NCBI GenBank assembly: GCA_011800155.1
Contig: CM022375.1
Span: forward strand, 1,178,001-1,242,000
DNA: 64,000 bases
Reading direction: 5' to 3'
Origin: Flammulina velutipes
Lineage: Eukaryota > Basidiomycota > Agaricomycetes > Agaricales > Physalacriaceae
Positions 1-64,000 of the stretch are shown here, one piece after another (position 1 is the stretch's first letter; the number at the start of each line of letters is the position of its first letter). The position numbers were made by a program, and so were the translations under genes. The notes beneath the pieces were generated by a model. It did not search any database and was not told where the DNA came from. It worked only from the letters and a program-made list of their open reading frames with translations.

Positions 1-223
1 TGTATCTTCTCCGTTAGACGACATTTATGCCGTCCCAAGTACAGGTGAATGTCAAACACTGAAACGCCATACAGCAAAATGATTCTGGAGATCTTGTTAA
101 ATTCCTTTGGACGCTAAGTAATACATATATTTCGTTTTTGTAGATGTTTGTGGTGTTCTTAACAGAGCCCGCATCGTTAGAAAACGAAGTAGAGCACGGA
201 AAATTGAGCTCACGAAAGATTGT

Positions 224-940
224 TTAGCAGAAGGTATGCGTGAAAGTGCTTCCAAGAGGAGAGTTCCTAACCGCTTGATGGTCCGTGTCCACGTTGTACG
301 CTTGGTCCGGGGGACAAGACGAGGTCGTGCAGGCGACGCTCTGACCATCGGACGACGAAAGCCTAGTGTTGATGTTGACGCTGCTGTCAACCTTGCTCAA
401 GTTCCATGAAATGCGTTGTCCGCCCCATTGACCGTAGTCTCCCCAGCCGTACTCCGAAAGGACGACAGCAGAGGTGATACCAGCGTCGTTGCAGACCAAG
501 CCTATACACCAATCAGTAAGCGGTGGAAGGGATATATCAAGATGGAATACGACGCACCTCCGTTGCACCGTCCGGTCGCGCAGTTCGCGCCGTTGCTATC
601 ACAGCCTGTGCGCCCCCAAGCGCGAATACCCTTTGAAGAGAATAAGTGAGATAATCAATCGGGTGTTTATGCAAAGAGAATTACCACTTCGCGGTCGTTA
701 ATAGTGAAGCTGGCTGAAGCCTTAGACGCGAGTCTCGTGCCGTACGAGACCGACGTGTCGGGAAAGCCATTCGGGGCCTTTCCAATCGCTGGCCAAACGG
801 CTGGGGAGACGTTCAGCAATGTGAGAGATTCGATGATGGGTGCACTTACTGTAACCACAATTATTCTGGAACCTAATGGTAAACGCCGAAGACGACGCCA
901 CCATCGAGGCAAGAGCAGTAAGAACGAGAGAGAACTTCAT
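224..940 (-). CDS. thaumatin-like secreted protein
   Basis: Four exons on the minus strand (940-850, 800-685, 630-558, 501-224) join in frame to 185 residues. The three introns are 49, 54 and 56 nt with GT-AG ends. Residues 1-19 form a signal peptide (a lysine, then a hydrophobic run ending in Ala-Phe). The mature part starts TIRFQNNCGYTVWPAIGKAP, then has an AWGRTGCDSNGANCATG stretch and ends in THTFC. This matches the small fungal members of the thaumatin/osmotin-like superfamily, with a Cys-rich beta-sandwich, the family start NNC and a terminal Cys. These proteins are secreted; some bind or cut beta-glucan, but the role here is not visible. The start is chosen because it gives the signal peptide. 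An ATTTAA-like box lies about 60 bp upstream. The fold call is fairly sure; enzymatic activity is unknown. Confidence 0.8.
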
Positions 941-3072
941 TTCTTCTGAGGTGCGAGGGAGAGTGGTCTCTTCACACCGATTTCCAGAATTGCACGCTGC
1001 ATTAAATACCGTTTCCCCAAGAAAAACCTATTATCATGCCGCCCAAGCCAAGAGGGGAATTGCCATAGTCTAGGGCACATATTCTCGAGTCACCACATGT
1101 AAGGACGGAGAGACACAGATGGACTGCCCAGTCACACCCATCATGAGCCTCAAGCCCCCTCGAGGTCACCATCAGGCAATGTTCCAATCGCGCAGAGTGC
1201 CTGCATACGCAAGATGCGCCGTGCGTAGACGCAGCCCAGAGGTGATGCGGCGACGGTTTTTGGAGGCTAGTTTTTGCCGTGCATAATTCAATGACCGAGT
1301 CTTTGTTCATTCAGACTGTACGCAAACGAACACATGCTGATTCTAGTAGCGACGCGCCAGTTCAAGTTTTCCATCTGGTGCAGTCCAGGGTCCAGGGGCA
1401 CGCAGATGCACTATAATATCGTTACTTTCCGCTGATAGAGATCGTACTAGGAGGCAGACACGGGCAGTAAGTCCTGGAAGTATTTTGAAGATGGTAGTCG
1501 GAGTCAAGAGCACGTTGTTAATTGTAATCCAAATGGGGAAGTATATCCGCGAACCGTAAGTCTGAGCCTAAAGGCAATCGACGATGGTTGAGAATAAATA
1601 TCCGTAAAAGCCCTCGTGTCAGAAGATATACTACAATGTACAAGACTATGAGTGCTCGCAAAGTCGTGGATTCGGCTCCATTTTCCCAGGCCCGTCGGGA
1701 TGAAAAATGATTACAGTCGTAATCCCGTAATCAGAGCGCTTGACACGGACTCTCTACATAGATTTCACCGACTGCTGAGATCTCAACGGTCGGCGAAATC
1801 TATCTTTTTCCAGTTCCATGTGTCGCTATTGTCTGGTCATAGCCCATCCCATGCGCCCTCCGCCTAAGGTGGGATGCTTATCAATATCAATTCTTCCGAT
1901 GAGACGAGTTAACAGCAAACTTTCTCGTAGTCTCCTGATAGTTAGCAGAGATAGATTCAAATTTCAAACCAATGAAGGTGGCTGCGCCACGTCGGCACAT
2001 GCCGATTCATCATTTGTTTGGCAAACTGGCATAAACAACGCTATTTGCCTTCAAGTTCGATTCCAACGTGTCAACCCAAGCTTGTCTTACACGGCAAACG
2101 GAGTGTCTGCGTAATTTTGCATTAGAAAATACCCAATTCTTGGCTCTGATACACCTGACTGCGGCGTTGGTCGCCACCGTTATCCTCTGGGTCGCATCTA
2201 CATCTCTCAGAGGTCGTTACAAGGCCGTATAACGACGAGGGCGTACAATGACATCTCCCCTGCTCTGGGTAATCATAGATGGATGATAAAGTCTGACACC
2301 GTGTTGAATAATCCTTGGCGATATCGGTATGTCCAATTCTTGTATGTTTCCTATTGATTGCTTCTTAATTCGGAATCTCTTCTCAGTTAGGAGCTTCAAA
2401 TGAACTATTTTCTCTTTCAACTGGACTAGTCTAACTCAGCGCGATGGCGTCCTCCTCCCCAGTTTCCGATTGTTGGCTCGCTCCGACTCTTTGACAGATC
2501 AAATGAATTGTCGTCCTATGGTACCTCTTCACTCTTTCGATGTCGTATTGATACAACTAGGCTTTGGCTGTTGACTGGCGCGTCATGGTCCAATACAATT
2601 TCCGACCATGGCCAAATTGCACGGTGAACTGAAATCCAGACAATCTGTATGGAAAGGCGCAACACGTTGATTGGCCCCCGTCAAGCACTCGTATGGTCCC
2701 AAAAAGTCAATGAATGCTATGGGACATCGCAACAAATACTAGTAAGCTCCTTTCTTTGATTGACCTTGACATTGATCGACGAGTATGAACAATAGAATTT
2801 TCTGTTCGTTCAATGTTTGTCCATGGGCCACGCTATCGGATTTTCACCGCACATGACAATTCGGTGCTTATAATGCCTCATTGTTCGTACTTCCCAGACA
2901 ATGCAAATTGTATTCGTGCGGGCGGGTTAACCTATATAACACCGTATACGATCTTTCCTAACCCTTTCATCCTTTCCGTTGCTTTCTTGTTGCTTTATCC
3001 TGGAGTCAGTCAACATCTCAAGTACGTGGAGACAGAGTTCCCATATTGCATGACTCATTCATCTCCAACAGT
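941..3072. other. intergenic, no convincing gene
   Basis: There are short open frames on both strands (for example 1652-1867 and 1818-2114), but they lack family resemblance, splice support and codon regularity. Nothing else is seen apart from AT-rich stretches likely to be promoter sequence of the flanking genes. Confidence 0.5.
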
Positions 3073-4638
3073 ATGTCTAATATCCTCAGTCTTCCCAACG
3101 AGCTTCAGATTGAAGTCTTCTGGCACTACTTTCTCGAGCTCAATCAATCCGACGGTCCCGATGTCCGGTTTATTCTCGCGTCGGTTTGCAGTCACTGGAG
3201 GAACTTGATCTTTTGCGAGTCCTTACTTTGGAAGTCAATCGCCATCAACATATCTTCCGTTATTCCTCGTCCTCTTTTCTACGCCCCCAACGAGATTTCC
3301 TTGGTTGATCCCAAAGACATCTTTTTGCGCACCATGATCGCGTTCAAAAATGCTTGCCACCTCCCCGTCAACCTCACCATTGTAGTTCCCGACACTCCCC
3401 TTACGTACTTCAATGTTCGCCACACTGACTTACTTGCGGAGATCCTATGCAAAGAGGCTTCCCGTATCGCGAGTGTCTCTATCTCGGGCGACAGCTGGGT
3501 TCTTCATCTCAGTCTACTTCGCGGATTCCTGGACCAGCCCATGCCCCTCCTTCACACGTTCAACCATACGATCTGGAAACGCTTCAACGTTAGCGCACAT
3601 CACACATTCGATAAGCAGCTTACGAATCTCGCTGGAACGCACATCCCCGTTCTCCAATATCCTCACCAGGATAACGACATGGCCAAAGTGAACGCTTGGG
3701 GTCGTAAGATGTACCCGAAACTCCAGAACGTCTATATTAGCGGGGCCCCGTACAAGTGGGACAAACTTCCGACTCAAGGACTGAAGGGGTTGGGGATGTG
3801 TAACCAGCCTATCATGGCATGTCCTTCGTACGGTCTTATGCGTCAACTCTTGTCATTCTCAGCGCCGACGCTGGAACAATTGGAAGTCCACGGGTTTTTG
3901 AGCTATATCGCGGACCCGGATAGCGCTGAAGAGACAACATTCCACCCCGTCGTTCTTCCCGCCGTTAAGACCCTGTCGCTCGGATACCAGGCTCCGGACG
4001 AGGTGACTACTTTCCTTCCGTCGATTCGCACGCCCGCACTCCAGCGACTCAACGTCTCCGACATCTACTCGCCTCCTTTCATCGGAGATGAGGTATTCCT
4101 CCCAACGGACAACATGCTCAGGTCGATGATTCAATACCTTCCCCTACACAATCTAGATGTGCTCGAACTCGACCGTGTTGTTTTCCAGGATGATCTTCCC
4201 CCTCCGGAAATCCTGCACTGGCTGGTTGAAGGGAATGTTCCTGCCGAAGATGTACCTTTCACGATGCGCTTTCTGGCAGCGCTCACTTCACTGAAACATC
4301 TTGACATCTGGGCAGCGGATGATTCCCTTCTGTACTATCTCAATTACCCCGCCAAACCGAATTACGATAAAGATGGACAGGCGCTCCATGATGGGGTGAG
4401 GAAACTCAGGAGACACACAGAACGTCATTTGCCATATCTACCCACGTTGGAGACGCTCTATTTGCACGGTGAAGGAGAGAAAGTCTTTCTATTTTTGGTT
4501 AACAGAGTGCATTACACCATCCGGGAGAAACCTCTCCACGTGACGATTGAGGAGACGGTGACTGACAGGATTGACAAACACAAGCTTGCTATCCTTCAAG
4601 ATATGATCTCAAGCCTAGCTTGTCGAAGCACGCCGTAG
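3073..4638 (+). CDS. F-box domain protein with LRR-like C-terminal region
   Basis: An uninterrupted frame of 521 codons. The in-frame codon at 3046 is TTG, so the first ATG at 3073 (MSNILSLPNELQIEVFWHYF) is the likely start. The first 60 residues match an F-box: L-P-x-E-L near residue 6, then ILASVCSHWRNLI and an xLWKSI motif. The rest has leucine-rich segments spaced like the degenerate LRRs of mushroom F-box proteins (LQRLNVSD, LDVLELDRV, LKHLDIWAA, LETLYLHGE). F-box proteins link substrates to Skp1/Cullin ubiquitin ligases through the F-box; the LRR part binds the target. The family is hugely expanded in Agaricomycetes and the target is not predictable. The single exon is common in the family. 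Confidence 0.85.
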   Translation: MSNILSLPNELQIEVFWHYFLELNQSDGPDVRFILASVCSHWRNLIFCESLLWKSIAINISSVIPRPLFYAPNEISLVDPKDIFLRTMIAFKNACHLPVNLTIVVPDTPLTYFNVRHTDLLAEILCKEASRIASVSISGDSWVLHLSLLRGFLDQPMPLLHTFNHTIWKRFNVSAHHTFDKQLTNLAGTHIPVLQYPHQDNDMAKVNAWGRKMYPKLQNVYISGAPYKWDKLPTQGLKGLGMCNQPIMACPSYGLMRQLLSFSAPTLEQLEVHGFLSYIADPDSAEETTFHPVVLPAVKTLSLGYQAPDEVTTFLPSIRTPALQRLNVSDIYSPPFIGDEVFLPTDNMLRSMIQYLPLHNLDVLELDRVVFQDDLPPPEILHWLVEGNVPAEDVPFTMRFLAALTSLKHLDIWAADDSLLYYLNYPAKPNYDKDGQALHDGVRKLRRHTERHLPYLPTLETLYLHGEGEKVFLFLVNRVHYTIREKPLHVTIEETVTDRIDKHKLAILQDMISSLACRSTP

Positions 4639-5457
4639 AAGCTTTTCTTGGGTTCAGCCAGGACGACAACCTTTGGGCTAGAGGGTGTAAGCACATGTGT
4701 TGACAAGGACTCGTCCGTACTCTCTACTTATGATTCTGTATTTTTACCTCATTTAAGACTATCATGAATTAGTAGTTATCTTTGTTATTTATATGCTATG
4801 ACATTTCGCAAGATCCTGCGCGCCATTGGGAAGTTTGCTCTTTTCCCCAATGATGAAAAGGAGGTGTGGCGCACATATCCGTAATGACTCGCGGTTGGCG
4901 CGTGAACATGTATCAAATTTCCGCACAACAAATTCGGTGTCTAACGTTCCGGGTGACATTATCCTTCTGCGAACTTCCTATGTGTTCTCTCTCTCTATGT
5001 TTACTCGGTACCCCATGACGGACTTCCGGAGATTTCGTTTGCAGAGGCGCAATGTGGCGCATTCTACGAAAAGTAAGCCAAGGCAGTACAATATGAACCA
5101 GAAAGATGGTCACATTAAAGGTTTATATTTCGCACACAAATATTCATCGGTATCCCATTCCGAACGCCGGGGTAGAAATCTGCAATCGATCAGAGGAGAA
5201 AACGGGGAGCGGAAGAATGAACACTCACATAAGACGAAGGATTGACAAGAAGGGGTATTAGGTTATCTGGAAGAAATATTAAAGGCGGGGAATGTGGGTA
5301 TCATATCTGAAGGAGAATCCGGAGAATTATGCGAGTAGTAGTAATAAGGGTATCCGAGTCGATGAAAGTCCATAGCAGTAATTGGGCGAGTCTCTGAAAT
5401 GACAGTCAGAAATCGGAAACCAAGAAGCAGTATCAAAAAAATGACGAACGTGACAAG
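4639..5457. other. intergenic with two GTGGCGCA motifs
   Basis: No supported gene. The 3' flank of the F-box gene is AT-rich. The 8-mer GTGGCGCA occurs at 4866 and 5054, part of a window-wide set. An open frame at 4826-5245 has no recognisable features. Confidence 0.45.
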
Positions 5458-6099
5458 CTAGAAATCATATTCCCCGTCGCTATCCTCAAGAGGGTTGTAC
5501 AAGATAGCGCCGTTCTCGTCGAAGAATGCCTTTCCTTGCGCGACCTTAACCCGGCGGCTGAATTCCTCCATGCTTCTCTTGCGCTTAAGGTTTCCCGACG
5601 CCAGAGATGTTGGTACCACAGGGAACGGGATATAGGGAATATAGTCGTCGTCTGAGTCGTACGAAGAACTAGACGAAGAGCTAGGAGATGCGCATTTCCC
5701 TATCCGCCATGATCCAGTCTCGTCGTAGTGGCCGTGCTGCGTGAGGTATTCTTTGGGCGAGAGAATGCCGTCGACGAGAACATCTCCGTATCGTTTAGGA
5801 GCCTGCCACTGTATAACACGCTCTGCAGTTGATAATACCGGCGTAGGTGCAGCGCCAACGATGTGAGGCAGTTGAACGACGATGCGAGGGCGAGACGTTG
5901 ATGACTTCTTCGCCTTCGTCTTAGGCTTAGATTTAGCTGTAAGGATAGGAGTAGAAGCGGCGGCGGCGACGACGTGTGGTAGCTGAACGACGATGCGAGG
6001 ACGAGCGGGTTTCTTAGCCTTGAGCTTGAGAGCGCCTGCCACTTTGGAGAGAGTAGACTGTTGCCCAGCGACGGTATTGGTGATGTTGGAAAAGACCAT
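5458..6099 (-). CDS. hypothetical basic protein with duplicated PRIVVQLPH motif
   Basis: A single-exon frame of 213 residues with an ATG start at 6099. I do not recognise the family. It has an internal repeat: a Lys-rich stretch followed by RPRIVVQLPHVV near residues 33-44, then again KAKKSSTSRPRIVVQLPHIV near 64-83. The middle is a serine run followed by an acidic stretch (about residues 138-152). A basic KRKRS motif near residue 172 could be a nuclear localisation signal. The end is acidic (LEDSDGEYDF). Composition suggests a largely disordered, perhaps nuclear protein. Coding status is supported by the conserved in-protein repeat and the uninterrupted frame. No functional assignment is possible. 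Confidence 0.6.
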   Translation of the reverse strand: MVFSNITNTVAGQQSTLSKVAGALKLKAKKPARPRIVVQLPHVVAAAASTPILTAKSKPKTKAKKSSTSRPRIVVQLPHIVGAAPTPVLSTAERVIQWQAPKRYGDVLVDGILSPKEYLTQHGHYDETGSWRIGKCASPSSSSSSSYDSDDDYIPYIPFPVVPTSLASGNLKRKRSMEEFSRRVKVAQGKAFFDENGAILYNPLEDSDGEYDF

Positions 6100-7003
6100 G
6101 ATAGCGATGCAGATAGTGGTTAAGGATTAAGATGTGAGAGGGGCTACTTGACTCATGCAGAGGTTGGTTTCTCGTCGGTCAAACCTCTAACGCCACCGGA
6201 CGCCACTTCGGGCCGAGAGGCCGAGTTGCTTTCGACGTTCAATGTTACCGGTGGCATTTAATAAAATAATACTGTCTTGCGCAATAGACCAAGATATCTA
6301 TCAAAGAGCCTCTCGGATTTGCTATTAGGATGTACATGTATAGTGCAAGTTCACCAGAGGGCGGCCCGCCGGCACCGTGAGCCCATCAGAATCTTCCTTT
6401 CTGACCCACTTGTTAGCGCACCTTCCTCTCACGAACACCTTCAGAATATGGCAGTGTCCGTACGTCCCAGCTCACTATTATTTTATGCTCTCTGATGTTG
6501 ATTTTCGCCTAGTGGTTTCCTGCAGCTCCCCTACGACGGACGAGCACGAAACACTGGTACTCGCGTCGCCGCAAGTAATCCAGCTACGCGTGCGTACGCA
6601 TCCTCATCTTACAGAGCTCCTGCATACTAAGCATGGCTGTGTCGCTCAGGTGCCGTCATATTACCCCGGGCATTCGTGCGTATGCGGGAGCGAATGAGAA
6701 ACTGGTACATGTTATTCGGCGCACCTATGCGCATACCTCATCGTTTTTTTAGAAGATGGAATCTACGTTTACATCGAAACAATCCCAGATCTTCTTGGGA
6801 TTCTCAACGACTAGCTGTGGAGCTTCCACGACTTTGCGTAGCTATGGGCGGATTCAAGCTCGGCAGTCGATTTGGAGATAACAACGAAGGAACGCCTTGA
6901 GGCTTGCCTCGATGCAAACCGTTGCGGCCCACATGAGAGATCGATAACTCTGCCCATAAAAAGACGCGAAGTTCGTCTTGGAAGACTCTCATCGCCAGCC
7001 ATA
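6100..7003. other. intergenic / upstream of the MYND gene
   Basis: No supported gene. Short frames at 6277-6900 show no family likeness. The sequence just before 7004 is the presumed promoter and 5' UTR of the MYND gene with the giant intron. Confidence 0.4.
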
Positions 7004-10000
7004 ATGTCAGACTCTTTCCCTTCAACGTTCAACCTCCTCCCTTCGAGACCGCGTGCCCTACGTCAAGATGAGATAGATGCTCTTATAGTGCGCTGTTCAA
7101 CATCTATCTGCTTTGTGGGTAAAGCCTGACCTAGTCTCAGTTCACTTCAATGGTTGAGATGCGGGTTCACTTCAGATATGAATTCAAGTACTAATTCAAG
7201 TGTTCGTGCTTAAATTTGAAAGCTTTTCATAGTAGTCACTGGCTGGGTGATGTCATTCATCTTGCGCGCCTTAAGTTCACTCAGATTTGAATTGGCGGTG
7301 ACGGTTAATTCACTTCAAGTTGAATTGATAGCACGCCTCAATTCACTCAAGGTTGAATTGGTAGTAACATAATTCATCTAATACTGATATGCTTTCTAGA
7401 CTATGATAATGAAATACCACTACGGGTTGGGAGGGCTCTGGGCGGACCCGGCGAGAACAGGGAATCTGTATGGCGAGGCACGCGAGAGGCTGGGATTTGG
7501 TAACGAAAGGGTTGCTTGGTTGGCAAAGCTATGGTCGGGTTCAGTAGAGGACAGGCGGTGGAGGTCCTGGAGGGGATACATTGACGCACGGGCACAATAC
7601 CGGAGGATGCACCACGTCGCTGAATGTATCTGAGAAGTGGTCAACACTGAACAGGTCAAGAGAAATGCAAATATACCTGTAATACAGCCTGCAACACTGG
7701 AGGACCCAAGACAATTTCACATTAGAAGGGTTGCAGAGCGACAACCTGAAGCCTGAGTGTCGTCAACAAAGGAGACAGTAGCGAGCTGGCAGCAAGAGAT
7801 AGTGGTTGAAAGGAAAACAACTGACGTGGCATCGGACCGACTGGATCAAACATTCACGTGATAGAGCTTGCTGCCGGCGGCACGACTTGTCCATTTTCCA
7901 TCCAGTCTACAAGGTATGTGCTTGGTTTTCCTTGTTTATTTTGATCTGTATATGGGCGGTATAGTGTTGCATAATTCTAGATGGCACTTTTTTTGTCGTT
8001 TTACATGATTGTATTTCACTTTATTCAAATTGATATTCACTTATGTGAATGTGGCGTCACTTCATCAAATCAAATTCCACTTTGACAATGTCGTGCTGGC
8101 TCCCTCAAATTGGCTTGCAGTTTGACAATATCTGCTTCACTTTGGCAAAAGCAGTTTCACTTCTCAAAATTGGCAAATCCACTTGAGCAATATAGCTTTA
8201 CTTTCAACTTTCAAGGACGAGATGTTCAAGATAGAGTTTTACATTTAGATTTGAGCATCTACATAAGCACCCAGAAGTAGAGCGGCTCGACAATACACAT
8301 CAATTCCCCAATTTCCGTCATCCTCTGTGAAGTCAAAATCCCCGAGCGCCTCTCGGGCCTCCTGAATATCAGCATCATCATGTAGCGCTGAGTTAGGATC
8401 TGACGGATCTACTGGAGGCACAGCCAAACCCGCGTCTTCAACACCCTCAACTCCGTACCATCCATCAACCAATGAGATATTGTCCCCGACATCTCCAGTC
8501 CAAACTCCCTGGTTCATAAGTTGCTGCCGGCTGAGCTCGTACATAGCGACTGGGGTGCGATAATGCGCCGTTCGGATCTGATGGTGGTTCCATGCGTGCT
8601 TGGCTCGATTGAGAGATTCCTGTATTCGGGGCTGGAATACAAGGTAAAGCGCCAGACTTTGGATGGGATTTTCCTTCGACCAGAGTTCGTTCCTTTCCAG
8701 GTAGAGAAAAACTTGACGAAATGCCTCTAGACTGTCCTTTTGAATGTCCACCCATAGACGCTCGATGCGCACATTATGTGTGGATCTAAAAAGAGATAAG
8801 TCTTGAGCATAAAATGAGAATATTGTACACACCTCCCCGAAGATATGCTCGATGAGCATCACCCCATTTAGCCAGCATAGCCTTTTCTATCCCATTATTC
8901 TCAGTTCCAAAGTCTCCCCGTACACGACTAGGCCAACCCAGTTCCTTTGCGCCTGCCAGAAAGCACTGTAGAACAGTGTCGGATCTCTTGTTGGAACGAC
9001 ATTCCATGTAGACGATGAGGCGTGAGTGCCCATCAACGCATCCGTGAACCCAGAATCCCCAGTGTTTGAGCTTCTCATGACCGTCTTGATGCCATAGAGC
9101 ATTGGCGCCGCGAACTTTGTAAACACGTCTCTTAGTGACATTGCGCCATCTGGAGAAAGTTTAGTATATATTGACACATAGAAAATGTGCAGCGCACCTT
9201 GTCAGGACACCAAGGATATCCACCCGTCGCAGACTATCTTGAACTCTTTTCCGCGGTATATGAACTCCCATGGCCTCCAGATGACCCATCATAATTGCTG
9301 AGCCAATGAAAGGATGCTCCAACGATTTTTTGGCGACAATTTCATCGAGGTCCGTGTCTGATATTTGACTGAATTCCTTCCTCTCAGGTGAGATGCCAGC
9401 GCGCTGAAGGTGTCGATAGAGGGTAGTTCTATTCACCCCGTAGGCCTCTGCTATGCTCTCCCATGAGTTTCCCAGATCATGTAAGAGGCAGAGACGTTGA
9501 ACATCTATGTTGAATGAGGGACGTCCAGGATGGCCTGTATATATCCGGTGAAGGTAGGATGCAATAGGTGCCGGGGGCGTCTCTAGAAAGCGGTCTAGTT
9601 CCACAATGTGCAAGTCAACATAGTCCAGCATATGTTCCACGTCCAAATGAGCTAGATGAGGGTCGTCGAGAGAATGGAGAATAGTCCGAATGGCGTACAG
9701 TTGGTGGACAATACGTTCGACAGTAGGGACCTCAGCATTGGGAAAGGATGATATGGCGAAGCGGGCTTCGTTGACGATACTATGGCTATGAGAAAGGAAG
9801 ACCTGAATAGGATCGCGCGTAGTCATGTTGGTGGGTTGGAAAGATTGACGGAGCTCGGGCCGTGCAGTTGACGCTCAGCGCCTACAAAAAAAATATAAAT
9901 ATATGTATCAAAAAACTACAAGAACAGCTACAAGAACAGCTACAATAACTAGCTAAACAAGAAATAAGCTAAGACAATAGGTATAATACTCTAAAAAGGC

Positions 10001-13000
10001 TTGAGTCGATTGACGACTAATGTCAAAATTGTACAGATGTCAATCCAAACTTTAGGCTGCGTTGCATTTCGATCTGGGTGGTAGGTCTAGATAGAGAGAA
10101 TATCAGCTCCACGTTGCAAACATAGTTGGTATGATAGTACCTTCTGCGCGGCCATCCAAGCAGCCTTGTTGGTGGCTCCGTCTGTCGAGGTTTTGAATGT
10201 ATCCCGTGTGTCGCGATTAGGGTGGGGGAAATCGCGTTGAAGGCGCCGGATAAGTTCTGACCATCCCAGGCCTTTGCTTTGCTCCAACTTGTGCGCTTTG
10301 GCAATACGGGGATCCTGGCGGACAGTTGATGTTGAGGGTGTTGAAGTAGGCATGGTATATGTATCGGTGTTGTCTGCGTTCCTCGGAAACATGTAACGAA
10401 AGTATGTTGCTGGAACGATATCAGTATGGAATAAGTGATTGAGGAATGGAACATGTACCGGGAATAATAAGCTCCAGATACCACTCGGTATCGATGCCGT
10501 ATGGCATTGGTTTGATATCTACGTCAGAGTCAATAAAAGAAGATGGGTAGACGAACGAAAAAACTAACTGGTGTCGGTGGGAATATCCCCGTTCACAGGC
10601 TCATAGTTCCCGGTCCTAGAGTTTAGAATAATTAGAGAGAGAGTAAGAATGGATGAAAGGGAAAGACGTACGTTGGATTGAACTTGGTGTCTTTTTCCTC
10701 AATGTCATTAGGACGGGCTTGATTGTAGAGGTTTGGATGCTAAGAGAATGATAATGAGAATAGACTAAAGAGAAACACAAAAGACATACCTGCAGGACAT
10801 GGCGCATCTTCCATCCAACACATAGAAGAAAGTCGCCGACAACCTTCAAGATACCCTCGTACTCCCGGTTCACGGGGCGCTCTCTCACCAAGTATCTGCT
10901 GCTTGCTAGCAGCAGATCCAATCCGAACTGGCCGGTACTGAGAACATCGATTTTGAGATCTTGGGCCCGAGTGGAGGTTCCTGCAAAGGCCTGGATATGA
11001 TCTTGGATACTGTCCGCTCCGATAGCGACGTCGCGAATCATGCGATCAAGCTTGATGAAACCAATGTGAACGGAAGTATGGGGCGCGGCGAATCTCTGTG
11101 TTATAAGAATCAGCAGTATTCAGATATTGAATAAAAGACGCTTACAATGTGATCTTCAAGAAGACCTTGATTAACTACCACCATCGCCTCCAACTGACGG
11201 AAGCCGGACTTGGGGAACCAATGACATGGTTTGACGTTGTCGAAGAAGAAGTTGAGCAGGCAAATGATGTCGTGGCCATAGTCAGAGAGGCGATCGTGGA
11301 CCTCAACCAGGAGTGTGTAGTCGGCGTCCGACAGGCCAGCCAGTTTGGCTACTTGTTCAATCAGTGTCGACCAGGCAGTGAGAGCCTCCACTGCAGAAGT
11401 GATACCCAAATTTCCTAGACGCATGCGACGAGAATACTCTGGAATAGTGTTGGGTGTACTGCCGAGAGGGGCACTGCGTATAGCATGAGCTAGTCTTGAT
11501 AAAGGGGCCATTGCCTCAACGTAGTGGCCGGCGGAAGAAACCATTTCAGTAGCCAAGTGGGGATGTTCGCGCAGTGAACCCTTGAGGGTAGTATCGAGAA
11601 TGCCTTGAGCATGTCCGGTGACTGGAGGAAAGTTGGAATATGGCAGGATAGATGAGTGTGCGTGCTAAGAATGGTTTAGAAACAGTATCATTCAAGCCGA
11701 ACATGGCTTACCCATTTCCCACTGGCCCCGTAAGAGCTGCTGCCCCCAATGATTTTAAGAGCGTCTGGAGGTGCGTGGGTATTGACCACAAGACGCTGAG
11801 CGTCTGTGATCGATTTGGGTATTGTCAAAACCTATTAATGTTCAGCAGAATCCACAAATGCAGAATGATACTTACACGACGTGAAGTACTGGAGCCAACG
11901 TCTGGCGCCGTCGCTGTCGCTTTGGGCTCGGTAAGGTTGGCGGTCGGTTTGGCTTCCACCGGGGACTCAATGTTCATGTGGTTACCATCGTTAGTCTTGC
12001 GACGCTTGTATGTCCGTTTGGGAGCTGGTGAGGATGACCGCTGGAAAGATTGTTAGATGTGTATATGACAGAGAGATATAACACACCTTTTTTGATGTAT
12101 GACCCTCTGGTCCCTCCATATCTTGATAGTTTGATGCTAGGCATACATAGAGACAATACTTGACGTCCGACGGCTTGACCTTCGACGGCTGGGACTTGGA
12201 GAATTGCCTGAATAAACAAGGTTTAGTATCTGGGAGTCGAGAAAACAATGCACTCACTGGCTCAGCAACTTAAAGTCCAAGGCGTCCTTTTGCAACCAAT
12301 CCGTCGGCTCCAAAGCGCTGGCTGTCCCTTGTCCGCGCCTAACCAACTTCATAACATGGAAGATGGGGGTGGTGGTTGCGTCCTCTGGAGCTTCTTCCTC
12401 CTCGTCGACAATCCCGTTACCGATGATGTCTGACGAGACGTCCGAAATTGCCTTAATGATGTCCTTGCAGGTTGCACTAGTGTTGACCTGAATTTTTCGA
12501 ACCAGATTGTACTCTGGCTGGCGAAGCTCGTTAAACCTAAGGCGTATTCTATTAGTTATAACATGCAAGAATGTAGTGTAGAATACGCACATTTCCTCTG
12601 AGGGACGTCGAAGTTCTCCTTTGTGTGCTGCCGTAGTCCATGGCTGCCAGCACACAGTAACCTCCTCGACTGGAACTGAAACCTCCGCCTGCATGCTCTT
12701 CTTCTTTGCCTTTCCTTTGGGGGCGCGTCCCGTCCTGTTCTGTAAGCGCTCACTAACGATCTGACAAGTGGTTAGGAAACAATGGAAACATGATTATAAG
12801 GTAAATCTACCTCTTTGGCCGGATCGAAGGCTCCCGTACTAGACTTGGCTTCATTGGTGCGCTCTTGGGTCCTGGCCTTGGAGGCATCAACGAAGGCGGT
12901 TGTGCTGGCTTCCTTTTCCTTGGACTCCTTGTCCTTGTGGGCATGAGAGCCCGCCACGAAAGGTGATGACTTGAAGTCCCTCCAGGATGTGGCCTTGTGG

Positions 13001-16000
13001 AAGGCGTCGGAAGTCGTGCGCGTGTTTTTGATAGTGTCTGACGTGGCCCCGCCGAAAGCAGCCGCGTCTACCTTGTTGGTATTTGCTGAGGCCTAATTGA
13101 GAATAGGTCAGACAGCGTATAGGGCATGAGCGTGAGGTCAAGACGTACGGTCGATCTCGAAGCTAATGATGGTTCGGGCTGAACGGAATCCGGAACCGGC
13201 GGCTTCTGATAATCAAAAGTGAGAAATCTAAAATAGACCCAATATGGGCATGAACGCACCCTGGGGACGTGAGACGCCAGATAGCAATGGCAAATGGAGC
13301 ACTTGTCAAAAGGCGCCCACTCGGACATATCCTTGCCTTCGACGTAGGCGCAACCACACTGCTGAGGGCAGTCATGTTTTTGGCAGGCGTCGAGGGTTTT
13401 GGGATCGAAAGGCATCTTAGTAGCTGGATTTTTCTGGTGGGAGTGTAAGGCAGGATGGGGAAACGGAAACGTTCTCTGGTTACACATCTTTTATACTCTC
13501 ACTACAGCGACAGGGCCAAATAGAGAGACCAAACAACTGTGGCGCGGCGTACTTGATTAATTCCTGCCCCAAAAGGGATTTTTTTATTGTGCTTTGAGCC
13601 ACTCTCATTGTTCTTCCAGCTACTTACATTATTTGTACAGTACGGTTGCTAGGTCATGTAGCTGGCAACGGACAGCGGACAATCCTCTTAATTAAAAAAA
13701 TGACCCCCAATTGTCACGGTATTCGGGTCCCCTCGTTCTCCTATTCCTATCAACGTAGTTCTCCCTGAGAAGATCTCATTATCCTTGAGAAACTGTGTTA
13801 ATATAACAGGATTCAGAAAAAAGAGATAACATACTCACCCAAAGTGCATAATTGTCCAAGTCGGTATACCGACTAGCTGACCGTAAGGGCTGCGTTGGCC
13901 AATTTGTACGCCGCGCCGAGCAATACCGAAATGAGACGGGAAGAGCGCTGCCATCGGCCGAGTTGCAAAGACAATCCGCAAAGTCCGCGGCGCTACCGTT
14001 TAACGGTATGAAAATGCACGTGTATAAATTAAGACAAGGTCAGTATCAGACTCTCCCGTTCAACGTTAATAACTCACGGTATTGAGAAGCGCGCGAACCA
14101 CAGCATTGAATAAAGGAGGTAGGTTGGCGGCCCGGGTGTAAGGGCGTTGAGACGGGACCCCACGTTTAAAGGACCTATTGGTGAGGTGAGCAATCATTCC
14201 GCAGGCGTTAACGCTCTCACCGATACCAGACCCGTCCGTTCAGCGAAGTGACCTTCCACCCTTGCGCGGAACGTCCCCATGGCGCGTCCGTTGCTTGCCA
14301 GTCCCAGTTGAATGTTCCAGTCAGCAGCTAGTCGGCCGTCGGTCTCATTTCGAGCAGTCGTCGAGCAGCCCGGTCGTCGTTGATTGGATTGCTGGAGTCG
14401 GATATCCCAACGGCTGGTGTTGGGGGCAGTCGGTGGCCCGGGTCTGTTGATGACGGTCACGTGGACTAGACGCGCTCTGTTGATACAGCGCCAACCTTGC
14501 ACACGCGTCGTGGTAGTGCGATACAAGGCGCGACGGCCGCAATTCCAAGACGCTGCGGCGAGCAGGATGGTGCCAGGTAGTAACGTGGTCGCGTCGCGCG
14601 ACGGACGTTGGTTGGATGGAGTCGGCGTGGTCACACCAACAAGACTGATATGATCTCCTTGTCCTGTACAGAGCACCTGCGCGATTGGAGATGTGGACGG
14701 CTGCCTAGCAGACTTTAGGCTGGTGGGATTGCTGGCAGGGACGGACGTTCAGAGCGCTGAAAGGGGTAGGCATGCAGGCAGACTTACTTTAATGACTTTT
14801 GTGTCGACGACTCGCGAGCACGACAATGCGACGTCAACGGCGACGGCGACGGCTGCAACTGCAACGTCAACAGGGACGGCTACAACGGCGACGAGAATAA
14901 CGGCGACGAGAACGACAGCGACGGGAATAACGGAGACGACAATGGAGACGACGTCGGAATGGAGACGACGTCGGTGGGGTGGTGAGGGCGGAGATGAGCA
15001 TGGCAAATGGACGTGCGCTGTGAGTGGGTCTTGGGAAGGTGGGAAGGTGGGAATTTATGGAGCCTGACAGCGACGACATCGACGGAGACGCGCAGAGGTG
15101 GTGATGAGGTCTGGGTCCAATAATTGCGGTCACGGGGATGAAACGCGCTCTGTTGATAGAGCCCGCATGAGGCTTCTAACACTGCGAACGCGACGACGTG
15201 ACCACCCTAGACCTGGTGGATGGTTGGATGGTAGGTGGTGGGTGTAGAATGATGGAGCGAACCGGCCTTCAGCTGAAGGGGCTGGTATGAGGAGCGCAGG
15301 TGTACCTTGAGCGACTGTCGCGACGCGGCGGCGAACGTGGCACTGACGACGACGAGGATGGCTAGGACGACGACGAGGATGGCTAGGACGGTGAGAGCGA
15401 TGAGAACGGAGATGGCAACGGCGGCGAAACGATGTGAACTGACGCCCCCGGACGTCGTGAGTGGGTCGAGGGAAGGGGTGTGGGAACTTCTGGAGCCTCC
15501 AGAAATTCCCACAGTCGATCAAGAGCGCTCAAGAGCGTTAGATACGACGAGCTCAAACGTTGAGGTCTAGGAAGTTAAGCTGAGGCTCATGGCTGAGTGC
15601 AAGAGAGAGTCGACCTGCCGGCAAACTCCGAAATCCGGACTCCGTCCGCGGTCTTCGCTCTAGATGAGTTCCGTCACCGTCAGACGGACTTGCTACTGCC
15701 TGCCAGCGCCCGCCGACTTATCATTTCCCGCCTGGCCCAGCAACCATGATAGGCATTGACCTGGATACCCTGGACCCGGAATCTCTGGAGCAGCTTAGGA
15801 CTATGCTGGACCGCCATGACGAGAACTTGACCCCCGCGTGGCAAGCTATACATCTCAAGCTGTCTTCAACTCAATCAGGTGTGCTACCTTTCAATACCAA
15901 GTGTCTTGAATACTAACGTTTTAACGGTAAGCAGGCTCCCTTCCCACTCCAACCTCAACCCCTCAAAGAGAACAACACCACCGTTCGGCCTCTGGTAAGA

Positions 16001-19000
16001 CGACACCCAGGTCTATATATAGAATCTTTTTGAACATAGACTTGGATAGGATTCGACTTCACTATAAATGTTCCACCCCGTCCCGATTTCCAATCAACGG
16101 ACTCGCCCCCTGCCCACCAAGTGACTAGGGCCCCAGCCCCCCCAGTCTATGACAATTCCGTTGAATATTTTTTGGCGGAGTCGACCGTGACCTACGCCAA
16201 CCAAGCTAGCGCCCAAGTCTTTGATGATTCGGTTGAAGCCTTCTTCGCCGACTCAGCCCTTTCAGACGACGAAGATACAGACCGCGGACGCGCTGCAGAC
16301 CGTCAACCTCAAGAGAGAGGTAGTAGCTGTCACCGTGGCGGAGTGGTACCTCCACCTGGGATGATACACTTTGCCCACGCGCAACAGCGGGTGCAGCAAG
16401 CGCGGGCGCATGACCAGGTGATGCAAGACAGCAATGAAGCTGGTACTTCTAGCAGCCAAACATCGAACTCACCTGCAACCCAACACTCAACTTCGGGGGC
16501 CGGTTCCATGACAACAACTACTCCTCAATCCCATATATTCTCCTTCACGTCTCCGATCCAGCCCTCCCCCTACGCCAACTACAATGACCCGTACTTCAGG
16601 CCCATTGAGAAGACACTCATTACTGCAGTAACGCGCCTCTGTGGCAAAGCTAGCCGTCTTCTGTACGACGAAGCATACACCAAGGTGTGGGATACTGATA
16701 TTCAACATCTCCTCGGGACCAGTGCACACTCATTGGGAGAAGGAGCGTCCGAGGATACCATGTCGATACTAGTGGGACTTGGGAACGCGTGCCTCGAGGC
16801 TCACCGAGATGAGGATCGAGCCAAGTTTGTTGGAGTCCTGGCGTCGCTTTCCTTAGCAGCCAAGGTACAGGCTTTGATGGAAAAGTAAGTGAATTCCTAC
16901 TTACACATTTCAAGTACTGACTTGTGCCAGAGACAACGTTACTTCTTTACAGAGAGTATGGGAAGTATATGTGCTTCCTCTCAACCCAGGCTACAGTTTT
17001 AGCAAATGGGAGAGGTGGTTTGTGAAAGGCAAACGGTGGGCCCTGGTTGGACAGGCTGGGGGGATTTATTTGGTTCTTCTCATAATCTTCGCGCGGGAGA
17101 CCTCAACGTTTGAAAACGTTAACGTGACTCACATGGTGAATATGGGCTATCACATTCGGGCTCCCCGTCCAGGTATGTTTCGTTTACCTCTCGCTCGTCT
17201 CCTACCTAATTCGCAATATCCAGGCCTCTCATTAACAAGACTCTTTGCTTCAACCTTGGCGCCGTCGATCAAGCTCCTTCAAGACACCTTCCCTGTGGAT
17301 TCGTGTCGCCTCTTTGACAACGAGACTCTCAGGGTGATGAAAGTTGATTCAAACGTTCGGCTGGAGGATTGGGTATCATCTGATGCCTTCTTCAAAGCTT
17401 TCAAAACCAAGTGCGTTCCATTTGTCTCATCCATATTTATCTGATTGGCCTATAGCACATTTCATCTTCCTTCACGCGACTTGACATTCTGGGCACGCGG
17501 CACCGTCGTCAGCCCCGTATATACTTCTGTTTCCCTGGGCTCCCTTCTTCCCTCACACGATGATGCTGATTCAACGTTGTCGCAGGAGCTTGAGGACCCA
17601 CATGAAGAAGACACAACAATTGAAGCAACGAGTCAGACGTATTGGACGGATGTTCTTGACGCGCTGGCAAAGGTTGAGGGCAAGGAGCACTTGAAAATCA
17701 AGACAGGCTTCAAACCGGATCACCCGCGAAACAAGTTCAAGCTTCGGGCCCCGACTCGGAAGAAGACTTTGGAGTTCACAAAGGCTGAACGTGCTCTCGC
17801 CGAATGCGCTTACGTTCCCAAGGATTTCAAGGATTTTTCGAATCGCGTAAGTCCTCTGTATCTTTATTTATATTGCTGGTGATCATCTCTCCAGTTGGCG
17901 TCACAATTGGCTCCGGGCTATCGAGAGGAGCCGTCTCACTATGTTCTCTTGGATCGAACCGTCATCATGGCCAAGTAAGTACCTGTCGTCTCTCTGAAAC
18001 ACCATGATCTAACCTCCTTTGAGTGACCCAAACAAGTTCACTCATATTGGAGGCCATGATGGATTGCCTTTTGTGATCTCTCTGCCCCCGGCACCTAAGG
18101 AATATGCTGATATTATTATTCCCATAGTCGAGGAGATTTTCCCCTCCATTCTCCGTACGCGCGACTCCGACGACGGTCATCGCTTCTTTGTACTGCATCA
18201 TACGTTCTATAACCGGTCTGCCACCAGAGTAAGTCTTCTTGTTTGTTTCAAATACAGCGTGCGGACTTCTCAACCGGACCAGGGCACAGACGCACCTTCA
18301 TCTGGTGATCCCTGGAAGCACGGGAAAAATGGGAAAAAACGAATCGATCCCTCTCAATGTCTCCCTCGACTATCTACCGAAGGTCAAGACGAGCGCTTGG
18401 AGACTCTGAAGAAAGCGCTCCAAGGACTCATGGATTGGCTGACAGCTCAGGTATGCTTAGCGTTGTTCTATTGACTCTCTTCTCATCATCTCTCTAGCTG
18501 CTCGTTCTATTAAAGGAACACTACACTGTCCTCGATGCATACATCACTGTTCTCCCCGGACCTTCGGCGCCCGCCGTCTACCCTTTCGGAGGCATGGTCC
18601 TCAACTTCAACGTCTCCACTTTAGCTCACCGGGATCACGGCGACAAACGCATCTGTCTTGTCCTTGCCGCGCAAGATGGGGAGGGAGGAGATATTGTTCT
18701 GTATGAGCCTGGGCTGGTTGTGCGTATGTACACTGGACATTCCCTGGTTTTCCGTTCGTGTGATATTACACACTTCAACTTGCCATACAAGGGCAAGCGC
18801 GTCTCATTTGTTTTTCATAGCGACCATGATGGAACAGCGTGGGTAGACAACCGCAATGGCTGGAAGACTAAAGAATACTTTTCCGGTTAATTGTAATTAA
18901 ATATCATTGTGGCGCAAGTGGCGCTAATATTTTCAGTGACATATTAGTGAACTTGGTGTCAAATTACTGAAGTGAAACCTCAGATTGAATAGTGAAAGTC

Positions 19001-22000
19001 ACAATGAAAAAGTGAATGCTCAAAACCTCAAAGTGAATTGAAATTTCCAGAAGTGAATTTAGATTTCTATGAAGTGAAAGTGTGTCTTCAAAGCTAAATC
19101 TGATTTCTGTAAGTGAAGAGAGGTGGAGAAAAAGTGAAATGGTATTTGAGAAAGTGCGCAAAATGGTCAGAACAAAGTGCTGAATTATGCAACAGTATTA
19201 CCGCCAAATCTGTACACACGATTTTGCAGTGGTATACTTACTAATGAGGCGCCGGAGTCACTAGGCTTCGATACCCTGTATCGAGGCTATACGAAGTGCT
19301 CTGTTTTCCAGGTAAGTCATTCTTGTTACTATGTTGCTGTTCCTTCCTAAGGTTCTGTGTGCTCCTAGGCGCTTTGTATCGCTCTTATAGATGTTTAAAG
19401 TGTTCCGGATGATATCTCGGGCCTTCCTTGTGTTCACAATAATGATTTCGCAGCGCGCGTGCGCCACACTTCGTCGTTTTGATGTTCCGGTGGCCCGGGA
19501 TCATGAGGGATCACTTGTATGTGCTAATTAAGATACCTTATAGCATCTGGTCAACGTTTGCGTCGATCGCAACATGGCCAACACCGTTCTGGCGAACGGT
19601 TCGTCGGTATACCGACGTGGCCAGTATGCGCTCGGACGTAATGGTATGTATTGTCTATCGTGTTATTGCCTGAGCTGATGTTCTCATTACAATCACATTC
19701 GTTTTCGTGACTCACATTGGATTTCAAGTCAACCAACTACGAATATCTCAAACAAGCCTCAGGACGAGAACCTTCGTACGGTCCCGCTAGTCGCTAGTAA
19801 GTCGCCATTTCAACCCTCATCATATCAAACTTAATCAACTTGTATAGCTCGCGCCGCGGTGGAACGCACATGCTCTATGCAACCATACCGACAGCATTGC
19901 AGTAGCGCTGACCCCTATGTCTCAAATCTCGACTTGATTGCGACTCATACCGTGAGTAGATTGTATATGCCCTGACACGAGAGATGTGCGAGACCGAAGT
20001 CATTGTCACTCATACACTGCTGGTACGTCTCTACATCCCATTGTTGTTCATTAACTAACTGGGCCTTAGGTATCCAGTTCCTCAGACTACGGCTACGCGG
20101 GGGCAACAAGTTCGACTACGAACCATAGAGTACGTGTAGTACATGTCATTCAGTGTTCGTCACTCACCGTCGTAGCACTCTACCAGTGGGATAGGAATGC
20201 GAACTTTATATATACTGCACGTAGTCATAGTACATGCTCGAATGTTCGCACTATCTGAATAACTATCTGTTTTCAACATACTTTGACATCTACCGCCAAT
20301 TTCGAGCACGCGAGCACACACGACCAACCCCATCCTAATGGATGGCTAGTCAGTATACCAACTTGGCTCATGTGCGTTGCATGCAAATGACAGGTAAAAT
20401 TATCACTTAACCTACCAATGAACATAATGAATCCCTGCGAGGATTATTCTTCTCGTTCTCGCCATCTGGACCACCGCCCGCAACAAGGGTCCCACAGCTA
20501 AGTATCAGTGCACTGTGGTAGATTGAAGATGTACAGTGAGATTGGTTGGTACCAGACAAATTTCTCTCAAAGTTCATCCATATTTGACGTGCATATAGCC
20601 TTCGTCAGCTCCACCCCAGCTCATGGGTCCACACGCGCCACACCATGATGACGACATTCACGTGACAACGTGGCCACGTAGTCCGGCCGCGGCCTGCCGG
20701 TATTTGACTTGGTGTGAATCGTTCTTGTCCATCTACGCCCACTACCAACGTTTCAACTCCCAAGCAGCACAATATCCCAACGTTGGACACTGTTGTGGAG
20801 TCGAACACCGGCCTACTGCTGTGATAAGGAAAACCCTCTTCGGACGCTAGTGCAGCACCGCGACACGGCAGGAATATTGGATGGCTTGTAGCCGTTGGGG
20901 CAAGGATATAAATGGTGCGAGTCTTTCTTTTACCTTCCCTTTTCTCGCCTCTCTGATATTTTTCTAGATTCTGACCTAGCTTGACCTACCAGTGCCCCCG
21001 TCGTTCCCAACTTCATCAATATAGCACAACGGCCTACCGCCCTTGGATGGCCTGCATGCACGTTGATGAGGGCCTGATGCCAGTATGACTGCTCACGCGG
21101 ACAGAAGCCAGGTGGGTACGAGGGGGGGACATATTATTGCCCTGTCGACCATAATCGACGCTCTGACCAGGTAATACCTACTAGGTTCCAGGCGCCCGCC
21201 CAAGGCTAATCCGCCTGAGGCCTGAAGCAGGACTCTAGGTGCGTAATGTTGCTCCATCACTGCTGTTTCTTTGCTAACATTATTTGCTCCAGATGACGGG
21301 CCCCCGCATATGTATTGTGTTTATACCACAACACCCGCTCCCTCTCCTTCTCTATTACCTCTGATGCCAACTCCTCTTCCCGGGCCATTCCCTAGTGCAG
21401 AACCTACTCTAGCTCCGGTTGTTGAATTGAAAGCTATCAAGAAGGCCATGTGGCGACCGTGGGTCACATGTTCTCCGATTTCGATGTTACTTTTGGTCAC
21501 CATCGGACGTGGCCATGGCTGGCTGTTACTAGTTGGGAAGTACTGTTGGTTCTGCCTTGCCTTGTGTACATAGCTATTCAATATGAATTGAATTCTGAGC
21601 TGCTAACTATGTTCAAGTGAATTGAATGTCACTCTCAATTCACTAAAGATGAATTGATGTGCGCTGTCAATTCAAGTTCAAGTGAATTGAGGGTGTGCTT
21701 CAATTCAAGTTCAAGTGAATTGAGTACGCGCTTCAATTCACATAGGATGAATTGAACGCGCCCATCAATTCAAATTCAAGTGAATTGAACGCGCCCACCA
21801 ATTCAAGTTCAAGTGAATTGAGTACGCGCTTCAATTCACATAGGATGAATTGAACGCGCCCATCAATTCAAATTCAAGTGAATTGAACGCGCCCATCAAT
21901 TCAAGTTCAAGTGAATTGAGGGCGCGCTTCAATTCAAGTTCAAGTGAATTGAGTACGCGCACCAATTCACATAGGATGAATTGAACGCGCCCATCAATTC

Positions 22001-24383
22001 AAATTCAAGTGAATTGAACGCGCCCATCAATTCAAGTTCAAGTGAATTGAGGGTGCGCTTCAATTCAAGTTCAAGTGAATTGAGGGTGCGCTTCAATTCA
22101 AGTACAAGTGAATTGGACGTCGCTCTCAATTCACTAAGGATGAATTGAACATCACTACCAATTCAATTCCAGGTGAATTGGTATCACTATTGTATGTATA
22201 TACATTTAATGTAACATCATATAATACCACTACAAACTCAACAAACAAGGTATCCAGCAGTATGGCTAACAGTCACCCCAGTCAATGATTCAGTACTGGC
22301 CAGTTACCATGTTCACTTCAAAATTGAAGTGAACCCGCATCTCAACCATTGAAGTGAATTGAGACTAGGTCACCCTGTTGTTTGTGGAACTAATGAATAA
22401 CGTTAACAGGAGCGCGGCATGAAAGGCGAATACAGTGTCTTGGTCGATCTTCAAGCCTCCCTTCTAGACGAGCGATGCGACGTCAACTTGACGGACATCC
22501 TCCAGGTCGTCTCCCATTTCCTATCAAAACCATACCTTGCTCGGGCGAGGCGGATGCTGGTAAAATCCAAACGGAATCCTGCGGTGCTAGCCGTCCATCC
22601 CATTTCCACTGGGATTCTGGCATTGCAGATAGCTCTGGATGTATTCATCACAGCAAACTACGACAACAACTCTCCTCTTTTCGATGCCGTCATCAACATC
22701 GTCCCCGCAGTCGCAATGTGGTCCGCCACCCTCCTACATTTCCTTCCCATCTTAAATGATGAACTCATCATCATCCTGTGTTCCGTCTTGAGTTCTCTGC
22801 ATTTCTCGACGCCCTCCATAGTCGCCGAAGTCGTTCGAGAGCAATTGCCCCTGACCACTCCCGCAATCCTAGACGTATATCTGCACCTGTCCAAACTCGA
22901 CATCTCCAAGTCGCTTTCGTTGCAGGAAATCTACCATGACATCGTCCCAGCTTTTCTTTTCCACACTGCGAGGCTCAACGAACAACCCAACCGGGGTACT
23001 CGTGCGGCACTCGAGACTCGCTCGACCGCTCTTGCGGAGACGCTCCTTCGAGACTATATAGCCGTGGTGGGCGATGTCCACAGTGGTAGGGTGATGCAGC
23101 TTCATCGTCACACATCCCTCATATGCGCGCTGTACGTCGTTTATCATGCATCACCTTCCATCCGTCGAGCCATGACCTGCAACGGGCTTCTCCAGGCTTT
23201 ATGTCGCTCCATCCACAGGACTTCCCGATTGGAATTCGACAAGCCCGGTGATTGGCTGAGCATATACAACCTGTTGTGGCGCACGATTATGATCCTCTCT
23301 GGCCTTCTCTCTGGTCCAGAAGCAGTTATCCAAGCGCTGAAGGGCAGGATCCTATCATCGGTACTGAGGATGCAGAGTGTCGTGTATAGATGCGCAGCGA
23401 CTTCCCAGGATCGTAGCCTCGCTCAGAATATTGGGATCTACATATTGGGGTTGATGAGGCGTTTGGAGGCATTCCTCATTTTCCCGTCCTGCCATCACAC
23501 GTTTGCGAAAGCTATTCGGTACGTCAATCGGAAGCTCATCGCCAAAGGGAAAGTGTACCAAGAGGGTGGGATCTTCGAAGCTTTCTTGGGCTTATGCAGG
23601 ACGTTTGAGATCCGGGTGGAGGAGAGATATCTTTATCGCTCGAATTTGATATGCACGAATCCTTCGGTGTGTATGAATCGTTTCAAGTGGTATTTCTCTT
23701 ACGGGCATTGTTTAGTGTCAAATGAAAGAAATCATGTTGATCAAGGCCTCGCCCAAGCGCGGGAGACAATGCACTGGCTGTATGACCAGCGAGTACTGCT
23801 CGAAGGAGTGCCAAATGATACACTGGAAGGCGGGTGGACACAGAGAGCATTGCAAAAGGATACGGCGTGGCCGCCTCGGTCTGTCATTCAAATTGCTATC
23901 AACGACACATAAACTTACCCGCTCCTAGCCCGTCTTTCTATCGTTCCCAAATCACCGTACGACATGGACATGATCCATATGCTTGTGTCATTCGACTTGT
24001 GGCGCAACGTAGGCAAGATCAAAACCCTAATGGATCAAGTTATGGCTACCCAGGGCGTCAACATGACCTCAGCTGGAACTAATTCACTCTCGCTCGACGA
24101 AAGAGGGGGGAATATATCATCGTTGGACCACATATCAGCTATCGCTATTGATTACGGTGACCCAAATGGACCTGAAATACGTGTGGATCGCCTATACAAC
24201 ATTCACCGGGCGGACAGGTTTATGTGGAACAATCTGGACTTTGACGAGGTTCAGTGGATGGAGACTTTGAAATTGAGGCAGTCGGGTTGGAATATCGTCG
24301 TAATGGTCGATTCAACGTTGGTTGATTTGACGGATGTGGATTCTCTGTGGAATAGAGTCTATCCTGTTGAACTATTTGTATAG
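7004..24383 (+). CDS. MYND zinc-finger protein, paralog 1, split by a 15.3-kb transposon-filled intron
   Basis: Exons 7004-7087, 22410-23666, 23716-23878 and 23929-24383 give 652 residues, the same length as the two paralogs at 26465 and 30447. Exon 1 (28 codons, ending RQDEIDALI, donor GTGCGC) aligns with the paralogs' first exons ending RSARDLYL and RSERDSYI. All three first introns are phase 0. The acceptor at 22408-22409 follows a CTAAT branch-like site. The remaining introns are 49 and 50 nt. The MYND finger has ligands C443, C448, C466, C469, C475, C479, H489 and C493. The helical region before it and the C-terminal DLTDVDSLWNRVYP segment match the paralogs. MYND fingers bind proline-rich peptides in partner proteins. 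Whether the giant intron is still spliced is unknown. Confidence 0.75.
7127..7174 (+). repeat. left terminal inverted repeat, outer element
   Basis: 48 bp, inverted copy of 22325-22372 with one mismatch at the 14th position. Confidence 0.85.
7175..7380 (+). repeat. left subterminal AATTCA/TGAATT repeats of the outer element
   Basis: Four to five degenerate units containing TTCACTCAAGGTTGAATTG-like hairpins. They are the same type as the long array at 21580-22200 but more divergent. Confidence 0.55.
7944..7950. repeat. left target-site duplication of inner element (ATCTGTA)
   Basis: The 7-mer directly abuts the start of the inner element's terminal repeat and reappears at 19208-19214 directly after its other end. 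Confidence 0.65.
7951..7977 (+). repeat. left terminal inverted repeat, inner element
   Basis: It pairs with 19182-19207 on the other strand. The common core is GGCGGTA followed by TGTTGCATAATTC. Confidence 0.7.
8010..8215 (+). repeat. left subterminal TTCACTT-type repeats
   Basis: Repeated TTCACTT or close variants (TCCACTT, TTTACTT) interleaved with CAAATTGG and TTTGACAAT words. They mirror the AAGTGAA repeats at the right end and are likely transposase binding sites. Confidence 0.55.
8245..9826 (-). CDS. DDE integrase-core transposase of the inner element
   Basis: Exon 1 starts at ATG 9826. It has an N-terminal helical region, a helix-turn-helix-like stretch (WESIAEAYGVNRTTLYRHLQ, about residues 130-150) and ends VLTR. 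A 47-nt intron follows. Exon 2 has WHQDGHEKLKHWGFWVHGC with VDGHSR (first catalytic Asp), then SRVRGDFGTEN (second Asp). The last part has STHNVRIERLWVD (catalytic Glu) and an acidic tail. This order (HTH, D, D, E, with an HNxRIERLW signature) is that of the integrase-core family found in fungi and fish. It is not a KDZ or hAT transposase. Oddity: the obvious second intron (near 8840-8794) joins out of frame by one base. Only an unusually short 31-nt intron keeps the frame, so the copy may be frameshifted. Confidence 0.7.
9827..10086. other. short AT-rich intergenic spacer
   Basis: Spacer between the integrase start and the stop of the Cys-rich gene, both on the minus strand. It holds a direct repeat of ACTACAAGAACAG-like words near 9915-9945 and AT-rich sequence suited to a promoter or 3' end. 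Confidence 0.4.
10087..13415 (-). CDS. Cys-rich multi-exon protein of unknown function, inner element
   Basis: About a dozen exons on the minus strand. The ATG at 13415 opens with a Cys/His cluster: C11, C16, C20, C22, C39, C42, C44 and H49, a plausible zinc-binding module (CQKHDCPQQCGC, then CSICHCYLASH). A Lys/Glu-rich linker follows, then LRQPEYNLVRKIQ, a basic Arg/Lys patch (PAPKRTYKRRK near 12020), a helical region (LTAWSTLIEQVAKLAGLSD) and a C-terminal segment ending LCLQRGADILSI. Consistent open frames linked by donor/acceptor pairs about 50 nt apart support one gene; exact splice sites were not all fixed. The combination of a Cys cluster and basic linker suggests nucleic-acid or protein binding. 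Its place between the transposase and the dioxygenase suggests a role in the element, but I do not recognise the family. Confidence 0.6.
13416..15745. other. 2.3-kb divergent intergenic region with GC-rich ACG repeats
   Basis: It lies between the divergent Cys-rich and dioxygenase genes. It has AT-rich sequence on the left, a perfect 14-nt palindrome GTCGGTATACCGAC (13860-13873), then GC-rich sequence. Imperfect (ACG)n-type arrays occupy about 14820-14970 and 15340-15430. A segment with CGCGCTCTGTTGATA is present twice (about 14470 and 15145), so part of the region is duplicated. Open frames here are Arg/Thr-rich by-products of the repeats. Confidence 0.5.
15746..18890 (+). CDS. TET/JBP-like 2-oxoglutarate/Fe(II) dioxygenase protein, inner element
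   Basis: Nine exons (15746-15878, 15935-15994, 16050-16884, 16931-17172, 17224-17410, 17456-17846, 17895-17974, 18024-18450, 18498-18890) give 915 residues with every junction in frame. An optional in-frame 54-nt intron lies at 18229-18282. The C-terminal core (about residues 786-905) has FGGMVLNFNVSTLAHRD with Fe ligands H829 and D831, then EGGDIVLYEPGLVVRM, distal Fe ligand H877 in SCDITHFNL, and R886, likely the 2-oxoglutarate anchor, in KGKRVSFVFHSD. This pattern fits fungal TET/JBP proteins, which oxidise 5-methylcytosine (or thymine in JBP) in DNA. The N-terminal two thirds are unrecognised, with a Ser/Pro-rich stretch. The start is the first ATG consistent with exon 1 and its donor. 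The superfamily is fairly sure; the exact substrate is inference. Confidence 0.72.
18940..19160 (+). repeat. right subterminal AAGTGAA repeats
   Basis: About eight copies of AAGTGAA or close variants in 220 bp. This is the inverted counterpart of the TTCACTT repeats at the left end of the inner element. Confidence 0.6.
19182..19207 (-). repeat. right terminal inverted repeat, inner element
   Basis: On the minus strand it reads TTGGCGGTAATACTGTTGCA then TAATTC, matching the left end with a small indel. It is directly followed by ATCTGTA. Confidence 0.7.
19208..19214. repeat. right target-site duplication of inner element (ATCTGTA)
   Basis: Identical to 7944-7950. Confidence 0.65.
19215..21580. 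other. body of the outer element, no recognisable gene
   Basis: Only short frames are present, none with family likeness. A perfect 16-nt palindrome CGTCGGTATACCGACG lies at 19602-19617. Some splice-like pairs occur around 19700-20100, but no exon chain could be built. The region may be a decayed coding part of the outer element. Confidence 0.4.
21583..22190 (+). repeat. tandem array of about 31-bp hairpin units (CAATTCA...TGAATTG)
   Basis: Close to twenty units. Each is a near-palindrome such as CAATTCAAGTTCAAGTGAAT plus TG, separated by short GC-rich spacers (AACGCGCCCAT, AGGGCGCGCTT, AGTACGCGCTT). Spacers and arms recur in mixed order, showing expansion by unequal exchange or slippage. 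The array lies just inside the right end of the outer element. Confidence 0.85.
22325..22372 (-). repeat. right terminal inverted repeat, outer element
   Basis: 48 bp, inverted copy of 7127-7174 with one mismatch. Confidence 0.85.
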
Positions 24384-26464
24384 TCTATGAATGAAGTCGC
24401 GTAATGTGCTTCTCAACGGTGTGGTAATGTCGAACGAGTACTGGACGTTGGATTTTGGCCACGAGCTCCGTTGAAAATAAAAATAGAAACTTTATCACGT
24501 GATCGTGTTTGACCCCAAGAAAAACACGCGTGCCGGATTTCAGCCCCAACGGCAGGCCGTATCGGGAAGGTTGGGACCAAATTGAAATAGTCGTCAGTCT
24601 TTTTGCCAATCTCTTTGTCGATGTCGCTCGCTGTGAAGACGAAGACGTCGAGGATAGCGCCCACCACGACGGCGACGGCGATGCCCCAACCATGACAACG
24701 AGGACGACACCCTCGTCGCATCGTTCCCCGCATTCTTGAAGCGTCTCCCTCGCCCTTCAGTCTTCGTCGAAGCTCTTTAGCTTTCGCGACGACACTGGCC
24801 TCCAATCTCATGTCGCAGAAACCAGCTCGACGCCGGAGGAGAAACCATCTCGGAGAGAACGCACAGGGAGAAATGGTCGCCAGCGAAGATAGATAGAGGC
24901 TGGAAGGATGCCATACCAAGGTGTGTTGCCCAAAATAATTACGTCTCGTAGGCTCACTGTTCTCGGATAGACTGAGTAACACAGATCTGTACTCTGACAC
25001 CGTTCACCTGTTGTCTTGAAGGATAGGTGCGCATTGTGGCGCAACCATTTGGACGTTGCTGACTTTATCAACCAGATTCCGTACACATTTTCCGACGGCA
25101 TCTAAACAAAATTAGATACCCCAACGCACACACTCATCTCGTCCAAACGGCTGCTCAACGACGGCACTTCTTGGAGGATGAGGACGGCACTCAAGGCTGG
25201 ATACGACCTACACCGCACCATTACACCAGCCAAGGTTTATTACAAGGCGGTACCAAGATTGGACGTCGACCAGGAGCCTGGTCCATTTTCTACTGGCCCA
25301 GTGTCACCGTTCAGATGTCCAACTTGTGCAGTACCGACGCTGCTCGCTCACAAAAGTCCCCACTCCGACCCGATTTCATTGGATTCATCGACGCACTCCG
25401 AAATCGACTTGCAGTCAAAGGCTTAGCCCTACTCTCTCCTTGCTATCGACGAGGTCGTCTTCACGTAATCAGGCAGTGCAGGAGAAGATGATCTCGTCGG
25501 ACGTCACCATGTCTCCAAGTTGGAAGGACGACGATGGTGTCGTTCTTACTTGAACAGCGTTTCGGTCTCGTCAACCTGGCCGATCTTTTGCAGGAACCGT
25601 ATGCGACACCTCCTACAACCCCAAACACGGCTCAGGCAGCTGCACCATCTTCATTTCCATCCGATGGACGGTCTATGTCTGTCCTCCGGCAGAGGGGACG
25701 GTGGTCAATACCGAACGCCCGATAGAACTACACGCCCACTCTCAGCCCGAGATTCGCCCCGTTTGCCAATGCACACCATACACAACGCGGCATCAACATT
25801 CATCCCAACCGCTTTCAACCCAATCGTTCTTCCTCATTGTTCCATACAAACACCCAATCTGTCTCACATCCTGGCCCATCGTCGACAGCTACAATGATGT
25901 AGGACATATCACCAACGGCGAGCAAGATTGAGGTGTTTCCTTCCAAACTGCACTACGACGGATTAGGTGCTGTGGTAAATGAGAAGAGGCAGACGTGGAT
26001 TGGCAGGGTCCCCTCCGTCTACCGTGAGTGGGAATGGAGAGATGAACATGGCTAGATGGAAGGCTGTGGGTGCGGAGTGACGAATAGCGCCCACCCAGAC
26101 AGTGTTGCAGAGGGACTGGTAGTCAAGTGCGACTGTGTGTCATCAGGTCCTGGTCCAGATATACTGAAAGGGGGAGCTGGTATATGAAGCTCATTCGTTC
26201 TTTGCCCACTCCCGGCCACCCCCCTACATCGATCCGTGCATACTTACATGTTTCTTCTATCTCACACCTCTCCTCTTATATAGGCTCTTCCTATGTATCA
26301 GCATATCCCCACGCAGCTCTCAGTACAACGGACCCTCTTACGATATAACGCTTTGGCCATACCAGATAACCGCCTGACAATGTACAACCTCGACGAAAGT
26401 TCTTCGGCAACACGTGATTACGCATAGTCCCGCGCAAACAACCTTTGCTTCTTTCCACCATCTC
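24384..26464. other. intergenic between MYND paralogs 1 and 2
   Basis: No supported gene. It includes a CGACGAC-rich stretch (24620-24720) that makes long but uninformative frames on both strands, Ser/Pro/Thr-biased frames at 25170-25930, and one GTGGCGCA motif at 25036. Confidence 0.4.
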
Positions 26465-28573
26465 ATGCAAAAGATTACTTGTCCATTGACGCGTTCCGCA
26501 CGCGATTTATACCTTGTGAGTGTATTTCTCTTAGATTGACATTGTACTTAATCAATCACTAGCGACAGGCGCAACATGGCGACGTGCTAGCCATGAAGAC
26601 ACTCTCCCATGCGTTTGCAAACGGATACGCAGGGATCTTGAACGACCTTCTTGGATTCGTATCCCAGGTCCTTTCGGAACCATGTCTCGCGCTCGCGAAA
26701 GCCAGCATGCCTATCTTGACGCCTGAGGAATGGATGAAGCAGAGTGTAGTGCTAAACGGCAATCGCGCATGCGAGATGGTCCGTTTTGGACTCGAAGCCG
26801 AGTATCGCAGGACCAGAAAACCTCTACCACCAGCTCTGCTTCGCATCTGCGTTCGTGTTGGTGCTTGGGCCACCATGTTCATTCAATCCACACGCATTCT
26901 CGACCCCGAAGACCGTCCTCTAGTCAACGAAGAGCTTCTAGCCACTAGCGGCATGGTTGGCGTTCTGCATGCAGTATTCATTAATCAATTCACGAAGGAT
27001 ATCATGAGGCATCCTTCTTATCCGCTTTACGAAGTTCTCGTACGCGTTTGCATTCGCATATCACCTGGTTACACGGAAGTCGAGAAAATGCGGGCCTCTG
27101 ACTTTTGCTCAATCATCATCGTTGCGTTCCAGGACTGCATGCGTGACCCACACCCCACAGGATTGTGGGTAGCCCTTGAACGACATGCCGCCGACCTGGC
27201 AGGATTAATGGTCGAAAGCGTCGCAACATACATCGGGATTCCCATCGGCAAAGGCTCCAAACCCCTCGATAACGTAGAGCCCCAGATTCTGCAGCTCGCT
27301 GGAGTAACCGTCGAGGTTCCCGCCCTCCGACAGGAGCTTTCAGCGCGGGGCATGCTTCCTCTCCTCTGTCGCCTTTTCCACAAGGAGGTTCGTGAGGAAG
27401 TTGAGTTAGACCTGGGGGAAAAGGCGCAAGAGGATCTCATGTTTCTACTCAACAACCATATCCAGGGGATCAACCACTTTCTCGCAGGAGGTCACCCATC
27501 TGCGGCGGTGGCTCTGGAGGCGCGCATACTTCCGAATCTCATTCGCACACAGGCGCTGCTGGATGATCCTCGAGGAGCGGGGAAGATCGCCACTCTGGGA
27601 CTAAAACAATCGATAGCTGGGGCCATCTATAACATCGAGGTGCAGCTTTTCCATAGCTCCGCCCTCCGCGCGTTTCGAAAATCGGAACGATACGTTAAGC
27701 GACTCCTCGCAGGAGGCGTTATCTACAAGGGCGTGGTCTGGGAAGGATGTCTCAGGCTTCAATCTATGGCAGAGAAGAGAACACGCGAAATGGAGAAGAT
27801 GAATATGGAGCGCGTGGCGTGTGCGAACTCGTCTGTGAGTGCAAACATTGTGGCGTAAAGGTGTCTCGACGCTTACGAAACAATGTGTAGTGCACTTCGG
27901 CTGCAAAGAACATTGATGCGAGAATCAGACGATGCTCAGGCTGTCTCACGGTCGAGTATTGCTCGTGCAAATGTCGTCGCATACACTGGACGAAGGGAGG
28001 TCATAGAAAGAGTTGTGCGGCTATTCGGAGCCTTCGTGATTGTATGTCTCTCTACTATAATGTGTACCTCTCTCTCATACCATTGAAGCCGGATCGACGC
28101 TCGCTCCCCCCTGTACTCGGGATATGAACTTCATCTACTTTCTCATCGCGCAAGAGATGGAGCGGAAGCATCTGGATATCCTGGAGAAGTTAAAAGAATT
28201 CGCAAATTTGAAGACACTTGCCGAATACCCATCTGGCCCCATTCGAGGTCCCTTTCACACCCATATGGATGATTGGATTTTTGCCGACACCGTTCTCATG
28301 TTTAATTTCGCTCCTAACATTTATACTCTCCCTGCTACGCAGACTTTCGATATACACTTCACAGTATCCTCTATGGATCGATTCCGCAAGCATCTCACTC
28401 AGGAAGAGGAGTGCGATTTTGACTTTCAAAGGATCCAGGAAAGCGTCGAGGCTCGGAGGTCGAGGGGACCGTTTGTCGCTATCGTGTCGTCCTCGAATCT
28501 CTTGGATTTGACAAATAGAGAATGTATAGTTAACCGGGTGTATTCGTTGGATTACTCTCATTCTATCAAGTAG
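26465..28573 (+). CDS. MYND zinc-finger protein, paralog 2
   Basis: Exons 26465-26515, 26563-27834, 27891-28041 and 28089-28573 give 652 residues. The three introns are 47, 56 and 47 nt with phases 0, 0 and 1, as in the paralogs. The short first exon (17 codons) was found by matching upstream residues QAQHGDVLAMK to QAQNGDRLAMQ in paralog 3. The MYND finger uses C437, C442, C456, C459, C465, C469, H479 and C483 (CSGCLTVEYCSCKCRRIHW). A long alpha-helical region of about 430 residues precedes it. The C-terminus has GPFVAIVSSSNLLDLTNREC, shared with paralog 3. MYND fingers mediate protein-protein contacts, often in transcription control. The CSCKC variant inside the finger carries an extra Cys. 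The specific role is unknown. Confidence 0.85.
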
Positions 28574-28829
28574 AATTGTTGGCTTCGTTGTTATTGATGT
28601 TTACTGTGTTCTGACAGACAATGCCAGATGAGTGGCGCAACAAAGGAACATCATCTCGCGACTAGTCGGACTCTATGAACGACGATATACCCTCTGGGCT
28701 TGCTAGCGTTCAAACTCATAGATCATTTATGGACTTACAGGCGGATAAGTCTCTATATCCAAACTCACGCAGGATCTAACTCACTGTGCCGGTCGAAAAA
28801 TGAGATTAAGGTCAACATACCAGGGTATT
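28574..28829. other. short intergenic spacer
   Basis: Convergent 3' ends of MYND paralog 2 and the acidic secreted protein. One GTGGCGCA motif at 28632. Confidence 0.4.
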
Positions 28830-29384
28830 TCATCGATTTCCCCCCCACCACGCCTTAGCCTTTTCCCATCCGTTCCCGCTGTCCGAATCCTCAGCATCAG
28901 CTGCAGGCTCCTCCTCAGCATCAGCTGCAGGCTCCTCCTCAGCATCAGACTCCTCCTCTGCATCAGGCTCCGACTCCTCCTCTGCATCAGGCTTATCCAC
29001 TACTCTGATGATACTGTCGCCGTCTGAAATAGAGGGGCCGTGGTCAGTTGACTTTTACTACTCCAAAAGCCTGTTTCTTACCATCGTCAGTCTCTCGGCA
29101 AAGATACCTTATATTACGCTTCTTGACTTCGCGGGCGTCGCCGCAATCTTCAATATTAGATTCCGGAAAACTGAAGCCTGAATCTGCAGTGTCTGACGAG
29201 TCGGACCCGGAACGCCGTTCAACTTGGGCATTACGGTTACCACGTCTTGCCAAACTTGAGGGTTTTGATCAACATCTCGAAACATCATGTAACGCGCAAC
29301 GTACCCAGAAGTAGCCCGGCCGAAAACAGAGGTTGCGCTCAGCGCAATAGTCAGGAGTACGAGGACAGAGGACTTTCTGAACAT
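28830..29384 (-). CDS. small secreted acidic protein with Glu/Asp-rich repeats
   Basis: Three exons (29384-29305, 29254-29082, 29023-28830) join in frame to 148 residues; the introns are 50 and 58 nt. Residues 1-22 are a clear signal peptide (MFRKSSVLVLLTIALSATSV plus FG). The mature part has dibasic sites (ARRGNR, VERRSG, VKKRN) of the kind cut by the Golgi protease KEX2. The C-terminus is a run of imperfect acidic repeats (DAEEESEP, DAEEEPAA) followed by NGWEKAKAWWGGNR. The repeats are visible at DNA level as a CTCCTCAGCATCAG pattern. A TATATAAA box lies 76 bp upstream of the ATG. It is likely a secreted, possibly processed peptide precursor or small secreted protein; no family is recognised. 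Confidence 0.65.
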
Positions 29385-29459
29385 GTTGCAATTGGAGTGA
29401 GTTCTTTTCTAGACGGCCTGCGTCTGAAATGGTGGAATTCTAGACAGTATATACAGGTC

Positions 29460-29467
29460 TTTATATA
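29460..29467 (-). promoter_or_regulatory. TATA box of the small secreted protein gene
   Basis: TATATAAA on the minus strand, 76 bp before the start codon at 29384. Confidence 0.55.
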
Positions 29468-29887
29468 AGTAGGTGCAGCCATTGGCTGATGGATAACACC
29501 GGTATGTATCTAATGACATAGCACTGTGAAGTGAGAATTCTCCAGCGGTTTGATGTGTGCACTGTAAAATAGCAATGCGCCACATACCGCGGCAACGACC
29601 GAAAAATAACATTTATTTTTATTGTACCGCTTTGATGAGCTTACTGGTTACAGCACCGCCGTCTCTGTTGCACCTCTTCATCAATTTCATGGTTACCGCA
29701 ATGGCTGTGTCGTCGGGATCACGGCAGCTTAGCCTTCCCTTTTGCTATCATGTCCAATTATATTCGACGCGAATTTAGACAGGCTCGACCATCGCTGAAT
29801 CGCGTTTTGAAGGCGGTCGGGCGCCACTAATGGAAAAACGGACCCCGACAATGACGACGACCCACATTCTGAAGAGCGAGTACTTCA

Positions 29888-29971
29888 ATTCGACAACCCG
29901 ACCCAAGGCGTCTTCATCTATTTCGATTCAATTCGACAACCTGACCCAAGGCGTCTTCATCTATTTCGAGT
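29888..29971 (+). repeat. tandem duplication of a 46-50 bp unit
   Basis: Two adjacent copies share ATTCGACAAC, CTGACCCAAGGCGTC (or CCGACCC) and TTCATCTATTTCGA. They differ at one or two positions, so the duplication is recent. Confidence 0.75.
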
Positions 29972-30446
29972 CACTACATCTGATGCTTACTGCCATTTAA
30001 AGTGATACAATACACTTTTAACATTCCAGTTAGATTCTTCTGCGTCTTCGTGCGACAGGTTTTGGATCCAGGCGGGGCGCCTTGATATCAATTCGAATGC
30101 GGACCCATGACTAAGGTTATTTCCTACCATGCACCGCATGTTCTCTTCTGAATAGGCGCCCGAAGCTCTACTACGTTTATACAGAACGGTGCGCGGACAG
30201 CTCCACTTGGCGACGCGTCTAGCGCTTATTATCTCTTGTGTAGCAGTTTTTCACTCTCTTGTGTACCCCAAACAACATTAACATTCAACATCTATGTTCC
30301 TCCCTCGACGCTCAGTGCAAATAAGTATTCTGGCGCGCTAGCATTCTTCAAGTTTGAGGAATCGGTCTGGAGACGCTTCACGTGATCACGGGAAAATCCG
30401 ATGATCGACCCCTATCGACTGCTTCTCCTCGTTCTTTCATCGTCTC

Positions 30447-32557
30447 ATGGAAAAAGCTGGCTCACTAACTCGTTCCGAACGTGATTCATACATTGTGAGT
30501 GCTACTTGTTGATATCTGTATCCATCTCAATCAAAATCACTTTAGCAACGGGCGCAGAATGGTGACCGCTTGGCCATGCAAAGCCTTTATCAGGCATACG
30601 TGAATGGAACCGCAGGGACTCTGAGTGACATTGTAGGGGCTACATCTCAGGCTCTTTCCGATTCAAGCCTTGCACGTGCCAAGGCCGACATACAGAGGCT
30701 AGCTCCTCCGGAATGGGCACGAGAGGATGTCGTTGTGACCGGTCGTCTTTCATGTGAGATGGTTCGACATGGAATGGAAGCCGAGTATCACGGTACGACC
30801 AGACCTCCTCCTCCCGCCATTCTTCGCGCCTGCGCTCGTGTGGGTGCATGGGCTACAATGTTCATCCAATCCACGCGTATACTGGAACTTGACGGTGGTC
30901 CTCTCGTCAACGAAGAACTTCTGGACACTATGGCCGGAGTTCTACATGCGATATTTATGTTTCCTCTCACAAAAGAAACCATGCAACATCCGTCTGGCCC
31001 TCTCTACGATGCTGTTATTCAGGTCTACGTTCGTCTGTTGCGCAGTAATTCGAACACGGATCAGGCCATGGCCTCTCGTTATGCCACAGTCATCATAGCT
31101 GCGTCTACTTCCGGTGGCACTAGTGAGATGATGCCTAGGGACTCACATACCAAAAGCCTATGGACAGCGCTGGAGCGACACGCACCTGATCTGGCAGGAA
31201 GACTTGTCGACCGCCTCACATTGCACGTTGGTGTTCCTGTCGGCGTTGGCACTCGAAACGTTAACCACAAATGTTCAAGTCTTCTACAACTCATCTCTTC
31301 CACTGTCGGAATGCCTCGCGTTCGCCAGGAACTCACAGCCCGGGGCACGCTTCCACTACTTTGCCGTCTTTTCCACAAGTCAGTTCGCGAAGAGATAGAC
31401 ATCACCATATCGGAAAACATGCACGACGATCTCATGTTCTTCATCAGCCAGCATCTCCAGGTGATCGACCATTTCCTCCAGGGCGGACATCCTTCTGCAG
31501 CAATGGCCTTTGGAGCGCGCATATTGCCAAATCTCCTTCGTACCCAGACATTATTGGACGACCCTCGTGGTGCAGGAAAGGTCTCCGCTATGACGTTGCG
31601 ACAGGCGGTCACTCAAGTTATGTATAGCTTGGAGGTGCAACTTTTCTACAGGTCCACTCTGCGACTGTTTCATAAATCTGAGCGATACGTCAAGAAGCTC
31701 CTCGCAGACGGTTCGCTATCCAAAGGTGCACTGTGGACTGGCTTTGGAAGGCTTCAATCGATGGCGGAAACGCGAACACGTGAAATGGCGATGTATAGAA
31801 AAGGGTGTGTTGCGTGTGCGAATCCATCTGTAAGTGACTGGCAAGCTCAACGATATCTGATGCTTATGGAAGAGACATGTAGTGTTCGTCGACCGCAAAG
31901 AGCACTGGGATCTGCATTAGGCGTTGTTCAGGGTGTCTCACAGCCGAATATTGCTCAGCGGAATGTCGTCGTGTACATTGGACGACCGGAGGCCATAGAA
32001 ATAGCTGTGCAAAAATTAGAAGCTTACGCGACTGTAAGTCTGTGTTCTATACCTTTAACGTCTTGATTTACATCTATGTAGCGGGATCGACACTCGTTCC
32101 GGGATGTACCCGAGACATGAACTTTGTTTACTTTCTCGTCGCGCAAGAGATGGAGAGGAAGCATTTAGCAATTCTGGAGAAGATGAGACAGGCAGCTGGG
32201 TTGAAGATGCTTCGCGAGTATCCCTCTGGGCCTATGCGAGGATCTCCACAAACCCATCCAGAAGATAGAATTTTCGCCGACACCGTTTTAGTCTTTGACT
32301 TCGCACCTCTACTTCCTACTCAAAGTCTGCATGCTCCAGAGATACCTTTCCATCTTTTTCCTATCTCGGAATTCCGCAATTTACTATCTAGGCGGAACTA
32401 CTGTGACTTTGATTTGGAGCGCTTCCAGGACAGTATTCGGACTCGGAAATCGAGGGGACCATTTGTTGCCATCGTATCATCTTCGAATCTTTTGGATCTA
32501 ACTAACCGGGAGTGTATAGCTAATCGGGTGTATTCGTTAGATTATATTCGAAAATGA
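30447..32557 (+). CDS. MYND zinc-finger protein, paralog 3
   Basis: Exons 30447-30494, 30546-31829, 31883-32033 and 32082-32557 give 652 residues, with intron phases identical to paralogs 1 and 2 and exon 3 the same length (151 nt) as in paralog 2. It is closest to paralog 2 throughout (CARVGAWATMFIQSTRILE, GHPSAA, ARILPNLLRTQ). The finger has C440, C445, C459, C462, C468, C472, H482 and C486 (CSGCLTAEYCSAECRRVHW). An additional Cys lies between the first and second ligand pairs. The C-terminal domain has GPFVAIVSSSNLLDLTNREC. The frame from 30570 starts with TTG; the true start lies in the upstream exon. Probably a protein-interaction module; partner unknown. Confidence 0.87.
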
Positions 32558-32881
32558 TTGGTTTGCGCGCCACAGTGCCAATTCTACCGCGAATATTGTA
32601 TTCTTCCGGATGACCCGCTCATGCTTTCCTCCACAAGCGACAAATCACCAGACTTCTATGTAGAGCTCTTGACGGAATCTTGTAAAGACTTAGACGAGGA
32701 TTCGATGGAAACAGCGGTGGTGGGCTGGTAGTACCACGTCGTAAATTGCGACTGGAGGCCTATCTCGATGATGGTGTATTCCAACTCGGTCTATCTGACG
32801 AACTTTTGGTTTATCAAGAAACTTTTACACTGCTGTAGAGCCATACAGTCAGAAATCCCGATGATATTACCGAAAACACTC
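32558..32881. other. intergenic, convergent 3' ends
   Basis: No gene seen between MYND paralog 3 (+) and the membrane protein gene (-). Confidence 0.4.
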
Positions 32882-33820
32882 TCAGAGCTGTATTATCTCT
32901 GTCTCAACAGCACTGCGACTACGAGAACCATTTGTTGGCGATTGCGCTCTGGGAGGGAAAAGTGGGAGCACACCGATGTCAGACGATGTGCGCGCTGCTG
33001 AGAATGCCGACGAGTGTGACGTGGCGGAAGGGGGAAGTCCGGGTCTAGGACTCGGGACCATAGTGACATAAAACCCGACATCCAAACGCAGGCTGCCAAT
33101 TCGGCCATTGTTGTCTCGTGCACCTCGTCTAGGCGGGTTCACATCCGGCGGATTCATATTGTCCCATTTTCGCTCAAGTTGCGCCACATTATTTCTTCGA
33201 TCGACTTGTGAACTAGAAGGTGGCGCTGGAAAGTGCCTTGAGCCTCTCGTGCTTTCTTCCAATTGTTTGTTAGTGTGCCTCCTCAGGATTTCTTTGTTTC
33301 CTTTCAAGATAGCACTTTCTATATCTTTCCGTTTCGACCCGCGACGCTCCTTGTGGTGGAAGTATAGAATAGCGAATGTCGATAGAAGCATGATTAATCC
33401 CCCACCGAGTGCAATTCCCACAATAGCTGGACTTTGAACTGTTAGTCAAGATACAAAGGACAATATTTTTCCTGACCCAGTGACCTTGAACAGCTCGCCA
33501 TCCAAGTCATTACTGCTGTCAAGAAGCCCTTTACGTTGATGAACTATGCGACCGCTGTACCCCACATCTATGAGGAAGTCTTTCTCTTTGCATCAGTTAG
33601 CGTTGCATGCGCCACTTGAAACTCACCGAATCGGAGAATATTCCTGTCATCGCTGGATGGCTTTCTAGTCCACGCCATGGGCAGGCTATGCTTCTTGACA
33701 CCATTGGGATCTGTCGAAACTTCGAGCAGCATTTTATCGGGTGGGAGCACTAGGTGAGGAGTTCCAAAAGGAATGTGAGCGAAGATTACCAAAAGGTCCA
33801 GTATAAAAGTCCTCAGCGGC
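32882..33820 (-). CDS. single-pass membrane protein, 5' end unresolved
   Basis: Minus-strand exons 33820-33790, 33749-33627, 33585-33477 and 33431-32882 join in frame. The ectodomain part includes LPPDKMLLEVSTDPNGVKKH and IDVGYSGRIVHQ. The single membrane helix is GIALGGGLIMLLSTFAILYF, followed by a basic stop-transfer stretch (HHKERRGSKRK). The roughly 155-residue cytoplasmic tail is Ser/Pro/Arg-rich and ends TEIIQL. This architecture (extracellular beta-type region, one TM, disordered tail) is frequent in Agaricomycetes. At least one more upstream exon exists: a DDAVIVDLHIFWG reading with a GT donor near 33882 fits, but the start codon was not fixed. No known function. Confidence 0.55.
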
Positions 33821-34318
33821 CTAATAACCCTTCGCCGGTGTATCCGTAGTGGCGTCACCAACGCCACCAACTGCGACGATACCCCCAGAATATATGAAGG
33901 TCCACAATCACTGCGTCATCAGAGACAGTGATAGCAATACCCGCATTGTTTCACTGGTCACCAGCGACTTGCTTCAGTTTTCCGTTCATACATGCACATA
34001 TCACTCGTAATGCATTATTTACACCAAGTTGATTGCCTCGTGTTTTCAAGTGGACGGGAATAGCCGAGATACTTAGAATACAGATGCCCCGTCAGCAATA
34101 CTCAGATACGCTACCAGGCTGGGCATCGTGGGTAGGGCGGAATGGAACTACAGTTCCATAATCAATTCTATCCGTAAAGTCAAGAGTAACGAAGTGGTGG
34201 ATACAGTATAGTTTGTGGCTAGAGATACAATAAGGGTGATTCGGACAAGGAGAGGTATCAAAGAAAGTAAGTATATCGCCAACGTAATATAGAGAAGATG
34301 GGATCACAGTGCAGAAGC
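33821..34318. other. 5' part of membrane-protein gene and intergenic spacer
   Basis: It probably holds the unresolved first exon(s) of the membrane protein gene (to about 33960) and the 3' flank of the STE3-like gene. No other gene seen. Confidence 0.35.
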
Positions 34319-35952
34319 TCATACAATGTCGTGAGGAGGTTTCAGAAGGTCGAGCGCTGGCGGAGGGGGAACAATCGAGTTGCGAATGGACGAGATCTCG
34401 ATGTCTAAATCGAGCTGCTCGCTTGGATGCGGCTGGGGTATCATGGTAGAATGCGATATTGAAGACGTCGAGGGTGGCTCGGGGAAGTCTTTCGAATCCT
34501 CTAGCGCTCCACCGACATCCGCGAATGACAACGTGTCGAAGGAAATATCGCCAGCGAATGACTTTTCCTTCATCATTTCGCTGCTTTGCGAGAGGGACAT
34601 GTCTGTGAAAGACTCGATGGAATCACGTTTCCTCGACACCTGTTTCTTAACGAAGACAGGAAGCGAGTTCGCGTTGCTGTTGCTGGAGCCATATTTGGAG
34701 GATCTGTGAGAGCTAGTCAGTATCTTCTTCATCGTGCGGGTTGGAAGAGGAATGCATACCCAATAGTGCTGGATCCAGAAAAGAAGGATGAAGAAACACC
34801 AATCTTTGTAACCACCGAAGACAAAGCAGACATGTAGTTCCGTCTCGACTCCTCTGCGAACCCAAACAGGCCGAAGAACAGCAAGGCAGAAATGACGTTG
34901 AACCATCTCTGTAACTCCAAGGCAACACCACTAGCGCCAGCGTTATGCCACAATGCAGCGGGGAACTGGTCGACTCGCATGAAGTCCTCGTGCACGTTGG
35001 CCCAGCTGATCCAAGGTTGGATGCCCACAGTGTTTAGCCAAAGAACGACAGAGGCGATAGGAACGACGCAGACCACGTCGGTTGCGGCCATAATCATCAA
35101 TCGGAAGTATCTGCTCGAGTTGAGATTGGAATGCGCGGAAAGCATTTCCTTGAACATGAGTCGGCGTCGGTTGAAGGCGAGCACGGTACGAACTATTTTG
35201 AGACGTCAGCGAGCATACGACGCAATGAAATTGAAGACGAACTTGAATAGAATCCAGAGATGATGCCAATGAGAAGAGGTGGCACGTTGAAAAGGACGAT
35301 GGAGACCCATGTAGCGTAGATTGACGGAGCGCAACCGTAGTCCTCGAAAATCTGGAATCGATTGCCCTGGCAAACAATGCCTATAAAGAAGCAATTAATG
35401 GACATGCATTGGAACTAGTGTGATGATAGACGCACTAATGATCATGTGCAAGAGCGGCACACCAAAGCAAAGGGATAGGTCGGTGATTATTGCACGTCGT
35501 CGCTCCTTTCTCGAGGAAATGACACTATCCGAGGTGGCGATGAAGAATAGCCGGCGATTGATAGTAAGTGAGCAGATGGCTATCGCTACGTTCTCCGCTA
35601 CAAGGATCCGGGATGCTGAACTCATGTAAGCCTATAGGTTTTCGTCGCAGCTAATCGGAGAGCGTACATATATCACACCACACGGGCGACCAGTTTATGG
35701 CGTTATGGTTCCAGACGATGGAGTTCACAAAGGCGTTGAAGCAGCCTAATCCGACCCAGAACATGTACGAGCAAGTCCCGACATTCCAAGCTTCCGAGTC
35801 CAATGATCAGTTCGCGAAACTAATGATCGCCCAAATATCGACATACCTTGCAGATGCCACGGTAGGGGGATCACACACAGTATGAAACCAACAAATGCGA
35901 ATGCCGTGAACACTTCATTCGGCGGATAGTTGTCTCCAGGAGCGCCGGCCAT
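34319..35952 (-). CDS. STE3-like mating pheromone receptor (seven-transmembrane GPCR)
   Basis: Six exons (35952-35847, 35790-35668, 35615-35436, 35380-35243, 35192-34760, 34703-34319) give 454 residues with all junctions in frame. Family motifs are clear: FVGFILCVIPLPWHLQAWN in TM1, GCFNAFVNSIVWN, then PVWCDISSRILVAENVAIA, CSLTINRRLFFIA, RRAIITDLSLCFGVPLLHMI, GNRFQIFEDYGC, LAFNRRRLMFKEMLS, LNSSRYFRLM, and FFGLFGFAEESRRNY after TM7. A Ser-rich cytoplasmic tail of about 140 residues follows. STE3 receptors bind farnesylated peptide pheromones and signal through a heterotrimeric G protein. In Agaricomycetes they define the B mating-type locus, but non-mating STE3-like copies are common. No pheromone precursor with a CaaX end was recognised nearby, so mating specificity is uncertain. 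Confidence 0.92.
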
Positions 35953-36910
35953 TGCAGTGGGGAGGACGAGGGAGGGGGGACGAGGGTGATGAAGGAAGGA
36001 CTAAAGCCTTCGTAGCCTTCGAATATCCCTCTTTAATAGAAGGTCCCCTATGCCCTGTCTCTTGTACGCAAAGCGGCGCATCCCTTGTCCTATCTATGAA
36101 GGCGTCGTTCCCAAAACGGACATCACCTTCAGATCACCAAATACAGGCAACCCCAATCTGGACGTAACCTTGTGTGTCTCCGGTCAGACGGACAAAGCGC
36201 CATGGTCCTTATTCCCCAGTTGTGAGCGGGCTGGTCATTTCCCGCATACGTGCTCCTCGGTGCTGAGAGACCCACGGGGACTAACGTTCATCCGCACGGT
36301 ACCACAGTTTCCAAATATCTCCAAGTAGAACAGCGGGAGAGAAAAGACAATACGTGCTATGTTAGATGAATATAAGTATCGTTCTCAATGGGGGAGACTA
36401 GGAGGACTCAGGAGAGCACGCGATGACCGTCGAGAGGAAAATACTTAATGTTTGGGTTCCCTTGTCAAATTGATCGGAAGTATTGATGATGCCTGATCGA
36501 TGACTCAGCGTGGCGCTTCGTGTCCTGTAAAGTGAAATCTTAATCTTCGGCAATATCCTTTTCATCAAAGCGTTCGGGTATTTAGTCTTAATCGTATATA
36601 CCTTCTTTCAACTGAAAGAGGAGAGGATGCTGCAGCACAGTCTGACAACAAAAAGAGCCGGCACTTATGTGGCGCAACTTAGAAGTGATATACTGTTCAA
36701 ACGGTTGCTGACCGTAATGCTCTACTACGAGGTAATGTCAGTTATATCACAGAAATACTGATTCATTGATTGCATTCCAAAAAATTATAACATTCGACGT
36801 GGATTCGCTTCGAACAATCAAAGAGTACAATGGCCTTTGTAAAAACACGTGGCGCAAAGTATATAAGCAAGAGCAACTTGCTGCACGCGTCAGTCGCTCA
36901 TATTACTACC
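35953..36910. other. intergenic with purine-rich stretch and GTGGCGCA motifs
   Basis: Divergent region between the STE3-like gene and the next gene. It has a GGAGGGGGGACGAGG stretch just upstream of the receptor and GTGGCGCA at 36669 and 36848. No gene recognised. Confidence 0.4.
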
Positions 36911-37825
36911 ATGTCCTCTATACCCTCCGAGCTACGGGCTCCTATGTTTACCAGCAATTCGAGCCGTGACGCGGCGCACATTCTTGCAACGATCGCACCT
37001 GGTCCTTCGACGGATGGGAAGAAACACACTCAACTGTCAGAGATGCCTCAAAAGAAACTCAAGGTATATCATCTACTCATCTTTTCCAAATGTGGAACTA
37101 ATGTTGTGGCTAGATGGACCAAGCTCAAGCCGGGTCTGCAAATAAAGAGTCCGTGTATGTCATTCAATCGGTATTGTTATTTCGGAGAGTATTGACGGTG
37201 TTATGATAGATCACCACTCCAATTAACCGACGAACAGTTCATCGAGGAGCGGACAAAGGTCATCCGGGCCGCTAGATGTCGCCTTCAGACCAAGCAGATT
37301 CATACGGTGCTCCCACCATTTCTTCAACCCTACGCCGGTTCCATATCCGTCGAAGCTCCGTCTGATCAGACTAGGATCTTTCGCCAAAATGGGGCAGAGG
37401 ATGGCGCTTTCGCTCTCGATGGAATAAAGATAGCTTTCAGGATCGTGCCCTCCCGTAGCGAAAACCACAAGATTCTGAGGATCTCTGCGGACATGTGGCA
37501 CGTGAGGAATACCGCAAGCGGGTGCTGGCAGGCAGAAATGACGGTAGAGTATCGAGGTTCGCGCAGGACGCAGCGTGGGGAGGCAGCTGCCAAGTTATAT
37601 GAGAGCGAGGATCGGAGGCGTGATGTATACACCCACTCAACTGAAGGGATGAAGGACGTTATGATGGCTGTCATTGAGGATATGGGACACGAAGGCATGG
37701 TCGACAACGACCAGTGGGTTGAGCTTCTCTATAAGCTCTCTGGATACATGGGAAAGAAAGTCCTCCAGGAAGAAGTGAAGGGAGTCAGGTTGTTCGACAT
37801 CATTCGGGACGGTTTATGCCTTTGA
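36911..37825 (+). CDS. hypothetical protein, 269 residues
   Basis: Exons 36911-37063, 37114-37154 and 37210-37825 join in frame (introns 50 and 55 nt). The protein starts MSSIPSELRAPMFTSNSS. It continues with LQLTDEQFIEERTKVIRAAR and LPPFLQPYAGSISVEAPS, a mixed alpha/beta middle (DGIKIAFRIVPSRSENHKIL, CWQAEMTVEYRG) and a helical C-terminus ending RLFDIIRDGLCL. There is no signal peptide and no TM segment. The frame from 37307 begins with GTG, so the upstream exons are needed for a start. I do not recognise the family. The regular codon pattern and clean splicing support a real gene. Confidence 0.65.
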
Positions 37826-37964
37826 ATCCAGTCTTAGGAGAATCGACCTCTCGCTTTGTAATTTAGTTATGTACCCACAGGCGCCTCCGAATTAAATATC
37901 CTTGTATCTCTCCAGAAGGGCCAGAAGGCGCCGTGCAGGATATTTCGACGCTACAGTAATCACT

Positions 37965-38600
37965 GAGAAAGTATGAGATCGAGGAGCAGAAAGTCTGCTG
38001 GGTCGTGCAGCGCCAGCTTCAGACAAGTGATCTGCGCCACAGGTTTCGGTGCGTTACGATCCCGTGTGTCCCACGGTGCCCAGTCGTTGCCTTATTTCGT
38101 CCTGTATCCAAGCTGCACCGGAATATCACTAATATTCGATGTCGAAATAGATGAATCGAAGAGTGGTAAGGATAAGGTACAGCGCTGAGTGCGGAGGAGG
38201 TCGGAGAGGTGTTTTATAACGATATAGCAGAGGAACAATGTCGTAAAGCGATTCAGCGTGTGTAGGGAGGAGAGCAAGCTATCCAAGTTCCATCCGAAGG
38301 GTGATGTGGAAATCAAATCGAGACTAACTGTACTAGAGACCAACCCAAACAACTGAGCGAGTGCGATGATCGAGGGTGGTTCGATGGAGATTGACAGTCT
38401 CCTAATGGCTAAGGCGACTCCAGGAGCTCATTCAATGATGGTGATGAAAGCTGCCAACTCGGATTCTGAGCGTATCCTGGAGTGGTTGAAGCGGTGTTCA
38501 CGAATGATAGGGACGACGGCCAGACATGCGAGACCAAAGTTAGATAGTGTTTTTTTCCATATCTTCTGGGCGCTTCTGCGAGGAAGGAGGCATTGATTTT
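37965..38600 (-). pseudogene. broken F-box/LRR paralog
   Basis: The minus-strand translation matches the intact neighbour at 38742-39999 in pieces. VPIIREHRFNHSRI resembles IPLIREYRFRALRI. APWDT, PKPVAQITCLKLALHDPADF and LLLDLIL resemble APWNT, EPVAHISYLRLELYGSSDL and LLYDIIS. The frame is interrupted by stops (for example a TAA just before GNDWAPWDT) and the start region is not intact. A decayed tandem duplicate is the simplest reading. Confidence 0.6.
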
Positions 38601-38741
38601 GCGCGGAATAGACATCGACGACATGGTGAGAAGAGACGAAGATGCAAATTGCGGTCCGGTACGGTCCGATATGGTGGCAAAGAAAGGAGTAGCTGCGATG
38701 CACGACAACACTTTTCCAGTACCTCGCATTCCCGAACCATG

Positions 38742-39999
38742 TTATGTGCGGCGCATCAGACGCCCCATGCGCTCCGTCTTCTCCCGATTCCACACTTCCT
38801 CGTAAATTCCTCCTGATAACTCACCCGTCTCAAACCTCCTTACACATCTCGGAAAATTTATCTTCGCCAGACCCTCGCACCGTTCACGATAAAAATCCAC
38901 CTCCACATTCAACCTGTTCAAGCATTCCATACCTGCGAGCACCTCATCCAACCGTTCTATGTCGTCGGGAATCCCCAGGTCGACCGAATGAAGCCGTACA
39001 GTGACGGACTTCAAGTTCTCGCTGTCCGGCAGGGAGGAAAGCGCGTAGCAGAAGGAGTCCACCGAAGATGTGAAACCCACACCAAACTTGAAGTGTTCAA
39101 CTGTGGCGGGTAACATGAGCTTTGCCGCTAATCCAGCGATTGAGCGAATAATACAACGCAAGTGGATGGTCTGACCTACAGTTTTCATCCACACCACTTT
39201 CTAAATCCAGTGTTCGCAACGATGTCTTGTATCTCCCCAAGAGAGTAGACAGACGCAGGGAGCGATGCGACTTGACGCCAGAATCGATCAATACGATCTC
39301 CTGTAGGTTGGGAAACGGTGTCTTCTGGCTCGATATTATGTCGTAGAGTAGTAAATCCGATGATCCGTATAACTCGAGCCTCAAGTAAGAGATATGCGCC
39401 ACCGGTTCCGCCTCGTATGCATACGCGGCTGTGTTCCACGGTGCGCACACCTCATAATTCAACTCCAGAGGCATCTCGGCGTTGGGAAAGGTGGTTGAAG
39501 CGATACGATTTAACTCCTCAATATTCAAAACGCTGAGATTCAGGCTGGTGAGATGAGGTAAAGAGTGAAGAATGTGGAGAAGATCGGACACGGTACTCGC
39601 TGTGAGGTTGATGAGCCAGATTGTTGTGAGTGATTGGCATAATGTTAAGATTGGAAGCAGCTCCAGATCCGAGCCCGTATTAAAGGCAATAAGTTCCAGA
39701 TTTTCCAGGTTGACTGTAGTAGAGATTATGCGGATGACATGACCGATTTCGATGAACTGAGATGAGATTGTCAATACGCGAATTGCGCTGGCTACCTCTG
39801 GAGAGCCAGCTATAAGCGCGAGGAGAGATTTGGACCGGTCGGGGATTACGATTCGGAGTGCACGAAAGCGGTATTCGCGAATGAGAGGGATGGCGTCTGG
39901 CCACACAAGGCTCAGAGCGGATAGCCCATCATTGTGATTCTCAGAATTCCAGATTTCTGCGATAATGAGAGCCTTAACTTCCGGAGGAATCAAAGTCAT
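38742..39999 (-). CDS. F-box/LRR-like protein
   Basis: Exon 1 39999-39180 and exon 2 39127-38742 (intron 52 nt) give 401 residues. The open frame extends to a TTG at 40032, but the first ATG at 39999 (MTLIPPEVKALIIAEIWN) is the better start. The start motif resembles the degenerate F-box of Agaricomycete proteins of this size, followed by LSLVWPDAIPLIREYRFRAL. Leucine-rich segments follow (VNLENLELIAF, LPHLTSLNLSVLNIEEL, FPNLQEIVLIDS, LRTLDLE). The C-terminus is SGGIYEEVWNREKTERMGRL. It probably acts as a substrate adaptor of SCF ubiquitin ligases. A broken tandem copy lies directly downstream. Confidence 0.75.
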
Positions 40000-40137
40000 C
40001 GTGGACGGCGATAAGAAGGAATTCCATGTCAATCAGATCATGCAGGGTCAAAATATCAAGTACAAATCGGGAGGGAGGTCCAGTACTATACATATATGGT
40101 CAAGAGAGGGGTACATTACCATTCATTCTACTTCGAT

Positions 40138-41815
40138 TCAATCTCGTTCCGCCCATTGAGGCAACCAGTCTTCCCAATCCTCCCAGGCATCGTTTCCGTC
40201 AACTTTCTCTCCCTTAGCGCCACGAGGGTCTAGAATCGCATCTACGACGTGTACGGCGCCATTCAGTGTAGGGATGTCAGCGACCGCAACGATCTTCCCA
40301 TTAGCGTAGACCTTAGTCTCCGTACGATGAGGGCGGTGGGGACCAGGGAACGGAAGCGAGACGTTATATTTGATGATGTTCACCTCGAGCGTGTGGTTCG
40401 TCAAGAGAGTCGGGAGGGTGAAGTTTGCAGTAGATATGACATCAACGACATCCGATGTGGTGACTGCCGATGTGGAGTTATATACCCAATCTGACGGCAA
40501 GTGACAGTCAGTGATGTGCACAGTAGCCAACAATCATGAAACGTACCACTGAGCAGAGCAATGTCGGGAACAACATGAAATTGGAGCAATTTCTTCAATG
40601 CTCTCTCTCCGAAAGGCGAGAAGAGGAAAAATTGAAGCCGTTTCGGGAGGGCTTCGAATGCGCCATTCGCAGGAAGGAAAGCTGTGACGACACCAGCACC
40701 TTCAACGCTTATCTTGTCGTCCGAATTTTTGCGCGCGTGGAACAAAAGATCAAGTCCCGTCGTCAATCCTGAGCGCTGAGCAGCAGATGTCTGACGATAG
40801 ACGTCAAGATGATACATCGAGGAGCGACAACAAACTCACAAAGTAAGAGAATCGAGATGGGAGAAGATATGCAGCGCGGAAAGACGTCAAGGGTGGCAAA
40901 AGAGGATGATTGACGACATGAATAAGACCTAGGAAACGCTATATCTGCATCATATAATGCAATGGAGGTAGGGTATGACGCACCATTTTTCGCCCGGACG
41001 TTCGGAGCTACTACTTTGCTATAGAAATTGAGGGATATTCTGGGTGGGATGAGAGACGTCTGGACTCGGATACGCTGCGGTTGGTCGCCGAGAGTCCATG
41101 GGAACTTGAGTTTCGTGGTCAGCGTCGAGACCTCCGCGAGGCTAGTGACGTCGGTCTCTTCTGGCAGAATGTGATATTCCAGAATGGACGTGATGATGGC
41201 CTTGATGATCTTGTGGCGTCGCTTCTTGTCATCGTCCTCGTCGTGTTTTCCATCGCCCTCCAATGCGTCTAGGTCGCTCAAGGCAGAGGCGAGATGATAG
41301 GACTCGTCACCATAAGCGTTGTCTTCAGACTCGTATTTTCCGCGGTGCTCAAGCGCCCAGTCCGGTGTGGCAAAAAAAGTGAGTCTGAGGATGACGATCA
41401 GGAAAATTAGTCCGCGTATAGTCTACAAATACGCACTTGGCAGAAGAATCGTTCAAAGCATTCACCACACTTTTGTTGGCAAAGTTGACCGCCTTGAATA
41501 CCTTGGAGAATCTGGAAGCGCGCATGTTAACACAGGCCTCATACGTGAAGGGGAAACGCACTCGGGATTGTCGTTGAGTACTTGCCAGACAGTTTTGTTC
41601 TCGTTTTCGTTGGGAGCACCATATGGGCGGTATTCCTGTTGGATCCCATAGTCGGCATTGCTAGAGATCCAGTCTACGAGGTGTTTGATCTTCCCGGCCC
41701 CCACGTCGAGTGTCTGTTGAGTGGGAAACCAACCCATATGCCAGTCAGGCGGCTGAGGGAGAGCATTGACGGCCAAGAGGCAGAAGTGAAGGCCAACTGC
41801 GAGTTTGGGCAACAT
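40138..41815 (-). CDS. secreted protein with two fasciclin (FAS1) domains
   Basis: Six exons on the minus strand. ATG 41815 gives a signal peptide (MLPKLAVGLHFCLLAVNALP). FAS1 domain 1 includes VVNALNDSSAKLTFFATPDW, ILEYHILPEE and GLIHVVNHPLLPP. Domain 2 includes ISVEGAGVVTAFLPANGAFE, LKKLLQFHVVPDIALLS, then TLLTNHTLEVNI and NGAVHVVDAILDPRG. The acidic linker in domain 1 (EGDGKHDEDDDKKRRHK) is unusual. Both domains show the H-x(n)-P/L...G.IHVVD/N...L.P pattern of FAS1. Such proteins are cell-surface or wall adhesion proteins. The protein ends DWLPQWAERD without an evident GPI signal, so it is probably secreted or wall-associated. The splice chain was followed through five introns. Confidence 0.85.
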
Positions 41816-42697
41816 GTCGTGGTAGAGGCGAAGCAAAGAGACGAAGCGAGGTAGATATACATCGCCGAGTTTCACCTTACTCAATGGTGAGCCAAGTAAT
41901 GACGCGATGCACAGTCAACCGCGATGAGACGCGCGTTCGAGACTCCAAAATGCCGAACCCTAACCCAACTTGAGTAAGGCCGCCACATCATGCAAAGGAC
42001 TTGGTGTAACAGTATCTAGGATGCTATGAGCAAACACGAAGAACGAGTACAGGACTAGTAGAGTCATGGAGAAAATCGAAAACTTGTTACGAATCACCAT
42101 CACGGTTCGCATGGACCTCGGGCCGATGCGCCGGAAAGCTTGTAGATTGCGCCACACCATGAATCCCTGGAAGTGCATGTTGGGATATAGAGAAAAAATA
42201 GGAATAACAAAGGGACCTTTGGTGAATGTTTTACGGAAAACTATTCCGTAGGCACCTAACCGAAAACTCAGTATCTACGGATACGTGCAACTACATATTC
42301 TTGGTGTCATTGTGCAAATGAACAGACTTCCGAATGGTTCCCGCGAGAGGCTGGGAAACTGCAATGGCTCTACTTATACAATGTGATATGGTAATAATGA
42401 TATTCTGCTATAATAATAATGTTCTAAGAGTCGAACGAAAGATACAGACCTGCCATACTCCCGCCCATAAAGAAAGGTCCTCAACCCCAACACTACCTCA
42501 GATGGTCAGTACCAGGATGAAATGCCACCTATCATCAAATACTCACACAGAAAATCCTCCGCCAAAAACCGTGTTTTTTCTTTTTTTCTCTGGGTGGGGT
42601 TTACTAGTTGCGGGAGAGGGGAAGGAAGGTACGCACGGCGGAACTGTAGCTGTTGTATGGCATTCCATTGGACCCCTGGGTAGCGTCTGAGCGTTGT
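41816..42697 (-). other. intergenic with a 72-codon membrane-like frame (41960-42178)
   Basis: The minus-strand frame 42178-41960 starts with ATG and has a hydrophobic stretch FSIFSMTLLVLYSFFVFAHS. It may be a small membrane protein or an isolated exon. No family recognised and no confident splice partners. A TGCGCCAC motif falls inside it (42148). Confidence 0.3.
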
Positions 42698-43110
42698 TTA
42701 CTGATGGCGCGTCATGTCCATTGGCAGTAGGTGATCCAGATCGCTGACTAGGGCCTGTGCATCATGCATCAGCCAATGAATCAAAGCCACAGACACTTGG
42801 ATATTAAATACTTGGGGATCTTCTGTACGGTCCATCAGGCGCGCGCGGAACATCTTCGCCGTATCGTTCCGTGAACTTGCCTTCCTGCTGTTTGAGGCTT
42901 CTTGATTAGATGATGACGAAGACACGCACTGTGACTGCGTACAAGTGGCTCTGCCACAGGCATCGTCACAGCGATAGGCATGCGATCGGGTCCGTTGGTC
43001 TGAAGAGTATTGTTTTGGAGCGGGGCGAACGGTGTCAAATACACGGTAGAATGCGGCTGGTCTCCGTAGCTCTGGGAATGGTTCATGATGTGATGGATGG
43101 CTTGAAGGAT
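42698..43110 (-). other. possible terminal exon of an unrecognised gene
   Basis: A stop-free minus-strand frame of about 138 codons without an ATG near its start. It reads PAAFYRVFDTVRPAPKQYSS, has a short Cys cluster (RCDDACGRATCTQSQC) and a Ser-rich stretch, then DPQVFNIQVSVALIHWLMHD near the stop at 42698. It could be the last exon of a multi-exon gene extending to about 44.1 kb. Confidence 0.3.
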
Positions 43111-45261
43111 GGGCGGACGCACTTTATAGGCAGAAAAAAAGGCCACGACAAAGTCTCGCATACCACTGAAATTGTGATGTCGTTTCAGCGAGGCAATGTA
43201 CCCAAGTCAGATCTGTGGAGGAGACACTGATGATAACATGCAGTTGGAGCGTGTATCATGACTCACGAAGGCGCACACTTTCCCGTACATATATCAATTC
43301 AACAGATACGACGAAATGAAAGTGCTTCAAAAGAAGCTTGTAACTTCTTGAGGGATGTTTTCCTCATTTCTACTGAATTCCGTATGTCGCACCCGGGCGT
43401 GGAAGCAATCATCGCAAGCGTTTGGATAACCTCAAAATGCCGGTGATGTGGAAGGAAGATGCGCGATTTGACAGGTGCGAATGTAGAACCGGAAACGTCT
43501 GGGTAGGAATGTATTAGCTTAGACTCGGAGTCGGTGAGGGTTACGGTGTCCTGTATATAGCTGATTATGAACACATGTCCAGCTGTATTGACCGTAGTGC
43601 AGCATCTACAGGGATGCAGCGAGGACAGCCGGTTTGAATTGATTGCTTCGTGGTGGGTTAGTAGCCTAGGTTTGAGCATTTTTCAGCGCGTTAGACCTGA
43701 AGATTCCGAAGCTAGTATTGTGGCTTACATGTCATGATGGTCTAGCAATTGAATGTACCATCGCTTGGACATCCAGGCGAGAATTCAACGGTAGAAATAT
43801 TACATCATTCAAAACGATCAATCTGATTCCGGCCTAAGCTGAGTGAACATGCTACAGCAGCGGGTACATTGTCAGCCAATGAGTGATGTCGATTTTGTCA
43901 ATGTACTTACCGCCAGAGTTGACGCCGCCGAGTCCACTAAGTTCTCGAAGATTGGAGATCTGTTGTACACGAAGTGGGGAATAATTACCGGTGAGACGGA
44001 CTACATCTTTGGATGCATTCAAAAAGCATAGGCTAAAGAAAGAGGTCTTTGTTATAAGCATTGGTCGTATGGAGGGCCACGGCGCACGTACTTACTCTGG
44101 GTTACGTCAAACACAAAGACAGCAGTGTCCTGAAGTGACGATGTGTAAAGCATTCTTTTAAATTACTGGCGGCCACAGAAAAAGGGAGGGACTCAGAACA
44201 TATGAATGGGAAGACATTGAAGATGTCGTACCGTTCACCGGGGAGACGCATATGAATGTATGAGGTCGATATTTTTTGTGATTGACAGTGGTGACGTACA
44301 CTGACCCGGAAGCCTGCTCATATACTTACTCGGAACATTCATAACGTCCACGGATCGACATCGAAGGTACGCAAAAAAGAACGCGACTGCGAGCGGGCGG
44401 CAAGAGGAAAGCCCGATTCAGATCTTGGAAACGATTCCCACGACCCACCCACCCCCAGAAAAAGGAAGGAGGAAGATCTCGTGACCTTCACGGCCATCAA
44501 TGGATCAAGGATTCCGGTCCTTACAACCGCTGCGCCACTTATCGAGTTCGTCTACCACGACACAAGAAAATACAATTTTTAGAGCCATTTGTATGCCATA
44601 TCATCTCACCTCACATCTAATAGAAGGTCTCCCAACCTGTGAGAATATACCAGATATCTGAGTGAAAGGATTCCAGTATGTTATGCAAGAATCGGTCACA
44701 GAAAGTTACATGTCTTCGCAGAAAACCTTCTTTCATGAGAGAGCACTACTAATTGAGATCGGAATACTAAGGTAGATGGACGACGGTTTGCGCCACTAAA
44801 ATTCCCTTCAGTGGCCAGCCGCCTGATCGGCATTTGGCTCGCGTGGCTTGATCAGTGTCCAAGATCTGGATCGGGCTTTCCTCTTGGCGGGCGGAGCGGC
44901 AAACATGACCGATCAGTGGCGATACCCGGCAGCACGATCACATGATGCTGTTTGGATGGCGAATTGACATTTGAAATTGAGGGCCACGACAACTTGATCA
45001 GCCAGAAGGCTTGCTAAGTATCATAAATAGTCTACCATGAGATCTATCTGCTGGTGCTTTCACTTTTACAAGCCAGTGCCGACGACGACGATCAGCAACT
45101 TGTGATACACCTCGTTTGGGCCTCCATGCTGCTGACCTTGCCGCATGGATCGTTGGGCGAGGGAGTTTACTTCTGAACGAGTGGCGTCACAGCTCCATGA
45201 GTGATGAAAAGCTAGACGTATTTAATACCATAGATAAAATTTGTTCCGATAATGATATTCA
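43111..45261. other. unresolved region, perhaps decayed multi-exon gene plus intergenic DNA
   Basis: On the minus strand, short open pieces with splice-like ends occur (for example SPIFENLVDSAASTLA near 43960 and SYPDVSGSTFAPVKSR near 43480), but no full chain could be built. 44100-45260 looks intergenic and includes TGCGCCAC at 44531 and 44789. Confidence 0.3.
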
Positions 45262-46293
45262 TTAAGTACTTCCATGTAAATAATCAATGAAACAATGTAT
45301 CTCCCACTTCTGATCTGAGAAGTTGCACTGCTCCTCACGCTCGCGATCATAAGTTAAACCACCGAATGTGGTACATCCAGCCAACAGATCGAAAGGCTTC
45401 GGCCTCTCTGCTTTGTCAGGACATCGTTCCTGGTGCGCGCGAAGTAGAATGGCTCGATTATCCTCGCTCAAGCCGCGCACAATATAATCCGACATAGAAA
45501 CCAGAAGGGCAAGCGATAAATTGGAAAGGACGTCTCCAACCGTAACTCCTGCCATCTTGTCTGTCCGTATTGCCATGAACGGCCAAGGAATCTCTTTAGA
45601 GATCATTTGGAACTGTGTAATCCGAGGGGAGGTCGCCGGTTCCTTGCAGAAATCTTCGAAATTCAGTATTTTCCCATCTTCCATGAACTTCGCAGAAGTG
45701 ACTGGTTGAGTTACGTCCCAGTGAAGTCCGTTGGCAGCACTCAACGGCGGTGCTAGGCATCGGTTTATCTGTAGCGTGGGTAACTTCATTGCAAGCCGCG
45801 GTTCAAGAACAGGTCCATCTAAAGGGCTTCGTCAGAACGTGCTTCTGATGAGTGAAGGGAATAACTGACAGCACAGACCCGGAGCCCATGGACCCATAAG
45901 GATCATACAGAATTCAGGAAACCCGTCCGCCTGATACGTTGGCCGACCTGCTTGCGGTCTCGAGATTTTCTCTCTTTCGCAATCAAGGTCTTTCCCAGCT
46001 CCATCGGCTTCAAGCTGAGTAGTGAATTGGTGCAACAGTGTCAGGAGCTGCTGCCTATTCTGCGTCGGTGGAAAGTAGATGGCGGGGATGGGACCTTCTA
46101 GTGGTACGTCTTGCAAGCTCTGGACAGCTCTCTGAGAAGCTTGAGTAGGTATGGGGGGATCGCGTACTTTGACGGCTGGAAGAGAGCCGGAGGAAAGAGA
46201 TGCGGAAGTGGGGTGAGAAGACCTCGACGGTTTGAGTATAGAACGCGCAGGCTGTTGAGGAGGTCCAGTAGATGTGTAGCGATGATAAGACAT
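45262..46293 (-). CDS. DUF6699-like domain protein
   Basis: Exon 1 46293-45870 and exon 2 45818-45262 (intron 51 nt) give 326 residues. The N-terminal part is Ser/Pro-rich and disordered (MSYHRYTSTGPPQQPARSIL). The C-terminal part (about residues 170-310) has HWDVTQPVTSAKF, then EPATSPRITQFQM, IPWPFMAI, VTVGDVLSNL and CTTFGGLTYD. This resembles the WD(L/V)xxPPSTA...PATxPP...VTVxDVLxxLY pattern of the fungal DUF6699 family, which is abundant in Agaricomycetes and of unknown function. No signal peptide. The start is chosen at the ATG that follows an in-frame upstream region lacking coding character. Confidence 0.65.
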
Positions 46294-49200
46294 CCAGATT
46301 ATGGGAAATACAGCAGGAGACCTGAAATCAAGCGAACGATCAACATAAATATACCGGTGTGTCAAGAAAACAATAACATACGGCGAACGTCGAAAGCAAG
46401 GTAACAATAGACAACAGATTACAATAGACCCATAGGAAAGACAATAAGCCTTCGTTCGCCGTCGTTATGTTGACGCGGAATGGACGGTGACTGTAGGAGT
46501 TGTCGAATTCGGCATGAACGGAGGAACGACGGAGGCCAACCAAACACAGCTTTCGCGGTCCGCGATTCCGAGTTCGCCACATCAACGGCTAGACCCTATG
46601 GTAGGTGTAAAGTGGTCCTTCTTAATGCTGTTGAATCCGTTCTTTGATACACAGCCCGCCAACCAATGTGGCCTATATATGCAGAACAAGAGAATTGTTT
46701 CTCGTTTATACGCCACACTTGTAGGCAAATGGGGAGGTCGCTCAATGGCATCACCACTGCGGTAACGGCCCACATGAAAATGGTACTGGATTTCCGATTG
46801 CTCTCCTATTTTCCTATCTCACGCTCTCATAAACATCCTAGGCCTGCGGTGTTCAACTTGAAGTAGGATAATCGGAGAACGACCATAGGCTCAATGTGGA
46901 CTGGTTCAGATAGAGTATACATCACTCAGGTCTGTGTTTTACGAACGGGTAAACGAATCGGATTGACAGATAGTGTGACGCAGATAAATGCGCCACATAT
47001 GTTGGAATAGATACTTCGCCATGCAGTTGCCAGTCATCGAGTTGTTGCAGTACAACGCTCTTCGAAGATCGAGCCGCTAAAACCGGTAAGGTACAAGTTC
47101 CAGCCTTACTTACTCGTACAGATGAAAGCAAGAAATCTAGAACTGGACAGCCTGAGGAGATCAACATAAATGTATCGGGAAATAACACACTGCGAAGCAG
47201 AAACGAATGTTGTAACGGGAAACAAAATATAACAGGAAGATAAAGAAGATAATGAATCCCGAACGCAAGGACCAGTGACCACGAAGGAAACATGACGCCA
47301 GCGTCGTTCAACAAGAATATTCGTTCCACCGCCTCGAACGCCTTCCTCGGTGGTCCAACAGTCTTCTGCCAAAGACATGCCATGGAGCGAGAGCAGGCCC
47401 TCGAGCATCCGGAACGCATTTGGATCCCAGTGATCGAGCGCTTTCTGCCCAGCACTTGATCCCCGCGCTTGTAACTGCCTGGCCATGAGCTAGCTGCATA
47501 GATGTCAATTCCACATCCGCAGACGCATTATCTCCGGCTCTCGAGACCTGAGCGAATCTCCCGAGTGCATGATAGAGATAAGGTGCTCGCTGCATGTATC
47601 TGGCCCCAAGAAATGGACAGAATTTCGCACTGCAATACATGAACGACAGATAGGGCGCATACGGGTGGATAGAGATGAGATTGGGAGGCGAACTAGACGC
47701 GGAAAAGGGGATACTTTGACAATGAGGGGATGCATGACAAAGGCGTGGCCTGGGGGGAGATGGACGCTACGCGACGAGGCCATCCACCCGCATGTGACAC
47801 GCTCGAAGGACTTGATTCTCGGTTTCTGCGACTTGCCTCCTTGTTCAAGTGGGTAGGCACTAGACGAACGTAATGGGGGATATCTGGCGATTCATTAGTG
47901 GTGTAACGTGGAAGAGCATAGAAATAGCGTACATCAATCTGTATCGTCCACTGATGTTTGAAACCTTGCAGGAGCGGTGTCGACGTAGATGGAGACGGAT
48001 AAACGCAAGATATCGACATAGCGGACGGCACTCTGGGCGGGTGTCAGCATCTCTTCCTGTCCACTGAGCAAGGTACGCACCTGACTTTCAATATCGACGT
48101 GAACTGCCACCACCACTAGCTTTCTCATTGCTCGCACGTAGCCATACCAAGCACTCAGCACGACCGTTTCGTTGAGGGCCGGGGAGGTCCTACATGCAGC
48201 TAGATCTATCCAAGCTCCCGGTAGTGAAGACACGCGCTACGCTGCGAGTGAACGCTTGGGGACGTGGTGAGCAAGGCGCAAACGATGTGCGGCTCGACGC
48301 TTACCTCTACGAAAACTTCCGAGATGACGCTCGCACCATAGAGTAGCGCCCAGAGAAGCACTTTATTGTATCCTTAGTCGTCCCATGGTTGGGAGAGTGG
48401 ACTGCATGCGGCGGTTTTTCGCGTTTTTCGGTGTCGTCCTTCGTAGAGGGTCGCCATTTTCATACACGCACAGTAAAGCTGCAAGTTAAGTCGAAGTGAA
48501 CCATTCTGAGCACGAAAAATGAGAGGAGCATCATGGCGGAAGGAAAGACTAGGGCCCCGTAAGAAAGCCCAGATACATAATTTACCGTAAATTACCGCGA
48601 GATTTCGTCAAGGCCCTGGTAATTTACATGTAAAAAACTGTAAAAAACTGCGGTCATGTGACTGTAATTGTGGCGCCGCCTTACCTGGAAAGCTGAATTT
48701 TTTTCCAACAAGGTCCCGGACGTGTCTCTTGCCACGGACATCTGTGTGTAATAACAGTTGATTTCTGAGAACAAACAGCCTGTTTATCTCACCAATTGCT
48801 GCATTTTAATGAATAGATCTGTCTTCCTGGTTTTCATTGGAGTCAATGGGCCATAGAATCAAAAAGTGACATTCTATAGTATGCATTTCTGTCATGGTGA
48901 AGGCTCCTATCACATATACAAAGACATGGCTGTGTGTTTTTACAGCAAAGGAAATTTATTTAGTGTGGCGCACCTCACGTGGTAGCATTAGCGGTAAATA
49001 ACACCTCGAAATTCGGGGCCATGTCATGTGATTATTTACACGTAATTTACAGTGTAAAAAACGGTAAAAAAGGGTGTTGGTAAATAAGTAGTCGTTTCTT
49101 CCGACACCCTAGGAAAGACAGAACAGAATAATGTTCACGTGGGTTTGTAGACTTTTGTTTGGCAATGTGGCGCAATCATTCCTGCCTCTCCTTAGTGACT

Positions 49201-49568
49201 ACTCTCTGCGCATTGTATGACATTCTCTGCAAATTCTTGCATTGCTTGTCAGTGCGGAGGCTTCGTCCTTTCTAACTCTCACGCGCCACCACTTGTTGAA
49301 AGTGTGTACGGATTGACAAGATCCCGATCGGTTTCCCGGACACATCACTTTCGTACGGAACAAGGCTATGTAACGCGAGTCGATGACTTTTGAAACGATG
49401 GAGAGTTCAAGCCAAAAGGCAAGGTATAGGCTCTGCTCTGGCACAAAGGTGAACAACCCATATATTTCGACGAACACCAATGAAACTACAAAATTCAACA
49501 CGGAGAATGAAAGAGGTTTGAGAAAGGATGTGGGACGGGTACTACTTAATTTCCTTCGATGTAGAAGA
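46294..49568. other. 3.3-kb region without a confident gene
   Basis: Several open frames at 46900-48230 on both strands look coding-like in short stretches but could not be linked or recognised. 47150-47260 resembles 46320-46420 (both contain ATCAACATAAAT), suggesting duplicated upstream sequence. 48560-49110 is an AT-rich repeat-bearing stretch described separately. GTGGCGCA-type motifs lie at 46989, 48965 and 49167. Confidence 0.35.
48560..49110. repeat. AT-rich repeat-bearing segment, MITE-like
   Basis: Two related blocks about 400 bp apart. 48575-48660 has GTAAATTACCGCGAGATTTC, GTAATTTACATGTAAAAAAC and GGTCATGTGAC. 49000-49085 has GCGGTAAATAACACC, CATGTCATGTGATT and GTAATTTACAGTGTAAAAAA. 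Parts are direct and parts inverted. Ends are not defined. Confidence 0.35.
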
Positions 49569-50333
49569 TTAGGCGAGCACGACAGGCCCTCCCTGGTTGC
49601 TGTCCTTGACGAGAGAGAGAGAGGTGAGACCTTCTAGATTATTTTGGCCGCCGTCAATTGCTGGAGTAACACACAAGATGAAATGAGAAACACACCAGAG
49701 TTGCTCTCGGTACCAGCGAAGGCAACGATTTGCCCGAAAGTTCCAAACGAGATATCGGGGTTGGGAGGATAGGCCTTATCCGACTCTTGAAGAAACGTGA
49801 GCCTTCAATTGTCTACGCGAACGAGCGCTCTTACCTTTGATGACAGCCCTTCCGTTGTCGGCCTCAAATACGACAAAGCTCAAGCGTCCCACGTAGCCTT
49901 TCTTGTCCTTGCGCCCGAAGACACCGACGATCCATTGGTGATCTGAGAGTGGCGTAAGCGTTTAGCAGGGGGACAACGAGTGAAGAAAGTCTGACCATCG
50001 AGATCAAAGGAGTAATAATCTTTGTTGGACGTCTCGATCCCGTGCAATTTGGAGACGTGCGAGCCTCCAGTGAGCACGTAGGTGGGTTTAATGCCAAAGA
50101 CACGATCACCCGCCCAAAGTTCAATCTTGATGATTCTTTCGATGTTCTGCTCGACTGGGAAGTTTCCGTCTGGAGGATATCAGTGAGGGTAGGTCGGGCT
50201 GAGTACACCGCAAATGTAGCTTACAGTCAATGAGATCGTTGAAGGACTTGTTTCCTGTCGCGTTCAAACCGACGGCGGCGGTCTGGCTGATGCTTCCGAG
50301 GAGACCTGGAGCGGTGGAAAGTTTGAGGGACAT
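49569..50333 (-). CDS. jacalin-like lectin-domain protein, copy 1
   Basis: Five exons (50333-50225, 50169-49996, 49942-49835, 49785-49696, 49633-49569) give 181 residues. Exon lengths (109, 174, 108, 90, 65) are identical to those of the inverted copy at 51576-52333. It starts MSLKLSTAPGLLGSISQTAA. The domain follows with IIKIELWAGDRVFGIKPTYV, LTGGSHVSKLHG, YYSFDLD, HQWIVGVFGRKDKKGYVGRL and FGTFGQIVAFAGT, then DSNQGGPVVLA at the end. The order of strand motifs (I-x-V/I...Y...HG...F-x-L...W-I-x-x-V-x-G...L-x-F...FG-x-FG) fits the jacalin-related beta-prism fold, a sugar-binding domain. No signal peptide, as in cytosolic fruiting-body lectins. Sugar binding itself is inferred. Confidence 0.75.
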
Positions 50334-50418
50334 GTTGTAAGAGAAGCTGTTAGGAGCTTTGTATTCAAGAGAGATGAGGAGCTGGGATGCTGTTTTGCGA
50401 CCAAATGCATACCTCGTC

Positions 50419-50424
50419 TTTATA
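50419..50424 (-). promoter_or_regulatory. TATA box of lectin copy 1
   Basis: TATAAA within GGTATAAAGACGAGG on the minus strand, about 90 bp before the ATG. The same sequence precedes copy 2 at 51485. Confidence 0.65.
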
Positions 50425-51486
50425 CCTCTCAACCGATGGTCAAGGATAGTCCGTTGAGTTAGCTGAAATTCTCCGCGTTCAATAGAAATGACTCTAGACA
50501 AAAGGATTCGCAAAAAAGACACAGGCGTTTGGAATATCCGAGTTTCTTTGGATGGCGACATGGTCAGACGCCATTCCCAAGAGACGACATACCTAGCTGG
50601 ATGCAAGATTCCTGTCATCGGGAAGTTAAACTGCCGATAACCAGATGTTCACTTGATGTCCCCGGAAGTGCTTGAGGCGGGCCCAGAAGCGAGAGCACGC
50701 TTGCACGAGTGGATGATGTCAAAGTGTCACTGGGAAAATTTGAGACGCAAAAGATATGTTTTCTATTGGAGACCGTGAGTAGTACTTATGGCTCTCGGGG
50801 TACTCACAGACGATGTGTTGCTCTGCGGTTTTACAACTTCTATCAATAGTAGATGGGCTGTCGATAACAACTCCAAGAAGCGAAGATACGTGCACATGAT
50901 GGTTGGTCGTGGAAGATGCCGACCGGCCCGCCATGCTAACTCTTTCATAGAACCCATGATGCCACTGGCGTTACACACGAAAACAGGTAATTATTGCTCC
51001 TGGTCACAGAAACTGATGAGGAACTAATAGATCGCTTGACGTCTCTAGCTTTTGTGTCCAATTCCGCCGTAGACGGTATATTTTGTGCGCCACATTGATC
51101 ATCCCTACATTGGGTATTCTACACATGGTTCGACACAGGTATTGGTGAACATTATTTTAGGGCTTGCGCTAGCACCGGTAGGACTGTCATGGAAGGGGTG
51201 GCACCATGGCCACGAATACTTGTCCAAGACTAGGGACCATGGCTCATGGGTGCAAAAGCGACATCTGCATATCGGAAGCTTGACTTCCCGATGACATCCA
51301 TCTTGCATCTAGCTAGGTATGTCGTCTCTTGGGAATGGCGTCTGACCATGTCGCCATCCAAAGAAACATCGGATATTCCAAACGCCTGTGTCTTGCTTTG
51401 TCAATCTGCTCGTCTTCAGTCATTTCTATTGAATGCGGAAATTTCCAGCTAACTCGACGGAATATCCTTGACCATTCGTTGAGAGG

Positions 51487-51492
51487 TATAAA
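51487..51492 (+). promoter_or_regulatory. TATA box of lectin copy 2
   Basis: TATAAA in GGTATAAAGACGAGG, 89 bp before the ATG at 51576. Conserved with copy 1. Confidence 0.65.
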
Positions 51493-51575
51493 GACGAGGT
51501 GTGCATTTGGTCGTAAAACAGCATCCCAGCTCCTCATCTCTTGAACACAAAGCTCCTAACAGCATCACTTACAAC

Positions 51576-52333
51576 ATGTCCCTCAAATTTTCCACCGCTC
51601 CAGGCCTCCTCGGAAGCATCAGTCAGACCGCCGCCGTCGGTTTGAACGCGACAGGAAACAAGTCCTTCAACGATCTCATTGACTGTAAGCTACCTTTCCA
51701 ATCCACTCAGCCGAACACTATCCTCACTTCCATCCTCCAGACGGAAACTTCCCAGTCGAGCAGAACATCGAAAGAATCATCAAGATTGAACTTTGGGCGG
51801 GCGATCGTGTCTATGGCATTAAGCCCACCTACGCAATCACTGGAGGTTCGCCTGTCTCCAAGTTGCACGGGAACGAGACGGCCAAGAAGGATTATTACTC
51901 CTTCGATCTTGATGGTCTGACTTTCTTCACTCGTTGTCATCCTGCTAAATGCTGACTCCACTCACAGAAAACCAATGGATCGTCGGTGTCTTCGGGCGCA
52001 AGGACAAACAAGGCTTCATCGGACGCCTGAGCTTTGTCGTCTTTGAGGCCGACAATGGAAGGGCTGTCATCAAAGGTAAGAGCGTTCGTTCGCGTGGAAA
52101 ATCGAAGGCTCATGTTTCTTTTAAGAGTCGGATACGGCCCATCCTCCCAAGCCCGACACGTCTTTTGGAACCTTCGGGCAGATCGTCGCCTTCGCCGGTA
52201 CCGAGAGCAACTCTGGTGGGTTACTTGTTTCATCTTGCGTCCAAAACTTGACGGTAGCCAAAATCTAGACGGTCTCACCTCTCTCTCCCTCGTCAAGGAC
52301 AGCAACCAGGGAGGGCCTGTCGTTTTCGCCTAA
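51576..52333 (+). CDS. jacalin-like lectin-domain protein, copy 2
   Basis: Exons 51576-51684, 51741-51914, 51968-52075, 52126-52215 and 52269-52333 give 181 residues. It is nearly identical to copy 1 in protein and promoter; differences include KFSTAP for KLSTAP, RVYGIKPTYAITGGSPVS, and NETAKKDYYSFDLDENQW. All four introns are in equivalent positions (phase 1 each), so the pair arose by recent duplication. The final exon DGLTSLSLVKDSNQGGPVVF completes the domain. It is probably a cytoplasmic carbohydrate-binding protein co-regulated with copy 1, given the shared TATA region. The jacalin-like fold is inferred from the strand pattern, not from a search. Confidence 0.75.
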
Positions 52334-52986
52334 TTCAAGTCTGATGCGTTGAAGGAATTTAGCAGGCACTTTTTTTTTCTCTTACCCAACTCTTACCGTT
52401 CCCTTTCTATTCTCCGTCGTTGATTGTGTAACTGGATTGTCATTTGTTCAAATATATTGTGTTCTTTATACTTGCCTCGCACCTTTGACACAGGACGTCA
52501 GAATGACTTCGAGTCCGGCATTTCAATAATCACATCCTTGTGATGATACATGATACGGAGACCCAAGAACGACCTGGCAGCCCCACGTGCAACCGCGAGA
52601 GACTGTTCTTCGAATTTCCGCCCTGAGTAAAAAAGGTGGAATCGGAAAGCCAAGGGTGTCTTATTACCTTCTTAAGAAATGGAAGATGTTCGGTCGATTG
52701 TCCTACCATGTCGAGCCCGTGAGGAGGCGCAACATTTCCAACGGCGAGTGGAACAAAGCGTCTTATATGGCGTCCAAGGACCCATCATCCGCTGAATAGT
52801 CGTGATGACGGTGGAAGGCAGGAAGTGTTATGGTTTGTGTATCCTTATGGGCGCTAAATTCAGTGGCTTTTCTCTAAGAGGCACGCTTTGTCTCTATACA
52901 GCAGCAACTAATCCAGCCAATAATTCAATGGCGACGTCGAACTTGAAGCTCAACGCTCAGCGGGATTAGGTGACTTCGTCTGCGGC
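52334..52986. other. intergenic, convergent 3' ends
   Basis: 3' flank of lectin copy 2 and of the first seven-helix gene. A 52587-52799 frame lacks features. No gene supported. Confidence 0.4.
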
Positions 52987-54257
52987 TCATGATTGTCCGA
53001 GTGCCGTCTTCCCACCATTCTCGCGATGACAATCGATTTCCACCCCAACTCCAGCAGACACCTCCGACGTGATGCTACGCTCGAGGTCAACATTATTTGC
53101 CGTGACAGTCCTAGGAGTCACCGGTTGTGCGAAATGCAAAGTCTCCGCCAAAGACCGCATCGTCGACCTCATATCAGGCAAGGATGTTCTACACATCCAG
53201 GTCTCATTCGGTCGTGCATATCCCGCTGCTACGCGAGCAATAATCAGTGTCGGCGCAAGCCCCTACACGTTGTCATCAGCAACTGTATATATCGAGGGAG
53301 GTAGTACCTACCGTAATGGAAATCGCTATAACTCTGGGAAAAAAATACCGCACATCAAGTTCTTCGGAAATGTACTGGCTGTAAACCTGCAGCCCAATCC
53401 TAATCGCATTGATAGCAGCGTACAGGAGGGATGATTCGACGAGAATCTCCATAAGCCCACGATAAGTTTTGAGTGAGGCCCTCCAACCACTGACGCGAGC
53501 GATGCGGTAGATAATCGCGGTAGTGCAGAATATGTTGGTGAAGACAGTTGCCGACACGTACAGGAGCTCTGGGTTGGCGAGCTGGTTTGGTGTCTTGGAG
53601 AATGATCTGTAGGTGAGGATCGTTCGCCAGATATAACAGACTGAATAGTGATGTATATTAGAGTAGTAGACAAGGCTGTTTCAAGCTGAGTACGTACCTG
53701 ATAGTGCTCCAAAGGATGTCAGAGGAATGATTATTATCAGCCAGTTTTTGCCATAAAGCACCCAGCATCGCCAAATCTGTGTGTTGCATGTTAGATGAGG
53801 AGAAGACTCAGGCGGGCTTGTACTCACCATGACCATGTCCGCCAGTAGAACGTTCAAGAATGACATGATACCATTGATTACAGCTAGCGAAATTGAATGC
53901 CCGTCTTGATAGGACAAAGACGCCACGAATTGCGCCACACGGGTTTCTCCGTGTTTAATAAACATATCGTCGACAGAGATCCAGATGATGATCGTCTGGA
54001 TAGTAACAAGGATCCACATCGCGGTAATAAGGATCGCGGAGCCTATACGATGACTGTTTTCGAGAGCCACTCAACATGCAGTCAGACGTAGCAAGTCAGA
54101 GCAAACTCGACCACGTACAGATTATGTAGAGCGCAACGAAGTAAACAGCGGTGTATATTCCGTAGGCCAAGACGTCTAGGACGATCGCATTGAGGCTCGA
54201 TGATAGTACATATACAATCTGTTCGTCTGTCGCGCCGAAATTGGAGTCGGAGGACAT
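52987..54257 (-). CDS. seven-transmembrane orphan protein, tandem copy 1
   Basis: Multi-exon minus-strand gene starting MSSDSNFGATDEQIVYVLSS at 54257 and ending GKTALGQS. In order it shows DVLAYGIYTAVYFVALYII (TM1), SAILITAMWILVTIQTIIIW (TM2), a loop with FIKHGETR, GIMSFLNVLLADMVM (TM3), IWRCWVLYGKNWLIIIIPLT (TM4), LLYVSATVFTNIFCTTAIIYR (TM5), SGWRASLKTYRGLMEILVES, LLYAAINAIRIGLQV (TM6), then TM7 ending GLAPTLIIARVAAGYARP. The C-terminal tail carries TMRSLAETLHFAQP. This is the large Agaricomycete family of seven-helix proteins with IWRCWVLYG; ligand and function are unknown. The repeat of the whole gene at 57690 and 61958 supports the model. Confidence 0.8.
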
Positions 54258-57200
54258 GATGGCAACTGTGAGAAACTGTGGGGAGATCCTGTACTTAAGA
54301 ACACATCATGTATCGGAAGAAGACAAGAGACGCACTGGTATCAATAGAACAATCATTCCCGGAGTAAAGGAAGCGGCTTCGCCTTGTCGCATAACGATCT
54401 TGTATGGAAAACAGTGTGCCGTAGGCGCGATAGATGCTGAAGAAGCTGTACGTTTGACCGAAGCACCTACAAAGGCTGTGTCTGACGCGCCCACTGCCGT
54501 CCTGCATCGTGAACAATCACCTTCCAATCGAGTGTGTTATTATCTGCCTGAGTTTGATCTGAAAATAATATGCTGAGCGCTGATTAGTGGCACCGATGGA
54601 CACCGTCAAAAGAGCGCCCAATACCTTTGGTGTTTCAAGGTTCCAGCAAAAACAACGTTCTTAAAGCTGTCACGGTGAGTCGCCAGGGAAGTTAATTGGC
54701 TCCGACAAGTTTTTGAGATCATATACAGTGATTCAACGGCGCATCACTATACAAGATTGGCACGGTATCCTCGAATATGTCAATTTCCATCTGCACATAC
54801 AACATCAGTAAATCTCACAATGCATGCAGTCTATAACGTACCAGAAGAGAAAAGGGGCGCGCAGCCATGGGGCGGAACAGGTTGGCTAGATTCCTTGCGT
54901 CTGACAATGCGTAATGTTTTGGAGGAGTGCGTATTTTGGAGACCGGAACAGTCGAAAGAGAGGGAAAAAGGAGAGGGAATCAAACGAGTGACATCGATTT
55001 GAAAAGGTTTCTTAATCGAGGGTGTATGTCTTTGCGAGAGGAGGGTGTACTACGGGAGAGCGACGGGAAGACATGCAAATTGAGAAGGCAAATGACTGGC
55101 GGTAGAGGGGAGGAGATCCCAGTAGTAAGGCTAAAAACGAGCGGGAGACAAGCGTCGAGGAGCACTAACACTAAGCGCAGATAAAAGCAAATAGGTTTCA
55201 GACTGCCTAAGCCGGACTCGTAGTGGCGATTCATAAAGTTGAGCTTGGAGATGCCCATGAGAAAATTTGACTTGAACACAAGACCAGTGAAAATTCCCCA
55301 GGTAAGACGCTATCATGATGGTGGTAGAAAGCAAAGAGCGATTGCGCCACAAGGTCACCAAACAGCGGCCCACAAAGCCACGTGATGGCATTGCTCCTTC
55401 TTTTCCCCCACCATCTCCAGTGCGACTGCTTCATTCACCGTCGCCGAGCTCAATATCACCCTTTTCTGTCTTGATTTCCGTCTCATGCAGCATCTATCTG
55501 CGCGCTGGCTTGCGAGCAGAAGAGCACGAGAAGGCGTCACCAAAACGCACCGCTCTTGAACGTGTATCACGAACTTTACAAGTCACGGAACGACCGAATG
55601 GAATGGTGTGCTAGTCCGTACGTGGAACAATGTATCTAGGAAGTTTCTACTCTGCAAGGTAATTACTGAACCGATATCATCGCAGTACGCTAACAATAAT
55701 ATCTAGTATTTCTCCAATCCGCGCCGGCAGCGCACATGCCGTTGTCGACTGGATCTCGGACTCTCCTGACATGTTCCAGCGGAGACAAGGAGAGGACGGC
55801 AAGGTCGTCTTTGAAGTTGGTGCAGGTGCGTTCACTGCTTGGACGTGCGGAAGAGAGATTAACTGACTTGCAGGGTCTTGGTGGGTGCCGCCCGCAATGT
55901 CGATACATACCGTCGATGCTGGAGAAACACTGTCTAGTGGCTGCGAGTTCCAAAGCTCGAGAAACAGTCGCATATACAAATCCAAGGTATGTTCTTTATT
56001 GGCCATACCTTGTCGTACCGCTTACGAAAGGGTAGGAATTCTCGACCAGATCAGAATCGCACAGTAAAGGAAGCCCAGGTCAAAGACGCTCAGCATCCAG
56101 CCGATTCCCTGGTCACGACCGTCGCCTCGGTTTAGACGCCTCCATTGACGACGGCGAGAAACCTCCTCATCGCAGGACGCGACCCTCACCTCTTGTCATT
56201 TCGAATCTCTTGCCTATCCGCACTTCGTTTGCCTCTCCATGGGCCAGCGCGCAACTATACACGCACATCGTCCTTGTTCTACTGCACGAGACACCATTGA
56301 TTGCCTTCAACCATTCTGCTGTCATATCCGCCCATATCGGGAGACCCGTATTGGTCCTGAGAGATAGAAATGTCGCTTATACCGATGTGAGCTCATGCTT
56401 GTCCAGCTGGCCGAAGTGGTGGCTGCTTCGAACGCAAGGGGAAAATGTGGGCGGGGCACGCTTCGCTGATGCTGAAAGCAAGCATGCCAGATACATTTGC
56501 GGACACTTGAGAATCTACTCTTACTTCAAGCCATATCTCGACGGCCAACCGTACAGTTGGATCAATTCCCCTCAATTCTTGATATCGAAATCGGATGGAC
56601 GTGTACGTTGGGGTAGATGTTTGCGCGCAACCTAGTACGTCTACATTTTTCACGCTTGTCTTGGATATCGATTAACGATTTCTGTAGCCAAGGAATCTTC
56701 CGCTAAACTGACATCGTCCGTCGATGCGCCTCGACTGGAACTGCCAGATCCTGACCAATTCAGCTTATCGCCAGCCAGCTTCAGTGCACTTCGGAGCGTC
56801 CTTCATCACCGCTATGCGCATCGCGCTCAGTGACTCAATGGATCCGTCTATTCCCGCACGCGGGGGACTTCCGAGGGCGAGGAATATGACAATCGATCGA
56901 CAGCATGGTGCTTGCGCCTACATCCGTATCCACGTTGGCGATGAGAAGGAACCTCTCGTCTCGCATTGGACGTCATTATTGTGCCTGTGTTTTCCCTTTT
57001 CTTGCTCTCGAGTCGACATTCTCTTTCACGCATCTCTGCTTCCGTGGCACATCATTCCTGGCGCCTCTACGCATCACTCGTCACCGCAGACGTCCTCGTA
57101 GTACTGGACGTGGTGCGAACGAGAAGCCGGTCAACCAGCCTTGTTGCGGGGGTTGGAGAGATTGAGAGTGTGCCGGTAAAAGTCCAAGAGGGAACGGAGA

Positions 57201-57689
57201 GTCCATGGGCGGATGGAGGACCTTCGGAGATGTGCGTAGGCATAGCAGGCGCTCGCCGGATGCCACCTGCATAATGGTCGCTGCGCGCGCGTGTCGTTCA
57301 GAGATCGATGATTTCGGATTCCGTTTTGTTCACCGTTGTTCTTATCGTCGTTGGCCATTACACTTCTTGTCGTCTCTTTCTTGTGATACACCATATCATC
57401 CAGTATACTTATGTATTCGCTTTCATCTTACTCTACTTCCTTTGTCCTTTTGTTGCCACTTGTTATTGATATCTTGTACGAAGAGATAGTAGGAGTTCCG
57501 TGTGTGTCAACCAACCATCGGAAACTTGAAGGCTAGAGGGTGTTCGGGCAACTCGACACAGAATAGATACACTCGGGCTACTGCTGTAGACTCGTATAAA
57601 GGTAAGGCCATCGAGGAGGCGGATACATAATCGGTAGAAGGCAGGATAAACAGTAAAACAATCATGGACACTGCAACATGAACCGCCTA
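54258..57689. other. intergenic with unresolved, duplicated coding-like segment (about 55.3-57.3 kb, +)
   Basis: Plus-strand pieces with good splice signals read SPIRAGSAHAVVDWISDSPD, then FEVGAGSWWVPPAMSIHTVD (joined across 55827-55873) and later HDRRLGLDASIDDGEKP. Matching but degraded sequence lies at 60570-61500. No start, stop or family could be fixed. A conserved block at 55316-55390 (with TGCGCCAC at 55343 and CACGTGATGGCATTGC) is repeated at 60570-60645. Confidence 0.35.
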
Positions 57690-58973
57690 CTAAACCTCCT
57701 TAGACATTTCCCCGAGCTCCGTCTTAGTACGTTTGGGACTCTCACAACAATTATTGTCTCCCTCATCACCACTGACAGACACCTCCGACCTAATGCTCCG
57801 CTCGAGATCGACATTATCCACAGCAGTGCCAGTCCGAGTCGGCCGCGCGAAATGCAAACTTTCGGCCAAAGACCGCATTGTCGCGCCCATATGAGGAAGG
57901 GAAGTACGCGTCCAGGAATCATCGGGACGCGCAAAACCTGCTGCTACACGAGCAATAATGAGTGTCGGTGCGAGTCCCTACACGATGCGAGCCGAGTTAA
58001 TAATAGTGATGCAAGCATGAATTGACGGTAGTGCATACCGTGATTGAATATCCCAGAGCTTCGGCAAATTGCACCCGCTCGTCAAGCTTCTCTGTGAAGT
58101 ACTGGGTATGAATGCTGAGCCCAATCCTAATCATGTAGATCGTTGTATACAAGATGGAAGACTCAATTAGAATCTCCATCACCCCGTGGTACGTCTTGAG
58201 TGATTTTCTCCAACCACTCACAGTAGTGATGCGCCAGATAATCGCAGAGGTGCAAAAGATGTTTGTAATGACAGTTGCCGACAGGTATCCGAGCTGTAAG
58301 TTGATGATTTGGTCAGTTACCAGAACGGAAGGTCTAAACAGGATGCATCGCCAAACGTAGCAGACTATAAGGAGGCTCTCAGAGTTGTAGCAAGGTCTGA
58401 GTTCCAATGTGCGTACCTAACACTGCTATGAGGGAGGACCCAGGAAAAATGACAATGAGCCATCTTTTGTCGTACAGCACCCAACATCGCCAAATCTAGG
58501 GTAAATTGATAAGTAGGAAGATTGGCTGAGTGGGTAATTACCATTGTAATGTCAGCCAGTAGAGTACTGACGATTGCCACCACTGAATTTGCTACTGCCA
58601 GTGGAGATAACTCTGTGGATTGGAGGGAGAAAAGCGCCCAGAGTTGTGCTTCCCGGGTTTCCCCATGTCGTATGTAGATATTATCGAGGTAGGCCCAGCC
58701 AAAGCTCGCGTGAATCGTGACAAGCATCCACATGACGGTAATGAGGACCGCAGAGCCTACGCGAGGCCTGTTACCGCGAGACACTAAAGACGTGGTTAAA
58801 GATATGGATGTCAGGCACAAGAAGGAGGACATACAAGTCAGGTATAGCGCTACAAAGTAGACGGTGGTGTATATCCCATACCCCATGATCTCTAAAATCA
58901 AAGAGTGAAACTGGGACGATAGCTCATATACGACTTCTGTGTCTGTTAAACCCAGGTTAGGGTCGGAGGACAT
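57690..58973 (-). CDS. seven-transmembrane orphan protein, tandem copy 2
   Basis: Starts MSSDPNLGLTDTEVVYELSS at 58973. It has the same order of hydrophobic segments as copy 1: GYGIYTTVYFVALYLT, SAVLITVMWMLVTIHASFGW, NSVVAIVSTLLADITM, a WRCWVLYDKRW-like TM4 start, YLSATVITNIFCTSAIIWRI, GWRKSLKTYHGVMEILIESS, LYTTIYMIRIGLSIHTQYF and GLAPTLIIARVAAGFARP. The tail has TMRSLAESLHFARPTRTGTA and is acidic near LERS. All exons appear open. It is closest to copy 3 in the NIYIRHGETREAQL loop. A membrane protein of unknown role, probably at the plasma membrane. Confidence 0.8.
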
Positions 58974-61957
58974 GATAGCAGCTGGGAGAGATCCTGACGA
59001 GAGTCATTGCGTTTAAGAACACCTAGAATATCAGTGTCCCGATAGAAGAGCAAACAAGAGACGCACTGTTTTCATTGAAAATGATTCCCACATCATGATA
59101 CCACTGGATTATCAGTGAACCGTAATCGCGATACATGTTCCCAGTGAAGAAACTAGACTTTTAATTCAATGAAGCACCTAAAGAAGGCTGTGTGCGAAGA
59201 TGTCCTGGATCTTGAATGATTGCCTTCTCGTTCATGGTGATGTCGTTATCTGCCGCCAAGTGAATATCGCGGATGGCAATCAGTGGCGTTGTTCCTTGAT
59301 ACTATCCCCCGTCAAAGGGTCCGTGGTTCAACGGAAATGAACATAGAAAGATAGCAGGTGTATTCAGATAGCTTGAGTACGTGAACGAAACGGTGACCTG
59401 CATTCAGTGTCCTCAGCTGAGAATCTAGGTATAGATGAGGACGGCGTACTGAGACCCAATCCTGCGATAACCTTTTGATTATCATGTAGGTTCGATGCCC
59501 ATCCAGAACGGCTCTCAATCTCAGTCGCGCCAAGGTCGCGATATTGACATGACACGGCTCCCAGTGGCTCAGAGTAACGATGGGAGGATAATTGTGCCCG
59601 CGATTCTAGAGAACCAGAGTTAGAGAAGCTTTCGTCAAACTTGTTCAAAACGCTGTGTCGAAGGCCAGTATGCCGGGAGTATCTAGGAGTAACATGATTG
59701 TTTTCATTTTCAAGAAGCCGATGAAGCTACCCAAAGCTGGGCTCTGTGTTCCATCACTGGCAGATCTTGTCTGTTTTGACGGATAGACACTCCGGTGCAT
59801 TGATATCTCCAGAGTCCAGACACAGATGGCACAATCATCGAACGAGATCTTTCGAACGAGATGCATACGTATTTGTACCGAGCTGTAAGCGAGAAGTATG
59901 CCCTGTAATTTCGTCAACGAGGAAGATATATACCAAGGGTATGAACGTACCGAGCCCATAGCCTGCGTTATGGAATCGCCGTTAGTGGGTTTTCATTTCC
60001 TCTTTGACTGTGTCCCGTGGCGATGATACGGCGCACGACTCCTTGCGATATAGGTGTGTGGCGATTCAGAAAAAGCTCAAGCATTTATGCCCGTCTATGT
60101 ATGCCACGTCAGAAAATGTCATCACACACTCGTTTGGAACGCACCGTTGGTTTGACACCAGCTTAGATGGGAAGAAGGTGCCTCATGGAAGGAGGTTTGG
60201 CTTCAACAATCGTAGCCCGGAGAAGTTCAGAGCCTCGAAAGAGCAACCCCCATGAAGATCACGTTGGGACGATGGGCATTGTAAGAAGTCCTAGACGAGC
60301 GTAGCGGTAGACGAAGCCATAAAGAGGATATGGTAGGCGCGAAACGAGAGCGAGTGAGCCCAGCGTGAAGTGGTGTCGACCGCGAAAGGTAGATATCAAT
60401 CATTGGCGCGTTCACGGGACCGTTTCATTTTGCGCCGCCCTCTAGGCTGTAGCCATTGGCACGCGAAGACAATCCTCAGCTCAGTTGACGGAGGCGTGTT
60501 CTTTAACTGTTTTGAATTCATTTAGAGTGTCTTTATCGTTCGAAGGTAAGCCAAGCGAAACAGCAGCATGATGATGGTGGAAAGCAAAGTGGTTGCGCCA
60601 CAGTGTCGCCAAACAGCAGCCTACAAGGCCACGTGATGGCATTGCGCTTTCTTTCGTTCCACCATCTTCACGCTTCAGTGCAGCCCCTTCATCTTCTCGC
60701 CTGGCAATCGTCCATTTTGACCTCTCTTCGCGCGTATGGCGTCGGTATCAGACACCGGCCTGCAGATGGGACGGCGCATAACTTCGACCTGTAGCATATC
60801 TCGCAACATTCACAGGTCATGGAACGACTGGAGATCCCGACGAGCGCTCCTTCGTGGATTCAACAACGATGTATCTGGATAGCCTCTCGCCGCGAGGTAG
60901 ATGCTCAGCTGATAATATCGTTGCACTATGCTAACGACATCCAGGTAGTTCTACAATCACTCGCGAAACACATGCTGTTGTTGACTGAGGCTCGGACTCC
61001 CTTGGTGTCTAGATAGTCGGAGACTAGGTCGGCGAGACAGCCACGGAAGTCTCGCAGACGACGGATAAGCCGGCGGGACGTGCATGTTAGCAACCAAGTG
61101 CGCCAACGTCGAGGCTTTGGTCAGTGCCGCCCACAGCGCTGATGGAACACATGAAGCTGCTCTCAGTGAACTCCAAGGACGAGAAACGAGCACATATATG
61201 GATTCAAGGTATGTTCTTAATATGCCGCACCGTGTCGTACCTCTAAAGAAATGCTAGATATTCACGACACCAATGCTAGTGTCTGGAATATCTTGGAAGC
61301 ACGGATCGGTGACTGCCCCTTGTCGAGTCCGCTCCATGGCCTTGTCGCCCACGACCGTCGCCTCGACCCAGACGACTACATTGACGACGGCGTTTCAGTG
61401 TGTGACATTCGCCTGTACGTGGGACGGCTTGAATGTCGTATAACGGAGAAGATACATCATCACTCTGAGTTAGGCTCTGACATTTCCCTGACATCGTAGC
61501 CGTTTCGAGAATTGGCAGTCCATTCCCCTGCTGCAAGACCTCTGCCTGCAAGGAATGAGTCTCAAGCTATGCACGCGCTTATACGGGAACATTATTTGCG
61601 TAGAATAACAAGAATGACGTGGGATCATCCCCATACCCGTACGACGACGTGCCGTGATCGAGATGTGGCGCACCTTAACCTACGTATTACTTGTTGCCGA
61701 TAGGCCAATTACATCAAGTCCTGAGAAGCTGGACCACATCACCATATCTATTTCCAGGTTCCATCGTATTGTTATCCTTGACTAACAAAGAGCAAATGCC
61801 AACGCAGGGAACGATACGGTGGTGGCGCAAGTACATAAATGACAAACGATGCGTTAAACAATGGGTAAGATACGCGAAATAGATAAGGAAAACAAGATGT
61901 AAGCTGCAGCAATTGTAACCGAACAGTATAATAAAATCAAAGCGCAAGTTTTGTGGG
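58974..61957. other. intergenic with degraded duplicate of the 54.3-57.3 kb segment
   Basis: Sequence upstream of copy 2 (59020-59110) resembles that upstream of copy 1 (54300-54350), including ACAAGAGACGCACTG. 60570-61500 parallels 55316-56170 (for example CACGACCGTCGCCTC and CATTGACGACGGCG) but with stops in the matching frame. No intact gene recognised. GTGGCGCA-type motifs at 60594, 61665 and 61822. Confidence 0.4.
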
Positions 61958-63278
61958 CTAAACTGGAATTTCCGCTGTAAGAGGCACTCGGCCATGTCCC
62001 GTACTCCGTTTTACAGACGCTATCGGCCCCGCAGGTCGTGTATAGTCACCAGCGTGACCATCGGAATCTTCCTCGAAACAGCTTCGTTCGGGATTGACAT
62101 CCTCCATGGTGGGAGATGTCGCTCGCTGCTCGGGATGCGTCTGACTCTCTGGGAAATATCCAATAGTCGACTTCATAGGCGGCAAGTTGGAAGTGCGTGT
62201 CGGGGTCTTCGCAGGTCGGGTAGGAGTCTGACTAACGGCGATGCAAGTGATGGTGAGAGTCGGCGCTATACCCTAAATGATAAGATGAGCGAGCGTTGAG
62301 GCTGGCGAAAGAATGAGAAGTATACCGTAATTGAATATCCCAGCGCTTGCGCAAAATAGACACGTTCGTCCAGCTTCTCAGTGAAATACTGCGTATGGAT
62401 CTGTAGCCCGATCCTAATCACGTAGATGGCAGTGTAAAGGAAGGAAGACTCAATGAGAATCTCCACTATCCTACGGTATGTCTTTGCCGCCTTTCTCCAC
62501 CCACTTACCCTGATCGGGCGATAGACAATTGCACTAGTGCAAAATATGTTCGTAAGAACAGTTGTAGATAGGAATGCGAGCTCCAGGTTTGCAATTTGAT
62601 CAGTTTTCCGAGCACCGCGAAGTGTAAACACGAGGATGGATCGCCAAACATAACAGACTAGACGGATCTCAGATTACAAGATAGATTCTACTTTGAAGTT
62701 TGTTGCGCACCTGATCCTATTACCAGGGATATTCCAGGAATCATTATGACGAGCCACCGCCGGCCGTAGAGGACCCAACATCGCCAGATCTGTGGAAGTC
62801 GTAAGACCGTAGACATAAACAATTGAAAAGGGTGTATGTATTTACCATAGTTATGTCGGCTAGTAGCAGACTGATAAATGTAACTGCTGCATCTGCTACA
62901 TATTGTAGAAAGAATTCCTCGAATCGGGAAAATAAACTCGACTCGAGTTGCGCTTTCCGACTTTCTCCATGTTGAATGTATATGTTGTCAAGTATGGCCC
63001 AGCGGAGGCTCGCATGGATCGTGACAAGGATCCACATGATGGTGACAAGGACGGCTGAGCCTATGCGAGGCCTCTCAGTGTGCTGAGACGCTGAATATGT
63101 GTTTGAGGCTTGGAAATTAGGTCAAAGCGGAAGACGTACATATCAGATAGACCGCGACGAAGTAGATGCTCGTGTATATTCCGTAGCCCAATATGTCGAG
63201 AATGCCTGAATGAAGGACAGACGCCAGTTCATACGCAATCTGTTCTCCTGTGAAGCCGAAGTCCGAAGAGGATGACAT
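61958..63278 (-). CDS. seven-transmembrane orphan protein, tandem copy 3
   Basis: Starts MSSSSDFGFTGEQIAYELAS at 63278. TM segments in order include GYGIYTSIYFVAVYLIC, SAVLVTIMWILVTIHASLRW, DAAVTFISLLLADITM, IWRCWVLYGRRWLVIMIPGI, FLSTTVLTNIFCTSAIVYRP, GWRKAAKTYRRIVEILIESS, FLYTAIYVIRIGLQIHTQYF and an ending GIAPTLTITCIAVSQ. Unlike copies 1 and 2, the tail after TM7 lacks the ARVAAG sequence and reads NLPPMKSTIGYFPESQTHPE. It ends VPLTAEIPV. All pieces are open and splice signals are present. Confidence 0.8.
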
Positions 63279-64000
63279 GACAGTGACGAGCGGAGATTCG
63301 TAACGAGAGGCCTTGTACTTAAGAAGGTTACGGATCGGAAGACATAGTGTTTCAGACTTCTTCCAGTAGCGCAATCCTGTTTGAAAGTTATCAGACGAAA
63401 GAAGCGCGCAAAGATACCATCGACCAATGATCAACGAACCTCAGCGGTACTAACTCAATGGATGGAAGCCACAGAGCCGGAACTACGACATGAAATGTGA
63501 CTTCGAACAAAGAAGATGCCCACGCAGCGTCTATTGGGTGAAAACGAATGAGAAAGAGGCAGTGTGTGGATGTGTTTGACGCACTTTCGAAGAATTAAGA
63601 CAAGGCGTAAGATCATCTTGTATCTCTTAGCGGTGTTTTTTCCTGATCTGCATTGCATCTGGAAACCTGGTGGCCAATACGAATTTCGCCGACACAAATA
63701 CTACAAGACGGCGTCAGGCGAGATCTACACGGACAAAGATGTCTCCAGAGCTTTGACCATAGTTGTGCGTTCGTCGTCATCGATGCTCGTTTCATTCTGT
63801 GGTCGACTCGGAGCTGTATCGACAATGGTCGTATCTTTTGCGATTGCCTGAGGCGCCTTCCGAACGTGATGAGACTGGAAGAGCAAGTGTTGACCGGTCG
63901 ACCTGTAGAGTTCGCCAACAAGATCAGTTCCGCGATTCACTTTGCAATGCGGCGCAGCTCGCCTTAGTCCTTCTGCCTCACGATCTGAACCCGGTGGCTT
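63279..64000. other. window end, no supported gene
   Basis: Sequence just upstream of copy 3 resembles the upstream parts of copies 1 and 2 (GATCGGAAGACATAG-like). The plus-strand frames at 63564-63967 have no recognisable features. A gene running off the window cannot be excluded. Confidence 0.35.

Follow-up and report, generated by a model that had tools for sequence, protein, structure and literature searches.

Can a mushroom transposon with an integrase-type transposase carry its own TET/JBP-type enzyme, and what would such an enzyme do for it? This question is raised by the window, a 64,000-nt stretch of Flammulina velutipes DNA (GCA_011800155.1, contig CM022375.1, positions 1,178,001 to 1,242,000). 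At 7951-19208 it contains a complete DNA transposon of 11,258 bp, with 27-bp imperfect terminal repeats, TTCACTT/AAGTGAA motifs confined to its ends, and three genes (Table 1). The element is a real, multi-copy fungal transposon with its own divergent TET-type enzyme.

Ends and genomic copies of the element

The two inverted ends, TATGGGCGGTATAGTGTTGCATAATTC at 7951-7977 and GAATTATGCAACAGTATTACCGCCAAA at 19182-19208, are 79% complementary over 28 nt without gaps. The first 330 bp contain four TTCACTT motifs and the last 330 bp seven AAGTGAA motifs; in the ~10.6-kb middle of the element TTCACTT is absent and AAGTGAA is found once. The terminal inverted repeats, the subterminal inverted motifs and the three genes (transposase, second protein and dioxygenase) listed in an earlier note on this DNA were thus all recovered. 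A search of 38 Mb for the 22-base left-end sequence, with up to two mismatches allowed, gave seven occurrences, against none for the reversed sequence used as control. All seven fall in the elements described below; the left-end matches are not due to chance.

Table 1. Features of the element in the window (positions are those of the window).
Feature	Position	Strand	Remarks
Target-site duplication, left copy	7945..7950		TCTGTA
Left terminal inverted repeat	7951..7977	+	starts TATGGGCGG
Left subterminal zone	7951..8280		4 TTCACTT motifs
Transposase gene	8245..9826	-	3 exons (about 9826-9198, 9149-8833, 8785-8245); PF24764 (rva_4) integrase core and HTH
Second gene	10087..13415	-	about 908 aa in a model of the C5 copy, exon limits approximate; N-terminus rich in Cys
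Stretch between divergent genes and dioxygenase gene 5' end	13500..16200		hypervariable between copies
TET/JBP-like 2OG-Fe(II) dioxygenase gene	15746..18890	+	10 exons by model, 897 aa
Dioxygenase last exon	18498..18890	+	catalytic C-terminal part (iron and 2OG ligands)
Right subterminal zone	18879..19208		7 AAGTGAA motifs
Right terminal inverted repeat	19182..19208	-	finishes CCGCCAAA
Target-site duplication, right copy	19209..19214		TCTGTA

The genome also contains two close copies (C5 and C13a), one related element of 11.3 kb (C13b) and five relatives of 1.6-1.9 kb (L061-L065). A 6-bp target-site duplication flanks eight of the nine elements of which both ends were examined: TCTGTA in the window, CGCGTC for C13a, TATTTA for C13b, and CAAAAG, GTGCCG, TCATAC, CATCTA and CCTATT for L061 to L065, respectively. 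The C5 copy, which has no duplication, is the only exception. A duplication of 7 bp, as previously proposed, was ruled out, since the seventh base is shared by only four of the eight duplications and its match is therefore attributed to chance. Accordingly, of the boundaries first given (7951..19207), the start stands and the end moves to 19208.

C13b keeps the same three-gene order, with a transposase 74% identical and a catalytic exon 82% identical to those of the window element. The five small elements are non-autonomous, and nothing in them matches coding sequence of the large copies. Dioxygenase-less copies with other boundaries had been named as a check on the first reading; among the nine elements examined, the short relatives without the dioxygenase have the same ends. 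The stretch at 13500..16200 falls in 250-column bins to an identity as low as 32% with C5 and 51% with C13a.

The four open dioxygenase genes that were found via the last exon all lie in such elements, and the same search found no intact copy outside them. At the C21 locus, no flanking ends were seen by a gapless test that likewise misses the ends of the window element itself. In H. radicata, relatives of the dioxygenase and of the transposase are present on different contigs. The dioxygenase might be a recently captured host gene, a passenger without any role in the transposon, and 12 of the 17 rva_4 loci in the genome indeed have no match to its last exon nearby. This explanation is largely refuted and highly improbable, as C13b maintains the three genes in order with dN/dS far below 1, and an intact copy outside the elements was not found.

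The transposase and the second gene

The DDE core of the transposase is of the retroviral-integrase type. The protein matches PF24764 (rva_4) and rve, has an integrase fold, and bears the catalytic residues D, D and E, the last two of which are separated by 34 residues. At the junction of exon 2 and intron 2, the window has a run of four G versus five in C5 and C13a; with the shorter run, the reading frame changes unless splicing starts from a weaker donor. The one-base difference could be an assembly error. The transposase is under purifying selection, as is the dioxygenase domain (dN/dS 0.03-0.09).

The Kyakuja/Zisupton (KDZ) domain PF18758 is absent from the proteins of the element, and both transposon-type families that were matched (rva_4 and rve) are integrase cores, in agreement with the non-KDZ, integrase-core assignment originally made. 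At least 166 KDZ matches occur in the genome, with none within C8:1185951-1197208 among the matches listed.

The second protein has no Pfam match, and no database relatives were found among the 7996 candidates sharing most words. With one 173-aa exon as query, the second gene was found nowhere in the genome but in the four large elements. The second protein is collinear with the tail of P0002, a relative from Cylindrobasidium torrendii (24% identity, E 6e-5); the local score was 95, compared with a mean of 46 and a maximum of 78 for 300 shuffled sequences. This similarity suggests that the pair of dioxygenase and second protein may occur in C. torrendii too. The P0002 tail reached a score of just 38 with the second-protein model of C13b, and the Cys-rich start was not recovered in C13b by a pattern search. 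That the window and C13b families share the same second gene is thus only partly shown.

The dioxygenase and its proposed function

The predicted dioxygenase has the ligand pattern H811-R-D813-x-x-D816, H859 and R868. H811, D813, H859 and R868 are invariant in all six family members, as is the HRD triplet. These are the HxD, H and R residues that had been reported as H829, D831, H877 and R886; their numbers change because a 54-bp intron (18229-18282) is spliced out of the present model.

When compared with dioxygenase profiles, as the earlier note had advised, Tet_JBP (PF12851) was the sole oxygenase family matched in Pfam. The window protein is collinear with it over profile positions 12-160 of 164, at 14.1 bits and thus under the curated cut-off of 34.9, and four of the six family members match it at E<=1 (best 1.5e-8). 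The Pfam match by itself is too weak to carry the TET label, which is therefore backed by relatives, profile and fold. The low-confidence predicted fold of a relative resembles CcTet, TET2, NgTet1 and CMD1 more closely than AlkB and prolyl hydroxylases. In the ranking, the first 16 structures are all TETs and stand one Z unit clear of the rest, and the matches to them extended to model residues ahead of the core (an N-terminal extension). The sequence is a firmer basis than this fold. Searches of the PDB with a single sequence, either the domain or P0004, and a search with the full-length profile A1 gave chance matches only. Profile-profile comparison with six other Tet_JBP-like genes of the genome (A4) gave a weak match (probability 22%, E 9e-4). 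Classification of these six genes as AG-type was dropped, as a PDB search with their profile misses CcTet.

Together, the sequence and the modelled fold identify the protein as a divergent TET/JBP dioxygenase with a full predicted set of iron and 2OG ligands, as initially suggested. It is very unlikely to belong to a different 2OG dioxygenase family, such as one like AlkB, prolyl hydroxylase or thymine-7-hydroxylase, with RNA, protein or free bases as substrate. The sub-threshold Pfam score would allow this, the general fold is common to these families, and Foldseek also listed, at lower ranks, the Neurospora thymine-7-hydroxylase and a bacterial P4H; however, the TET structures rank ahead of them and are matched before the core as well, and the AlkB and P4H Pfam models gave no match at E<=1 in the six members.

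Sequence identity to human TET2, Naegleria NgTet1, Coprinopsis CcTet and Chlamydomonas CMD1 is very low, while the predicted fold and the HxD...H...R arrangement are the same. D816 aligns with the residues that hold the cytosine amino group, namely TET2 N1387, NgTet1 D234 and CMD1 D350, the last two being Asp as in the window protein. Therefore, 5mC is favoured over 6mA as substrate. V801, H874 and D876 occupy the places of TET2 T1372, Y1902 and H1904.

The element is probably an IS3EU-like cut-and-paste transposon whose dioxygenase oxidises the 5mC on its own copies to escape host silencing. The host would place 5-methylcytosine on the element, and its oxidation would lessen methylation-based silencing, which in turn would permit expression of the transposase and use of its binding sites. 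The 600-residue N-terminal part, the second protein, or both, may direct the dioxygenase to the element.

Genome-wide oxidation of 5mC, not directed to the element and with every transposon profiting, is unlikely. It would suit the five small non-autonomous elements with the same ends, and in C. cinerea and L. bicolor oxidised methylcytosine lies also on retrotransposons, for which the cited part of Kojima 2025 (PMC12730594) speculates on non-specific action. However, a gene serving all transposons would not obviously be kept under strong selection in one low-copy family.

It is quite unlikely that the enzyme leaves a stable mark instead of demethylating, by stalling at 5hmC or making another modified base on transposon DNA. 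All six family members have V and H where TET2 has T1372 and Y1902. T1372A, T1372E and T1372A/Y1902F in TET2/Tet3 largely halt oxidation at 5hmC/5fC (PMC12830177, in part), and CMD1, a relative by fold, yields a different product (PMC12730594, in part). These published mutants, however, are other substitutions than V/H. Moreover, NgTet1 lacks the Thr/Tyr pair and yet forms 5caC.

Self-directed oxidation of 5mC thus remains the preferred reading. That captured TET enzymes let transposons fight cytosine methylation is a long-debated idea, and it becomes testable here because a related element shares the layout, the short non-autonomous elements provide natural controls, and the enzyme is under strong selection. 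The window holds a compact, complete, low-copy mushroom transposon with its own putative 5mC oxidase, and its altered pocket could give a TET with an unusual product.

Comparison with other TET-bearing transposons

TET-bearing KDZ elements are likewise DNA transposons of Agaricomycetes with a TET/JBP gene. Their transposase is unrelated to that of the window element, and their duplications are 7-8 bp rather than 6 bp. In AG-type TETs, CcTet position 331 is Gly/Ser and position 337 is Asp according to the cited part of Kojima 2025 (PMC12730594). The counterparts in the window protein, by a gapless count from HxD, are D816 and V822, so that these signature residues are missing.

The domain match, the fold and the 6-bp duplications, which are usual for IS3EU, make the window element IS3EU-like. 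TA..TA termini are stated as constant for IS3EU in the cited part of PMC10045372, and all nine elements have 5' TA and 3' AA (..CCAAA). Because the 3' end is not TA, the element is called IS3EU-like and not a plain IS3EU member.

The pairing of TET with an integrase core, which the earlier note considered undescribed, is in fact published: TET-bearing IS3EU transposons from seven rust species and Tuber indicum, with escape from methylation silencing already proposed for them, appear in Kojima 2025 (PMC12730594, December 2025). The cited part of that paper names none in mushrooms. The literature searched, the parts of sources cited here, with Repbase and Iyer 2014 outside its scope, yielded neither a mushroom element of this sort nor one that has the TET type and partner gene of the window element. 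According to the same part of PMC12730594, those elements share with ours an IS3-like integrase-core transposase, TET/JBP cargo and a 5' TA(T/C)GG, and the rust families have 6-bp target duplications as well. They differ in host (rusts and Tuber indicum versus a mushroom), in the 3' end (CCRTA versus CCAAA) and in the inverted repeats (>30 bp versus 27 bp, imperfect). An alpha-kinase gene is present in all of their families, whereas none was found in the window element; a six-frame search gave eight alpha-kinase matches in the genome and none inside the four elements, although such a search may overlook a domain that is heavily split or diverged. The PE type, which includes the Tuber element, has HxE where the window TET has HxD; the rust type is termed PU. 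Styx of Zymoseptoria, which is IS3EU-derived, also combines an IS3EU-like transposase with extra captured genes; unlike our element, it is from an ascomycete and has four coding sequences, with no TET gene mentioned in the cited part of PMC10853768.

It is possible, if doubtful, that the window enzyme represents one more type of transposon TET, distinct from PE and AG, which would be 5mC-selective with an altered pocket, may stop at 5hmC/5fC, and would be kept with the second protein by an Agaricales IS3EU-like lineage as an anti-silencing module aimed at its own repeat-rich ends. The window element also extends the range of hosts and enzymes known for integrase-core TET-bearing elements. The pairing itself was already known, and the window element is an IS3EU-like variant of it that differs in host group, TET, partner gene and 3' end.

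Ends, copies and relatives of the element

The window occupies C8:1178001-1242000 of a 38.1-Mb genome assembled in 23 contigs, and the element is flanked by TCTGTA on either side. A 6-bp duplication was found in 8 of the 9 elements with both ends examined. The seventh base was common to just four of these eight, so the 7-bp duplication reported in the earlier note includes a coincidental base. No matching duplication borders the C5 copy, a possible recombinant.

Coordinates of the elements and of other features in the genome and in the window
Feature	Position	Length	Remarks
Window copy	window 7951 to 19208	11,258 bp	ends TATGGGCGGTATAGTGTTGCATAATTC (left) and TTTGGCGGTAATACTGTTGCATAATTC (right, inward reading)
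C5, close copy	C5:1094358-1105313	10,956 bp	
C13a, close copy (L055/L056)	C13:1316104-1327646	11,543 bp	
C13b, fourth element	C13:1247276-1258586	11,311 bp	ends related but different; gene order same
C21 locus with decayed dioxygenase relative (L059/L060)	C21:41785-51625		
Region between the divergent genes and 5' part of dioxygenase gene	window 13500-16200		hypervariable or non-homologous among otherwise similar copies; GACGAC-type repeats
Three long open frames	window 22407-32066	501, 431, 506 aa	
Frame overlapping the third	window 31883-32557		Cys-rich stretch

The window copy carries four TTCACTT in the left and seven AAGTGAA in the right terminal 330 bp, with none and one in the middle. 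Similar patterns were observed in C5 (4 and 4 at the ends; 0 and 1 in the middle) and C13a (5 and 4; 0 and 2), and no such end-confined pattern in C13b (1 and 0; 1 and 1). With up to two mismatches, the left-end sequence occurred at seven places in the genome, every one inside the listed elements, and its reversed control at none. The C13b transposase is 74% identical, and its catalytic dioxygenase exon 82%. Five short relatives (~1.6-1.9 kb) have ends and duplications in common with the large copies and resemble them near the ends only.

The transposase integrase core (PF24764) was found at 17 or more loci, from 30 matches, such counts being lower bounds. The dioxygenase and second gene are present at 4 of these loci, and a last-exon search gave no dioxygenase match at 12 of 17. 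At the C21 locus, a decayed dioxygenase (47% identical, with an in-frame stop and a changed 2OG Arg position) lies within 10 kb, ~9 kb from the transposase on the same strand.

The second gene potentially encodes ~908 residues (model of the C5 copy) with a Cys-rich start, and has no Pfam or database match. In a one-exon search it was confined to the four elements, the exon being 97-100% identical in three and 34% in C13b, where the Cys-rich start was not recovered. A dioxygenase gene model of C. torrendii has a tail resembling its product. In C13a, the second gene holds a 476-bp insert (~ window 11020). Its ends are inverted (AGGACCCCCGAATATCC), the accompanying 8-bp duplication is GATAGCGA, and the insert presumably represents a hAT-type short element.

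Constraint and active site of the dioxygenase

Identity among the close copies was 92-100% over the left 5.5 kb and 85-100% over the last 1.5 kb. It fell to 32% (window-C5) and 51% (window-C13a) in bins at ~13.5-16.2 kb, and was 78-97% in the following 1.5 kb. This drop suggests recombination or promoter exchange.

Over the last 300 dioxygenase codons, dN/dS was 0.069 (window-C5), 0.028 (window-C13a) and 0.034 (C5-C13a), and 0.06-0.09 against C13b, with synonymous sites near saturation. The first third is under weaker constraint (0.18-0.25). For the transposase, compared among close copies since dS against C13b was not computable, values were 0.038 (C5-C13a, 495 codons) and, against the window copy, of which 389 codons were compared, 0.066 and 0.029. 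All values are far below 1, and the dioxygenase has therefore been kept.

In the part of PMC11040006 used here, the CcTet ligands are H326, D328, H376 and R385, and cytosine N4 is held by NgTet1 D234 and CMD1 D350 at CcTet position 331, the counterpart of human TET2 N1387. D816 of the window dioxygenase occupies this place. In an alignment with TET2 numbers counted from HRD and Arg, V801, H874 and D876 stand opposite T1372, Y1902 and H1904. Because T1372/Y1902 changes leave TET2/Tet3 largely stalled at 5hmC/5fC (PMC12830177, in part), an unusual product is possible by analogy.

Putative methylation signatures and the genomic setting

C5-methyltransferase matches are present in the genome. CpG to TpG/CpA changes made up 49/102, 55/136 and 47/119 transitions over the left 5.5 kb of the three close-copy pairs, and 36/130 and 32/85 over the right 2.2 kb (~24% expected), which fits methylation of the elements. 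The counts were 20/41, 17/115 and 78/288 in TET-less pairs (3-kb stretches around transposase-core matches) and 2/8, 6/15 and 20/61 in short-relative pairs. These CpG differences thus give no sign yet that the dioxygenase protects its own copies, a possibility raised in the earlier note.

Six other Tet_JBP-like genes (L067-L071 and L074; e.g. C1:2940553, C8:958790, C9:955256) are of the HxD...GW...HxN type. All score under the Pfam cut-off, and sequence searches starting from them do not reach CcTet. At least three of the six (L067, L068, L074) lie ~10-19 kb by coordinate from a KDZ match, among the matches listed. KDZ transposase gave 166 matches genome-wide; the genome is therefore rich in KDZ elements besides the IS3EU-like element. 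Elsewhere in the window, the three long open frames look, by eye, like tandem paralogues, and we take the Cys-rich stretch of the frame overlapping the third to be MYND-like.

Comparison with published TET+ transposons

According to the parts of Kojima 2025 (PMC12730594) consulted, TET+ elements span 11 transposon lineages including IS3EU, whose TET+ hosts are seven rust species and Tuber indicum; the Agaricomycotina lineages named are Kyakuja, Zisupton, EnSpm, Plavaka and Helitron2. The rust elements have TAYGG..CCRTA termini and 6-bp duplications; an alpha-kinase gene is present in every TET+ IS3EU. The pairing that the earlier note held to be undescribed is thus in print as a general idea; this exact combination did not turn up in the article texts searched. 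The element resembles IS3EU in its transposase and duplication length. However, its right end is AA, whereas TA..TA ends are stated as constant for IS3EU in the part of PMC10045372 used, and no alpha-kinase was seen in it. Its TET is HxD, unlike the PE type, and lacks AG-type residues, as these types appear in the same parts of Kojima 2025. Because the transposase and duplication length fit and the other features do not, we call the element IS3EU-like rather than plain IS3EU.
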